DNA of 40,771 bases. It comes from a virus. Of the stretch, positions 1 to 40,771 are shown piece after piece. The stretch covers positions 1 through 40,771 of the IMG/VR virus record IMGVR_UViG_3300005842_000027. One strand, 5' to 3'. A model generated the notes under the pieces. That model was not told the origin of the DNA. It made no database searches and was given only the letters and a program-made list of their open reading frames with translations. The position numbers were made by a program, and so were the translations under genes. Each line of letters opens with the position of its first letter. Position 1 is the stretch's first letter.

Positions 1-611
1 CCGCCTTCGGTCGGTGGCGCCATCCAGATCTCGCCGGGCGGCGCCGGATCGATGAAGAGCGCTTTTACCCAGTTGTGGCCGAGGCCTCCAGGATTCGAGC
101 CGGTGATGATCCGCGGAAACAGCCCGCGAAACTCTTCGGGGATAACAACACCCGTCATTCGCACTCGAGAACGAATGTAGGCGTACTGTGCTTTCGTGAA
201 GTGGGTTAGCTCATCGATGAGAGCTAAATGAATCTCCGCTCCCTGGATCTTCGTCAGGTCGCGCGGTCGTGCGATCTGCGCCAGGAATATCTTCGACCCG
301 TTTGCAAAGCCCTGCGACCCGTTCCTGAACGCGATCGTATGCTCGGAGTAGTTGATCTTGACCAGCTTCGAGCTGATCCACTCCGCGAGCAGCGCCGGAA
401 ACCCGCGCGGCCCTTCCATGTGATTGCGATAGAGGTCTGGGAAGGCGCTGCGGAAAAAGTAGATCTGCAGGCCTGGAATCGCGATCGCAAACGCGATGGC
501 CGCCACTCTGAGCAGATAGCTCTTGCCGGGCCCTGCCGCTCCCCCGAACAGTATCTGCCGCGCTTTTGATCGAAAGACGGTGGACTGCTTCGGGTGAAGC
601 TCGAGCTGCAC
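1..611 (-). CDS. terL: terminase large subunit, N-terminal part (left-end allele)
   Basis: ATPase half of the packaging motor, running off the left edge. Translation can start at GTG 611, which shares its first base with the TerS stop codon (TAGTG); an in-frame TGA lies just upstream. Residues 23-31 read GGAAGPGKS, a classical Walker A loop, and further on LALIDE gives Walker B. About 203 codons are present. Bases 1-494 align without gaps to 40278-40771, with about 75 mismatches counted by eye, many of them silent, so this is a second functional-looking allele and not a copying error. On a circular map the N-terminus here would continue into the C-terminal part at the right end, giving about 471 residues, a normal TerL length. 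Confidence 0.93.
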   Translation of the reverse strand, partial: MQLELHPKQSTVFRSKARQILFGGAAGPGKSYLLRVAAIAFAIAIPGLQIYFFRSAFPDLYRNHMEGPRGFPALLAEWISSKLVKINYSEHTIAFRNGSQGFANGSKIFLAQIARPRDLTKIQGAEIHLALIDELTHFTKAQYAYIRSRVRMTGVVIPEEFRGLFPRIITGSNPGGLGHNWVKALFIDPAPPGEIWMAPPTEG

Positions 612-1102
612 TACTTCAGCACGAGTTCAAACCGCATGGGTGCGACGTGTTCCTGCTCGTGCTTTTCCATTTCAGTTGCGCGGCGCTGCAGCTCGAAGGC
701 GAGTTTCAGCAATTGCGCCGCATCCAAGATCGTGCCCCTCACATACTTGTTGCCCAGGATCGCGCGGGCTTTGGTGAGGAGCTGCTCGCTGGTTGTGAAC
801 TCCCGCTCGCGAATCTTCCGGCGCCGCTCGGCCCACTTCTTTTCATCGACCTGGTCGAGACCAGCGCGCCGGTCATCGGTGGCTTGCTGCTGCTGCGAAT
901 CCCACGCGGCCGCGCGCTGTTGCCATTCGAATTTGGACGCCCAGAGGCCCCAATTACCGCTGACAGAACCTGCCGCTTTCCTGCCGGTTTCCTGCCGGTA
1001 CGCGCCGACTAAGGAACGCTCAGCGCCGAGGTTGAGAAATATGGTGAAACAGTGGAAGGCTCTTGAAGACTCGGCATCCCGCCGGTCCCATGGGTGTTGC
1101 AT
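611..1102 (-). CDS. terS: terminase small subunit
   Basis: 163 residues. The N-terminal half (AFHCFTIFLNLGAERSL, then a region ending FEWQQRAAAWDS) matches the layout of phage small terminases that begin with a DNA-binding helix-turn-helix and a W-x-x-R-A-A-A-W-D segment. The C-terminal half is strongly charged and helical (KKWAERRRKIRERE), suiting an oligomerisation region. Role: recognises phage DNA and loads TerL for packaging. It abuts terL with a one-base stop/start overlap, supporting translational coupling. No good Shine-Dalgarno precedes ATG 1102. A divergent plus-strand promoter overlaps its first codons. Confidence 0.8.
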   Translation of the reverse strand: MQHPWDRRDAESSRAFHCFTIFLNLGAERSLVGAYRQETGRKAAGSVSGNWGLWASKFEWQQRAAAWDSQQQQATDDRRAGLDQVDEKKWAERRRKIREREFTTSEQLLTKARAILGNKYVRGTILDAAQLLKLAFELQRRATEMEKHEQEHVAPMRFELVLK

Positions 1103-1125
1103 AAATAAAGCGAGGCAAGTAGCAT
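1097..1125 (+). promoter_or_regulatory. sigma70-like promoter for the 1135 gene
   Basis: TTGCAT at 1097-1102, a 17-base spacer, and TAGCAT at 1120-1125. A start of transcription about 7 bases after the -10 box would leave a leader of about 3 bases before ATG 1135. The same TAGCATCGGCG sequence recurs at 36803, ahead of another plus-strand small gene. The -35 box overlaps the terS start codon. Confidence 0.5.
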
Positions 1126-1134
1126 CGGCGCGCT

Positions 1135-1353
1135 ATGGCTGAAATCCGCGATGAGGTCATCTCCGCGCTTCACCAAATGGGTGCGCCCGTCGATGAAGAA
1201 ATTCTGGCCCGTGAAGAAGAGCGGGCCGCCCGTTGGTCCTACTTCCCGAACCGCTGTTCGATGTGGGACTGGAGAGTCAGCATGGCGTTGCTCGCGAGAC
1301 TGGAAGCCAACCTGCGGCGCGATGGTAAGGGAGGTCTGCGGCTGAAGGCGTGA
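1135..1353 (+). CDS. small acidic protein, unknown function
   Basis: 72 residues, rich in Glu and Arg (EEILAREEERAARW), probably soluble and helical, with no recognised domain, signal or membrane segment. It is divergent from terS, 32 bases away, and starts at ATG 1135 directly after a TTGCAT/TAGCAT promoter, leaving almost no leader and no Shine-Dalgarno. Its position next to the packaging genes does not reveal its job; a moron expressed independently of the late operon is possible. Reading frame and promoter support a real gene; function unknown. Confidence 0.55.
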   Translation: MAEIRDEVISALHQMGAPVDEEILAREEERAARWSYFPNRCSMWDWRVSMALLARLEANLRRDGKGGLRLKA

Positions 1354-1395
1354 TAACATCTCGGCGATCAAATTCAATTCCAGGAGGTGAGCACT

Positions 1396-1599
1396 ATGGC
1401 TGAAGCGAAGTCAGCAAAGAATGCGGTTGAGGTCGACGTCAAGATGGCGCTCCGCTACACGCGTGAGGCCATCGCGGGCTTTCACCCGAATGCAGGGGAT
1501 TTGAAAACGATAGGGGAGCCGAAGATAACAACCGTGACAGGCGGGATAATGCTCAAATGGGGCGATGAGAAATTCCTGCTAGCCGTTCAGGAAGAGTGA
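1396..1599 (+). CDS. small protein, unknown function
   Basis: 67 residues. ATG 1396 is preferred over the in-frame GTG at 1387 because a strong AGGAGG lies 8 bases upstream of it. The C-terminal two thirds (GEPKITTVTGGIMLKWGDEKFLLAVQ) looks like alternating beta strands; the N-terminus is basic and helical. No known family recognised. It follows the 1135 gene by 42 bases, with a possible TAACAT -10 box at 1353-1358 between them, so it may be co-transcribed or have its own promoter. Confidence 0.6.
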   Translation: MAEAKSAKNAVEVDVKMALRYTREAIAGFHPNAGDLKTIGEPKITTVTGGIMLKWGDEKFLLAVQEE

Positions 1600-1799
1600 A
1601 CGCCGTTATCGAATCCCAGTTGAAAAACGGAGTCCGCACGTCGAGCCGATATCTAACGTTTCACAATACTGTCCTGGCTGGCTGTTTGAGGTGGGATGGT
1701 TTGCTCAGCGCCGACGTGCGGACCCGAACAGGCGGCGGCCTGAAGGTCGCTTCCCAACTCGCCGACGCAGCCCCCGTTGCCCCGGCTCGCTGGGAATAG
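1596..1799 (+). CDS. doubtful short reading frame
   Basis: 67-codon frame starting at GTG 1596, which overlaps the previous stop (GTGA). The overlap is of the kind seen elsewhere in this genome, but the protein is low in recognisable structure and the DNA under it carries a 12-bp perfect inverted repeat (1632-1643 with 1712-1723), which suggests non-coding structure instead. Kept only as a possibility. Confidence 0.2.
   Translation: MNAVIESQLKNGVRTSSRYLTFHNTVLAGCLRWDGLLSADVRTRTGGGLKVASQLADAAPVAPARWE
1632..1723. repeat. 12-bp perfect inverted repeat, 68-base loop
   Basis: GTCCGCACGTCG at 1632-1643 pairs perfectly with CGACGTGCGGAC at 1712-1723. As RNA or extruded DNA this closes a stem around 68 bases. 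It lies in the 340-base stretch 1600-1939 that has no convincing gene. It could be a structured RNA, a binding site or part of a packaging site, given terS nearby; nothing else in the sequence decides between these. Confidence 0.5.
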
Positions 1800-1826
1800 C
1801 GACCATCACGCCGCCCCGGTTTTCAA

Positions 1827-1846
1827 GTGCCCATCGTAGTGGGCAC
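1827..1846. other. 7-bp hairpin between convergent transcripts
   Basis: GTGCCCA (1827-1833) and TGGGCAC (1840-1846) form a 7-bp stem with a 6-base loop, between the plus-strand small genes and the end of the sigma gene. There is no T-run directly after it; a run of seven T lies farther on at about 1899-1905. It may act as a weak transcription barrier. Nothing else is seen in 1847-1939. Confidence 0.4.
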
Positions 1847-1939
1847 GCATCTGAATTGGAGTACAGAACAGAACTGAATTGCAGATAACACACGCCCGCA
1901 TTTTTTTGGCTGCAACAATTCTCTGTTTCCAGCTTCGCG

Positions 1940-2851
1940 TCATCGCGCCGCTCCAGCCGCTTTTGCGTTTGGCGTCATTCTGCGCTCGATTACCTTACCG
2001 TCGTTGTACGCGCGTTGATACTTACGCCTCTTTCCTCCTGGAGGTCTGTAAGCCCCAAAGTCCGCCACTTCCCGGAGTCTGTTCAGCGCTTCAACTTCGA
2101 TCTGCCGCACCCGCTCACGAGTGATCCCAAAGTATTCTGCAATCTCTACCAGGCTATGCTCTCGGTCCGCCCGATTGAATCCAAAGCGCATCTTGAGCAC
2201 TTTCTCTTGCCGGGGACGAAGCCGTTTGAACGCCTGATAGACCACTGCCTCGCGACCGTCAACGATCAACGCCTCAAGCGCATCGATATGCTCGTCGGCC
2301 ATGATGTCCGCGAGCGTGGTACTGCAGGCGTCGGTGAGCGGCTGGTCGATCGACATCGTTACGTGGGCGCACTCTAACAGATCGCGCACCTGGTCAGAGG
2401 TTAGCTTGTGTCTGCGATTCGCCAGCACCGGCAGGCGCTCTGCCGCCTCCGCCTCGGTCGGCCACTGTCCGAGCTCGGTGAACATCTCATCGCGCGTTCG
2501 TAACAGTTCGTAGAGTTGAAATTGCTTGTTGACCGGTACTGAGATGGTGCGCGCCTGTTGCTGGATTCCTCGCCAGAGGTAATGCCGGATCCAGTACAGT
2601 GCGAACGTTGCGAACCGTGCGCCATTGCGCCAATCCCAGCGGTCAGCAGCCGTCATCAATCCGATGTTGGCCTCCTGAACCAGGTCCTCGAACTCTACGC
2701 CGCGCCCGGCAAACCTGCTCGCGCACCACTTCACCAGTCGCAAGTTTGATTCGACCAGCCGGTTGCGTGCGTCCATATCCCCGGCTTCGACGCGCTTGCC
2801 GAGTTCAATCTCTTCTTCTTGCGTGAGTCGGGGCGCGTACTGCTCTGTCAT
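1940..2851 (-). CDS. RpoD-like sigma70-family sigma factor
   Basis: 303 residues with the full order of a primary-type sigma lacking region 1.1: region 1.2/2.1 (LTQEEEIELGKRVEAGD; DARNRLVESNLRLV), 2.2-2.4 (EDLVQEANIGLMTAADRW; FATFALYWIRHYLWRGI), region 3, and 4.1-4.2 (LRPRQEKVLKMRFGF; GITRERVRQIEVEALNRLR). It should bind core RNA polymerase and recognise both -10 and -35 elements. ATG 2851 overlaps the stop of the preceding gene by 4 bases. The basic C-terminal tail (about 30 residues after region 4) is unusual. Inference: it redirects host polymerase to phage promoters. It is much closer to RpoD than to the divergent sigma factors of SPO1 or T4. Confidence 0.92.
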   Translation of the reverse strand: MTEQYAPRLTQEEEIELGKRVEAGDMDARNRLVESNLRLVKWCASRFAGRGVEFEDLVQEANIGLMTAADRWDWRNGARFATFALYWIRHYLWRGIQQQARTISVPVNKQFQLYELLRTRDEMFTELGQWPTEAEAAERLPVLANRRHKLTSDQVRDLLECAHVTMSIDQPLTDACSTTLADIMADEHIDALEALIVDGREAVVYQAFKRLRPRQEKVLKMRFGFNRADREHSLVEIAEYFGITRERVRQIEVEALNRLREVADFGAYRPPGGKRRKYQRAYNDGKVIERRMTPNAKAAGAAR

Positions 2852-3195
2852 CCCATCCCGTCCATCACGACTTTAGTCATGCAGGTCTTACCAGCCGTGT
2901 GTTGGGACAGCTCAACGGGGAAATCGGAGATTGCGAACCAGTCCGGCCAGTCGGGAATGGGCCAGTCGACGGCGCTCAGAAAGAACGCGCGCGCCGGACC
3001 GATCTTCGCGAAGTACTTCTGTCGGTTAGTCTCAAGCGTCGACCAGGTCGAGCCCTCACCCGGAAATCTGAGCACCGCCCCGTAAGTCTCCACCGTACCA
3101 TCAGGAAACAGATGAGACACGATCATCTGGTCACCGTCTTTAAGTGGACGGTCCACTGGCTTTGGCCGATGACGTTTGTGCCTCGGTCGCGACAA
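2848..3195 (-). CDS. protein co-translated with the sigma factor, unknown function
   Basis: 115 residues if started at TTG 3195; an internal ATG at residue 24 is an alternative. The first 20 residues are very basic (RPRHKRHRPKP), followed by beta-rich, Trp-rich sequence (DWPIPDWPDWF). No family recognised. ATGA overlap with the sigma gene shows the two are one operon, so an accessory role to the sigma factor (modulator or anti-sigma) is possible but not shown. The upstream region is an 11-bp repeat array that reaches the TTG codon. Confidence 0.6.
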   Translation of the reverse strand: MSRPRHKRHRPKPVDRPLKDGDQMIVSHLFPDGTVETYGAVLRFPGEGSTWSTLETNRQKYFAKIGPARAFFLSAVDWPIPDWPDWFAISDFPVELSQHTAGKTCMTKVVMDGMG

Positions 3196-3238
3196 GTCGA
3201 AACAGAGTCGAAAGCTACTCGAAAATAGTAGAAAATGG
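3195..3238. repeat. four 11-bp tandem repeats upstream of the sigma operon
   Basis: Units AGTCGAAACAG, AGTCGAAAGCT, ACTCGAAAATA and GTAGAAAATGG occupy 3195-3205, 3206-3216, 3217-3227 and 3228-3238. Each carries GAAA in the same register, so the motif appears once per helical turn on one DNA face. The array directly precedes the TTG start of the sigma operon and is likely an operator array or activator site. Confidence 0.65.
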
Positions 3239-3448
3239 GTTTGTTTACAGCAGTGGCTGACTTAACCGGTTTGCGGGCGGCCCGGGCAGGCCGTCGGCGT
3301 TCTCAGCGCGGACTATACAACTGACGCAAGGAGCGCGTTCATTTCCTCAGAAAGTTCAACGCTAACTACTTCCCGCGATAGCACCAACGAAGAGAATGAA
3401 TCCGGCTGCAAGCGTAGCACGGATTTGGGTGGCGTGTGTAAACAATCG
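3239..3448. other. non-coding stretch upstream of the sigma operon
   Basis: No convincing gene on either strand. It should contain the promoter for the leftward sigma operon, but no good -35/-10 pair could be picked out. GC-rich and AT-rich blocks alternate. Confidence 0.4.
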
Positions 3449-3484
3449 AAAAACGCCCGGCAGCTCCTCACGATCTGCCGGGCG
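3449..3484 (-). terminator. intrinsic terminator, leftward
   Basis: A perfect 10-bp stem (3454-3463 with 3475-3484, CGCCCGGCAG/CTGCCGGGCG) with an 11-base loop is followed on the minus strand by five U (3453-3449). This is a textbook Rho-independent terminator closing the minus-strand operon that starts near 6757 and insulating the sigma operon. Confidence 0.85.
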
Positions 3485-3534
3485 AAATTGGCTTACTGGT
3501 ATAGGGTTAAGGCCGCGATTCTACCATACACACG

Positions 3535-3576
3535 ACCGCCCGGCGCTGCTGAACCCAACGCCGGGCGGTTCTGTTT
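3535..3576 (+). terminator. strong hairpin, rightward terminator
   Basis: An 11-bp perfect stem (3535-3545 with 3559-3569, ACCGCCCGGCG/CGCCGGGCGGT) with a 13-base loop, followed on the plus strand by TTCTGTTT. No plus-strand gene obviously needs it, so it may block antisense transcripts entering from the left. Together with the terminator at 3449 it bounds a 50-base island that contains a minus-strand TGGTAGAAT (3518-3526). Confidence 0.7.
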
Positions 3577-3749
3577 GAGCCCGTCTTGTAGACGATGAAT
3601 GAAGCGGGTGATACCACGGGCCGGGCGATTGGCGTATACTCCGGTTCAGATGTTTCGATGGCTACTAAAGCTATTCGGTCGCAGGCGGGACTTCATGGAT
3701 ACGCCGGAATGGCGCGTGAAGCGGAATGCATTCTGGCACGAGCAACGCG

Positions 3750-3935
3750 TCAAGCACCTTCGGAAGTAGCCACCCGAACCTCATATACCGCGCCGCAGTC
3801 CTTACACTTGAAGCAGCCACGCGCCATCCCTTCGCAGTCATGCCACCAGAGGACTCCCGCGCACACGGGACAGTCCGGATTCTGATAGCACCACTCGGGC
3901 GGTTCGACGAGGGTGATGTGGGTTGGGTTAGGCAC
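3750..3935 (-). CDS. small zinc-ribbon-like protein
   Basis: 61 residues from GTG 3935. Several cysteines are spaced like a zinc ribbon: WCYQNPDCPVC early and CFKCKDCGAVYEV late, the second CxxC being followed by the beta hairpin typical of a zinc knuckle. It is the last gene of the leftward operon before the terminator at 3449-3484. Likely a DNA-, RNA- or protein-binding adaptor; exact role unknown. The 3577-3749 stretch after it holds no gene. Confidence 0.65.
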   Translation of the reverse strand: MPNPTHITLVEPPEWCYQNPDCPVCAGVLWWHDCEGMARGCFKCKDCGAVYEVRVATSEGA

Positions 3936-4022
3936 TGAGGTTACTGTGGGGCAGATCTAAAAAAGAGCAAGAGTAACCACGACACGCCGGGCGGACAGAC
4001 ATGGCCGGTCGCGTCGCGCCGC

Positions 4023-4211
4023 TCATTTCTTGCGCCTTCCTTGTTTTCGGAGCGACGCGACTGTCTGGCCGGTCGCCTCGATACAGCGCGGGCAGGTAGC
4101 CAGGTGCGCGTGATCAAGGTCGACCCAGGCCTCGTTGGCGTCCCAGGTGATCGGCGCGCCGGCGCGGCCACAGATCGCGGCGCCGGCGTCCAGGATGTGA
4201 ATGAGCTTCAT
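4023..4211 (-). CDS. small protein with CxxC, unknown function
   Basis: 62 residues starting at ATG 4211, chosen because AAGGCGG precedes it and because it makes an ATGA overlap with the upstream gene; a longer frame to 4265 exists but lacks these. It contains a Cys at about residue 14, a His pair (LDHAHLATCPRC) and a basic tail (KQGRRKK). The H/C pattern suggests metal binding. Function unknown. Confidence 0.6.
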   Translation of the reverse strand: MKLIHILDAGAAICGRAGAPITWDANEAWVDLDHAHLATCPRCIEATGQTVASLRKQGRRKK

Positions 4212-4480
4212 GAGAACCGCCTTTGACGCGTCTGCTCCCGCCCTTTGTCGGTCAGCCACCAGCAACTTTTGCCGAGCAGCGCCATCGCATCCGGAACGCC
4301 CGCCTCGATATCCTTCACCAGCCGGTCGCGTTCAGCGCGTTGATAGTAAGGCCCCTTCTCGACGAAGCCGCCGAGACACAACGCGAGCAGGTCCGGCGTG
4401 TCCGCGCAGGTGAGCAGGCGGCCGGGCGCGGCTTCATTGTTCAACGCCTGGCAGAGCAGGTTGTGTTGAGTGTTCGTCAT
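4208..4480 (-). CDS. hypothetical protein
   Basis: 90 residues, mostly helical by composition, with a C-terminal WWLTDKGREQTRQRR segment that resembles the last helix and wing of small winged-helix proteins; this is only a resemblance. Overlaps both neighbours by 4 bases (ATGA), so it belongs to the same translationally coupled early operon. No known family assigned. Confidence 0.65.
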   Translation of the reverse strand: MTNTQHNLLCQALNNEAAPGRLLTCADTPDLLALCLGGFVEKGPYYQRAERDRLVKDIEAGVPDAMALLGKSCWWLTDKGREQTRQRRFS

Positions 4481-4662
4481 CGGCGTTCCAGGATCTTGCT
4501 GATCTCCGCGCTGAGGGGACCGTTACCCTTCGCGGCCAGTTGCTTCAGCCAAATGAAGGCGTCGTTATGTGCGAGCGGTCCGGCGTCGCACGTGAAGTTG
4601 CAGCTCTCGAGCTGCTCGATGGCAGTCTGTAGAGTCCATTCCTTGTGTGATTTCTTGTCCAT
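4477..4662 (-). CDS. hypothetical protein
   Basis: 61 residues from ATG 4662 (AAGGGGAT upstream acts as ribosome site; an upstream in-frame ATG at 4695 is less well placed). Composition is helical and charged with two Cys (SCNFTCDAGP) near residue 22. Coupled by ATGA to the next gene. Function unknown. Confidence 0.6.
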   Translation of the reverse strand: MDKKSHKEWTLQTAIEQLESCNFTCDAGPLAHNDAFIWLKQLAAKGNGPLSAEISKILERR

Positions 4663-4722
4663 CTTTTCATCCCCTTTGGCGGACCGCCGGAGCACTCCAA
4701 CGGCCCGCCCGAATTCGATGTT

Positions 4723-5286
4723 CTACCAGCCGCGTTGAACTACCAGCTCGCCGCCGTTCTGCCGGTCTAAATACCCGGTCAGATCCGGACGCGCAAGAGG
4801 CCATGCGCCGCCCGCCATCATCTTCAAGTGGATGTCGCCAAGCTGCGTGCGTTCTTGTGGCGTCAGCTCTACAACTGAATGACCCAGCCGCTGCTCGATC
4901 ATCAAGCGGGTGACGTTCAAGTCGGCGAAGCTGTGAAGCATCGCGGCGACACTGCCGGACGGCTGCTCTACTGCTGCCCGCTCCCGAACGCGAATGCAGG
5001 GCACCCATGCTCGCGTTTCGTCCTGGCAGGTTGTGGGGTAGATCGGAATCTCTCGCCCCAGCCAGTCGTTACTCTCGTCGGTCAGGAACAAGGCGGTTAT
5101 CAAATCCCAGTTGGTGATGTTGATGATGAACTTCTTCTGCCCCATCGGGGTCTGAAAGGTGGCGACGTTTTTGATCGTCTCCCTGAAAGGCTCGCGCTTG
5201 ATATCGATCAGGCGCACGTTGATTCCATCCGGCGGCAGATCTTCCGCCTTCAGAAAGTTGCTTGGAAATGCTTCACGTCTGTTCAT
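4723..5286 (-). CDS. phage recombination-module protein, ssDNA-binding-like
   Basis: 187 residues. The N-terminal half has the pattern of a common phage protein found beside exonucleases and annealing proteins: FLKAEDL at about residue 11, then alternating beta strands, a stretch around NITNWDLITALF, and DESNDWLGREIPIYP followed by CIRVRER. This arrangement is usually predicted to be an OB-like fold. The C-terminal 70 residues are unrecognised. Directly downstream of the exonuclease gene (33 bases), so a partner in recombination-dependent replication is inferred. Assignment rests on pattern memory, not on a search. Confidence 0.55.
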   Translation of the reverse strand: MNRREAFPSNFLKAEDLPPDGINVRLIDIKREPFRETIKNVATFQTPMGQKKFIINITNWDLITALFLTDESNDWLGREIPIYPTTCQDETRAWVPCIRVRERAAVEQPSGSVAAMLHSFADLNVTRLMIEQRLGHSVVELTPQERTQLGDIHLKMMAGGAWPLARPDLTGYLDRQNGGELVVQRGW

Positions 5287-5318
5287 TTGAGTTTGTCCTT
5301 AAATAAAGATTGGGGGTT

Positions 5319-6029
5319 CTACGAGGTGACCATTGTCGCCCGGAGCCGTCCGGGTGAGAGTTGTCGAATTCGCATTGCAGCCTGGCGCGTGGTCAGTCGC
5401 TCGGTACGCGTCGGCCGAGCCCGCGGCGGTAGCATCTTCTCGCGCTGTTTCAACATTTCTTTGACGAACGCGTTCACGCAGATCTCGAGCTGGGCAATGA
5501 ACACTTCGTCGCGCTCAACAGTCAGCATTACTGCCGGCATCTCCGGGTGATAGGAGACCCAGGTCCATTCCTTCGCGCCCGTGATCCACATCTGCCCCTG
5601 AACCTGTGCGATGTGAGCGGTAGGAATCTCGCCCCGATCGGTGTAACGCTGGTGAACCTTTGGTGACGGGCATTTGATTTCACCGCCCGATTCGTCCGCG
5701 AGAAACAATCCATCCGGTGAGCAACCGACCAGCCGACGCTCGTCTTTGTAAACGAACCCAACCCTCACGGCTTCGCGGCCGGTTTTCAATGCGTAATAGG
5801 CCAACGCTTCAGGCTCGAGATAGGCGCCGCGCTCCATCCAGTAACTGACGAAGCCGCGCTCGGCCTGCCCGGTGAACCACTCGCGCACCAGTTGAAGCAT
5901 GTACTTGGCGGCCTGCTTCGATAGCTCACCCTTCGACGTCACGATCTTTGAGAAGCTGGAGGCTGTGGGAATGCCGAGCCGCGCTTTATGCCAAGCCTCG
6001 GAGCGCTGTTCGCAATTTACGATAATCAC
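5319..6029 (-). CDS. YqaJ/lambda-type exonuclease
   Basis: 236 residues. Motifs of the lambda exonuclease (YqaJ) nuclease fold are clear: QRSEAWHKARLGIPTAS at 8-24, ERGAYLEPEA around 66-75, GCSPDGL with Asp at about 106, GEIKCPS with Glu 117 and Lys 119, and a following AHIAQVQGQMWITG helix. These give the D-ExK metal centre of a 5'-3' dsDNA exonuclease. It should process DNA ends for single-strand annealing during replication or repair. The C-terminal 50 residues are basic and probably bind DNA. ATGA overlap with the upstream gene. No separate annealase of the Bet/RecT/Erf type was recognised. Confidence 0.88.
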   Translation of the reverse strand: MIIVNCEQRSEAWHKARLGIPTASSFSKIVTSKGELSKQAAKYMLQLVREWFTGQAERGFVSYWMERGAYLEPEALAYYALKTGREAVRVGFVYKDERRLVGCSPDGLFLADESGGEIKCPSPKVHQRYTDRGEIPTAHIAQVQGQMWITGAKEWTWVSYHPEMPAVMLTVERDEVFIAQLEICVNAFVKEMLKQREKMLPPRARPTRTERLTTRQAAMRIRQLSPGRLRATMVTS

Positions 6030-6289
6030 ATCAACCTCATCGCGTAAGTCACCGCGAATGGATCGTCGCTGCAGGCCCGGCGCGCCGCTTGCCGGTCGTC
6101 GTCAGTTGGCTCGAGCACGAATATCGAGATCAGAGCGTCAATGGTTTCGCGCCCCTCGATCGCAAGTTCCGCGTCGCCGGCTTCGCGCTCGAGGTCGCAC
6201 TGGTTGCAGCCCTCTATGAATCCCTCGTCCGCGTGGTCAATGTGCTGGTCGAAGTCGTCGCTGTCGTTCTGCTCAGTTGAATAGCTCAT
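6026..6289 (-). CDS. acidic hypothetical protein
   Basis: 87 residues with a very acidic N-terminus (NDSDDFDQHIDHADEGF) and a CNQC pair. Such acidic small proteins in phage early operons sometimes mimic DNA or bind host proteins, but nothing here proves that. It overlaps the genes on both sides by 4 bases. Confidence 0.6.
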   Translation of the reverse strand: MSYSTEQNDSDDFDQHIDHADEGFIEGCNQCDLEREAGDAELAIEGRETIDALISIFVLEPTDDDRQAARRACSDDPFAVTYAMRLM

Positions 6290-6576
6290 GCAACCTCCTT
6301 CATCCTCTTCAGGATTCGGAGCGCCCAGCTGAAGCCCGAGAAGTCGCCGGTTCGGTCGGCGTTTTCTGAGAGCAGAATCTTTGAGGCGGTGACTATCTCG
6401 ACGGGGTCAAGGCAGGTGTCGCAGGTCTTCGACTTGATCGGATCGTCGACGGCGCCGATGAAGGTTTCGTTGCACACCTGGCAGAGGCGGCGCACTTCCC
6501 AGGTCTGGAGTCTGCGGTTCTGGTTGTATGTGCGAGCGGCGCGTGCGAGTTGAAGCTCGGGAAGGGATTTTGACAT
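6286..6576 (-). CDS. zinc-ribbon hypothetical protein, first gene of the leftward early operon
   Basis: 96 residues, basic N-terminal half, then CQVCNETF and CDTCLDP separated by about 20 residues, forming a probable four-Cys zinc ribbon. GAGGAG precedes ATG 6576. First gene after promoter 6757-6785, with a leader of about 175 bases that contains hairpins and CACGTG repeats, so its translation or the operon's transcription may be regulated there. Confidence 0.7.
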   Translation of the reverse strand: MSKSLPELQLARAARTYNQNRRLQTWEVRRLCQVCNETFIGAVDDPIKSKTCDTCLDPVEIVTASKILLSENADRTGDFSGFSWALRILKRMKEVA

Positions 6577-6756
6577 TGTCGTGCTCCTCGTTCGAGAAGC
6601 ACGTGAGGTAGGTTGAAACTTTGGAGCGTCGCGAGTATTCTCGCTCGGCCGTTTAGTCTCACGTGGTAACTCACGTGCGGGTTATTCGGTAGGCTCGGGG
6701 AAGTTGCTCTAACAACTTTTCCGGGCCGCTTCGTTTGCGTCTCTGTCTACTCTCTA
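6577..6756. promoter_or_regulatory. long structured leader of the early operon
   Basis: Non-coding 5' region. It holds three CACGTG palindromes (about 6600, 6658 and 6670; the last two are in direct repeats of CTCACGTG) and an inverted repeat at about 6697-6725 (AAGTTG, 6-base loop, CAACTT, extended by GG/CC and G-U pairs). These could be repressor sites or an attenuator. No reading frame convinces. Confidence 0.45.
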
Positions 6757-6785
6757 ACTATACCGTGTGTTTATTAGTTTGTCTA
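6757..6785 (-). promoter_or_regulatory. leftward early promoter with operator
   Basis: On the minus strand TAGACA (6785-6780), 17 bases, TATAGT (6762-6757), each box one mismatch from the sigma70 consensus. The -35 box lies inside the 14-bp motif TAGACAAACTAATA (6785-6772), which recurs identically over the -35 of the promoter at 6993-7021. It reads the exonuclease operon. Confidence 0.75.
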
Positions 6786-6794
6786 CAGTTATCT

Positions 6795-6983
6795 TTATTT
6801 ATTTTTCTGAGGGGGCCTGCCTGTAGGTCGATTCGCTACCATCTTCAAGTGTCGCTCCTCGATTACCCAATCGCGGCCCGGCTTTGTGGCGGGTAGTCGA
6901 CCCGTGGTGATGAGTACTGTGACTCGGTTGGTGCTCACGCCTAGCCGCTCGGCGGCTTCTTTTACTGTCAGTGTCTTCGTCAT
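6795..6983 (-). CDS. excisionase/MerR-type HTH regulator
   Basis: 62 residues. LTVKEAAERLGVSTNRVTVLITTGRLPATKPGRDWVIEERHL is the standard HTH_17/Xis fold: helix-turn-helix, then a small wing, then a short helix. The C-terminus is basic. Start ATG 6983 sits only about 3 bases after the predicted transcription start of promoter 6993-7021. Identical 14-bp operator candidates flank the gene at both ends, so it likely represses or activates itself, the exonuclease operon and perhaps the divergent recombinase. It could equally be the excisionase for one of the two recombinases. Confidence 0.8.
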   Translation of the reverse strand: MTKTLTVKEAAERLGVSTNRVTVLITTGRLPATKPGRDWVIEERHLKMVANRPTGRPPQKNK

Positions 6984-6992
6984 AACTCTGCA

Positions 6993-7021
6993 AGTGTAGG
7001 CTATGCGTATTAGTTTGTCTA
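6993..7021 (-). promoter_or_regulatory. promoter of the HTH gene
   Basis: Minus strand TAGACA (7021-7016), 17-base spacer, TACACT (6998-6993). The -35 is embedded in TAGACAAACTAATA (7021-7008), the same motif as at 6785-6772. The leader before ATG 6983 would be about 3 bases. Confidence 0.7.
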
Positions 7022-7034
7022 GCGTATTAGTTTG
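7005..7034. repeat. 17-bp-spaced operator repeats
   Basis: GCGTATTAGTTTG occurs at 7005-7017 and 7022-7034; a third related copy (TATTAGTTTGTCTA) is at 6772-6785, 236 bp away. The repeats overlap both the minus promoter 6993-7021 and the plus promoter 7015-7044. Confidence 0.75.
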
Positions 7035-7044
7035 GTGGTATGCT
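7015..7044 (+). promoter_or_regulatory. possible promoter of the XerD-like gene
   Basis: TTGTCT at 7015-7020, 18-base spacer, TATGCT at 7039-7044. It overlaps the operator repeats and faces away from the HTH promoter, so the two would compete or be co-regulated. Confidence 0.45.
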
Positions 7045-7082
7045 CTGCGCCCGCGAAAGGGAACACATGGAGGGACACAATC

Positions 7083-7961
7083 ATGGTAGATATCGAAAAG
7101 AACTTCTTGAACTATCTACGAGTCGAGAGGGGTCTGTCTTCGAATACTCTCACGGGCTATGCCCTCGACTTGAAGAAACTCCGCGACTACGCCGACGGCA
7201 TCGGAAAGGATCTACCGGCCCTCGAGCAGGCCGACCTACAGCATTTTATCCAGGTGCTCGGCGTCTCCGGCCTGAACCCAAGGACCGTAAACAGAGCGCT
7301 TGCCGTGGTCCGAAATCTATACAGGTTTCTCCAACTGGACGGTCAGTTGAAACGTGACCCGAGCGTAAACATTGGAAGCCTGCAAACGGACCAGCCGCTC
7401 CCGAAATTTCTGGCAACCGAAGAAGTTGAAATGCTGCTTTGTGCTCCCGACACCTCGACGGAGATTGGAGTGCGCGACAGGGTAATGCTCGAGGTTCTTT
7501 ATGCTACCGGGCTGCGGGTTTCAGAGTTGGTATCTTTGAAAGTTAGCGACTTGAACGTTGATGCCGGCTTTCTTACGACGGTCGGGAAGGGGTCGAAGGA
7601 GCGATCAGTTCCGATAGGGAAGAGCGCGGTGACATGGGTGGATCACTACATGGGAGCGCGGCGCGTGTTGCTGAACGGTAAGAGCAGCCGTCTGTTGTTC
7701 GTCGGCGCGGATGGGGCGCCGCTCACCAGGCAGGGATTTTGGAAGCTGATCGTGGCCTATGGCGAGAAGGCCAAAATCGGACACATCACGCCTCACATAC
7801 TCAGACACAGCTTTGCTACTCATCTCCTCGCAAACGGCGCGGACCTTCGATCGGTTCAGATGATGCTTGGACATGCCAGTATCGGCACGACGCAGATTTA
7901 TGCCCACGTGACCAACGAAAAACTATTCCAGGACTATAAGAAATTCCACCCGCGCGCCTGA
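7083..7961 (+). CDS. XerC/XerD-type tyrosine recombinase
   Basis: 292 residues from ATG 7083 (GGAGGG 8 bases upstream; the frame is open a little further upstream but that start is weaker). N-terminal SAM-like domain, then the catalytic domain with Arg 145 (ATGLRVSEL), the beta-hairpin Lys (GKGSKER, about 169-172), His 238 and Arg 241 (HILRHSFATHL), His 264 (LGHASIG) and nucleophile Tyr 273 (QIYAHV). The C-terminus YKKFHPRA is typical of chromosomal XerD. It may have been captured from a host, and could integrate the phage at a dif site or resolve multimers. A conventional phage integrase lies 432 bases away, convergent to it. Confidence 0.92.
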   Translation: MVDIEKNFLNYLRVERGLSSNTLTGYALDLKKLRDYADGIGKDLPALEQADLQHFIQVLGVSGLNPRTVNRALAVVRNLYRFLQLDGQLKRDPSVNIGSLQTDQPLPKFLATEEVEMLLCAPDTSTEIGVRDRVMLEVLYATGLRVSELVSLKVSDLNVDAGFLTTVGKGSKERSVPIGKSAVTWVDHYMGARRVLLNGKSSRLLFVGADGAPLTRQGFWKLIVAYGEKAKIGHITPHILRHSFATHLLANGADLRSVQMMLGHASIGTTQIYAHVTNEKLFQDYKKFHPRA

Positions 7962-8392
7962 CTTGTGGCCCGGGCGCTCGACACCACAACTCAAAGCCAA
8001 CCGCGTAGCGCATTCAAGATTACTTTCGCGCGCGCACAGAATGTTGTGGGACTCGTAAAGCTGACCGCAAGAATTTGGGCCAGGTCCGCTACTCAATGCT
8101 TCTTATCCGACCCATTCGAAATCTGTGAGGCCCCTGCCCTCTCGGCGCTCCCAGCCGGCGAGGGGCGGCGAGCATACGCCCTTCGCGTTTTGGATGCAAC
8201 AACAAAGTGGACGCGATAAGGACTCGGATCGGTTTGGGCTTCGAATGTCGGCGCGCCGACATTAACCGTAAATATTGAATGAAAGCCGCTTTGAAGCTTT
8301 GACTCGTCGAAGTACCAGCGAGAGGTGACGCCCGGCGCGCGCATCTTCAGCAACTCCGAGAGATGCCGCCGGCGCCTGGATTTAGCTCCAGT
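7962..8392. other. non-coding gap between the convergent recombinases; attP candidate region
   Basis: 431 bases with no convincing gene. It contains a GC-rich imperfect hairpin around 8130-8165 and a 20-bp perfect palindrome at 8244-8263. Phage attachment sites commonly sit next to the integrase gene, so attP may be here, but no tRNA 3' end or dif-like 28-mer could be recognised. Confidence 0.35.
8244..8263. repeat. 20-bp perfect palindrome
   Basis: Half-site AATGTCGGCG followed directly by its exact complement CGCCGACATT. With no loop it is better suited to a dimeric protein site than to an RNA terminator. It lies between the convergent recombinase genes. Confidence 0.6.
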
Positions 8393-9829
8393 TTATGTTT
8401 TGCGTGGAGTGCTTTCTATAGCTTCGTTTGTGTCCAAATTGGACTCGGATGGGTCGCGCTTTGCGAGGCCCGCCATCGCTTTCGCGAGTGACTTTGCCGT
8501 TGCGTGCGAGTAAACACGAAGCGTGGTTGCCGGGTTCTTGTGGCCGGCGATCGCCATCACGGTTGCCAGGTCCGCTCCGTTCTGAAGAAGCCTGGTGATT
8601 ACCGTATGCCGGCAGTCATGAAACACGAGGCCGCCGGCTGTGTCGCGGCCGTACGGGATGTCTCGAGCCCGGCATGCTTCTCCGAGTATCCGATCGACGA
8701 TCGTAATGCGAGAGTCGATCGTCCCTCCACAATCGAAGATCCAATCTGACTTCGATCGACACTGCGCCAGAATCCGCGCCGACTCCGCATTCAGCGGAAT
8801 GGTTCGATCGTCGCCGCCCTTGATGCCTCGAGCAACCAGCCATCCCCATTCGTAGCCGGGCGCCCGTCCGAGATGCACGTCGCGCTTCTTGAGGTTGATC
8901 AACTCACGGCAACGCATGCCGGTTTGCAACGCCATCTCAAAAACGTCGGCGATGACTTCCCTCGTGCGCCCGCCGTCCGTGCGCTTCGTCGGGTTCGATC
9001 GAAGTTCTGCAAGTATCGCGGCTTCCTCTTCTCGAGTGATAAGGCGGTTGCGATGCCGGCCCGTTGATCGCGCGCCTTCCGGCTGCTTCGGTGGGCGCCA
9101 CCCGGCCAGGTCCGGCATGTTCTCGGCGGCGTAAACCAGCGCGTATCGGATCAGCACCAGGTTGTTTCGAATCGTCGGCGGTGAGGCTTTCTCCCGCGCG
9201 CGACTGCGGACCAGCTCTGCCAGGTCTGAGGTCTGCAGCTCCTTAACCGGACGCGAAAGGGCCACAACTTTTGCAAGCAACTCAAAGCTGTACTCATTCG
9301 AGCGGATGTATGGCTTGGACCGCCCGCGGCTTCGAAGTGTCCGGAGCCAGAGGTCGCGCACCTGGGCGATCGTCACCCGGGATTCGTCGGCTGGAAACTT
9401 GTAGACGCCGCGGCGCTGGTCGGTTCGCAGTGAATCGATCGCGTCCTGGCATTCCTTGATCGTTGGAAAGTAGAGGCCTCGAGGAGTCCGGACGCGCCGG
9501 CCGTCGAGTCGGATGTCATAGACGTAGTACCAACCAGGCTGGGGCCGCTCGCGCCAGGCTTTGTAGATGCCGGCGCGGATCTTCTTTCGCGCGGGCTTGT
9601 CGGTCATCTGCCCTTTCCCGCTGCCTTGGTCAATCCACCGGTCCCTGGCTTGTCCTTGTCGATTTAACAACCCATCGGCCTGGTAACAACTTATGCCTCG
9701 CCAGAGCAGCAGGGTTACTACTTTACTGAGCGAGCGTTTTTCGATTTCGCCAATTTCATTGAGGACGGCGCGCAGGCTGTCCGCCATTCGAAAGGTAAAA
9801 TTTGACTCAGGCTCTTTTTCTTGGGCCAT
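8393..9829 (-). CDS. int: phage tyrosine integrase with N-terminal RHH-like extension
   Basis: 478 residues from ATG 9829. Residues 11-50 (NFTFRMADSL..., RSLSKVVTLLLWRGI) resemble a ribbon-helix-helix DNA-binding domain. A second good start, ATG 9607 (residue 75, AAAGGG upstream), gives a 404-residue standard integrase. The catalytic domain carries Arg 306 (TGMRCRELI), Lys 337, His 404/Arg 407 (HDCRH), His 430 (AGHKNPATT) and Tyr 440 (RVYSHAT). It should integrate and excise the prophage. The upstream region is divergent with an RHH gene. Either a true fusion or two in-frame products. Confidence 0.9.
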   Translation of the reverse strand: MAQEKEPESNFTFRMADSLRAVLNEIGEIEKRSLSKVVTLLLWRGISCYQADGLLNRQGQARDRWIDQGSGKGQMTDKPARKKIRAGIYKAWRERPQPGWYYVYDIRLDGRRVRTPRGLYFPTIKECQDAIDSLRTDQRRGVYKFPADESRVTIAQVRDLWLRTLRSRGRSKPYIRSNEYSFELLAKVVALSRPVKELQTSDLAELVRSRAREKASPPTIRNNLVLIRYALVYAAENMPDLAGWRPPKQPEGARSTGRHRNRLITREEEAAILAELRSNPTKRTDGGRTREVIADVFEMALQTGMRCRELINLKKRDVHLGRAPGYEWGWLVARGIKGGDDRTIPLNAESARILAQCRSKSDWIFDCGGTIDSRITIVDRILGEACRARDIPYGRDTAGGLVFHDCRHTVITRLLQNGADLATVMAIAGHKNPATTLRVYSHATAKSLAKAMAGLAKRDPSESNLDTNEAIESTPRKT

Positions 9830-9836
9830 TAAGCTT

Positions 9837-9918
9837 ATGAGTCAAACACATTGCATTTTATGGGGCAATACATATTTTTTCTTGCATCTGTTTGCAAAAC
9901 GTGTAACATGCACAAGCT
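9837..9918. promoter_or_regulatory. divergent promoter region, integrase and RHH gene
   Basis: Plus strand: TTGCAT 9882-9887, 16 bases, TAACAT 9904-9909, ATG 10 bases later (leader of about 3 bases). Minus strand: TTGCAA, 17 bases, TATGTA, reading the integrase. Inverted TTGCA/TGCAA repeats (about 9882-9897) and ATTGC/GCAAT repeats overlap these boxes and are plausible operators for the RHH proteins. Confidence 0.6.
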
Positions 9919-10092
9919 ATGGAGAAGAGTAAGCGGCGGGCGCTAACTATTAGTGGCACCGATCCAAAAGTGTTGGCGGCGATTTCAAAGCTAGCTAAGG
10001 CGGACGGCCGATCGGTTTCCAACTACATAAACCTCGTGCTGGCAAAGCATGTCGAGCAATCGGGTCAGCGAGCCGGCGGCGCGGCCGCGTAA
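9919..10092 (+). CDS. ribbon-helix-helix DNA-binding protein
   Basis: 57 residues, starting at ATG 9919 and ending at TAA 10090-10092. A basic N-terminus (EKSKRRALTISGT) gives the beta strand, then DPKVLAAISKLAKADGRSVS and NYINLVLAKHV provide two helices, the Arc/CopG layout. The tail is Gly/Ala-rich. Divergent from the integrase across a shared operator region, so it likely represses itself and the integrase. Predicted mRNA is nearly leaderless. Confidence 0.75.
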   Translation: MEKSKRRALTISGTDPKVLAAISKLAKADGRSVSNYINLVLAKHVEQSGQRAGGAAA

Positions 10093-10133
10093 CCTTAGCC
10101 AAAGCTCCAATAGCTCTGTTTGTTCAGGGTGTA

Positions 10134-10376
10134 ATGAGAAAGCCCAGACCAGAACCCGAACCTGAATTCTGGACACCGCAGCAAGCCGCTGCGTACCTAG
10201 GGCTTTCCGCGTCGGCGCTCTATCACGGCGAGGCCGGCACTAATGAGATTCCGCGTCCGAGGATGGGGAGTGCGGTTCGTTTCAAGAAATCGGATGTAAT
10301 CGCGTTCGGTGAGAGAATGCATGCTCGAGCCGCGGCGCGACTTGTCGGACGCCGGCGGTTTCCGCTGGCGGGTTGA
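10134..10376 (+). CDS. HTH_17 / excisionase-like DNA-binding protein
   Basis: 80 residues. FWTPQQAAAYLGLSASALYH is the recognition helix-turn-helix, and PRPRMGSAVRFKKSDVIAF is the wing and third helix of the AlpA/Xis fold. The N-terminus is proline-rich (RPEPEPE) and the C-terminus basic. AGGGTG precedes ATG 10134. Located just after the RHH gene and near the integrase, it is the better candidate for the integrase's excisionase, with the 6795 protein as the alternative. Confidence 0.78.
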   Translation: MRKPRPEPEPEFWTPQQAAAYLGLSASALYHGEAGTNEIPRPRMGSAVRFKKSDVIAFGERMHARAAARLVGRRRFPLAG

Positions 10377-10386
10377 AGGACTCCGA

Positions 10387-10590
10387 GGCCTTCTCCCGGT
10401 TCCCAGGACCTGGTGCGCACCGGGTTGATCGAAAGGGACGGACCGGAGAAGGCCGCTTTGAATGGTGTGATTCGTAGCGCGGGGCAAGCGCCCCAACCGT
10501 GCGCATAGTCTCCCGATATCGGTTCTGATCCGATACAACTATGCGAGACGAAACACGCCACCCGGGGACGTCATACATGTGGGCGTCCCC
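10387..10590. ncRNA. structured non-coding region, possible RNA
   Basis: Three stem-loops follow in a row in a 356-base gap with no gene. (a) 10387-10399 pairs with 10443-10454 (GGCCTTCTCC-CGG/CCGGAGAAGGCC, one bulge), enclosing the palindrome GGTGCGCACC. (b) 10502-10509 pairs with 10538-10545 (CGCATAGT/ACTATGCG), enclosing a 6-bp stem TATCGG/CCGATA. (c) 10564-10570 pairs with 10584-10590 (GGGGACG/CGTCCCC). Strand is not certain. It may be an RNA regulator of the initiator gene downstream or a DNA-level replication element. Confidence 0.5.
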
Positions 10591-10698
10591 ACGCTGTTCA
10601 CTGTTCACTTGCTGGGAGCAAGGCTGCTTCCCTTTCCTTCCGAGTTTTTAACACAGCCGATGTAGCAACGGTTTTCTCCCCGTCGGGTGAAGGCGGGA

Positions 10699-10728
10699 CT
10701 CTCCATGTCTCGGAGAGAAGTCCGAGGC
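10699..10728 (+). promoter_or_regulatory. hairpin next to the initiator ribosome site
   Basis: CTCTCC (10699-10704) pairs with GGAGAG (10712-10717), 7-base loop, just before GAGG (10724-10727) and ATG 10733. It could modulate translation of the initiator. Confidence 0.4.
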
Positions 10729-10732
10729 TCTA

Positions 10733-11638
10733 ATGGCCCGAAAGAGGATGATGCACCCGGAAGTATGGTCGGACCCGAGGAATAGTCAGCTTGATCACAC
10801 ACAGCGGTTGATCGTGCTGGGACTCAAGAACTACAGCGACGATGATGGCAGGTTCCGAAATCATCCGGCGTTGATCAGGTCCGCGATCTTCCCTTTCGAT
10901 GATATTCCTCTCGCGAAGATATCAGAGAGCATGGCCCTGCTCGGCACTCTCGGCTTTGTTGAATTGTGGAGTGCAGGCGGCGAAGACTTTGGCTTTATCG
11001 TCGGCTGGTACGACGAGCAGAAAGTTGCCTACCCCACACCGTCGGTTCTTCCGGTCGCCCCTTCCCTTTTGCTGGACTCAACCCCAGCAGCAATGGCGCG
11101 AGGTTCCGCCCTGCGCGACGCTGGATTGAGAATATCAGAGCCAATCCAGCCCAACTTGTTAGAGATGCCCTTGGCGCGAGAGGCTGCAACGCCCCACGCG
11201 GTAACGCCGGGTGTCGCCCCGGAGAACCCATCCCCAACCCAGTTCAGATCGTATTGGACGCTCACCGATGACGATCTAGGCGGCTTCCAGGCCGTCGATG
11301 TGCGCAACGCGTATCTACGCCTTACGGGGATGACGCCGACTAAGAAGGACCGGGACCTGATAGAGGTGACCGGGATCGACTACGGCTTTAGCTCGCGCAC
11401 ACTCATCGCAATTATGGAGGTGATCAAGGCTCGCGCCGGCGATCGGCGAATTCAGTCCTTTAACTATTTCCGGACCTCGATCACTGAACTGTGGAAACGT
11501 TGTATCGATGCCGAGCAAAACGCGGCGAGGTTGGCGACCGGAGGCAGCGAATCACAGCAGCGGACCATACTTCTCGGAGCAGTAAGGCGAGAAATGGGCG
11601 CATGGGTTCGCGGTAACTCCAATCAAAAGTATGGGTAA
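10733..11638 (+). CDS. phage replication initiator protein
   Basis: 301 residues. The N-terminal 100 residues (ARKRMMHPEVWSDPRN, QRLIVLGLKNYSDDDGRFRNHPALIRSAIFPFDD) are the winged-helix start seen in many phage replication proteins of the DnaD/O type. A proline-rich linker around 110-180 is followed by a helical C-terminal part (YGFSSRTLIAIMEVIKAR, SFNYFRTSITELWK) that would contact the helicase loader or helicase. Eleven-bp iterons begin 8 bases after its stop, as expected for an initiator beside its own origin. No helicase or primase gene is seen, so host machinery is presumably recruited. Confidence 0.78.
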   Translation: MARKRMMHPEVWSDPRNSQLDHTQRLIVLGLKNYSDDDGRFRNHPALIRSAIFPFDDIPLAKISESMALLGTLGFVELWSAGGEDFGFIVGWYDEQKVAYPTPSVLPVAPSLLLDSTPAAMARGSALRDAGLRISEPIQPNLLEMPLAREAATPHAVTPGVAPENPSPTQFRSYWTLTDDDLGGFQAVDVRNAYLRLTGMTPTKKDRDLIEVTGIDYGFSSRTLIAIMEVIKARAGDRRIQSFNYFRTSITELWKRCIDAEQNAARLATGGSESQQRTILLGAVRREMGAWVRGNSNQKYG

Positions 11639-11645
11639 CGATTTC

Positions 11646-11703
11646 TCATGAATGACTCATGAATGACTCATGAATCATTCATGAGAAATTCATGAGTCAT
11701 TCA
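11646..11703. repeat. iteron array, probable replication origin
   Basis: TCATGA starts at 11646, 11657, 11668, 11679 and 11690, exactly every 11 bp; TCACC at 11701 looks like a decayed sixth unit. Within it, 11660-11675 (TGAATGACTCATGAAT) and 11688-11703 are perfect inverted repeats of 16 bp. The array directly follows the initiator gene. Confidence 0.75.
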
Positions 11704-11708
11704 CCAGT

Positions 11709-11760
11709 AGATCAGATCAGTCTAAGTCAGATCAGATCAGTTTAGTTTAAGTCAGATCAG
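11709..11760. repeat. AGATCAG repeats with five GATC sites
   Basis: GATC occurs at 11710, 11715, 11730, 11735 and 11755 within repeats of AGATCAG and AAGTCAGATCAG. It directly adjoins the iterons, so a second initiator site or methylation-sensitive origin element is likely. An AT-rich segment follows at about 11820-11850. Confidence 0.65.
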
Positions 11761-11838
11761 TCCGCTGGCGCGGGACTCCGCTGCGCGGGATGGGAGGAAA
11801 AGTAATGCTTTTCGCTTTGAGGTTACCGACAATTTTTG

Positions 11839-11868
11839 TTGACTTCAAAATGGGCCGCAGATTAGAAT
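11839..11868 (+). promoter_or_regulatory. sigma70 promoter for the plus-strand small-gene operon
   Basis: TTGACT (11839-11844), 18-base spacer, TAGAAT (11863-11868); each box is one mismatch from consensus. It drives the genes from 11993 onward with a leader of about 118 bases. Confidence 0.75.
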
Positions 11869-11992
11869 CCGCGGCAATTGTAACAGTGAACTTAACCTCT
11901 GACCTCGCTCCAAAGGCTGTCTGTTTGCCCGAGTAGCGGGGTCAGATTTCTATCACCGCAAGGCCCGTGATGCAAATCCGAAACAGGAAGCC

Positions 11993-12163
11993 ATGACACA
12001 CCCATTCCGCTGCCCCATCTGCAAGAAGGCGACGCCGAGACTCTCCCATCGCTCGACGGACGGCAAGCTTGTTTGTCTCTGGTGCCTGCCGCCGGCGGAC
12101 GTGAAAAGGTATCCGCGCGGATGGCGGGAGAGGGTGTTGAAGGGATTGGAGGCGCGACGATGA
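11993..12163 (+). CDS. small zinc-ribbon protein
   Basis: 56 residues. CPICKK near the start and CLWC about 20 residues later give a four-Cys zinc site; the rest is basic (KRYPRGWRERVLKGLEARR). AGGAAG precedes ATG 11993, and the stop overlaps the next start (ATGA). First gene of a chain of tiny proteins downstream of the origin. Probably binds nucleic acid; function unknown. Confidence 0.72.
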   Translation: MTHPFRCPICKKATPRLSHRSTDGKLVCLWCLPPADVKRYPRGWRERVLKGLEARR

Positions 12164-12339
12164 AGAAACGCAACCAGCGCGTGACGTGGATAACGATGGG
12201 ACCAGCGCCACACTTCGCAACCTGCCAGCGCTGCGGCCAGCACATCGACACTCCGCTGTTGCCCATGCCGCTCAGAGCCTTTTCGAAGTACGCGGAGTAC
12301 GTGCTGGAGTTGCATCGATACTGCGAGGCGACGTCATGA
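12160..12339 (+). CDS. small CxxC protein
   Basis: 59 residues from ATG 12160 (ATGA overlap with the previous stop). It has CQRCGQH at about residue 21 and a later H-x-x-C (ELHRYC), enough for one zinc site. N-terminus is basic. Coupled to the genes on both sides. Function unknown. Confidence 0.65.
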   Translation: MKKRNQRVTWITMGPAPHFATCQRCGQHIDTPLLPMPLRAFSKYAEYVLELHRYCEATS

Positions 12340-12548
12340 CACACCGCGCGTCGGAACCGCGATGGCGTTATCTCGGGCACGGCTTCGCATTCGACAGCGA
12401 AACGGAAGAGCTGCACTTCTTCGTGAAGGATGCACTTGTGGACTGGGGACTGCCGGACACGCCGGAGAATCGAGTGGTGGTGGAAGAGGCGGCGAAGAAG
12501 GTGGTCGGTGAGATTTATCCGAACACTCGGATTGAGGAGGAGGAATGA
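12336..12548 (+). CDS. small acidic protein
   Basis: 70 residues from ATG 12336 (ATGA overlap). Mixed alpha/beta: RWRYLGHGFAFDSETEELHFF suggests a beta hairpin, followed by VVVEEAAKKVVGEIY and an acidic tail. No family recognised. Confidence 0.6.
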   Translation: MTHRASEPRWRYLGHGFAFDSETEELHFFVKDALVDWGLPDTPENRVVVEEAAKKVVGEIYPNTRIEEEE

Positions 12549-12838
12549 TGGCGAAGGAAAAGCAGAGGAAGCAACAAACAGCGTCGTTGCGAGTGGTATT
12601 TGAACAGGCGGGAAAGGGTGAGCGTGGCGAGTTGGTATTCACCGGCTCAACTGAATTTATTTCACAGAGCGCCGCGCCGCTGTCCTACTTGATCAGTCAC
12701 CTGCAGGCGACATTCGGCGCGGATCCGGACAATTGGATGAAGGCCGGAAACGAACTGACTGAGGCGTGGGAAGCGGCGAAGCTCGGCAAGAATTACGGCG
12801 GCGAGATTGTGCGCATGATCATTCACGAGGCCGAATGA
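12545..12838 (+). CDS. hypothetical protein
   Basis: 97 residues from ATG 12545. A basic first dozen residues, then a beta-rich middle (SLRVVFEQ, GELVFTGSTEFI) and a helical end (NELTEAWEAAKLGKN). Overlaps both neighbours by 4 bases. Function unknown. Confidence 0.65.
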   Translation: MMAKEKQRKQQTASLRVVFEQAGKGERGELVFTGSTEFISQSAAPLSYLISHLQATFGADPDNWMKAGNELTEAWEAAKLGKNYGGEIVRMIIHEAE

Positions 12839-13077
12839 CCTGCAAGCGATGCGCCGACACCGGCATACTGCGCCGCGCCTGCGAGCTGGTGTGGCTCGCC
12901 GACGAGTTGTGTTGTCGGTGCGAGGCGGGTGAGAAGTTGCGCGGGGTGATTGCGGGAGTGGTGAAAGCGTATGTGGATTCTCAACGCAGTGTGTCTGTAT
13001 CCCGAACCGCACTGTCCAAACTGCCGGGCGCGAAAGTGCGACACTTGCCCCGCGGTCGGTTGGGAATGCCTCGTTGA
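12835..13077 (+). CDS. small Cys-rich protein
   Basis: 80 residues from ATG 12835 (ATGA overlap). CKRCADTGILRRAC and CCRC suggest a zinc ribbon in the first 40 residues. The last 35 residues overlap the next gene in another frame for 107 bases and look less protein-like, so the functional protein may be shorter or a frame error may lie here. Confidence 0.55.
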   Translation: MTCKRCADTGILRRACELVWLADELCCRCEAGEKLRGVIAGVVKAYVDSQRSVSVSRTALSKLPGAKVRHLPRGRLGMPR

Positions 13078-13174
13078 TCGGGATGAGATACCGGATAAGG
13101 TCCGGGCCTCAGTGCCGAAGGGTGAGACGTTGACGATAGTTCAGACTTTCGTTTGCCGGGAGTGTAGGAGTTGA
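12971..13174 (+). CDS. small Cys-rich protein overlapping its upstream neighbour
   Basis: 67 residues from ATG 12971, no strong ribosome site. CPNCRARKCDTC, WEC and a final CREC give at least seven Cys, a clear metal-binding layout. It shares 107 bases with the 12835 gene in a different frame. The TGA stop overlaps the next TTG start. Confidence 0.55.
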   Translation: MWILNAVCLYPEPHCPNCRARKCDTCPAVGWECLVDRDEIPDKVRASVPKGETLTIVQTFVCRECRS

Positions 13175-13461
13175 GCGACGCCGCAACCCGCATCACAAAG
13201 TACACTTGCTCCAAGTGCGGCTACACCATGGACTACACGACCGGCGTGACTGGCGAGCACATCCCGGTCGAAGGCGACTTGAGTATCTGTCTGAAGTGCG
13301 GCGACGTGACATGCTTCACGGCCGGGCTTGAAGGCGTGCGCGAGATCCCGCCCGACGAGTGGATCACGATTCGGCGGGAGCATCCGGAAGAGTGGGCGAA
13401 GGTTCAGCACGCGCGGGCCCTTATCAGGGAGCGCAGACGCCGGGGAGATTGGATCAAGTAA
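13171..13461 (+). CDS. zinc-ribbon protein
   Basis: 96 residues from TTG 13171, overlapping the previous stop. CSKCGY and CLKCGDVTC are two CxxC knuckles, followed by PDEWITIRREHPEEWAKVQHA and a basic tail. Likely a nucleic-acid-binding or adaptor protein. Stop TAA overlaps the next ATG by one base. Confidence 0.65.
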   Translation: MSDAATRITKYTCSKCGYTMDYTTGVTGEHIPVEGDLSICLKCGDVTCFTAGLEGVREIPPDEWITIRREHPEEWAKVQHARALIRERRRRGDWIK

Positions 13462-13841
13462 TGCCCATCGACCCTTCCAACTACCCCGCCAACTGGCGCG
13501 GCTTCTCGCTCCACATCCGCCACGGCCGCGCCCGCGATCGCTGCGAATGCCGGGGCGAGTGCGGCACTGATCACGGCGGGCGATGCCGCGCTATCAACGG
13601 GCAGCGGAAGTTTTATACGGTGGGCGGGAGTGTGATCTTTTCAACGGTGTGGCTTTCGACCGGGCATCTGTGGAAAGACGCTTGTAGTTGTGAAGAGCGG
13701 TGCGCGATCGCGTCTCACGTGAAGGCGGTCTGTCAATTTTGCCATTTGAATTACGACAGACCCGCTCACCTGGTCAACGCGCGCCGGACGAGGCAGGCAC
13801 GAAAGGATGCGCGGCGTCCGCTGCTGGTGGGAGTAGAGTGA
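13461..13841 (+). CDS. HNH-endonuclease-like protein
   Basis: 126 residues from ATG 13461. CECRGECGTDHGGRC is followed by a beta hairpin, then STGHLWKDACSCEERCAIASHVKAVCQFCHLNYDRPAH and a basic RRTRQARK tail. This is the treble-clef arrangement of a widespread phage HNH-like family, with the H of GHLW and the late N/H residues as the catalytic candidates. The usual D/N-H pairing is not ideal, so cleavage activity is uncertain. It could nick phage or host DNA, or assist packaging. Confidence 0.72.
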   Translation: MPIDPSNYPANWRGFSLHIRHGRARDRCECRGECGTDHGGRCRAINGQRKFYTVGGSVIFSTVWLSTGHLWKDACSCEERCAIASHVKAVCQFCHLNYDRPAHLVNARRTRQARKDARRPLLVGVE

Positions 13842-13906
13842 TGGCTGAAGACGAAATTAGGGAGCTGAGGGATGGGATTCAGGAGAGAGATGGAAGGCGG
13901 GAGTGA
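13841..13906 (+). CDS. 21-residue acidic peptide
   Basis: ATG 13841 to TGA 13904-13906, sharing bases with the HNH-like stop and the next start. Sequence is charged and helical (EDEIRELRDGIQERDGRRE). Very short, but the stop/start overlaps fit the operon. Confidence 0.4.
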   Translation: MAEDEIRELRDGIQERDGRRE

Positions 13907-14127
13907 TGGCGGAAAAGATTGAACTCAGCGAACGCGACCGTAGCAGGTTCACAAACAAACTGCGCGCGTCTAGCGAAGCCGCGAACGACTGCATAGAGGC
14001 TCTCGAGGCCGAGGACGATGAAGCCTTCCTGCTGGCCTACCTGATTTACTCAATGATGTGTAGCTCGATGGACAGAGACATCAAGCCGATCACACTGCGA
14101 GCTATGGCGCCCAGGAAAGAGGTTTGA
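13903..14127 (+). CDS. small helical protein, last gene of the plus-strand operon
   Basis: 74 residues from GTG 13903 or 73 from ATG 13906. Acidic, helical (SSEAANDCIEALEAEDDEAFLLAYLIYSMM). No recognised family. It converges on the late minus-strand operon; the 73 bases between (14128-14200) show no clear terminator. Confidence 0.6.
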   Translation: MMAEKIELSERDRSRFTNKLRASSEAANDCIEALEAEDDEAFLLAYLIYSMMCSSMDRDIKPITLRAMAPRKEV

Positions 14128-14200
14128 GATGGCGGCACCCGGACGCGCGGAGACTTCAACGAAAGTAATCCTGCCCGCGCGCCAGGTGTCGCCTTACTGC

Positions 14201-14563
14201 TTAGGCCTGCTCGGGCAACAGCTCGTCAACGTTCTGCAGCGCCGTGCCTGCCTCGCTCACTGCACCACCCACCTCGAGAAGCTTGGACTTCAGCTCTTCG
14301 AGGGTGACGGTGGGGTTGTTGCCGATGAACGCAGTCAGATCAGATCCGATCTTTGCAATCTCCACTCCCTGCGCGCCGATAGCGGTTTTGATGTCCGATA
14401 CCTGCGAGGTCAACGCGTCAATGTCAGCTTGTGTTGGCATAGTCTTTTGAATCTCCCTTAAGGTTTGTTGTGTAAGGATCAGCCTGGTAGCGATTCTGGA
14501 CGTTACTACTTCGGCAAAGTCCAGTCGCTCGATGATGGAATCGAGTTTGTCACTGTCAGTCAT
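14201..14563 (-). CDS. coiled-coil protein, last gene of the late operon
   Basis: 120 residues, almost entirely heptad-like helix (IERLDFAEVVTSRIATRLIL; ALTSQVSDIKTAIGAQGVEI). An internal Met at residue 42 (MPTQADIDALTSQV) could be an alternative start. No signal peptide. Placed after the lysis genes. Similar small coiled-coil proteins accompany phage tail or lysis genes, but a role cannot be fixed. Confidence 0.65.
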   Translation of the reverse strand: MTDSDKLDSIIERLDFAEVVTSRIATRLILTQQTLREIQKTMPTQADIDALTSQVSDIKTAIGAQGVEIAKIGSDLTAFIGNNPTVTLEELKSKLLEVGGAVSEAGTALQNVDELLPEQA

Positions 14564-14571
14564 AGGGAAAT

Positions 14572-14661
14572 CTATTCGTTATTGTTGCCGCCGAGTGCGA
14601 CGAGCAGAATCCACCCGACGCAGAGCGCCAGGATCGCGATCGCGGCGATGTAGCAGATCAC
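14572..14661 (-). CDS. 29-residue single-span membrane peptide
   Basis: GTG 14661 to TAG 14572-14574. Nearly all hydrophobic (ICYIAAIAILALCVGWILLV), ending in GGNNNE. GTG overlaps the TGA of the preceding membrane protein (GTGA), the same arrangement used elsewhere in this operon. May assist lysis or simply be a membrane microprotein. Confidence 0.55.
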   Translation of the reverse strand: MICYIAAIAILALCVGWILLVALGGNNNE

Positions 14662-14822
14662 TGAAACGGATCCAGAGTTTCGGGTGTAGCGCGCAGCCAC
14701 GCGACGAAGAGCAGCAGGCCGACGCCGATGAGCAGCAGATGGATAACCGGGCCGCCCACGCCGGTGAGCCAGCCCGCAAGCCAGAGGATTGAAAGTACGA
14801 TGACCGCTATCCAGAGGAGCAT
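14658..14822 (-). CDS. small two-span membrane protein, DUF5670/Lmo0937-like
   Basis: 54 residues from ATG 14822; an upstream start (14849) would overlap the previous gene. LLWIAVIVLSILWLAGWL and HLLLIGVGLLLFVAWL are two membrane helices separated by a short GVGGPV turn, the pattern of the small Lmo0937/DUF5670 family. Lying in the lysis region, it could act as a holin-like or accessory membrane protein. Confidence 0.65.
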   Translation of the reverse strand: MLLWIAVIVLSILWLAGWLTGVGGPVIHLLLIGVGLLLFVAWLRATPETLDPFQ

Positions 14823-14826
14823 CGCA

Positions 14827-15525
14827 TCACTTCTTAATCGCGTAAGCAATCGCCACGACTACACCGCCGAGCGTCACCATCGCCATGCCCACCATCAAAA
14901 TAAGGCCAATCGCCGCGACGACATAGCCCCACATTTTAGTCGCGCCTTCGCCGGAACCCTGCGCGGTGTTCGAGCGGATGGAAAGCGACCGCACTTCACG
15001 GAGCGCCTCGGTCAGCGCCGGGTCAACAACCTGCTGCTTGCCCTTCCCTTCCGATTGCGCGAGCTCCACCGCGCTGAGTCTCTTGTTTACTTCGCCCATC
15101 GAATTCGCAAGCGACGTGGCCTGCGTTTGGGCGGTGGTCGCCACCTGAGCGCGAAGTGTTTCGGCCGTTGTGTTGGCGGTTGAACTTATCGTTGCGAGAG
15201 CGCTCAGAAACTGAGCGGTCATCTTCGACACGTCTTCGCGGTCTACCTGTCGAATCGAATTGAGCCGCGCGGATTCGGCGTCCCGAAGCAAGGTCTGAAA
15301 TCTCTCCCGAAGCTCGCCTGTTTCTTTCTGGTGCGATATCCTGGCTTCGTTGAGTTGCTGGGTAATGGAGTGGATCTTGTCCTGATGCACCGCCGCCGAC
15401 TCAGCGAGCGCCTTTACATTCTCTGTCGGATCTATGACCGCGCCGCCGAACGCATCAATGCCCATGCCGATGCGCCCGTAGCCATCCCTTTGTTTCGCTC
15501 TTCGTGTGCGGTTTTTATAGCTCAC
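14827..15525 (-). CDS. coiled-coil protein with C-terminal membrane anchor
   Basis: 232 residues. Basic N-terminus (KNRTRRAKQRDGYGR), long coiled coil at about 40-190, and a C-terminal hydrophobic segment from about 198 to 229 (WGYVVAAIGLILMVGMAMVT; GGVVVAIAYAI) long enough for one or two spans. Tail-anchored topology. ATGA overlap with the upstream lysis gene. Could be a lysis or membrane-associated structural factor. Confidence 0.65.
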   Translation of the reverse strand: MSYKNRTRRAKQRDGYGRIGMGIDAFGGAVIDPTENVKALAESAAVHQDKIHSITQQLNEARISHQKETGELRERFQTLLRDAESARLNSIRQVDREDVSKMTAQFLSALATISSTANTTAETLRAQVATTAQTQATSLANSMGEVNKRLSAVELAQSEGKGKQQVVDPALTEALREVRSLSIRSNTAQGSGEGATKMWGYVVAAIGLILMVGMAMVTLGGVVVAIAYAIKK

Positions 15526-15983
15526 TGCTTACTTCCCAGCACGAATCCCACGACCAGCGCGACACCTGCGAGTACCTGCCAAAACCTGGTTTTCAGATTC
15601 GCCGTCGCCAGTTGCTTCTCCGCCTGCGCCATCTGCTTGTCGTAGTTCGCGCGCAACTCTGAGACGAGCGCCTCGGCCTGCGTGCGTGCTACCGTCGCCG
15701 CTTCCCATTTGGCATTCGCCTTGAACAGCGCATCGACTTGTTCAGCCTGCGTTGAGTTGACGGCCTTCAACTCGGCAACTTGCTTCTGGAGCAGCACCTC
15801 TTTCTCTCGAGCGAACTTCAGCTCGAGGACGGCGGACCTGCATTCCTCCAGGATAACTTTCTGTTGGGCGCTACTCTGGACAGACGGCTTTTGCGAAGCC
15901 TGCCGCGCGTAGCTCGAGACAGAGCCGCCGAAGGCAATCGTCAGGAGTAGCACAGTCGCCAAGATCCGATTTAGCTTGTTCAT
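15522..15983 (-). CDS. secreted coiled-coil protein, spanin-like without lipobox
   Basis: 153 residues from ATG 15983. Signal peptide (NKLNRILATVLLLTIAFGGS, likely cut after SYA), a long coiled coil (about 40-125), then a C-terminal membrane span (VLAGVALVVGFVLG). Its first 113 bases overlap the end of the i-spanin-like gene in another frame, the Rz/Rz1 arrangement, but no lipobox Cys is present, so it is not an ordinary o-spanin. A membrane-spanning unimolecular spanin analogue is possible. Confidence 0.55.
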   Translation of the reverse strand: MNKLNRILATVLLLTIAFGGSVSSYARQASQKPSVQSSAQQKVILEECRSAVLELKFAREKEVLLQKQVAELKAVNSTQAEQVDALFKANAKWEAATVARTQAEALVSELRANYDKQMAQAEKQLATANLKTRFWQVLAGVALVVGFVLGSKQ

Positions 15984-16281
15984 AATTTGTTCCCGCCTGC
16001 TCGATCTTCGCTCCCAGCGCCGCCACGTTGCGATTACCCTGCTCGACTGCAGCAACCAGCGCCTGAGCCTTCATCGCCTCCTCACGCGCGGCCAGTTCAC
16101 TGGCGTGTGCGACTCCCAGCTGCTGCTGGTACTGATCGACGATGCGCGCGTTGTCGGCTTTCAGGGACGTGAGTTTTGCGGCGTGATACTTGCCCGCGCC
16201 CCAGAGGGACACGAAGAGAACGCAGAGGATCCCGGCGGCAATCCACGCGCGGCGCGGTGTGATGAGTTCTGGGATAGTCAT
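15871..16281 (-). CDS. i-spanin (Rz)-like protein
   Basis: 136 residues from ATG 16281 (ATGA overlap with the methyltransferase stop). N-terminal membrane anchor (AWIAAGILCVLFVSLWGAG at about 11-29), then a coiled coil (KADNARIVDQYQQQLGVAH...), and a Cys-rich C-terminus CATPDDCLRRLCLELRAAG as in Rz-like proteins. Expected to span the periplasm and fuse membranes at lysis of a Gram-negative-type host. Confidence 0.68.
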   Translation of the reverse strand: MTIPELITPRRAWIAAGILCVLFVSLWGAGKYHAAKLTSLKADNARIVDQYQQQLGVAHASELAAREEAMKAQALVAAVEQGNRNVAALGAKIEQAGTNYEQAKSDLGDCATPDDCLRRLCLELRAAGFAKAVCPE

Positions 16282-16832
16282 GCTGCCCTCGCTCGTGCGA
16301 TCTTCAGGCGCACGTCGGATCTGACCTCGTTGCCCCACACATGCCAGCCGGGCCGCGATTGCCGTGCGAATAGTTCAAGCCGTCGCTCGTCTGAAATGCT
16401 TTCAATCAATTCGTAACTGCCGGGCGGCTTGCGCGAATGATTGCCGGGCGTGTTCTGCGGCCAGTGGTAGACATTGGGAACGTATCGCGCCGCGTTGAAT
16501 TGACACTTACCCTTGTAGCCGAACAGCAGATGCTCAGTCCGGTGGATGAAGTAGTTGCCGATTCCCGATTGCTTCACCCATGTTATCGGAGCGAGAAACT
16601 TAAAGCCCCATGCGTCTATCACGTCGAAGCCGTCGCGCAGGAATCTGTTCGTCACCCACAGCCACAGATGGCAGCCGGTTTCAGCGAGCTCGCCAACCGG
16701 CATGGCTTTGATCTGATCCACGGTGAGTGTCGGATAGGGCAACGAGGTCGGTCTGTGCTGCTTGGTTTTCAGATACGCGTTGCTCATCTGCTGCGGCCAC
16801 GGCGGGTCAGCCAGAATGGTTCGGTAGATCAC
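16278..16832 (-). CDS. MT-A70 family DNA adenine methyltransferase
   Basis: 184 residues. ADPPW at 8-12 is the catalytic DPPW motif of MT-A70-type N6-adenine methyltransferases; GCHLWLWVTNRFL, the AWGFKFLAPITWVK segment and HLLFGYKG complete the family pattern. It likely methylates phage DNA and protects it from host restriction. Unusual place: inside the lysis block, coupled by ATGA to the holin-like gene above and the spanin-like gene below, so expression would be late. Confidence 0.88.
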   Translation of the reverse strand: MIYRTILADPPWPQQMSNAYLKTKQHRPTSLPYPTLTVDQIKAMPVGELAETGCHLWLWVTNRFLRDGFDVIDAWGFKFLAPITWVKQSGIGNYFIHRTEHLLFGYKGKCQFNAARYVPNVYHWPQNTPGNHSRKPPGSYELIESISDERRLELFARQSRPGWHVWGNEVRSDVRLKIARARAA

Positions 16833-17134
16833 TCGTCCGTCTCCGGAGCGGCCGCCGGCGCGGACTCACTCACCTTGCTTTCAGTCGCGCTCCCTTTCGG
16901 CGTCGTCACTTTCCGGGTCTCAACAATCGAGGTCACTTTCTCGAACGCTGCCTTGCCGATGTTGCCCGCGACGAGTCCCAGAATCAGCGCGCCGAGCCCC
17001 AGGGGCACGTCCTGCATCGCGCCGAGCTTCAGACTCAGGTATGTCCACACGCCCATCACCAGTGCGATGGGGATGAGCAGCGCAAGCCGCATCGACGATG
17101 GCTTGCCGTAATGATCGAGAAAGAATTTCTTCAT
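16829..17134 (-). CDS. holin-like two-span membrane protein
   Basis: 101 residues: FFLDHYGKPSSMR, then two hydrophobic spans (LALLIPIALVMGVWTYLSL and LGLGALILGLVAGNIG), then a polar tail. Size, topology and place ahead of spanin-like genes fit a class II holin. Coupled by ATGA on both sides. No endolysin was recognised next to it. Confidence 0.6.
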   Translation of the reverse strand: MKKFFLDHYGKPSSMRLALLIPIALVMGVWTYLSLKLGAMQDVPLGLGALILGLVAGNIGKAAFEKVTSIVETRKVTTPKGSATESKVSESAPAAAPETDE

Positions 17135-17613
17135 ACGCGCACCGGATCGGACTGGCGGGAACTTCGAAGAGTACGGATAAGGGCTTTGAGTTTCGATTCG
17201 CCCGGCGGCAGATCGTCGCAGGCGGCGAAGTATGCTGAGATAACCTGAAGTTCAAACCACACGGCGCGCGGTGGTAATAGGTCGAATGGGAGAATGATCA
17301 GACAAGTCAGGAACAGAAACACACGGGAGGCCCGATCATTTAACTTTAGTGGATTCATCGTTGGCTCGGCTGCGGTTGTGGTGTGATGCCAGAACGAACG
17401 AAGGAAGCGCAAGAACAGAAAGAACACGACTAGGATGGCTAACCCGCTCCATTGCCCCTGTGCAGACCTGACGCGCACAAAGTCGAGTACCGCGAGCAGC
17501 GCACTCCACCGCTCCCACGTCGCCGAGGTCAGCCCGACAGTCCGCTGAGTCCAATGGCTGAACCTCTCGAACCTGTCGAGCAGCCATTCGTCGAGACGGA
17601 TGATCAGTTTCAT
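17131..17613 (-). CDS. membrane protein, unknown function
   Basis: 160 residues from ATG 17613, chosen for its ATGA overlap with the 45-residue upstream gene; the frame is open to 17814 but that part is Arg-rich shadow sequence. Two membrane segments (GLAILVVFFLFLRFL and RVFLFLTCLIILPFDLL). Part of the lysis/membrane block. Confidence 0.6.
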   Translation of the reverse strand: MKLIIRLDEWLLDRFERFSHWTQRTVGLTSATWERWSALLAVLDFVRVRSAQGQWSGLAILVVFFLFLRFLRSFWHHTTTAAEPTMNPLKLNDRASRVFLFLTCLIILPFDLLPPRAVWFELQVISAYFAACDDLPPGESKLKALIRTLRSSRQSDPVRV

Positions 17614-17747
17614 AGGCCGATTATCTCCGCAGCACGACGCACGAGCGAACGCCCGACGAGCCACACGCACGGGAAGGCCAGCACGAGCGCGATGCCTGCA
17701 AGAAAGCCAACACACACGCCGACGGCGAGCCAGAACACGTCGCTCAC
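17610..17747 (-). CDS. 45-residue single-span membrane protein
   Basis: GTG 17747 to TGA 17610-17612. One membrane helix with basic C-terminal end (FWLAVGVCVGFLAGIALVLA, then WLVGRSLVRRAAEIIGL). GTG overlaps the upstream TGA (GTGA) and its stop overlaps the next ATG (ATGA), so it is knitted into the operon. Confidence 0.6.
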   Translation of the reverse strand: MSDVFWLAVGVCVGFLAGIALVLAFPCVWLVGRSLVRRAAEIIGL

Positions 17748-17962
17748 AGCGCCACTCTCGATAGCTTGTGATGGCCGATGCGGAGTGACGGCGTGCGCCC
17801 GGCTTCAATCTCACGCCTCTGCCGCTCGGCGACTACATCCAGGTAGACGCTTGCGACCGCGTAGCCGGCGGAGTCGAGCAGGTCGATGGCGTGCACGGCA
17901 ATGGTATCGTTTGGGAAGTGGAGCTCGAGAAGCTGCTCGATTATTTGTTCGCGTTCAGTCAA
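17744..17962 (-). CDS. small helical protein, unknown
   Basis: 72 residues, helical (TEREQIIEQLLELHFPNDTI; AERQRREIEAGRTPSLR), soluble. It separates the fibre-like gene from the membrane/lysis genes. Function unknown. Confidence 0.6.
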   Translation of the reverse strand: MTEREQIIEQLLELHFPNDTIAVHAIDLLDSAGYAVASVYLDVVAERQRREIEAGRTPSLRIGHHKLSRVAL

Positions 17963-17973
17963 AGCGAAATCAT

Positions 17974-19950
17974 CTACGTGAACTCTTCGTCGAAACTGCC
18001 GGAGGGCCCATCCGAATCGCTGCGGATGAACTCCCGGGGATAGTGCGGATTGTCAGGCGGGAAGCGGTCGCCGGAGTATGTAAACCGATGCGTCGGGGAA
18101 TCGTATGCAGCGTCGGTAACTATCGCCGCGGCGCGTCCGGTCGAATCAGTCTTTCGCCAGACGTAGCGTTTGACTCCGTTCACGCTGACCGCTGCGACGA
18201 GCGATCCCGCCGGCGTGTTTGATTGAGTGACTGTCAGCTTGCCGTTTGCTGACCACCACTGACCCCAGCTGAGAAACCCGGAACGAGAGACACCTTCCGG
18301 ATTGTTGTACGGGTAGACCGGGAAAGTCTTATCAAAACTACCGTCTGCTGTCTCCGCGTAGTCTTCGAGCTCACCCCGGGCCGTGTCGTATCCCTCACCC
18401 GGAATGAAGTAGTCGGTGTAACCGGCGCTCGCCTCCGCCCACATCGCCAGGGCCCGTAGCGTATCGGCATTCTCAGTGTCAGGCAGAACAATCAGACTCT
18501 CGTAATGGCTGGTCTCAAGGGCGCCGTTCACCGCCTCGGTCGGGCCGAAGTCAGTCGACAGCGTAAGGTCGACTTCATTAGCCAGGTGGAGCTCGGCGAA
18601 CGTTATAGCGGACTGGGAGAACTCGGCGCCCTCAGCCGGGAACACTGGTCTAATCAGTGCCTGTTTGAAGCCGGTCAGCGAGAAGTGTTTCATTAACTGC
18701 CCGGTCTGGCCGAGGTCATCGCGGGGCGTGTACGCCGCGAAGTCTTCTCCGATGTTGGTTGTCTCGGGTTCCGGCGCGGTCTCCTGGTCGACCGTTATGA
18801 CTTCGAAGCCATCCGCGCCCGCGTCGACCCGCACACCGGGATCGTCGAGCACGTAACAACCAATAACTTCATAGCGCCAACCGTTTCCATCCTCATCCAC
18901 GTGATCCCCGGTAAACGGATCGTATGTTTCAACGGAGTAAGTGCTGGTGTGAACAGTCGGCAGAGGGTCATAGAATCCAGGTTCGGGCCAGGTTGCTCCC
19001 GGATACGGCGGCGTTCCGCCGTCAACCGTAGTAGGAGCATCGCAACGATGAGACAGTTGTACCGGTTCTGGCGCGGTAGGCTGCGGCGGAGAAGTGGGCG
19101 GCCACGGATGCGGGAAATAGCCTCCATCATCTACAGGCGGACCGAACCAGTTAAACTCGGCCGGCCTCATAACGTCCCCTTCCAGGTTCCCCTCACCGCT
19201 ATACCTCGGCGTCGGATGCGCCGGACTTTCCCACCAGAAGACATTCCACCCGTCCCACTCAATCGTGAAGTGCCACCACTGGGGCGCAAGCATGATGTAG
19301 ACATCCTGGTTGAACTTCGTCCCCGCTTTGATCTTCGGAAGCGTTGTCTCTTCAGCGTCGAACGCCGGGTCGGTCGTGACTTTGAAGTTCACCGTGTCCG
19401 CAACCGCAAACGACTCGAAGTAGACGCTCGTCGAGTCAACCGCCAGGTCGTACTGCCCAGGCAGATCTGCGGGCACCAGAACGCCAGGCTGCCAGTAGTC
19501 GACCGCGTAGCCGATGACCGGGGCGGGCGATAGGCGGTCCTCTACCGGCCCGTAGTCGGGTAGTTGCTGGTAGCCGAACTCTTCAGCCGCTTCGAAATCC
19601 AGCGCGGCTCTTGCGAGTGCAATGTCCTCTCTGGCTGCCCCGTCATCAGGCAGCACGAGCGAATCGAAACTTGCTGCGCGTGTAGTTGCCGACGGTCTGC
19701 CCTTCCACCTGTCGGTTGCTCCAAGCGGATAGGAATGCATCCGCGTGATTACATCTTCGGGATCCTTGGAATCGAGCCCGATGGTCACGCCGTAGGAGAG
19801 CGGCGGATCCTGTGTTTCTGCTTTCGGACGGGGCAGCGGCCAGCGTGACGGGATGCTGCGATAGTCGGTATCGCCCGGGTCGGTGCTACGGAAGCGGACC
19901 GTGACCTGAGTCCACAGGTTCTCTATATTGTCGCCTGCTTCCGGCATCAC
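17974..19950 (-). CDS. large tail-tip or receptor-binding structural protein
   Basis: 658 residues, rich in Pro, Trp, Tyr and acidic residues, with an almost all-beta look and repeated aromatic stretches (WWHFTIEWDGWNVFWW; FGPPVDDGGYFPHPWPP). No enzymatic motif seen. Located after the tail hub and before lysis genes, where receptor-binding proteins usually lie. The final third (GKLTVTQSNTPAGSLVAAV) resembles a carbohydrate- or fibre-type beta domain. Specific family not recognised. Confidence 0.6.
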   Translation of the reverse strand: MMPEAGDNIENLWTQVTVRFRSTDPGDTDYRSIPSRWPLPRPKAETQDPPLSYGVTIGLDSKDPEDVITRMHSYPLGATDRWKGRPSATTRAASFDSLVLPDDGAAREDIALARAALDFEAAEEFGYQQLPDYGPVEDRLSPAPVIGYAVDYWQPGVLVPADLPGQYDLAVDSTSVYFESFAVADTVNFKVTTDPAFDAEETTLPKIKAGTKFNQDVYIMLAPQWWHFTIEWDGWNVFWWESPAHPTPRYSGEGNLEGDVMRPAEFNWFGPPVDDGGYFPHPWPPTSPPQPTAPEPVQLSHRCDAPTTVDGGTPPYPGATWPEPGFYDPLPTVHTSTYSVETYDPFTGDHVDEDGNGWRYEVIGCYVLDDPGVRVDAGADGFEVITVDQETAPEPETTNIGEDFAAYTPRDDLGQTGQLMKHFSLTGFKQALIRPVFPAEGAEFSQSAITFAELHLANEVDLTLSTDFGPTEAVNGALETSHYESLIVLPDTENADTLRALAMWAEASAGYTDYFIPGEGYDTARGELEDYAETADGSFDKTFPVYPYNNPEGVSRSGFLSWGQWWSANGKLTVTQSNTPAGSLVAAVSVNGVKRYVWRKTDSTGRAAAIVTDAAYDSPTHRFTYSGDRFPPDNPHYPREFIRSDSDGPSGSFDEEFT

Positions 19951-20315
19951 GCACCTACTCTGTCGAGGAAATAAAGCAACGCTTCATTTGACTCAAGCAC
20001 GCTGTCCTCGTCTCTCGGGTCTGTCGCGCTGACTCCCCAGGTATCCCCGCCATGGTCGGTTGGATTCTTCGAGACTCCGATAACCGCGCGCCCGAAAGTT
20101 TGGTCATCCGGATGCACGGGTTCGGTCCAGGTGCCATTAGCGTAGCGATACAGGGTGGAGATATCGGCCACCGTAACTCTGCACTGGGCGTCGGTGTAGC
20201 GGTCGCCGGGCAGCTCGGGCCCGCCGCCGGGTTTCTTTTCGTCGGGCTTGGCGGGTGGCTTCTCTTTCGACTTCGGGCGCCTGCGGGCGGAGATTGTTAT
20301 GCGGGTCTTACTCAC
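19947..20315 (-). CDS. tail-tip region hypothetical protein
   Basis: 122 residues if started at GTG 20315, near AGAAG; the frame is open to 20408. Basic, Pro/Lys-rich first 40 residues (RRRPKSKEKPPAKPDEKKP), then a compact domain (DAQCRVTVADISTLYRYANG ... ALLYFLDRVGA). ATGA overlap with the large fibre-like gene suggests a partner or adaptor of it. The 20316-20467 stretch holds only a possible 27-residue frame. Confidence 0.55.
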   Translation of the reverse strand: MSKTRITISARRRPKSKEKPPAKPDEKKPGGGPELPGDRYTDAQCRVTVADISTLYRYANGTWTEPVHPDDQTFGRAVIGVSKNPTDHGGDTWGVSATDPRDEDSVLESNEALLYFLDRVGA

Positions 20316-20467
20316 CGGACTTCTTCTGCGGTCACTTGCGCCCCATGATGCCGACGCCCCAAACCCAACGAACACACCGCAGAAACGATCGCCATCGCGA
20401 CCAGCCAAAGTGATGACGCGCTACGCTGTAATGCGTTGGTGTGTGCGCGAGCAGACTAAGTCGGGTT

Positions 20468-22255
20468 TCATGCTTCAATCACAACCCCCTCCGCGCTCAT
20501 CGTAATCCGCCCATTTGACTCACCCTTGATGCTGTAGCTCGTCACCAGCACATCCTCTGAGCCGTCTCTATCCGCCACGTCCAGCACACTGCCCCGCACG
20601 ATCGATGCCTTGTAGCCGGGTAACTCAATAGTCGCTGGCCTCAGAGGCTGCCCCCCAGCCGCAAGCCTTGCGAGCGCGATGGGCGCGGCGATTGAGTACG
20701 GGACGTCGCCGGCGTTGAGTTGAAGCGGCTTGCGCGGGCCCCAGATGCCCTCAGACGTGAGGTCGCGGAAGAGGCGCGTTGCTGTAGTGTCGCCGCTGGA
20801 ATTCGTTACGGAGCCGGCGCCAAGCGACTCAACCGAGCTTCCGGGATCCATCCCGCCCGTCAGGTGGTCAACGACTGCCCGATGCTTGTCCACTTGTCCG
20901 GTCCCGGTTTCCCGCCAATACTCGATGATCGTTCTGATCGGTCCGCGTGAGGTGTCCTGAAACCCGTCCGTGGTGACCTGCTGCGCGTGATTGGCGTCCA
21001 GTAAAGCTACTCGAGTGACTTTCTGATTGGCGTCTGCGGGGTTGCCCTCAGTCAGGATCAGGCCTTCTATCTCAGTCGTCCCGATTCCCAGAATGAACTC
21101 ACTCGGCCGCGACGTGCTCGGAATCCAAATGTTGTGCTGCGTCTCGGTTCCTATCTCCGACATGACAGGGGAAGTTCCGCCGAGCGGCAGTTGCGTGCGA
21201 GCGTTCACCGTTCGAACGTGACCCACTTTCAAGCGCCAGTCTGCCGTGTAGATGTCGAGCTGTGAGCTATGCCCCTGGAAGACGGTCAGCGTTGTTATCG
21301 GGTCTGCCGAGTAGTTGTCTATCTCAGTCTGCCAGGTGATGGAGCGCATCACATTCCCTTCGATATCGAGAATGTCTTTGATGTGGCGGATTATGTGCTG
21401 CTTCGTGTAGCCGGCCGTGAACTCAGTGCCGACAATGATGTCCTCTGTTTCTTCGCGGTCCTCGAGCAGATCCAGGTCGCCGTCGGTGCCCACGTCCGGC
21501 TTAAACGTTAACGCGAGAGCGTTGATTATTCTCGAGCTCGGCAGATCCTTCTGGAGCGCGACGTACTCACCCAGCCCCAGACTCGTGACGCCAATCTCAA
21601 CCGGCATCGCCGCTCGAGGGTTCAGAACATAAAGCGCCGTTCCGTCGGCCGACGCGCAGTAATAGGTTTCAAAGAACTGTAAGAGCGGCGCCGCGGCTTC
21701 ATGCCAGGTTGCGAAAGGCGCGAAGTTCACGCGGCGAATGGGGAAGGTTTCGATGTTGGTGACAACGCCGGTGAATCCCAGCTTTGTGACATATACGTAG
21801 TCGAGCACCAGCAGCAGGTCGAGATCGGCGACTTCCTCAAATTCGGTGGGAATCGCATTGCCCTCCTCATCCTGCAGATCCGCGCGCGTGGTTTTAGTGG
21901 TAACGGCGCCGCCCCAGGTCAACGGATCGTAGATAACAGTTGCGGCCCTGGGACACAGCGCGAATTTGTCATCAAGCGGCGCGGTGCTGTTGAGCTGCAG
22001 CCCGTCCGCTCGAAGTTGAACGCGCACCCGCCGGCCGGCCACGTTGCCGGATGCGATGATGGTTTTCCAGTCCTCGCCCGCGTCCTCCTGCAGCTCGAAG
22101 GTTATCTCAGCGTCAGCCGGGATAACTTCGCCCGCGCGTGCGAGCTTGACCTGCAGGGCGACTCCGAGCGCGTTGACTGGCGCCTGGACTTCCCAGCTCG
22201 AGGTGGGTACTTCGTCGCCGTTGACCTTTAGCCGGCTGCGGGGTTTGGTGATCAT
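20468..22255 (-). CDS. tail hub/baseplate-like protein
   Basis: 595 residues, beta-rich. An early segment SWEVQAPVNALGVALQVKLA and later WHEAAAPLLQFFETYYCASADG resemble the hub domains of siphovirus tail-associated proteins that read and bind the tail tip. It follows the distal tail gene directly (sharing one base). No lysozyme or peptidase motif is visible in it. Likely forms the tail-tip hub on which the fibres mount. Confidence 0.65.
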   Translation of the reverse strand: MITKPRSRLKVNGDEVPTSSWEVQAPVNALGVALQVKLARAGEVIPADAEITFELQEDAGEDWKTIIASGNVAGRRVRVQLRADGLQLNSTAPLDDKFALCPRAATVIYDPLTWGGAVTTKTTRADLQDEEGNAIPTEFEEVADLDLLLVLDYVYVTKLGFTGVVTNIETFPIRRVNFAPFATWHEAAAPLLQFFETYYCASADGTALYVLNPRAAMPVEIGVTSLGLGEYVALQKDLPSSRIINALALTFKPDVGTDGDLDLLEDREETEDIIVGTEFTAGYTKQHIIRHIKDILDIEGNVMRSITWQTEIDNYSADPITTLTVFQGHSSQLDIYTADWRLKVGHVRTVNARTQLPLGGTSPVMSEIGTETQHNIWIPSTSRPSEFILGIGTTEIEGLILTEGNPADANQKVTRVALLDANHAQQVTTDGFQDTSRGPIRTIIEYWRETGTGQVDKHRAVVDHLTGGMDPGSSVESLGAGSVTNSSGDTTATRLFRDLTSEGIWGPRKPLQLNAGDVPYSIAAPIALARLAAGGQPLRPATIELPGYKASIVRGSVLDVADRDGSEDVLVTSYSIKGESNGRITMSAEGVVIEA

Positions 22256-22674
22256 TAGCTCTCAACCCGAAACCTGAACGTCACGCCCGCAAGGTAAACG
22301 CCGTTGAGTCGCTGCTTGTCGTAGGAAATCCACTTCGCTGAAAAGTCGGGCCAGCAATCGGCATTGATCGAGTGTACGAAATCGCTGGCGGTGACGTTGA
22401 ACGGAGTGCCCGCGCTCAGCGCCGCGGCGATCGCAGCCTTCACCGCTGCCAGCTTCTCCAGGCTAACGTTGTCGTAATACAAACCGAACGCCTTACCTGC
22501 TCCGGCCACGTCGACGAGCTGCGCATGAACCGTTCCGTCAGGGGATTCAGCAAGGCTGCCCGCAAAGTCGCTGAAGAATTCGCCGCCGTCGAGTACTTGT
22601 GCTTTTATCGCACGGCCTTCCGGGCCCAACATTTCGATGCCGGCGATGGCGGTCACTGCGTATGCGGTTGACAT
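22255..22674 (-). CDS. distal tail-like protein
   Basis: 139 residues, mixed alpha/beta, following the tape measure gene in order of transcription, where distal tail (Dit-like) or minor tail proteins lie. No decisive motif. Assignment by position and size. Confidence 0.5.
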   Translation of the reverse strand: MSTAYAVTAIAGIEMLGPEGRAIKAQVLDGGEFFSDFAGSLAESPDGTVHAQLVDVAGAGKAFGLYYDNVSLEKLAAVKAAIAAALSAGTPFNVTASDFVHSINADCWPDFSAKWISYDKQRLNGVYLAGVTFRFRVES

Positions 22675-22767
22675 TAGTTTTGCTTGTTACCCGCGCCTTC
22701 TAAAGCGGTTGCGGTGTGGGTCAATTTGGGTCTTTACTTCGGTTGGAAAAGTGCCATCGTTGCGGGT

Positions 22768-23061
22768 ATGGAAACTTCAAGTAACTTCGATCGAGCCGCG
22801 GCGAGCAAGGCGCGAATGGCGCAGCCGGCCAGAGTACAAACAACGAACTATCCCGGATCTAAGGTGAAAGATGCGTTGCGAATGATCGGCATTCTTGCTG
22901 CCGTGTGCAGCGCACTGGTTGGGGTGGGATTCGCAAACGGCCCGATGCCGGTGCTGGGACTCGGCGCGTTCGTGTCCGGCCTGGTTGTCTGCGCGTTAAT
23001 GTTCGCCTTGGCCGCGATCGTCGAGAACTTAATTGCAATTCGGCAGAACACCGAGCACTAA
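22768..23061 (+). CDS. two-span membrane protein, plus-strand moron
   Basis: 97 residues from ATG 22768; an in-frame GTG at 22714 gives 18 more residues and sits near a weak TAAAGC -10 box. Two membrane helices (MIGILAAVCSALVGVGFANG and LGLGAFVSGLVVCALMFALA) with a short loop. Encoded against the late operon, between distal tail and tape measure genes, ending in a 4-base overlap with the tape measure stop. No Shine-Dalgarno. Candidates: superinfection exclusion or another lysogen-expressed membrane function. Confidence 0.65.
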   Translation: METSSNFDRAAASKARMAQPARVQTTNYPGSKVKDALRMIGILAAVCSALVGVGFANGPMPVLGLGAFVSGLVVCALMFALAAIVENLIAIRQNTEH

Positions 23062-25226
23062 TACCAGGGCGTGAGCGCCTGGCTGGTCCCGAACTGCGTC
23101 GGAGTTTTGCCCATATCATCAACGCTGGCAGCGAGCGCGCCGCGGCTGTCATCTTTGAGCGTGATTTCTACAAGGCTCTGGCTGTCCAGCTTTTTCAGCA
23201 GCGCCTCAATCAGCTGGTTCAAATTCTGAGTCTCTTTAATCTGCTCTTGCCGCTGTTGCTCAAGTGACTTCGCTTCATCCATCTTCGACTGCACGACCCG
23301 GTTCCGCATCTCCGGATCCATCTGATCCGCCCGCAGGCCCCCGGTAATAGACAAGAACTGACTTCGCTGTATCGCCTGCTCAGCCGCGCTGCCTGAACCT
23401 TTCAGCGCATCAAGCGCCGTAAGCTGCGTCTTCGCGGCTTCGACTGCCGGGTCGACAAACGGATTGCGCCGGATCGCATCCAGCGCGTTGGCCCGCTTCT
23501 CGCCGAGTCCCGAAGCCCAGAGCTGGTCACCAGACAGCCCGCTTGTGAGCTGTTCTATTTTCTGCGCGGCCTCAGCGTATGGCAGCATCGCAAACTGAAC
23601 CGCCTTGATCTGATCCGCGATTACCGCGATGGGGTCGGAGTCGATGCCCGAGCGCAGCGCGTTCGATTCGGCCAGCATCCCGACGTTTGCGACAGCGCGA
23701 TCGGCGGCGCGGCCTTCGAAGCTTCGGTCACCTGAAAGCGCCAAGGCGGACGCCCTGAGTCCGGCAACCTGAACGGCGTTCGATGCCTCGAGTCCGAACT
23801 TCTTCAGGTTGAATGCGTCCTGCTGCGTTTCCAGGAGTCGCTTGCGTAGATCGGTCGTGAAACCCACTGACGCCTTTTGCAGCGCGTCCTGAGCCAGCCT
23901 TCCCTCTGCGTAGAGGGTCACGAATGGATTGTCGGCGTGCACGTCGGCGTTCAGCTTCGCGAGCATTGCGATCTGATCGGCGAGCGGCGATTCAGGGCCG
24001 TGATTAAGTTTGAATGAGCCGCCCCCCATGAGTTGGACGTGTGAGGCAGCGGCTACACGATCCGTTTCTATCATGGCGGCTGCCAGTTCCTTCATCTTCG
24101 CGGCAAACTTAGTCACGGCGTCCTGCTCTGTTTTATAGTCGGCTTGCCTCTTGAGGAACTCTGCGTGCGTCTTCTCGCCGGCGGCTTCAATGTCCGCTCG
24201 CCCGAAGTCAATGATCGCGCCAGGATTCACGACAGCAAGGCCAACCTTCAATACAGCTGAGACTGCCGCCGGCACATGCCACTCGTTCAGAGCCGTTCCG
24301 ATCTTGAACACTAACTTCACCAACTCGCCGGCCTCGGAAACGGCGGTCGTGAACATCTGCGACAGGTCGCTTTTCGGATCGCCAAGCTCGGCGGTGAGCC
24401 GGGTTATGAATTGCACAGCAGCCTGTAGGCCTTCGTTGAACTGTTTGTTGGAGATGATGGACTCACCGACCGCCTGCATGAATTTCGTCTGAGCAGCTTC
24501 GGCTGCGGTCATCGCGCCGGCGAAGGTTCCGGTCAGCTTCGCGGCGTTACCGACCTGCGGCGCGGACTCGGCAATCAGCCCGTTGAGCAACGCTTGCCTG
24601 GCGGCCTGGCCCTTTGTCTTATCTGAGAGATCCTGCAGGTTGAACCCATAGTCGCCGAGAATCTTATCGAGGTTCTTCGTGATGCCCACATTGTCCACGA
24701 GCATGGAATTCTGATTCTTGATTCCCTCAGTTGCCCCCACGATCGCCTCGCCGAAGCCAAGTGACGCCTGCCGATTGAATGCCGACGCGTCCCCAAACCG
24801 CTGCAGGATCGTGACTGCTTGATCCAGACCGAAGCCGGCGGACAGAAGATTCTGAAGACCCTTGCTCGCGTCGCCGACACTGAGCAGCCCGCTTTTAACA
24901 ATCGCAAGGTTGTTCACCGCGTCCTGTGCGGCCTGGTTCCCTATACCCTTGAACGTAGCAACCGAGGCCAGCGCTATTTGCGCCGCCTTCAGCTTGTTGA
25001 TCTCGGAGACTGCGCCGGTGCCGAACGCGATCGCGGCGTGCAGCCCCTGCTGAAAATACTGCGCGATCAGCGTGCCCTTGAACACAGCAAATGCCGAATC
25101 CAGCGCGCCGCCGGTCTGCTTCGAGGTCGAGCCGATCTTGTTAAGATCCTGGTCGATCTGACGAAGGACGGCCCGGCCCTCACCGTTTGGGTCGATTTTG
25201 AATGTTACTTCTACTGAGTTAGGCAT
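23058..25226 (-). CDS. tail tape measure protein
   Basis: 722 residues. Long helical protein with Ala/Gln-rich repeats, a central hydrophobic part and the typical start (VEVTFKIDPNGEGRAVLRQIDQDLNKIG). Segments such as GLQNLLSAGFGLDQAVTILQRFGDASAF are usual in phage tape measures. By the common rule of about 0.15 nm per residue it predicts a tail near 110 nm. No lytic transglycosylase or peptidase motif was seen. Preceded by the frameshifted chaperone pair. Confidence 0.85.
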   Translation of the reverse strand: MPNSVEVTFKIDPNGEGRAVLRQIDQDLNKIGSTSKQTGGALDSAFAVFKGTLIAQYFQQGLHAAIAFGTGAVSEINKLKAAQIALASVATFKGIGNQAAQDAVNNLAIVKSGLLSVGDASKGLQNLLSAGFGLDQAVTILQRFGDASAFNRQASLGFGEAIVGATEGIKNQNSMLVDNVGITKNLDKILGDYGFNLQDLSDKTKGQAARQALLNGLIAESAPQVGNAAKLTGTFAGAMTAAEAAQTKFMQAVGESIISNKQFNEGLQAAVQFITRLTAELGDPKSDLSQMFTTAVSEAGELVKLVFKIGTALNEWHVPAAVSAVLKVGLAVVNPGAIIDFGRADIEAAGEKTHAEFLKRQADYKTEQDAVTKFAAKMKELAAAMIETDRVAAASHVQLMGGGSFKLNHGPESPLADQIAMLAKLNADVHADNPFVTLYAEGRLAQDALQKASVGFTTDLRKRLLETQQDAFNLKKFGLEASNAVQVAGLRASALALSGDRSFEGRAADRAVANVGMLAESNALRSGIDSDPIAVIADQIKAVQFAMLPYAEAAQKIEQLTSGLSGDQLWASGLGEKRANALDAIRRNPFVDPAVEAAKTQLTALDALKGSGSAAEQAIQRSQFLSITGGLRADQMDPEMRNRVVQSKMDEAKSLEQQRQEQIKETQNLNQLIEALLKKLDSQSLVEITLKDDSRGALAASVDDMGKTPTQFGTSQALTPWY

Positions 25227-25602
25227 TGCTTCTCATGCGCTCAAGCCGGTCTGCGAGGTTGCGTTCTTGTTGGAGGACCTCGACCAGGCGGGAAAAGGTG
25301 AGATCCATATCGGGGTCGATTCGATCGGGATTGGCGGACTGCGCGTTACTGACAACGGCGACCAGGTCGCGCATCTTCACGAAGTCATAACCATCGGGCC
25401 ACTTGCCTAAGACGCGTTTGACTTCCTGTTCCGTGTTGGCGTGGAAGATCGGAGCCTGTTCGCTGAGCTCGCATTTAGGACAGCCGGCATTCCAGTCCTT
25501 TTCAACTCGCCGGCAACTGCCGCCACCTGGCCCACAGTCCCACGCCGGCCACATCGAGCGGACCTTGGTTGCGTAGCCGAGCCAGAATTTACAAACGATC
25601 CT
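25219..25602 (-). CDS. tail assembly chaperone, frameshifted C-terminal part (GT-like)
   Basis: The frame is open for 127 codons from 25602 to the stop at 25219, but its first ATG is only at 25554 (111 residues). The stretch before that ATG reads as plausible protein (FRIVCKFWLGYATKVRS). It would be joined to the upstream chaperone by a +1 shift at TTT TAG G (25606-25600). Cys-rich (DCGPGGGSC, CPKC), then helical. Overlaps the tape measure start by 8 bases. A separate ATG-started gene is the alternative. Confidence 0.6.
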   Translation of the reverse strand, partial: RIVCKFWLGYATKVRSMWPAWDCGPGGGSCRRVEKDWNAGCPKCELSEQAPIFHANTEQEVKRVLGKWPDGYDFVKMRDLVAVVSNAQSANPDRIDPDMDLTFSRLVEVLQQERNLADRLERMRSNA

Positions 25603-26083
25603 AAAACAGTCGATAACGAAAGGTAGGCAGAACTATTCGGTAGTACCGCTCCTTGCAGTTCTCGGCCATGTCGAGCAGCTCGAGGCGCGCCGGGTCGAGG
25701 AAGTAGTAACGCACTCGATCGGGAAGCGGCCGCTCGTCGGTTGGCGTGGCGTCGAAGATCTCTTTGTATGCGGGAATGGTTGCGAGCCGCTCCTGGATTG
25801 AGGCGCCCATCTCACCCGCAGCGATCGGATCGCCGAGCACCTTTGCCTTTTGCTCTTCGGTCAGCGGGAAGTCCGGAAATCCGGTAGGCGGCCAGACCAG
25901 CATGGCGGCTAACCAATCCACGCCGTTGGTGCCCACGTCGATAGCAGCGGCCTGATCCTGACTGTCTTTCTGTTTCCGGGTTGAGCGCTTGCAGGGGAAC
26001 GAGAACGGGTCAGGGCCGTAAAGCTCCTCGACAAAGTCCAGGGTGACGATGACGATCTGTGGTGCCGTCGACTTCGAAAACAT
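25601..26083 (-). CDS. tail assembly chaperone, N-terminal part (G-like)
   Basis: 160 residues. Contains QDQAAAIDVGTNGVDWLAAML, WPPTGFPDFPLTEEQKAKVLGDP and ends in YRIVLPTFRYRLF before TAG 25603-25601. By position (after tail tube genes, before tape measure) it is the lambda G counterpart; residue-level similarity is weak. The last sense codon TTT before TAG re-pairs perfectly after a +1 slip, so a fusion of about 287 residues is predicted. Confidence 0.6.
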   Translation of the reverse strand: MFSKSTAPQIVIVTLDFVEELYGPDPFSFPCKRSTRKQKDSQDQAAAIDVGTNGVDWLAAMLVWPPTGFPDFPLTEEQKAKVLGDPIAAGEMGASIQERLATIPAYKEIFDATPTDERPLPDRVRYYFLDPARLELLDMAENCKERYYRIVLPTFRYRLF

Positions 26084-26095
26084 TCACCCTCCTCT

Positions 26096-26488
26096 TTAGA
26101 CTGTAGCGTCGACGAGCTGCTTGATCTTCAGCACCGCCGCATCAGTAGCCGAGAAGTTCTTAACCCACAGCCCAGTCGTATCGGTCGAGCCGAATGGATT
26201 GGTAAGCCCGCTGAGGTTGTTCCACTCCCACGGCTGATTAGCCAGCAGCACGATTGTCTTTGCAGGTGAGCCGCCCGAGGCCGCGTTCTGGTACACGGTG
26301 ACGTTCTTATCGGAAATCATGAAAAAGCTCTTGAGCTGCGAAACGTCGGTGACTATCGAGATCGCCACTTCCGTTGAAATCGGAACCGGGATTGTGCGCG
26401 TGTCCGCCCCGTCGGCAGTAATGACGACCGCGCGCCCGATTGTCTCGGCGCCGTCGTTGCAGGTTTTCGTAATCGAATGAGTTGGCAT
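26096..26488 (-). CDS. virion-associated hypothetical protein
   Basis: 130 residues, beta-rich with Thr/Ser/Asn (TIGRAVVITADGADTRTIPVP; NVTVYQNAASGG), as in small structural or decoration proteins. Lies between tail tube and chaperone genes, so a tail or decoration role is plausible. A heptad DNA repeat separates it from the tube gene. Confidence 0.55.
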   Translation of the reverse strand: MPTHSITKTCNDGAETIGRAVVITADGADTRTIPVPISTEVAISIVTDVSQLKSFFMISDKNVTVYQNAASGGSPAKTIVLLANQPWEWNNLSGLTNPFGSTDTTGLWVKNFSATDAAVLKIKQLVDATV

Positions 26489-26510
26489 TTGTGTTTCTCC
26501 TGGTGGGTCG

Positions 26511-26538
26511 GTGGTCAGTAGTCAGTGGTCAGTAGTTA
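26511..26538. repeat. four 7-bp tandem repeats
   Basis: GTGGTCA, GTAGTCA, GTGGTCA and GTAGTTA follow each other at 26511-26538. The last one contains the tail-tube stop codon (complement of TTA). Simple heptads like this occur between genes in some bacterial genomes. Confidence 0.65.
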
Positions 26539-27510
26539 GGTTGTCAGCAAGCCGCTCAAAGGCATTGCGGCGCCGACTGGCGTAGGCTGAAGACTGAGAG
26601 CCAGGCACGAGCGCGGCGCTTCCCCGACGAATTCCTGCTCTTTCTTGTTTGCTCTCAGAATCGCTTCAGTGGCGGTGAAGGTGACGTTCTCTTCAGCCGG
26701 ACCCACGCGCCACACGACTTCGACTTTCTCGCGTGGGTTGGCGTGCGCCTGAACCGATAGCGCGCCCCCTGGATAGTCCTCGACGAGCCAGTCGAAGCTG
26801 TTCTCGACGACGTCGTGCCGTTCCGCCCGGGTCATGTCGATCGAAGCCGCCTGCCATGCGTCGTCCTGTACCAGGTTCTTGTTCGAGTATTTGAGCCCGA
26901 ACTTCTGGGTCGTGGTGCCCAGGTCCTCGTTGGCCTGCATTCGGTCCACGCCGTCGATCGAGAGCGCACATTGATAGCTGTAGATCGGGATCAGTTCCGT
27001 GCACGCCGGCAGTTCCGTCAGGCCGGCCGCTTCGAGGTCGGCTGGTCCTACCAGGTCCGCGGTGACCTTAACGCGCTGTTTACCGTCCTGGTTCACTGTG
27101 AAGCCTCGAACGGTGAAGGTGAACAAGCGCCCGGTATCGCCCGCCTGGTTTTTGAACATCATGCAGCCGGTATAGAAGTCCGGCTGGAATTCGCCCGTGT
27201 CGAGCATCTCCAGGTTATTACCCGCGCGCGCGCCCATCGCCGCGCCGGCAAAGCCCGCGAGGAGCTCGGCATCGCAGTCGAACTCGACGGGCAGCTCCAG
27301 CTTGCGCTTGAGCACCACAACGTCGGTGACCATTTGCTGCGTACAATCCATCACCTCATCTTCCGTCTCGTCGATTTCCACGTTTGCGCGCGTGGTCATT
27401 TGCACGACGCGAGTGAGCGACGCGGCGGAGTTCTTGGTCGCGATGTCAGCCTGGGGCGTCCAGTCTGGGTCTATCAGAAAGTAAAGTTGCGAGCCGCGTG
27501 GTGCGATCAT
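26536..27510 (-). CDS. major tail tube protein
   Basis: 324 residues, beta-rich, with an early IAPRGSQLYFLIDPDWTPQ and later FTFTVRGFTVNQDGKQRVKVTADLVGP strands, fitting a tube subunit with an additional C-terminal domain. AGGAG upstream of ATG 27510 gives a strong ribosome site, as expected for an abundant protein. Comes after the tail terminator in transcription order, which supports the call. No exact family named. Confidence 0.65.
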   Translation of the reverse strand: MIAPRGSQLYFLIDPDWTPQADIATKNSAASLTRVVQMTTRANVEIDETEDEVMDCTQQMVTDVVVLKRKLELPVEFDCDAELLAGFAGAAMGARAGNNLEMLDTGEFQPDFYTGCMMFKNQAGDTGRLFTFTVRGFTVNQDGKQRVKVTADLVGPADLEAAGLTELPACTELIPIYSYQCALSIDGVDRMQANEDLGTTTQKFGLKYSNKNLVQDDAWQAASIDMTRAERHDVVENSFDWLVEDYPGGALSVQAHANPREKVEVVWRVGPAEENVTFTATEAILRANKKEQEFVGEAPRSCLALSLQPTPVGAAMPLSGLLTT

Positions 27511-27539
27511 AAGTTGCTCCTGTTGGTTTGAACCTGAAT

Positions 27540-27545
27540 TAGAAT
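27540..27545 (+). promoter_or_regulatory. -10 box for the plus-strand zinc-ribbon gene
   Basis: TAGAAT, one mismatch from consensus, followed by TGCGGG. The predicted transcription start falls at GTG 27552, so the mRNA would be leaderless. The -35 is poor (TTGCTC 20 bases upstream). Confidence 0.45.
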
Positions 27546-27551
27546 TGCGGG

Positions 27552-27767
27552 GTGAAGTGTCCGAATTGTATTTGCTGGCAGAGCCGCGTACTGGATATGC
27601 GTCCGTCCGAATCCCGGAACAGACGACGGCGCGAGTGCCTCGGCTGCGGGCATCGCTTCACGACTTACGAGCGCCTGGCGATTGCTCCGCCTGACCTGGA
27701 GAATCGTGTCATCGAGGCGCTCGCGACTGCCGGCAACACGATCAAGAAAGCTCTAAACGAAAACTGA
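27552..27767 (+). CDS. NrdR-like zinc-ribbon protein without ATP-cone (moron)
   Basis: 71 residues from GTG 27552. CPNC at 3-6, SRVLDMRPSESRNRRRRECLGCGHRFTTYERLAI matches the N-terminal zinc ribbon of the ribonucleotide-reductase repressor NrdR almost feature by feature, but the ATP-cone that follows in NrdR (about 100 residues) is missing, replaced by ENRVIEALATAGNTIKKAL. It can bind DNA or interfere with host NrdR. Encoded against the late operon between tube and terminator genes, overlapping the latter's stop by 15 bases. Confidence 0.78.
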   Translation: MKCPNCICWQSRVLDMRPSESRNRRRRECLGCGHRFTTYERLAIAPPDLENRVIEALATAGNTIKKALNEN

Positions 27768-28250
27768 ATTCTCGACGTTGAGCTCGAATCGGCCGAAGTG
27801 AATCAAACTAGCATCCGAGCCCGTCCCGTCCAGACTCCCGATCGTCATGTCATCCGTCGACTGCAGCAGCAGGTGTCGCACCAGGTTCCCGAGCCCGAGA
27901 TCTCGCGTCACGCGCAGCACTGCAGCCAAATCTGAGATCGCGATCGCGTTTGCCGCTTCACTGGTAACGCCGTCGACGCTGCGTCGAAGGTATGGCTTGA
28001 AAGTCTCAATCTTAAAGCCGAGGGTCTGAATGTTCTCGCAGGCGTTTGATGTCTCAACTTCATTGAGACGCTGCAAACAAATGTTGACGCCATGGCAGAT
28101 CCGGCGCGGGTGCAGAGACTCCAGCACGGCTGCGATTTCCGGGTCATCCTCTGCGGTCCTGGAGTCGATCATCACGTAGCCGATGGTTTCGAGGCCGAGA
28201 GATTCGACGAGGGTTTTCAGCGCGGCTTTGATAGTTGCTTGGTCAGCCAC
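27753..28250 (-). CDS. tail terminator-like protein
   Basis: 165 residues, alpha/beta (TIKAALKTLVESLGLETIGY ... LRVTRDLGLGNLVRHLLLQS). Size and place immediately before the tail tube gene suit a tail terminator or tail completion protein that caps the tube. No diagnostic motif. Overlaps the upstream SprT-like stop by 8 bases. Confidence 0.55.
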   Translation of the reverse strand: MADQATIKAALKTLVESLGLETIGYVMIDSRTAEDDPEIAAVLESLHPRRICHGVNICLQRLNEVETSNACENIQTLGFKIETFKPYLRRSVDGVTSEAANAIAISDLAAVLRVTRDLGLGNLVRHLLLQSTDDMTIGSLDGTGSDASLIHFGRFELNVENSVFV

Positions 28251-28665
28251 GTTTCTTTTTTCGCTTCTTCAGATCGTCACGCAGCCAAATGAAGGCGTTG
28301 CAGAGCTGTGTGGTAACGCGTTCCTCATGCTCGATCGTCCATTCGTCGCGCATTTCATTAACGAAGACGTGGCAGAGTTCATGAACGAAGGCGTCTTCAA
28401 GCGCGGCGTCGGACTGGTCTACGATCGCCAGCATGTTCACGTTGATGGTCGCCGTCAGGTACTGCCAGCGAACGTTACAGGTCATCACCAGTTCGAAGTT
28501 TTCGGCCTCGTCTTCTGAGGTCGCCTTCAGCCCGGCGCGGTGATAACGGAGGTCGATCTTCCACGACCGATCCATCCCGAGCGCCGCGACCCATTTCTTT
28601 GACAGCCTTCGAACACGGCGGCGCTGCTTTTTGTATTCGGCGTCGGTCATGCTCGGTAACTTCAC
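28243..28665 (-). CDS. SprT-like zinc metallopeptidase
   Basis: 140 residues from GTG 28665 (an in-frame ATG lies five codons on). HELCH at 95-99 in a helix (EDAFVHELCHVFVNEM) is an HExxH zinc site; the downstream Glu/His of the helix EWTIEHEERVTTQL may be the third ligand. Small SprT/WSS1-like enzymes cleave DNA-bound proteins in cells; inside a virion-neck gene cluster it may act during head maturation or entry. Basic tail KKRKKKRG. GTGA overlap with its neighbour. Confidence 0.8.
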   Translation of the reverse strand: MKLPSMTDAEYKKQRRRVRRLSKKWVAALGMDRSWKIDLRYHRAGLKATSEDEAENFELVMTCNVRWQYLTATINVNMLAIVDQSDAALEDAFVHELCHVFVNEMRDEWTIEHEERVTTQLCNAFIWLRDDLKKRKKKRG

Positions 28666-28889
28666 CAGCCCAGAAACTCCCTATCCGTCTCTTCCCGCCC
28701 TTCGACCGGCGGATGCACATCCTCGTCCGAACGTTTCAGCGCGGCCGCAAGCGGGTGATTCCAGGGCGCGGCAACGGTGCGTGGCTGCTCGGGTGCCCAG
28801 AAAAATTCAAGCTGCTCACCTGTTAAGCATCGCTGCGATCGCGGCCGAGAGGTGCTTGATCTGCGAGCTAATCTCGCTGCGGTTCTCAC
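28662..28889 (-). CDS. small protein, start uncertain
   Basis: The well-formed part is LTGEQLEFFWAPEQP followed by TVAAPWNHPLAAALKRSDEDV and a short acidic end REFLGW (about 55 residues). No start codon lies close before it; ATG 28889 would give 75 residues with an Arg-rich head overlapping the upstream gene by 74 bases. Stop overlaps the SprT-like GTG (GTGA), supporting reality. Confidence 0.5.
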   Translation of the reverse strand: MRTAARLARRSSTSRPRSQRCLTGEQLEFFWAPEQPRTVAAPWNHPLAAALKRSDEDVHPPVEGREETDREFLGW

Positions 28890-29334
28890 GTACTACTCGT
28901 TCTGGATAGAAATTCGGGCGTCGTGTGGGTCCATAGGCGGCGTCGCCTTTGCTGATCTTGCGCCCGATCAGGAATGCGATGGACTTCTGCTGAGTCTTGA
29001 TAGGGGCGTTGCTGCCTGCGACGACGAGACCTTTCGATCTAACGTAGGCCAGCATCGCGGGCGGTGGCGGGAACTTTCCGCTTGCGCGTCCGTGGTCTTT
29101 CCACTTACCGAGCTTGTCGGAAGAGTACACCCGGAGTTCAGTCTTGAGCCCCGTTCCGCGCACCTTGAACTTGTGCGAGTCGCGATACTTGCCTTTGTAG
29201 ACGGGCGACTTCTCTTTCAGCCAGGATACGAGCTTTTCACCGAGCGGCGCCCATCCGGTACGCAGGGCATCACCGATGGATTTTTCTATGACCGTGCCGC
29301 GCAGAGGGTCGTTTCGTCTGAAGGTAACGGGCAC
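28816..29334 (-). CDS. head-tail completion/neck protein (HK97 gp10-like)
   Basis: 172 residues. Features SIGDALRTGWAPLGEKLVSWLKEKSPVYKGKYRDSHKF and a C-terminal helix (NRSEISSQIKHLSAAIAAML) recall gp10-like tail-completion proteins. Basic throughout. Shares one base with the upstream gene. Function by resemblance and position. Confidence 0.6.
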   Translation of the reverse strand: MPVTFRRNDPLRGTVIEKSIGDALRTGWAPLGEKLVSWLKEKSPVYKGKYRDSHKFKVRGTGLKTELRVYSSDKLGKWKDHGRASGKFPPPPAMLAYVRSKGLVVAGSNAPIKTQQKSIAFLIGRKISKGDAAYGPTRRPNFYPERVVRENRSEISSQIKHLSAAIAAMLNR

Positions 29335-29681
29335 TATCGGTAGGATTCCCCAGTCGGCTTCAACCTAAAAACCCAGCGCAGCGGCGCGCCGAGTGGCCGC
29401 AGCTTATCGCTTCCCTTGATCGCATAGACTTTCTCATCGAACGCGACACCGTTCATCGCCTCCAGCAGCGCGGGCGTCGCGTCGGCCGACTCGCAGACAT
29501 CCAGCTTCACGCCTTCGCTGTCGGTTGAAATCAAAAAGCCCGCGCGTACTTTTCCTATGGTCGAATAGTCGAAGCCCTCGCCGGTCGCGTGAACGAGCAG
29601 TAAGAGCGGCCGGTCGAGTTTCTTCAGTCGGCGGGCGGCATTGAGCGCGGCTGCGGCTGCGTTGGTAAGTGCGTCAGACAT
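29334..29681 (-). CDS. neck-region hypothetical protein
   Basis: 115 residues from ATG 29681; the frame is open to 30041, but the earlier part is the shadow of another gene. N-terminal helix SDALTNAAAAALNAARRLKK, then strands (LLLLVHATGEGFDY; GFLISTDSEGVKLDVC). Size and place fit a head-closure or connector protein. Overlaps the preceding gene by 8 bases. Confidence 0.55.
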   Translation of the reverse strand: MSDALTNAAAAALNAARRLKKLDRPLLLLVHATGEGFDYSTIGKVRAGFLISTDSEGVKLDVCESADATPALLEAMNGVAFDEKVYAIKGSDKLRPLGAPLRWVFRLKPTGESYR

Positions 29682-30081
29682 TCGCGGGTGTTGCTCTGGC
29701 CTGCCTGCAGTCGCTACAGTCGCACGGAGGCTTGAAGTAGCCCATCCGTTTTGCGCGCACCACAAAGGCGTTACCGCGAAGCCCGGCCAGCCGAAACCGG
29801 TGCTCCTCGGGAAGACTGGCCCGCAGTCGCTCGATTTCCTCATTAGTGGGCCACGCCACCATTTCATCCACTGCGACGACCTTCCCCGCGTCCGCACTCT
29901 CGCGCCGCTTGAAGCGCACCTCAAGAAAGCGTTCGCCCTCGCGCGCGATTTCCATTTCGACTTTGCTCTTATCAACCCGCACGCTGATACCGTACGGTTC
30001 GGAAGTAGCGACCCCGCCGTCGTGGTCGCGAATTTCCTCAAGCGACCCTGCGTCTTCTTCCGGTTTTAGCTTTTGTGTCAT
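29674..30081 (-). CDS. neck-region hypothetical protein with CxC..C cluster
   Basis: 135 residues, charged, with C-terminal CDCSDCRQAR that can bind metal. Middle beta strands (SKVEMEIAREGERFLEVRF). No family recognised. Confidence 0.55.
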   Translation of the reverse strand: MTQKLKPEEDAGSLEEIRDHDGGVATSEPYGISVRVDKSKVEMEIAREGERFLEVRFKRRESADAGKVVAVDEMVAWPTNEEIERLRASLPEEHRFRLAGLRGNAFVVRAKRMGYFKPPCDCSDCRQARATPANV

Positions 30082-30093
30082 GCCGCCACTCTA

Positions 30094-30648
30094 CTACGAT
30101 CGCACCAGCGGAACCATGCCACCGCCGCCCACCAAATACGGTCGAATGAATCTCATGCAATGCTCCGGCAGTCGCCCAGCCCGGCGTGTCTTCGAAGGCG
30201 TCACATTCAAGTCGCCGACTCCCACCTGGTCGATTAGTTCCAACCCGGTATCCTGAAGTCGATTCTCATCAAGTAATACCAGAGCTAATTCACAGGTCGC
30301 GTTTTCAAGCCAGACCGGAATAGTCGCCGAGTTAAGCCACGCCGCGTCAAAAGTAAGCCCGCTCTCCCAGCCGGTGCCGCGTTCCCGGCCGCTGTCGTAA
30401 TCAGCATTCGCAACCCCGTAGCGCGGCCAGCTGAGTGACTGTGAGTTGATCTCTGTCGGCATCCCGACCCAGCGTTCTTGATTCAGGCGATTCGTGGCTG
30501 AGACGAGCGACTTGTCTTTGTCTTCGGCCGAAGCATTTGTCCACGCGTCGGAGTAGAGACGGCCGTCGAAGTAGAGCTGCGCCGTGTCGCGGTCGATGAA
30601 GCTGTTGGCCGAGGCGCTTCCGGCTTCTGCGTTGATGGTGAGTGACAT
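30094..30648 (-). CDS. DnaT-like / head-tail adaptor protein
   Basis: 184 residues. The pattern ASANSFIDRDTAQLYF, DAWTNASAEDKDKSLVSATN and SLSWPRYGV matches the phage protein family often labelled putative DnaT-like ssDNA-binding (PF20557), which sits between capsid and tail genes and likely is the head-tail adaptor. The C-terminus RFIRPYLVGGGG is also typical. It should attach the portal to downstream neck proteins. Confidence 0.7.
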   Translation of the reverse strand: MSLTINAEAGSASANSFIDRDTAQLYFDGRLYSDAWTNASAEDKDKSLVSATNRLNQERWVGMPTEINSQSLSWPRYGVANADYDSGRERGTGWESGLTFDAAWLNSATIPVWLENATCELALVLLDENRLQDTGLELIDQVGVGDLNVTPSKTRRAGRLPEHCMRFIRPYLVGGGGMVPLVRS

Positions 30649-30743
30649 TTGAAATTAGTGGGAAGGTTGCGAGCGCGTTGTAATCGCAGCTGACTTGAAA
30701 ACGGGCTCGCTGACACGCGCCCGCGACTGCCGGGGATTCTACA

Positions 30744-31016
30744 TCAAGTCATCGCGAGAGCGTTTTGAGTAGCGGACTGCGAGGCATTCGCAAGCGCCAC
30801 TCGGTAATTCACAATGACGGCCTTTGCGTCGCTTGTGATTGCATTCTTGATCGCCGGATTAACCTTCGTCGGGTCTACGGTGACACCATCCGCCTGATAG
30901 ATAGGAAGCCCTCGGGCAATCGCGTAGTCGAGCAGCGCGGCATCCCGCAAAGTATCCGCCGCGCCCTGAGTGCCAGCGGTGAAAGTGAAAGAGACTGAGA
31001 CTGTGGAAGTAGCCAT
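30744..31016 (-). CDS. small virion-region protein
   Basis: 90 residues from ATG 31016, chosen because AGGGAGA precedes it; an open extension to 31121 lies in the fibre gene. Beta start (STVSVSFTFTAGTQGAADTL) then helical. No family. Lies between the collagen-like fibre and the adaptor gene. Confidence 0.6.
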   Translation of the reverse strand: MATSTVSVSFTFTAGTQGAADTLRDAALLDYAIARGLPIYQADGVTVDPTKVNPAIKNAITSDAKAVIVNYRVALANASQSATQNALAMT

Positions 31017-31032
31017 CCCGATTCTCCCTGTA

Positions 31033-33039
31033 TCAAGTGAACGTAGCCGCGCCGACCACTTCGCCGACCCATTGAGTAGCTGAAATCGCGGTGATGACGA
31101 GCTTCGAGCCAACCGCATCAAGCGTGACGTTGCCCGCCGCCGCCGTGACCGAAGTGCCGACTCGGATAGTCGTGGACGCGCCTGCTGTGATCGTCACAAC
31201 CTGATTTGCGTCTCTGTAGAATTCGTATGTGAGGTTCTTCACCGCAGTTGGCAGCACGAAGTTGACCCCGCCCGCAGCGCCCGTGTTGGTGAAGAGCGTG
31301 GACTTGTCGGCGGTGAGTACTGTGTAGTTCGAAGTCTTCGCGGTGACGACACGGCCAGCGAGCAGGGAGCCGAGAGTGCCAGCGGTGCCGGTAGTGGCTT
31401 CGATGACCCCAGCGGCGTTCCGAGAGAATGCCGTGTCGATTGCCGCAACGCCGGTGCCGCTGCCCCATCCGTAAGAATGCGTACTCGGTAATGCAACAAA
31501 CGTCGCGTTAAACCCAAAGGTGCTTACTCCATTATTTGTGGCGATTATTCTCTGATTAGATTCACCTGAGAATCCAATCCTCGTGCTTGCTAGTTCAAAT
31601 AACAACGAGGGGCTTGCCACGCTCCCGGTTGGCAGAACTAATGCACCCGTGCCCTTCGGCGTAATAGCGATGTGGATATTCGTCGCACTCCCCGCTGCCT
31701 GATGCGTTATCACCCCCGCCGTCTGTACCACGCTTTCATACTGCGTGGTGTTGCCGACGAACGAAGACGTAAACGGCAACGTCGCCGAGCCGAGATTGAT
31801 TGTCCCTGCCGCCACTGGGAGTAGAGAGGTGTTGATCGCGACTCCCGAAAGATTGTCTAGCGCTACTGTCGCGCCTGCCGCTGCCGGAGTCGCAAACTCA
31901 AGCGCGGTCGCTCCCGCATTCACCCTCACAACCTGAAGGGCGCTGCCGAGCGCTGAAAGGCCGGTACCGCCGTTTGCGATGGGCAGGATGCCTGACACAT
32001 CGGCGGTGAGTGAGATGGCGGTTGCCGCGTTGCGAGGAGTGAAGCCGAGCGCCGTTGTCACATCCCCGCTCGTGAGCACCACTGCCCCGGAGCGCGTGTT
32101 GAAAGTGTTGACGGTAGTGGCAGCCGCGTCTTTCGGAGTGAAGCCGAGCGCGGTTGTAACGTCACCGGAAGTCAGCGTCACAGTGCCGCTTCTCGTGTTG
32201 AAAGTGTTGACTGTCGCTGCGGACGCGTCACGCTTGAGCCCGAGCGCCGTGTTGAGATCCGTCTGAGTCGAGAGAGTCCCGGTGATGCCGCCCCAGACGC
32301 TGGGCCCTGCTGGTCCGGTCGGTCCCGTGGCACCGGTTGTTCCCTGAATGCCTTGAATGCCCTGTGAGCCTGTGGTTCCGGTGATTCCCTGAATTCCTTG
32401 GATACCGGGTTCGCCCTGCGGACCGGGCGTGAGTTCGATTCCGTCAATCTGATCCTGAATCGAGCTTGTTGCGTCCAGAAACGCGAGAGTCTCGGCTGAG
32501 ACTCCGGAGACCGACACAAAGCCTGTGATGGGATCTGACACCAGCACGAGGCCCGGTGTGAGACCCGTCGCGCCGCCGGGTATGGTGATTTGCGCGATGC
32601 CGCCGACTTCAACAACCGTGACTCCGGACCCCACGAAGTTCAGCGTGGAAATCAGATCAGCCAGCGCGACACCTTCATCCTTGATGGTCACGCCTTCGAT
32701 GGCCGGTTGGACCGACGCTGTGACCAGGTCCTCTAAGTTCGCGGTTGCGCTGTCGGGTACCTGAAGATCCGGATTCGCTCTGAAGTCGATCGAGCCCGCC
32801 GTCGCTTCAGCGAAAAGACGAATGGTTGAAAGCCGCGGCGCAAGAATCGTGATGTTCTTACCGGTAATCGGGTCCGGCTCGGTCGTCAGGAACTTGATGG
32901 CGACATCGCGCACAACCTGCCCGCTCTTGCGCGTGCGCTGCAGCGTGATGGCGATCCCGGCAGGCGCAAGTTGCCCTGCCCCGTCGTATAGAACGCCGGT
33001 GATAGTGCAGACCGGAAGTGTGAGGTCAGGAGTCGGCAT
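31033..33039 (-). CDS. tail fibre-like protein with collagen-like and 33-residue repeats
   Basis: 668 residues. An N-terminal beta domain (about 1-120), then a Gly-x-y collagen-like stretch (about 203-247: GPQGEPGIQGIQGITG...), two copies of a 33-residue unit (NTFNTRSG, LTSGDVTTALGFTP; nucleotide period 99 bp near 32036 and 32135), ANGGTGLSALG, and a long beta C-terminus. These are standard fibre elements. It lies between coat and neck genes, an unusual place for a host-recognition fibre, so a head or neck appendage (whisker/head fibre) is a good alternative. Confidence 0.78.
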   Translation of the reverse strand: MPTPDLTLPVCTITGVLYDGAGQLAPAGIAITLQRTRKSGQVVRDVAIKFLTTEPDPITGKNITILAPRLSTIRLFAEATAGSIDFRANPDLQVPDSATANLEDLVTASVQPAIEGVTIKDEGVALADLISTLNFVGSGVTVVEVGGIAQITIPGGATGLTPGLVLVSDPITGFVSVSGVSAETLAFLDATSSIQDQIDGIELTPGPQGEPGIQGIQGITGTTGSQGIQGIQGTTGATGPTGPAGPSVWGGITGTLSTQTDLNTALGLKRDASAATVNTFNTRSGTVTLTSGDVTTALGFTPKDAAATTVNTFNTRSGAVVLTSGDVTTALGFTPRNAATAISLTADVSGILPIANGGTGLSALGSALQVVRVNAGATALEFATPAAAGATVALDNLSGVAINTSLLPVAAGTINLGSATLPFTSSFVGNTTQYESVVQTAGVITHQAAGSATNIHIAITPKGTGALVLPTGSVASPSLLFELASTRIGFSGESNQRIIATNNGVSTFGFNATFVALPSTHSYGWGSGTGVAAIDTAFSRNAAGVIEATTGTAGTLGSLLAGRVVTAKTSNYTVLTADKSTLFTNTGAAGGVNFVLPTAVKNLTYEFYRDANQVVTITAGASTTIRVGTSVTAAAGNVTLDAVGSKLVITAISATQWVGEVVGAATFT

Positions 33040-33041
33040 TC

Positions 33042-33368
33042 TTAATTCTTCTTCGCCTTATCTGCGATACTCTTCGCTCGCTCCAACTCTTCTTTGAGCG
33101 CCGCATCCTCAGCCGAGGCCTTCGCGATCTGCGCTTCAAACTCCAGCCGCTTCGCCGTGACGATGTTGTAAGCCTCGGCGAACTGCGCGGGTCCGAACAT
33201 CGTTATGTCGGCCGTGACCGGCAGACGTTGAATGATGTTGCCCTGGGCATCAAGCACGCCGAAGGTGGTCTGCAGTTGAGTGAGGATGTGAACTATGCGC
33301 GGCCGCTCCTGGGATTTCGCGAGTTCCTGGCCGACGGCGGTTCCGGTGATGGATCCTGCTCTGCTCAT
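33042..33368 (-). CDS. small helical virion-region protein
   Basis: 108 residues, N-terminal strands (RIVHILTQLQTTFGVLDAQGN), then a long C-terminal coiled coil (AKRLEFEAQIAKASAEDAAL). Could be a co-assembly or chaperone partner of the fibre next door. ATG 33368 overlaps the end of the readthrough frame before it. Confidence 0.55.
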   Translation of the reverse strand: MSRAGSITGTAVGQELAKSQERPRIVHILTQLQTTFGVLDAQGNIIQRLPVTADITMFGPAQFAEAYNIVTAKRLEFEAQIAKASAEDAALKEELERAKSIADKAKKN

Positions 33369-33496
33369 GGTTCCCTCCGTTTGCGCGAGAACATCCGCGC
33401 CAGAGTTGAAAACAGGGTGGTGGGTTTCGGCTTGCCCGCGCGCATGCCGTTCAGCCGGGCGATCCGCCGAGCTGTCGTGTAGTTGACTACCCAGCC
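33365..33496 (-). CDS. in-frame extension after UAG, or 25-residue peptide
   Basis: After the stop of the 33497 gene the same frame stays open for 43 residues (GWVVNYTTARRIARLNGMR..., basic, ending KRREP) up to TGA 33367-33365, which overlaps the next ATG. Inside it an ATG gives a 25-residue basic peptide. Either occasional readthrough or a tiny gene. Confidence 0.35.
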   Translation of the reverse strand, partial: GWVVNYTTARRIARLNGMRAGKPKPTTLFSTLARMFSRKRREP

Positions 33497-33733
33497 CTAC
33501 TTCGCCTTTCCTTTCGGTTTGTGGCTGCCCGGTGTCTGCGCCTTGCGCGCGGGCTTTGCTTTCGGCGTCTGGTCACCCGGCCAGTCAGACGCGGGGTGGC
33601 TTGTCGGCATCACGGCCGCGCCGCCCTGGTCGTCGGGTGCGAGCGTCCATCCAGCCGCTTCGAACGCGTCCAGTTCGGCCGCGTCGATGTCCTGGTAACT
33701 GCCGTCGCGCGTGATTGTGATCTGCTTTGACAT
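33497..33733 (-). CDS. small protein downstream of the coat gene
   Basis: 78 residues: ITITRDGSYQDIDAAELDAFEAAGWTLAP, then a Pro/Lys-rich tail (KAKPARKAQTPGSHKPKGKAK). Small acidic-then-basic proteins directly after a coat gene are often head-decoration or accessory proteins, but no family fits. A strong hairpin separates it from the coat gene. Confidence 0.6.
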   Translation of the reverse strand: MSKQITITRDGSYQDIDAAELDAFEAAGWTLAPDDQGGAAVMPTSHPASDWPGDQTPKAKPARKAQTPGSHKPKGKAK

Positions 33734-33759
33734 GGTGAATCCCTCGAAGTGAGAAAGCC

Positions 33760-33797
33760 GGGCGAGGCCCCTGCGTAAATCAGGTGAGGCCCCGCCC
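33760..33797. terminator. hairpin between coat gene and downstream genes
   Basis: 33760-33769 (GGGCGAGGCC) pairs with 33788-33797 with one mismatch; inside it CCTG/CAGG (33770-33773, 33781-33784) adds a second stem. There is no T-run on the minus strand, so it is more likely an attenuator or an RNA-processing/stability element that sets coat mRNA apart from later genes. Confidence 0.5.
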
Positions 33798-33814
33798 TTG
33801 TCTGTGCGCGGTGG

Positions 33815-34969
33815 TTAGCCGAGCAGGGTTGCAACGAATTCGGGCTGGTTTACTTTCACGCCCCAGCTCAGACCGACCTCGTACCTTCGGCGACGATATT
33901 CCTCATACGTCGCGACCTGGAAAGAGATATTGCTGATGGGGTCGGTTAAGGTGATTACGTCAGTCGCCAGGTCGCCGCCGTCCGGCATTGCAGGCGCGCG
34001 GGTGACAAGCTGAACCGCCGAGCGATGGAAGGCCGCGTTAGCAGTGGAAGCCGCGCCGATGGTCATTGCAACCGCCGAGGCTGCGAGGGCTTTCTTGAGG
34101 CCCGGTCCCGCAAGTACGATCGTGCCCGGCGCTGTGACTCCGGTTGCGACGATGTAGATGTTGGTGTCGCCGGTGAAGGTGACGGTATCGCCCGCAAGCA
34201 CGGTGCCCGAGCCGGTGATGATCGGAATGGAGGTCGTGCCGATCGCGAAGCCGGTTGCCGCGCTGGTGTAGTTCGTGCCGGTGCCCGAGGCCGCCGACGC
34301 GATCGCGCCCGACTGGTGAATGTCGAAGCCTTCTACAGCGGCGACTATGCCGCGGCGAAGCAACTCATCCGTTCCGGCTTCGTTCGCCTTGAACAGATTC
34401 GACTGAATACCGCGAAGGTTCAAAACCGCCGAGCTTCCCAGCACCAGTTGCCGGTCGCTCATCGGCGCGCCGTTGTCGTCGAGGATCTTCAGCATGTTCG
34501 CGAAGTCCAGGAAGTTCGCGGCGGTTGCGAAAGGCGCGGTGCCTATCGTCCCGTAAGCGCGCGAAGCCCCTGCGCGCACCGCTACGGCAAGGTCAACCTC
34601 GACCAGGTTGACCAGCGCCCGCAGCGACTGCGCGAACTGGTCGCGGAGGATGGTGTTGTACTGGCCGGTATGTTTGACGCCGAGCTGTTCCTCACCAGAC
34701 CAGCGGATGGGTGAGTACTTCGACTTGCTGATCGTCATTGTCCCGGTGCCAACGGTTTGTGCCCCGTCGTCAACCGGGAACTGCCCGGCTACGATATCGC
34801 CGGTTGTCGCGGGTGGCGCGATCGGATAGGTGATCACCTCGCCGACTGCCGCGCCTTCGGCTTCTGAATTCTTCGTGACCGCGGGAATGAATCCCACGAG
34901 TTCGCGGGCCACTATCTGCAGCCCCTCATAGAGAACCGGGATGAGCCCGGTCAAAGTGTTATTAGCCAT
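33815..34969 (-). CDS. major capsid (coat) protein, P22-like fold
   Basis: 384 residues. NTLTGLIPVLYEGLQIVAREL and the insertion-type beta domain (SIPIITGSGTVLAGDTVTFTG, about 255-275) plus a late ATYEEYRRRRYEVGLSWGVKVNQPEF resemble P22 gp5-type coats (HK97 fold with an added I-domain). AAAGGAACGC precedes ATG 34969. Follows the scaffold gene by 13 bases in transcription order, as usual. Confidence 0.82.
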   Translation of the reverse strand: MANNTLTGLIPVLYEGLQIVARELVGFIPAVTKNSEAEGAAVGEVITYPIAPPATTGDIVAGQFPVDDGAQTVGTGTMTISKSKYSPIRWSGEEQLGVKHTGQYNTILRDQFAQSLRALVNLVEVDLAVAVRAGASRAYGTIGTAPFATAANFLDFANMLKILDDNGAPMSDRQLVLGSSAVLNLRGIQSNLFKANEAGTDELLRRGIVAAVEGFDIHQSGAIASAASGTGTNYTSAATGFAIGTTSIPIITGSGTVLAGDTVTFTGDTNIYIVATGVTAPGTIVLAGPGLKKALAASAVAMTIGAASTANAAFHRSAVQLVTRAPAMPDGGDLATDVITLTDPISNISFQVATYEEYRRRRYEVGLSWGVKVNQPEFVATLLG

Positions 34970-34982
34970 TGCGTTCCTTTAC

Positions 34983-35714
34983 TCAGTCCGCAACGGTTCC
35001 GCCTGCCTTGATGTGTGCTGATTTATCAGCCGGAGAAAGCTGGTCGAACGCGTCGCGCTTGATGACTTTGTTACCAGCGCCCGGCTTCCCGCCGCCCGCA
35101 GTTGGGGAACTTCCCGTTCCACCTGTACCCGAGGCTTGAAAGGCCCCGGCGAATTTCGTATCTGCTTTGTATTCGGCTGCAAGCTCGGTGACGCTCATCG
35201 GCTCACCGTCGGTGTTGTTGCGAACCTTTCCGGCTGCATCAACCACGCGGGTCTGCCCTTCGACCATCTTTACCGAACGCTCCAGCCGCTCAGTCAGCAG
35301 CTCAAGCCCCATCTCGGTGGCTCCCGCTGCTACAAGCGCCGCCTGTACATCCCGTACGGCAACGGCTGAGTGAATTTGCTGGTCCTTGATTCTCAACTGC
35401 TCGGCGTGCTGATCCTTGAGACGCTTTTCGTTTGCTTCCCAGTCACCCTTCGCCTTCGCAGTATCGCTTGCGAGTTTGTCTTTGTTGGCCTGGTATTCGG
35501 TCCACTCCGCGATATCCACGCCCTTGTACTTTTCTTTGAGAGCATCCCGCTCTCTCTCTCTGGCCGTGGCTGCGTTCTTGAGACCGGTTACGTCTTCAAT
35601 CTCAATTTCCTTGAGTCGAAATTTACCCTCACCGGCCGCTTCGTAGTTGCCTCGATAGGCTTCCGGTACTGCGTCGAGTGACGCGACTTCGCCTGCTAGT
35701 TTTACTCCTGGCAT
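34983..35714 (-). CDS. scaffolding protein
   Basis: 243 residues from ATG 35714 (GAAGGAGC upstream; a further in-frame ATG at 35732 is less likely). Highly charged helix (KDKLASDTAKAKGDWEANEK...), with a Gly/Pro/Ser-rich linker and a C-terminal VIKRDAFDQLSPADKSAHIKAGG that is the usual coat-binding end. Acts as internal core in prohead assembly. Confidence 0.78.
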   Translation of the reverse strand: MPGVKLAGEVASLDAVPEAYRGNYEAAGEGKFRLKEIEIEDVTGLKNAATARERERDALKEKYKGVDIAEWTEYQANKDKLASDTAKAKGDWEANEKRLKDQHAEQLRIKDQQIHSAVAVRDVQAALVAAGATEMGLELLTERLERSVKMVEGQTRVVDAAGKVRNNTDGEPMSVTELAAEYKADTKFAGAFQASGTGGTGSSPTAGGGKPGAGNKVIKRDAFDQLSPADKSAHIKAGGTVAD

Positions 35715-35763
35715 GTTGCTCCTTCGCGGCATCCCGCCGCTGCGCGTCCCGCGCGTAAAGGTG

Positions 35764-36795
35764 TTATCGGATTCCGGAACTGGAAGAGACCCCGCGAAGC
35801 TCGGCTAAATCGAGCACGCGGTTGTCTGAATTTATGAGGCCCGCAAGCGAGATCTCGCCCGCGCGGTACATCTCGGCGCGCTCCGGCCCCAGTAGCTCAT
35901 CCTGTTGGGCGGCCGACTTCGCGGCCAGCCACTTTTCGGCCTCCCTGGGCTTCTCTTTCTCTCGGCCGACGAGCACGGGATAGATCACCGTCCGGCAGTT
36001 GTAATGAAACGGCGGCCGGGGATTGCCTGGCGTGAATAGATAGAACTTGTGTTCGGCCGAGTACGCGATGCAGATCAGGGAAGTTCGTCCATCTAAAACG
36101 ACCAACAGCCGGTAACCTTTGACGCGCGGATCCGCTTCCGCCTCTTCCCACTGCAGGGCGTTCGAGACATTCAGAGTGAAGGTCCGCGTCAGCGCCCGCG
36201 CGCGTTGCTGTGCGGGCTGCACAACAAATTTCTGCAGCCGGGCCCGCAGCTCGGCCGGGCTTTCATTCGCGTTGCGTGACAGCGCCGTGTGGATCTGCAC
36301 ATCGCGCGCGGTTTTTTCTTTCAGGATCTCGTTCCAGCGCTTCCAGGTCGCGCCGTCGAAGCTGTCCTGGGCCAGGATCTCTTCGGCGCGGGTAGACGAC
36401 CGGCCAGTCAGGTCGATGGCTGGTTGTCGCCCCGGTAAAGTGGACCGTACTTGTCCACCTTCTGCGGGCGCTCTGTGCTCAATCGCGGCCTCTACCTTCG
36501 CCGCATGGTTCTCAGCCACTAGGACCAGGTCAGCGCCCGCGCGTTCCTCGAGCCTCTGATACACAAGCTCGAGCACTTTCTGAATCCTCACCTGGTCGAC
36601 GCCTGAAAGCTGGGCCGCCGTCGTGCGCTTGCTGCCCGTCGCATAGTAGCCGGTCAGGTCTGGACGGCCCTTCGTGGCGATCGCGATCTCACGCGTCAGG
36701 GCTTCGAAGAGCGGGTCGACGGATTCGCGAATGATCGCGTTCTCGTAGCGGCGCAGCAGCAGGGCGGCGTGAATGAGTAGGCCGAGGTAGTCCAA
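35764..36795 (-). CDS. minor head protein, Mu F/SPP1 gp7 family
   Basis: 343 residues. An N-terminal helical part (IHAALLLRRYENAIIRESV), a middle with AEEILAQDSFDGATWKRWNE, and the diagnostic C-terminal region with NALQWEEAEADPRVKGYRLLVVLDGRTSLICIAY ... RPPFHYNCRTVIYPVLV, where HxNCR is the family's metal-like cluster. It attaches to the portal and is needed for head morphogenesis. Lies between portal and scaffold as expected. Confidence 0.85.
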   Translation of the reverse strand: MDYLGLLIHAALLLRRYENAIIRESVDPLFEALTREIAIATKGRPDLTGYYATGSKRTTAAQLSGVDQVRIQKVLELVYQRLEERAGADLVLVAENHAAKVEAAIEHRAPAEGGQVRSTLPGRQPAIDLTGRSSTRAEEILAQDSFDGATWKRWNEILKEKTARDVQIHTALSRNANESPAELRARLQKFVVQPAQQRARALTRTFTLNVSNALQWEEAEADPRVKGYRLLVVLDGRTSLICIAYSAEHKFYLFTPGNPRPPFHYNCRTVIYPVLVGREKEKPREAEKWLAAKSAAQQDELLGPERAEMYRAGEISLAGLINSDNRVLDLAELRGVSSSSGIR

Positions 36796-36802
36796 TTTGT
36801 GT

Positions 36803-36808
36803 TAGCAT
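36803..36808 (+). promoter_or_regulatory. -10 box of the plus-strand small gene
   Basis: TAGCAT followed by CGGCG, the same eleven bases as at 1120-1130. It leaves about 4 bases of leader before ATG 36819. No good -35 box found. Confidence 0.4.
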
Positions 36809-36818
36809 CGGCGGCGTT

Positions 36819-37007
36819 ATGGCCTGTCAAGATTGCGACGACGCACAGGAAGCCGGCACGGGGGCCTATTACTTCCGATGGAAGAACGCGAACGTTGCTT
36901 TCATCGGATGCCGCCAACACGTGCAGGAGATCTTCGTGGTGTTAAGGGAGCATGTCTCTAAGCCGCAAGAGCCGGATCCTTCACCGCCGGCTGCGGGGCA
37001 AGGTTGA
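36819..37007 (+). CDS. small Cys-rich protein, plus-strand moron
   Basis: 62 residues. CQDC near the start, GCRQH later and the surrounding strands (GAYYFRWKNANVAFIGC) suggest a zinc-binding domain; Pro-rich tail. Encoded against portal and head genes, overlapping the portal's last 50 bases. No Shine-Dalgarno. Function unknown. Confidence 0.65.
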   Translation: MACQDCDDAQEAGTGAYYFRWKNANVAFIGCRQHVQEIFVVLREHVSKPQEPDPSPPAAGQG

Positions 37008-38433
37008 GCGCCTGCTCGCCTATTAGCATCTTTGCCTTTTCAGGATTGAACCCCGGCTCCAGCAACTCAGCGCGTCCCATCACCCACCAGAGCTGCTCAA
37101 CCGGGAGCTGACTTGAGAGCACTATATTCGAGAACGCCGTGAGCATCGCGCTGTCGAGCTTCAACCGCTGGAAGTCTTTGTTAGCCGCGAACAGCTTGGA
37201 GTCATCCGCGTTCCGGCCCGCGTCTTTGAGCGTCAGGAAAACAGCGATCATCCAGAGAACCTGGTTCATCGCGTCATCGAGGCCTTCGACCATTCCGCCA
37301 AGCTCTGAAATCTGTGAGCTGTCGTCAATTGCACTTTGCGTTGCCGTGACTTCAACGTCTGATCTTGGCGCGAGAAGCTCAAGGCCCATCACGCCCATCA
37401 ACCGTTCGGTGTCGAGCTGCTCTTGTCGGCCGCTCTCGACTGCCACGCCCGCAGGCTCAAGATAGATGGCGTCACAGGCCGGACGTTCACCCATATCGAG
37501 TGCGGCATTCGGGCCAATCTCAACCCCTGCGTTCTCCGCGTCACGTCCGAAGAAGATGATCAACGGCACCCGGCAACGATGCAGGATGTTCTTTTGATCG
37601 CTCCATCCCTGATAGTGCAGGATGTTCAACCGCGCAAGGCCGAGGAGCGCGGGCTTCGATTTCCAAAATCCAGTGCGCCGCGTGTAGATCGGCACCAGGG
37701 GAATGAAATCCACCGTGGACGTGCTGCCGAAGTCGTGGACGTAGGTTTCTTCGCCGCCGCCTTCGGTCTCGCGCACGCGCCACACTTGCCAGTGCAGGAA
37801 CCCGGCTTCCAGGTACAGCACGCGCCACTGCTCAACTTCCTTTTCCGCGAACCTGCCAACCTGTTCTTTAACGCACTCGTAGATCGTGGCCTGCGTCGCG
37901 ACTATTTCACCCTTCGCGTTCTTGCCCTCGATCCAGTTCCAGACCTGATCTTTCGTGACGATGTGCAGGTACGGTCGGCGGCCTACCTCATCCGCCTTCG
38001 TCGCAACCTGGGGATCGAGCGGCCGCGCCATGTCCACGAACAGGAAACTGTGTCCGTCGAGCAGCGCCTGATCGAATGCGCGCTTGGCGACTACCTTCAG
38101 GTCGTTGCCCTGCAGGTCGATGTTGTCTTCGATCGCTTCGATTTCGGGTGCGAGGCCCTCACCGATTACCGGCGGCTTGCGAAACACCATGCCCACAAGC
38201 GCCGCTTTACATTTGGAAGTTCCGTCCCACCAGCCGCTGCGGTTCAGGCGGATCTCGTATGCTTCGGCCGACTCCGCGGGCTCCTGCGGTAGGTAGGTAT
38301 GGCGCGCGGCTTTGATGCGCGTCTCGCCCTCTTCCACATCGCGCACGAGCTGCAGGTCGGCTTCCTGCGCTTTGTAGTCGATGTTTTTGTAGCGTGGATC
38401 TGCGCCGGATTCTAGGTTGTTTGGTTCGGTCAT
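36958..38433 (-). CDS. portal protein (DUF4055 type)
   Basis: 491 residues. ARHTYLPQEPAESAEAYEIR, CKAALVGMVFRKPPVIGEG and DGHSFLFVDMAR mark the DUF4055 portal family; a long C-terminal helical region follows (ELGGMVEGLDDAMNQVLW). Forms the dodecameric DNA gate with TerL. Start ATG 38433 faces a plus-strand gene only 19 bases away. Confidence 0.85.
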   Translation of the reverse strand: MTEPNNLESGADPRYKNIDYKAQEADLQLVRDVEEGETRIKAARHTYLPQEPAESAEAYEIRLNRSGWWDGTSKCKAALVGMVFRKPPVIGEGLAPEIEAIEDNIDLQGNDLKVVAKRAFDQALLDGHSFLFVDMARPLDPQVATKADEVGRRPYLHIVTKDQVWNWIEGKNAKGEIVATQATIYECVKEQVGRFAEKEVEQWRVLYLEAGFLHWQVWRVRETEGGGEETYVHDFGSTSTVDFIPLVPIYTRRTGFWKSKPALLGLARLNILHYQGWSDQKNILHRCRVPLIIFFGRDAENAGVEIGPNAALDMGERPACDAIYLEPAGVAVESGRQEQLDTERLMGVMGLELLAPRSDVEVTATQSAIDDSSQISELGGMVEGLDDAMNQVLWMIAVFLTLKDAGRNADDSKLFAANKDFQRLKLDSAMLTAFSNIVLSSQLPVEQLWWVMGRAELLEPGFNPEKAKMLIGEQALNLAPQPAVKDPALAA

Positions 38434-38445
38434 TAGGTATAGATT
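38417..38445 (+). promoter_or_regulatory. promoter of the plus-strand membrane gene
   Basis: TTGTTT (38417-38422), 17 bases, TAGATT (38440-38445), then CGGCG. Transcription would begin about at GTG 38452, giving a leaderless mRNA. Confidence 0.5.
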
Positions 38446-38451
38446 CGGCGC

Positions 38452-38778
38452 GTGGTGACGGGGCTAAATCTGGTCTGCGCGATTCTGGTAGTGCTTGGCT
38501 GCGCTTTCAATATAGGTATCGCGTTCTGGATTAGGCTCTTGCTCAGACAGGAGCGCGAGGTTGCGCGCCTGATGGATGAAACCTATCAAACGTTCAAAAA
38601 GCTCGTGGACAGTTTCGGCGAGGTAGTCAGGCAGATGCCTGAATCAGTCGTTGGCAATCTGAAGGTGAGCATTGACTGTCCGGTGTGTCACCAGCCGATC
38701 ATTGCCGAGCCCGGTGTACCGACGCAGATACCTCACGCCGAATGCCGAGTCGGTCGCCCGCGCTCGTGGAATAACTAA
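38452..38778 (+). CDS. membrane-anchored CxxC protein, plus-strand moron
   Basis: 108 residues from GTG 38452. One N-terminal membrane helix (LVCAILVVLGCAFNIGIAFW), then a coiled coil (QEREVARLMDETYQTFKKLV), then CPVCHQP and a later HAEC that can hold zinc. Divergent from the portal and convergent with the next gene, overlapping its stop by 4 bases. Possibly a lysogen-expressed envelope protein. Confidence 0.65.
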   Translation: MVTGLNLVCAILVVLGCAFNIGIAFWIRLLLRQEREVARLMDETYQTFKKLVDSFGEVVRQMPESVVGNLKVSIDCPVCHQPIIAEPGVPTQIPHAECRVGRPRSWNN

Positions 38779-39101
38779 GCCGCCCGACTCTTCGGCGCGC
38801 GCACCTCGACAACAAGCTTCTTCCCGATCTCTTCCGGGTCGTGGTCAATCACCCACTCAGTAACCGCCTGCTCGCTCGATAGCTCAATCGCGCATGTCTT
38901 ATACGGCGGACAGTAAGTCTTCGGGAACTTCTCAACCGACAGATCGAAGCGCGACGACACGCGAGCCTTCGCTTCAACCGCCGCGATGAGGGTGGCTTCG
39001 AGCTCGTTACGCTCGGCCTTCAGTTCCTCCGCGTGCTTGTTGGCTTTGGTGTAGGCCTTCCGGAGTTTCAGGAGTTTGAGGATTGTTGACTGATTGATCA
39101 T
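38775..39101 (-). CDS. coiled-coil hypothetical protein
   Basis: 108 residues: helical N-terminal half (LLKLRKAYTKANKHAEELKA ...), then FPKTYCPPYKTCAIELS and an alpha/beta end. Lies between terminase and portal, so it could be a packaging accessory. No strong ribosome site at ATG 39101. Confidence 0.55.
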   Translation of the reverse strand: MINQSTILKLLKLRKAYTKANKHAEELKAERNELEATLIAAVEAKARVSSRFDLSVEKFPKTYCPPYKTCAIELSSEQAVTEWVIDHDPEEIGKKLVVEVRAPKSRAA

Positions 39102-39115
39102 GTTAGACTCGCGCC

Positions 39116-39206
39116 GAGGTGGCGGGTTAGCTCAGTCTGGCAGAGCACCGGATTATCGGGTTTCCGATAGGACGGAGGTCTATGGTTCAAATCCTTCCCG
39201 CCCCTC
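39116..39206 (+). other. tRNA-like element with abnormal middle
   Basis: Canonical parts: acceptor GGCGGG (39121-39126) pairs with CCCGCC (39197-39202), extended by GAGG/CCTC around one bulged T; D-arm GCTCAGTCTGGCAGAGC (39130-39146); T-loop GGTTCAAATCC. Not canonical: no 5-bp/7-base anticodon arm can be drawn; instead TATCGG-GTTT-CCGATA (39154-39169) forms a tetraloop hairpin, and the T-stem is mismatched. A TAGACT -10 box (39104-39109) predicts transcription from about 39116. It may be a decayed tRNA or a tRNA mimic. Confidence 0.6.
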
Positions 39207-39209
39207 ACA

Positions 39210-39380
39210 TCACTTGAAAAACGCGAGCGCCGCGCACTGGTACAGCACGACGAGCAGGCCGAACGCGAAGGCAATGCGGCCCGCTTCTTTCAGTTCCGAC
39301 TGCTCGGGCTTCCGCGCCGTTAAGTAGGCGCTGAGGCCGACGACGGCGACGATTAACGGAATGTAGCTTTGAGTTTGCAT
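39210..39380 (-). CDS. two-span membrane protein
   Basis: 56 residues from ATG 39380 (GAGAGAAA upstream; the open extension to 39521 lies in the terminase end). Two hydrophobic helices (YIPLIVAVVGLSAYL and IAFAFGLLVVLYQCAALAF) around a charged loop. Placed directly after terL, where a small holin-like or membrane accessory gene is possible. Confidence 0.6.
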   Translation of the reverse strand: MQTQSYIPLIVAVVGLSAYLTARKPEQSELKEAGRIAFAFGLLVVLYQCAALAFFK

Positions 39381-39472
39381 TGAATTTCTCTCGTGATAGT
39401 TTCCAGTGACATAAAGATCCGCTTTCCCTGCTTTAATAAGCCGCGCGCGAATGTAACCTTGTGCGCTGAAAC

Positions 39473-40771
39473 TTAAATAAGAACTTCGGACACCCCGAAC
39501 CTGCCGCGCTTCGTTGCGCACTTATACCTCACCGAATCCGCCTCGTGATCCTCGGACTTCGTGTCTGCGTCATCCAGAGTGTCGGGATCCCGCGGCAGAG
39601 TCGGTACCGTGCGAATGAAATGCCGGCAGGTATCAAACACAAACAGCCCCGGCTGCGGATCCTCAATGAAGTGCAGTGACGCCGTCATGCGCTTGCGGAT
39701 CTGCTCCCAGCCCTGGATCCGCGCGTTGTCGGCTCGCAACCAGGTCACGCCCTCTTTTTGCATGTCGATCGCGATGGACTGGCCCTTTTGATTCTCATTC
39801 CATATCGACGGATCCGCCGGGCCCGGGCGAACCTTCCAGCCCGACTTCTCTTCTTTTTCCTTGATGCCCCGGGCGACGTCGCGCGCGAGCATCTTGCAGC
39901 CCTCGTTCGCCTTACCGTTCCAGCCGTACCATTCGCGGATCAGGAAGAGAGTCCCGCGCGGATAGACGATCTTGTTGGGCGCCTCAGTCCCGTCTGACTC
40001 AGCCCACCAGCAAACAGAGAACGGCGCCGAACTGCCCCAGTCGAAAGATCGATCGATAAACCACGAAGGCGGGACGGCGAATGGCTTGAGTATGTGAGTC
40101 TGTGCGTGCCATAGGTCGTCGAACATTCCCCCCAGGTTCAGATCCCAGAGGCCGCCAAGCATCGCCTTCACGAGCTCCGGATCGTCGAGGCCTCGGAGGC
40201 GATCGGCGTAATCCGGATCCTCTTCGGCGAGTGTCGGGTTATCCTCGAGCAGCGCCGGAATGAACTGAGTGGAGAGCCCGCCTTCGGTCGGTGGCGCCAT
40301 CCAGATCTCGCCCGGCGGCGCCGGATCCACGAACAAGGCCTTAACCCAGTTGTGGCCGAGGCCTCCAGGGTTCGAACCGCAGATGATCCGAGGGAAGAGG
40401 CCGCGAAACTCCTCAGGCACCACAACGCCGGTCATTCGCAAGCGGGAGCGAATGAACGCGTATTGCGTTTTCGCGAAGTGGGTCAGCTCATCAATGAGCG
40501 CTAAGTGAATCTCCGTGCCCTGGATCTTCGAAAGATCCCGGGCCCTCGCTATCTGCGCGAGGAAGATTTTCGACCCGTTCAAGAACCCCTGCGACCCGTT
40601 TCTAAACGAGATCGTATGCTCGGAGTAGTTGATCTTGACCACCTTCGCGGTGATCCACTCAGCCAGCAGGGCCGGAAACCCGCGCGGCCCTTCCATGTGA
40701 TTGCGATAAAGGTCAGGGAAGGCGGACCGAAACAGGTAGATCTGCAGCCCTGGAATCGCGATCGCAAACGC
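39473..40771 (-). CDS. terL: terminase large subunit, C-terminal part (right-end allele)
   Basis: 432 residues, open at the right edge (starts inside AFAIAIPGLQIY). Walker B region LALIDELTHF, coupling motif around GSNPGGLGHNW, then the nuclease domain: RSFDWGSSAPFSVCWW with its first Asp, and near the end DDADTKSEDHEADSVRY with the last catalytic acids. Typical of headful or cos TerL of the Terminase_6 type. Bases 40278-40771 repeat 1-494 at about 85% identity; joined to the left part on a circle it gives about 471 residues. Confidence 0.92.
   Translation of the reverse strand, partial: AFAIAIPGLQIYLFRSAFPDLYRNHMEGPRGFPALLAEWITAKVVKINYSEHTISFRNGSQGFLNGSKIFLAQIARARDLSKIQGTEIHLALIDELTHFAKTQYAFIRSRLRMTGVVVPEEFRGLFPRIICGSNPGGLGHNWVKALFVDPAPPGEIWMAPPTEGGLSTQFIPALLEDNPTLAEEDPDYADRLRGLDDPELVKAMLGGLWDLNLGGMFDDLWHAQTHILKPFAVPPSWFIDRSFDWGSSAPFSVCWWAESDGTEAPNKIVYPRGTLFLIREWYGWNGKANEGCKMLARDVARGIKEKEEKSGWKVRPGPADPSIWNENQKGQSIAIDMQKEGVTWLRADNARIQGWEQIRKRMTASLHFIEDPQPGLFVFDTCRHFIRTVPTLPRDPDTLDDADTKSEDHEADSVRYKCATKRGRFGVSEVLI

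Follow-up and report, generated by a model that had tools for sequence, protein, structure and literature searches.

A putative operator shared by the promoters of a small HTH_17 gene and a phage exonuclease operon, and its change from phage to phage

The promoter of a small HTH gene in this phage and the promoter of the recombination operon that follows it carry the same short sequence, which raises the question of whether the HTH protein controls both. The window analyzed here is a 40.8-kb IMG/VR virus record, a phage contig with portal and terminase genes. Two contigs, with 100% and 99.2% identity to the window, represent the same phage or nearly so; all differences in the 99.2% contig fall at 2787-3879, outside the HTH and operator region. 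A scan with the portal protein returned one near-identical contig and nothing else, and XerD homologues in viral and bacterial genomes were limited to near-identical contigs and distant XerDs (40 to 48% identity). The features of the locus are listed in Table 1.

Table 1. Features of the HTH, exonuclease operon and XerD region, in window coordinates
Feature	Position	Strand	Basis
YqaJ-type recombination exonuclease, 236 aa	5319..6029	-	PF09588 E=8e-23; PHROG exonuclease
Second operon gene, 87 aa	6026..6289	-	Counterpart in L014 and L015
First exonuclease-operon gene, 96 aa, conserved cysteines	6286..6576	-	47% identical in L014 and L015
Structured 5' leader RNA, ~175 nt, transcribed from P2	6577..6752	-	z=-5.86; common structure of three phages pairs 97% of cells
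Hairpin pairing Shine-Dalgarno (AGGAG) of first operon gene	6580..6603	-	Predicted SD unpaired probability <0.01
Possible anti-sequester arm GCACGTGAG	6667..6678	-	Inverted repeat, complementary to RBS hairpin 5' side (6599-6610)
P2 -10 box TATAGT (exonuclease operon)	6757..6762	-	Promoter scan
Operator copy in P2 (exonuclease operon promoter)	6772..6785	-	Exact 14-mer; first six bases = -35
HTH_17 winged-helix protein, 62 residues, probable binder	6795..6983	-	Pfam HTH_17 E=5e-11; homologues in L014, L015
P1 -10 box TACACT (HTH gene)	6993..6998	-	Sequence; promoter scan
Operator copy in P1 (HTH gene promoter)	7008..7021	-	Exact 14-mer; first six bases = -35; TAGACA-17-TACACT
Partial tandem operator copy, 13-mer GCGTATTAGTTTG	7022..7034	-	Repeat of 7005-7017; inside divergent XerD promoter
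Extended -10 TGGTATGCT, candidate divergent XerD promoter	7036..7044	+	Read from sequence; inferred
XerD-like tyrosine recombinase, divergent from HTH gene	7083..7961	+	PF00589 E=1.5e-49, PF02899

The preliminary description had placed the 14-mer TAGACAAACTAATA identically on the minus strand at 6785-6772 and 7021-7008, and this was confirmed, with exactly two copies present. No further copy was found in the whole 40.8 kb at up to three mismatches, and a phage-wide regulon marked by TAGACAAACTAATA was rejected on this ground. Each 14-mer opens with the -35 box TAGACA, 17 bp from TATAGT or TACACT, as had been proposed. The pattern TNGACA-N17-TANANT occurs in the window only at P1 and P2, compared with 0.08 expected occurrences, and the match between the P1 and P2 promoter regions was reached in none of 400 Markov shuffles. 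A consensus promoter scan alone was unconvincing (3 sites in 6.5 kb versus 2.5 expected). Repeats of 14 bases are not as such rare in the window, which holds 155 pairs, 30 of them within 400 bp; most belong to a small number of other repeat tracts. P2 is located directly 3' of the HTH stop codon and reads the leader and then the 96-, 87- and 236-aa (YqaJ) genes. Judging from the position of its -10 box, P1 would initiate transcription about 3 nt upstream of the HTH ATG (6983), and the mRNA would thus be nearly leaderless.

A third copy had been described at 7022-7034, overlapping the divergent recombinase promoter. This sequence does fall within the likely XerD promoter, but it is a partial 13-mer and not the 14-mer. 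The 13-mer and the identical positions 7005-7017 form a tandem repeat whose period is 17 bp, an arrangement reached in none of 300 shuffles. Apart from TATTAGTTTG, just one 10-mer in the window has at least three copies no more than 300 bp apart. A 10-bp core, CAAACTAATA, is common to all three copies. Only the first two bases of the core fall within the -35 box; most of it occupies the spacer immediately downstream. The XerD-like gene starts at 7083, and relative to its candidate promoter the tandem core copies span about -43 to -17.

Because the two TAGACAAACTAATA copies are within 37-nt blocks that are 73% alike, both promoter boxes included, part of the similarity between P1 and P2 could be due to duplication of a whole promoter. 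The shared element might accordingly be a duplicated promoter without an operator, or a promoter class for another factor such as the sigma-70 factor that the phage itself encodes (regions 1.2, 2, 3 and 4, at 1940-2851). We consider this quite unlikely. The third core copy is found upstream of the -35 box of P1 and outside any promoter box, indicating that more than a promoter box is repeated here, and the core extends into the spacer, which is not normally contacted by sigma. Moreover, the window has no further occurrence of the pattern, unlike a sigma regulon, and the relatives described below carry different private motifs.

The HTH protein passed the curated cutoff of HTH_17 (PF12728) with 43.1 bits versus 27, and its AlphaFold model (pLDDT 81) contains wHTH secondary structure only. 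In the structure comparison, the closest folds were Pukovnik Xis, BldC, RacA and RdfS. BldC (6ama_A) was at the top in VIA-align (Z 7.9, rmsd 2.3, 52 aligned), tied with Pukovnik Xis. The Foldseek E-values were modest, 0.013 at best, which is expected for a protein of only 62 residues. BldC (68 residues) is likewise a stand-alone wHTH protein without a coiled coil or an effector domain, and its sites are also direct repeats in promoters. BldC protomers bind 9-bp direct repeats head to tail (PMC5859096), whereas the tandem period here is 17 bp, not about 9 bp. A homologue of the HTH protein in another phage (L119) differs further from BldC in having an inverted repeat.

The best solved sequence relative was Pukovnik Xis (4j2n, E=1.1e-6 by profile), an HTH_17-type excisionase that, like RdfS, has the same Xis-type winged helix as the HTH protein, and the PHROG matches of the HTH protein are mostly excisionases. 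These matches, and the divergent position of the HTH gene to a tyrosine recombinase in the window, would suit a protein that is primarily the excisionase (RDF) of the XerD-like recombinase; the protein's sites by an attachment region would then be the tandem copies at 7005-7034, and promoter control a side effect. RdfS, a wHTH protein of the same fold, combines both roles, binding its own promoter and the promoter of another gene besides the attachment site (PMC11963761). RdfS does so without a consensus motif, in contrast to the exact repeats in the window. An excisionase as the primary role nevertheless appears unlikely. The exact copy at P2, 236 bp from the P1 copy, has no apparent role in recombination, and of the two tyrosine recombinases, the second, larger one (8393-9829, convergent with the XerD-like gene) is more typical of a phage integrase. 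Furthermore, the HTH gene is adjacent to a recombinase only in the window; in the related loci L014 and L015 it is again linked to the exonuclease operon, without a recombinase or XerD gene seen beside it on these short contigs.

L014 and L015 encode YqaJ proteins 70 to 73% identical to that of the window and keep the order HTH gene, leader, exonuclease operon; in L014, an FHA gene is located between the promoter and the HTH gene. Apart from the window's own relatives and the L014 and L015 loci, none of about 80 other YqaJ loci surveyed had an HTH gene near YqaJ. Neither L014 nor L015 contains the window 14-mer, and among other phages the window motif was found in the near-identical contigs only. 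In L015, the two corresponding promoters have a different 14-bp motif in common, AAAGTATCGCG[G/C]TA (none of 400 shuffles), and the position of P2 is kept as TTGCTA-17-TACAGT. The stretch of L015 directly before the HTH gene, used as a negative control, gave no motif match (P=0.99). In L014, a weaker motif, ATTCGTGG, is common to the same two promoters in inverted orientation (P=0.01). A putative operator that is shared by the regulator's own promoter and the target promoter, and that overlaps the core promoter, was thus found in the window and in L015. These relatives support the earlier proposal of a switch controlling the HTH gene and the exonuclease operon, in that the genes remain together and the promoter pair again shares a motif, albeit another one. 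The proposed control of the XerD-like gene applies to the window only: the divergent gene in L015, and apparently also in L014, where it is cut off at the contig end, encodes a two-domain HTH_17 regulator and not a recombinase.

These two-domain proteins, or the second small HTH_17 protein of the window (10134-10376, upstream of a possible replication gene), might bind the motif instead of the 62-residue protein. Both candidates do exist, and a two-domain regulator encoded divergently from an early operon would make a plausible repressor. However, of the regulators only the small HTH protein was seen next to all three operons, and no copy of the motif lies near 10134, which makes binding by another phage regulator very improbable. 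Two further clusters were observed in these sequences. Within 2.2 kb, L015:1-2168 encodes a two-domain HTH_17 protein and three small HTH_17 proteins whose tails are of the GRP type; one of these genes follows a T5orf172 nuclease-like gene. In the window, direct and inverted repeats of the TCATGAATGA type are clustered at 11641-11760, together with three TCAGATCAGT repeats at a spacing of 20 bp. This cluster lies directly 3' of the gene at 10733-11638 and is a possible replication origin with iterons.

Two HTH homologues from other phages and other loci, L119 and L120, are 60 to 63% identical to the HTH protein. The L119 gene has an inverted repeat, AAGTCTAACGC/GCGTTAGACTT, in its own promoter (none of 300 shuffles), and the L120 gene has a direct repeat, TCATAGGGTT (uncorrected P=0.02). 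In L119, a copy of the motif with one mismatch overlaps the -10 box of a second promoter-like site; about 0.6 such matches are estimated to arise by chance in that contig. A common 17-bp periodicity across the homologues was considered and rejected, as the period is 17 bp in the window and 34 bp in L120 but 50 bp in L119. The start of the predicted recognition helix varies across the phages (STNR, GVSR, SARR).

Between L014 and L015, the leader and the first operon gene are 94% identical, close identity beginning at the leader start, whereas the HTH genes are 57% identical and the operators differ. This indicates that the HTH gene and its operators change together, and that regulator and operators behave as one exchangeable module and the leader and first operon gene as another. 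The expectation that the motif would be conserved wherever the protein is therefore fails when taken literally, each relative having its own motif, and holds only as joint turnover of motif and protein. At the sequence level, operators that differ by phage beside a retained HTH gene fit a regulator that acts locally on its own gene and has a different operator in each phage.

The 62-residue HTH_17 protein is thus probably a local autorepressor that would bind the CAAACTAATA core at P1, P2 and the XerD promoter. The analysis itself shows the sites, how they are aligned with the predicted promoters, the predicted fold and the turnover of the operators with the HTH gene. Most likely, the HTH protein shuts off itself and the recombination operon. 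RdfS, which binds at its own and at one other promoter, offers a published precedent (PMC11963761). The promoters would fire early in infection or on induction. As the HTH protein accumulates, it would bind the core just downstream of, and overlapping, the -35 boxes of P1 and P2, and the tandem copy at the XerD promoter, probably occupying the tandem P1/XerD site first and the single P2 site later. Bound protein would block RNA polymerase at all three promoters, and the recombination genes would be shut down as the protein builds up. Occlusion is favored by the overlap of the copies with core promoter elements and by spacers that, at 17 bp, are already of optimal length; with such spacers, MerR-like activation by DNA untwisting would not be needed.

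The leader transcribed from P2 is predicted to fold into a stem-closed multiloop with three arms, followed by the RBS hairpin. The GGAG in L014 and L015 has an unpaired probability of <0.01, as in the window. Compared with shuffled sequence, folding was strong in the window (z=-5.86) and moderate in L015 and L014 (z about -2.5). Between the window and L015, no part of the locus is better conserved than the leader, with 74% identity versus 65% for the HTH gene, 59% for the first operon gene and 65% for YqaJ. It is unlikely to be a coding stretch, since single-base gaps between the phages shift the frame. A common structure of the three phages pairs 97% of cells compared with at most 43% when slid, and one arm contains two compensated pairs. 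Covariation among these three sequences was not significant (59 of 500 shuffles reached the observed score). Between P2 and the leader, L014 has an intrinsic-terminator-like hairpin, GAAGCCCAGGCTTCTTTTT (L014:1090-1230), unlike the window and L015.

The leader was not found beyond these phages. Rfam 15 gave no covariance-model match over 6500-7100 at E values up to 5, DNA pattern scans returned the known three phages plus chance matches only, and blastn in phages and plasmids returned nothing real. The 396 genomes searched from the phylum of a Bryobacterales MAG yielded nothing but fragments of 21 to 32 bases, and a covariance model of the leader run over 88 loci detected the same three phages only, plus a palindrome echo in L014.

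The conserved fold, the RBS hairpin and a possible competing anti-sequester arm resemble translation-attenuating leader RNAs (riboswitch-like 5' UTRs), from which this leader differs in having no Rfam match and in being seen in three phages only. A 9-base element upstream could pair with the 5' side of the RBS hairpin instead, although this alternative fold is weaker by 3.3 kcal/mol in the window and by 6 to 7 kcal/mol in L014 and L015. It is possible, but doubtful, that the P2 leader is a new class of phage regulatory RNA, in which the last hairpin hides the RBS of the exonuclease operon and the competing arm GCACGUGAG opens it. The stretch may also have a role at the DNA level, as an origin, a packaging site or a recombination site. 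If the leader does act as a switch, the operon would be controlled at two levels, through a private operator that evolves and through a conserved RNA switch, and the leader would represent an undescribed form of translational control of phage recombination genes.

The operator arrangement is an ordinary kind of switch. Its regulator and sites change together phage by phage while the promoters stay put, which makes the locus suitable for tests of how wHTH specificity evolves.

Follow-up and report, generated by a model that had tools for sequence, protein, structure and literature searches.

Programmed frameshifts are well known in the tail chaperones of phages, where the ribosome usually slips one base back (-1) on a slippery heptamer. 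Can a gene of this kind also be extended by a slip in the opposite direction, at its own stop codon? The question is raised by a virus record of IMG/VR (IMGVR_UViG_3300005842_000027), of which we analysed all 40,771 nucleotides (hereafter the window). A first-pass annotation of this sequence had proposed that the tail chaperone gene ends in a +1 slip site, TTT TAG G, through which ribosomes would enter a second frame of 127 codons.

Genomic context of the locus

The candidate frameshift locus lies directly upstream of the gene for the tape measure protein, and on its other flank a 130-aa gene is followed by that of a candidate major tail protein, so named by position (Table 1). The best phmmer match of the latter (E 0.77) is to a similarly placed gene of L085, one of the loci collected by the searches described below. 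The minus strand of the window carries a tailed-phage module with terminase, portal, scaffold, a P22-coat-like capsid protein and a head-tail adaptor, and the G+C content is about 55-62% per 2-kb block.

Several other genes of the window deserve mention in their own right. A collagen-repeat protein of 668 aa is encoded between the capsid and head-tail adaptor genes (31033-33039, minus strand), and the head-tail/tail region includes a 140-aa protein (28243-28665, minus) with a HELCH motif, metallopeptidase-like by eye and without Pfam match. Pfam identifies a factor of the sigma-70 family that comprises regions 1.2, 2, 3 and 4 (1940-2851, minus), a YqaJ recombinase (5319-6029, minus), an MT-A70 methyltransferase (16278-16832, minus) and two different phage integrase-family recombinases separated by about 430 bases (7032-7961, plus, and 8393-9829, minus).

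Table 1. Features of the putative frameshift locus and of the adjacent genes, in window coordinates.
Feature	Position	Strand	Remarks
Tape measure protein	23058..25226	-	phrog_7078, E 1.2e-22; starts with an ATG that the last codons of the extension frame overlap
+1-frame extension, 127 sense codons	25219..25602	-	Proposed T-like domain, C-x6-C-x10-C-x2-C; WDCGPGGGSCRRVEKDWNAGCPKC
Rival start ATG	25552..25554	-	Would start an independent 111-aa protein; sole SD-like element AAGG, 25566-25563
Segment from slip to first ATG	25555..25602	-	Coding-like; resembles the extension start of -1 frameshifted phage proteins; RIVCKFWLGYATKVRS
Proposed +1 slip site TTT TAG G	25600..25606	-	P-site TTT 25606-25604; stop TAG 25603-25601
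Overlap where a +1 shift is possible	25601..25632	-	Bounded by +1-frame TAG 25635-25633 and 0-frame TAG 25603-25601
0-frame ORF, 160 aa	25601..26083	-	Putative short, G-like product of the chaperone gene; Shine-Dalgarno strong (AGAGGAGGGTGAATG)
Second possible +1 site in overlap, TTT CGT	25616..25621	-	Would re-pair to TTC; resembles influenza PA-X UCC_UUU_CGU
130-aa gene just upstream	26096..26488	-	Probable tail/virion protein; without PHROG or Pfam match
324-aa gene	26536..27510	-	Candidate major tail protein by position

An open and coding-like second frame

Read on the minus strand, the 160-codon ORF ends in CTG TTT TAG G (25609-25600), exactly as the first-pass annotation had it, and a slip of one base forward at TTT makes AGG (25602-25600) the next codon. 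The bounds of the open overlap between the two frames and the 127 codons of the +1 frame also agree with the earlier description. Judged from the sequence, a recognised slip site is present in the overlap and the second frame has no start codon of its own there; its first ATG, GTG or TTG is the ATG at 25554, 16 codons past the slip. The start of the 160-aa ORF forms the strongest anti-Shine-Dalgarno duplex (-12.5) among the 20 starts computed.

The openness of the +1 frame is in itself no evidence, because the 26 open codons that precede this ATG have an estimated chance of about 0.4 at the base composition of the window. Codon usage agrees with the claim that the second frame is protein-like ahead of its own first ATG: in a model trained on the genes of the window, the stretch of 16 codons that begins with AGG and ends just before ATG 25554 has log-odds of 2.46 bits, a score reached by 79% of in-frame gene windows and by 1.3% and 1.0% of out-of-frame windows. 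TTT is a rare codon (50 of 6,039 in the 18 genes counted) and ends a single one of these 18 genes, namely the 160-codon ORF. The TTT of TTT_TAG is also the sole codon of the overlap that is identical, at all three bases, to its +1 codon.

The sole close relative that we found is the contig IMGVR_UViG_3300005617_000219, whose ungapped match to the window spans 13,929 bases and includes 12 mismatches; its seven bases at the slip site are identical. Since this second contig, representing a single close strain, has the same site, an indel error in one contig is unlikely. All 12 SNPs lie within 500 bases (27549-28050), a pattern like that of a recombination tract or a mixed assembly.

Homology searches with the two halves

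Neither half matches PHROGs, Pfam or, by tblastn, phage records, and the joined fusion has no match among plasmid records. Searches of 398 and 369 genomes were empty, which is uninformative here, and when each half, the product of the 324-aa tail gene or the capsid protein was used as a single query, the scans found the near-identical contig alone. Alignments of the capsid and tape measure proteins yielded 80 viral-contig loci each, and that of the tape measure also 80 genome loci (all labelled L and a number); for neither half did these loci contain a convincing homologue, the best E values being 0.06 and 0.31. One phmmer match, in L115/L121, was rejected as a homologue, being a different gene by place. 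AlphaFold2 on the fusion alone gave a pLDDT of 35. The name of tail chaperone given to this gene by the first-pass annotation is favoured by position and architecture, but not by family searches, which match neither half.

A group of Cys-rich extensions reached by -1 slips

The phrog_7078 tape measure domain is also present in Pseudomonas phage KT1, L118 and L125, and KT1 and L118 also match tape measure PHROGs. Several of the loci fetched with the tape measure have, just upstream of it, an N frame linked to a Cys-rich C frame by a -1 heptamer, which is TTTTTTC in L101, L118, L125 and L169, AAAAAAC in L170, AAAAAAA in L173 and AAAAAAG in L215. The heptamer AAAAAAC was also seen in L025 and L023, which came from the capsid scan. 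This heptamer scan sought -1 motifs only, so its matches are no evidence on direction. They are informative on the kind of gene: the N half of L173 matches phrog_313 ('tail assembly chaperone') and its C half phrog_23549 and phrog_680, while the N half of L025 matches the XkdN-like phrog_389, with Pfam Phage_TAC_5 below the cut-off. Therefore, frameshift-reached Cys-rich extensions at this position do belong to chaperones.

A scan of viral contigs with the peptides of five C frames, which selects by protein and not by direction, returned 11 loci. Nine of them are distinct (L101, L106, L118, L125, L169, L259, L260, L262 and L263); L265 and L266 were left out because their contigs are also those of L109 and L102, two loci with frames identical to L101. 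In all nine, the C frame lies at -1 to a long N frame, encodes a Cys-rich domain and is entered at the same boundary. The slip site is mostly CG_TTT_TTT_C, with CTTTTC in L106 and eight T in L260, and, where this was counted, the 0-frame product continues for another 40-52 residues past the slip. The loci are at positions 4321 (L101), 5196 (L118), 2824 (L125), 4885 (L169), about 4687 (L106), about 3001 (L259, L262 and L263) and about 2956 (L260). The joined protein reads ...RFF/RAAFWFW... (the slash marks the slip), followed in most members by C-x2-C...C, and the T domain is rich in cysteines and aromatic residues (FFRAAFWFW...CxxC...NCG...CPVSAIP). The tested members are without Pfam or PHROG family, L118 has no match in phage records, and this group of -1 frameshifted proteins at the chaperone position is apparently undescribed so far.

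Resemblance to the -1 group at the proposed join

Joined at TTT_TAG, the window protein reads ...RYRLF/RIVCKFWLGYATKVRSMWPAWDCGPGGGSC...C-x2-C. Its YRLF/RIVCKFWLG matches PRFF/RAAFWFWRS of the uncultured phages, whose -1 slip on T_TTT_TTC falls at this same boundary, and a motif drawn up post hoc, R-[FL]-F/R with an aromatic stretch and clustered Cys, is present in the window. MAFFT put the joins of the window and of the group together without instruction, and PAWDC, further downstream, is common to the window and L262. We scored the match with the slip as anchor, taking 4 residues before it and 9 after. With the resemblance noticed before scoring and several column ranges scored, the value against five relatives was equalled by 1 of 57,035 six-frame 13-mers of the window and by 10 of 20,000 local shuffles; against three relatives fetched later, 13 of 57,035 six-frame 13-mers were as high, and for the nine post-slip columns alone, all of which precede ATG 25554, 83 of 63,368. 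Read in frame 0, the four residues that precede the join contribute 9.4 to the score; read in the +1 frame, they contribute 0.6. The match is therefore to a protein that changes frame at this point, which places the join at TTT_TAG.

Profile comparisons gave a different picture. HMMs built for the T domain (first from 9 relatives, later from 13) and for the N domain (from 9) failed to recover the window protein even with E allowed up to 1000, and the hhalign probabilities were 1.7 and 0.1. Because these tests were negative, we do not claim that it belongs to the Cys-rich family; the sequences suggest that the two have the same layout and a matching join.

Proposed mechanism and its support

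We think it likely, with a probability of about 0.66, that the locus encodes a tail chaperone pair resembling lambda G/GT, produced from one start through a +1 slip at TTT_TAG. Most ribosomes would stop at UAG and yield the 160-aa protein. In a minority of cases, while UAG awaits release factor 1, the peptidyl-tRNA-Phe would move one base forward, from UUU to the UUU that overlaps it; AGG would then be read, followed by the rest of the 127 codons, giving a protein of 287 aa whose C-terminal domain is cysteine-rich. If G/GT is taken as the model, the shorter product would be expected to coat the tape measure and the longer one to recruit the tail tube protein. The slip, its rate and the chaperone role are what we infer from the sequence, the frames and their bounds, and a site carried by two strains.

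This +1 slip, as the first-pass annotation had postulated it, is the best-supported explanation of the locus: the codon usage before the ATG, the match at the join and the literature on UUU before stops all favour it, and the accompanying chaperone label and parallels with RF2 and Listeria phage PSA are weaker. Regarding the literature, a passage of PMC10885494 on a randomised RF2-type site ranks CCC and UUU next to CUU as the most slippery codons before the stop, and pausing at a stop is named there as a route to forward shifts. Upstream of TTT_TAG there is no SD-like stimulator (anti-SD duplex +0.4), and downstream of it no unusual RNA structure (z 0.65); strong stimulation would presumably be unnecessary for a long product made at a small ratio to the short one. 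When +1 pairs were sought upstream of long ORFs across the loci, 185 were found, nearly all of them spurious overlaps by inspection. Three of these end in TTT and a stop (L044, L108 and the window), and the pair is chaperone-like in the window alone.

Alternative explanations

The locus might instead hold two separate genes, with an independent 111-aa protein made from ATG 25554, by re-initiation or from a weak ribosome site of its own, and the preceding segment left untranslated. The AAGG 8 nt upstream of this ATG gives a duplex (-3.3) that is similar to the one at the start of the tape measure gene (-2.7) and exceeds those of several probable genes, and the 46-nt gap that leads to it is like the 47 nt that separate the 324-aa gene from the 130-aa gene. 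Yet, a Shine-Dalgarno of this quality is average, 44% of 451 minus-strand ATGs being as good, and two genes would leave unexplained both the coding-like character of the segment before the ATG and the presence in it of a part that matches frameshifted relatives. We therefore consider this arrangement unlikely. It is less probable still that the frames are joined by some other slip. A +1 shift at TTT_CGT would have the advantages that TTT_C re-pairs well and that ACC_UUU_CGU resembles the influenza PA-X site, as given in a section of PMC3498833, but it loses the four-residue match before the join (0.6 versus 9.4). A -2 slip at the place of TTT_TAG, as in Mu, reaches the same frame with a nearly equal or equal join score (18.4 versus 20.8; 13.3 versus 13.3); however, it puts tRNA-Phe on TGT, which is a middle-base mismatch, and the same section names Mu as the sole known natural case of -2.

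The explanation to which we give least credence is that one extra T, caused by a sequencing error or a recent mutation, interrupts a gene that is truly, or was ancestrally, one continuous ORF. Removing one T does make the frames continuous, and no diverged homologue keeps the site. On the other hand, the T run is merely four bases long and is the same in the gapless second contig, from one close strain; coding character is kept in both frames (for the extension, at its start); and chaperones of this kind normally have a short form too.

Comparison with known frameshift systems

A pair joined at TTT_TAG would resemble lambda gpG/gpGT in its two frames, which overlap immediately ahead of the tape measure gene, and in having a short as well as a frameshift-extended product. 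The shift differs, being -1 on a heptamer in lambda and +1 at a stop in the window, and no chaperone family has a detectable sequence relation to the window protein. The Cys-rich group is alike in its phrog_7078 tape measure downstream (in L118 and L125), in the join R-F-F/R or R-L-F/R, in the aromatic stretch and in the clustered cysteines, whereas its shift is -1, mostly on T_TTT_TTC.

The first-pass annotation had likened the site to RF2 (prfB) and to Listeria phage PSA, and both comparisons are best taken as loose analogies. In RF2 the tRNA of the P site re-pairs onto UUU while a stop codon occupies the A site, and in the window such re-pairing, on UUU_U, would be perfect; but prfB, as treated in a part of PMC5009743, has CUU UGA C and a conserved SD stimulator, compared with UUU UAG G and no SD-like element here. 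PSA shares the +1 direction, the phage structural module and one site beside a stop codon; the same part of that source describes a proline codon, in capsid and tail-shaft genes, compared with a Phe codon upstream of the tape measure in the window. Other forward shifts have been proposed in related kinds of genes. For example, the tail chaperone of HSTV-2 is described as 'very likely +1' in an excerpt of PMC5009743, and 350 of the 2,718 positive cases of SEA-PHAGES are forward, the joined genes being mostly tail chaperones according to a passage of PMC10885494. The +1 sites of HSTV-2 and SEA-PHAGES are predictions, and are likened to the window by direction and kind of gene, not by sequence. 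Titles and abstracts of the open literature yielded no chaperone shift on UUU_UAG; as a negative, this is weak.

Implications for tail chaperone evolution

Overall, the two frames are probably joined by a slip, and +1 shifting at a stop codon would be a rarer form of the device for which most tailed phages use a backward slip. It is possible, although we hold it doubtful, that the window and the Cys-rich proteins form one group of chaperones with a cysteine-rich T domain in which the boundary of the frameshift stayed fixed as its direction changed, from -1 on T_TTT_TTC to +1 at the shifty stop TTT_TAG. If this were true, the ratio of the chaperones would be set by competition with release factor 1 and not by a heptamer, tying tail assembly to the capacity of the host to terminate at UAG. 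If this boundary can indeed carry a +1 shifty stop as well, selection would be seen to act on having the long and the short products, and not on the mechanism or direction by which they are obtained. UUU_UAG would also offer a simple site, without evident stimulator, that can be tested with reporters. Finally, the locus gives a reason to seek chaperone fusions that annotation has missed because it looks mainly for -1 heptamers.

Follow-up and report, generated by a model that had tools for sequence, protein, structure and literature searches.

Results and discussion

The viral contig analysed here, IMG/VR record IMGVR_UViG_3300005842_000027 (40,771 bp, the whole of which is referred to as the window), is in our estimate, at a probability of about 0.92, a phage genome that closes into a circle at 40,277 bp, with an additional 494-495 bases of the terminase large subunit gene (terL) of a second strain. 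At 40,277 bp the genome is very probably complete, and circular, circularly permuted or concatemeric DNA may all fit a closure at this length. The phage is without a close annotated relative, yet near-identical copies of it are present in the viral contig collection. The nearest annotated TerL proteins (44-46%) are those of Acinetobacter phages such as SH-Ab 15497 and Salmonella phages such as LSE7621, a search of 50,697 phage records gave no TerL relative with more than 60% identity, and at the DNA level nothing close was found for 20001-40771 among phages or for 1-20000 among plasmids.

The overlap between the contig ends

The first and last 494 bases of the window (1-494 and 40278-40771) align in blastn in the same orientation, with no gaps over 494 positions, 75 mismatches and 84.8% identity (E 5e-158), and the overlap touches both contig ends exactly, as is required of a wrap-around. 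At an E-value threshold of 1e-3 the only other repeat found by blastn within the window is a 95-bp direct repeat at 32036-32229 (76%), which lies inside the gene of a tail-fibre-like protein with a collagen-like repeat (31033-33039, minus strand).

Both ends encode terL, and the mismatches between the two stretches distribute over the codon phases as 53, 17 and 5. The copies differ in 64 of 164 codons, 48 of the 64 differences being synonymous, in agreement with the first-pass annotation, which had described a gapless overlap with about 75 mismatches, some 85% identity and many synonymous changes. The corresponding dN is 0.061 and dS 0.67, giving a dN/dS of about 0.09, and for each of the 16 amino-acid replacements at least one of the two variants is also present in the TerL of other viral contigs. 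The low dN as compared to dS and the predominance of synonymous changes indicate that both copies are natural alleles under purifying selection and not errors. Hypermutation as the source of the differences is ruled out by the same synonymous pattern. A linear phage genome with a genuine direct terminal repeat likewise fails as an explanation, since the copies are not identical, and with an identity of only 84.8% we are dealing with two alleles rather than the repeat of one molecule. The runs of identity at the ends of the overlap measure 35 and 23 bases, and a single assembler k-mer length was considered as the reason why the overlap ends where it does; this was dropped, since the longest identical run, of 38 bases, is internal to the overlap.

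Closure of the genome across terL

The left end of the window (3-611, minus strand) holds the first 203 codons of terL and the right end (39473-40771, minus strand) the last 432. Within the left end, the first 39 codons (495-611, minus strand) include, in translation, a Walker-A-like GGAAGPGKS that occurs only once in the window, while 1-494 (minus strand) covers codons of about 40-203 in the version that we term allele A and is assigned to PHROG 979 and Pfam Terminase_6N. The same part of the gene is found at 40278-40771 (minus strand) as allele B, which we assign to a second strain and regard as a redundant tail of the contig. When the window is closed at 40277|1, the 3' part of terL (39473-40277, minus strand) and 1-611 combine into one open terL frame of 471 aa, and the gene order becomes the canonical one of terS, intact terL and portal, with the terminase small subunit at 611-1102 (minus strand; PHROG 6299, E 4e-13) and the portal protein downstream of terL at 36958-38433 (minus strand; PHROG 145, E 1.5e-93). 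The protein is like other TerL of PHROG 979 in being full-length with a Walker A and an IDE motif and in being encoded beside terS with the portal gene downstream.

A TerL search with the right-hand copy returned one close relative, the 7660-bp contig IMGVR_UViG_3300025936_000300 (L003), the next best match being at 57%. This independently assembled contig, which comes from another metagenome record, was compared with the window closed at 40277|1 and aligns over its full length (7661 columns, 99.78% identity), crossing the junction. It equals the window without mismatch at 38564-40276 and 1-3573, and thus over all of allele A, and it differs only at base 40277 and within 3574-3879; base 40277, a C in the window and a G in L003, is hence the sole mismatch from 38564 across the join to 3573 and the only one in the 3' part of terL. 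The terL of L003 is a single intact open frame, and a 24-mer of allele A matched L003 only among the viral contigs. Since L003 crosses the predicted join with allele A, it follows that 40278-40771, and probably 40277 as well, belong to allele B; on the alignment, the difference between the alleles probably starts one base before the overlap, with 40277 as the first base of strain B. The closed length of about 40.28 kb that had been predicted from the overlap is supported by the same contig, at 40,277 bp.

Some other features of the window may be mentioned. A sigma-factor-like gene (1940-2851, minus strand; PHROG 351, E 5e-59) is found near terS, and two integrase-family genes (PHROG 1) lie adjacent on opposite strands at 7032-7961 (plus) and 8393-9829 (minus). 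Short tandem repeats of 11, 22, 25 and 15 bp at 11645-11790 directly follow a replication-initiation-like gene (10733-11638, plus strand), making this stretch a candidate origin with iterons.

Strain variation in near-identical contigs

Differences between the window and near-identical records are found in patches. L093 is identical to the window over 10.5 kb (10,500 bp), and L085, a 13,929-bp contig from another metagenome record, is 99.91% identical, with all 12 differences falling inside the 502 bp of 27549-28050; nine of these changes are in the ORF at 27753-28250 and all nine are synonymous. L095 differs from the window at 2787 and within 3406-3879. In this last patch substitutions and small indels are seen relative to both L003 and L095, while the surroundings are nearly identical; no long gene lies in the patch, and an inverted repeat is found within it at 3530-3574. 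The first 189 bases of the reverse complement of L095 depart from the window below 1734, with 74% identity over 73 bases near 1689-1754, and read as another variant or a chimeric end of the same phage. The clustering of differences in L085 and L003 was reached in none of 20,000 random draws of evenly spread mutations. The patches stem either from recombination of tracts or from the assembly changing over from one strain to another, and as both sources need more than one strain, strain variants must exist in the population.

No separate contig of strain B turned up in the viral collection, whether in the TerL search or with an exact 20-mer of allele B, which had no match there. Scans with the major capsid protein, portal, integrase and sigma factor returned only near-identical contigs (L085/L094, L093, L003 and L095) and no strain B, and a scan with a 658-aa protein gave no matches. 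Among the fetched loci, many of which are parts of contigs only, there is none whose two ends overlap in a similar way.

Origin of the end overlap

Three explanations had been left side by side in the first-pass annotation, of which the joining of two strains during assembly gains from L003 crossing the join, the decisive observation here, whereas tandem prophages and a duplicated terL lose from the fact that terL is single and intact in L003. If two related prophages lay in tandem, or if the DNA were a mixed concatemer of co-infecting phages, the contig would reproduce a continuous piece of a single molecule, from the terL of one phage to that of the next, and a single molecule carrying both alleles would indeed yield the observed overlap; the two integrase-like genes furthermore suggest that the phage may be temperate, as tandem prophages would have it. 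The right-hand copy must however then equal strain A, as represented by L003, at 38564-40276 and diverge only thereafter, the start and end of the contig at matching places would be due to chance, and L003 has a simple arrangement for allele A, so that we consider such a molecule very improbable. Tandem copies were not noticed in seven related loci from bacterial genome contigs, nor was any host sequence in the window. We give still less credence, indeed next to none, to a true duplication of terL within one phage genome: two partial copies are present in one record, but both are cut by the contig ends, the Walker A part is single in the window, and L003 carries a single, intact terL at the canonical position.

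We infer from the overlap, the codon pattern and the A-type junction of L003, which are all directly observed, that strain B was present in the sample and that the overlap arose in the assembly step. The sample would have held at least two strains or variants about 15% apart in the 5' half of terL, and an assembler with no single path through this variable stretch would have left the circle open, allele A staying on the left end and, after one circuit, 494-495 bases of allele B being placed on the right end. Strain variation is known to keep circular contigs from being closed in assembly (PMC7111523, PMC10914622), and the end overlap is an ordinary result of such variation. In the case described in PMC7111523 a strain-variant region is similarly located at the closing point, where each variant can complete the circle and the assembly halts because the continuation is not unique, but here both variants remain attached, one at each end of a single contig. 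The overlap is also like the direct-terminal-repeat wrap-around of circular metagenomic viral contigs, in that both ends represent the same region and the genome closes once one of the copies is trimmed, but at 85% it is not exact and tests for exact matches are blind to it.

Within the two-strain explanation, B may be a recombinant that is otherwise like A and has acquired a short tract of terL through gene conversion between related phages, in which case the overlap would represent a bubble on a shared backbone. The abrupt change from identity to 15% divergence at 40277, the equally patchy differences among the other near-clonal contigs and the presence of a gene for a RecE-like exonuclease speak for this, but it is based on about 494 bases of B, and a jump of the assembler between two strains that differ throughout would give the same picture; we regard a recombinant B as somewhat short of an even prospect. 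More tentative still, and in our view rather on the doubtful side, is the wider suggestion that recombination with relatives exchanges short tracts in this population (the 5' half of terL, the ORF at 27753-28250 and the patch at 3406-3879), the remainder of the genome being clonal across metagenomes, and that one of these exchanges, in terL, is what is seen at the contig ends.

The two-strain explanation means that the record can be corrected, in that its last 494-495 bases should not be taken for a second terL. The very probable completeness of the 40,277-bp genome would escape tests for exact end repeats, and inexact end overlaps could reveal more complete viral genomes among those now classed as linear fragments.
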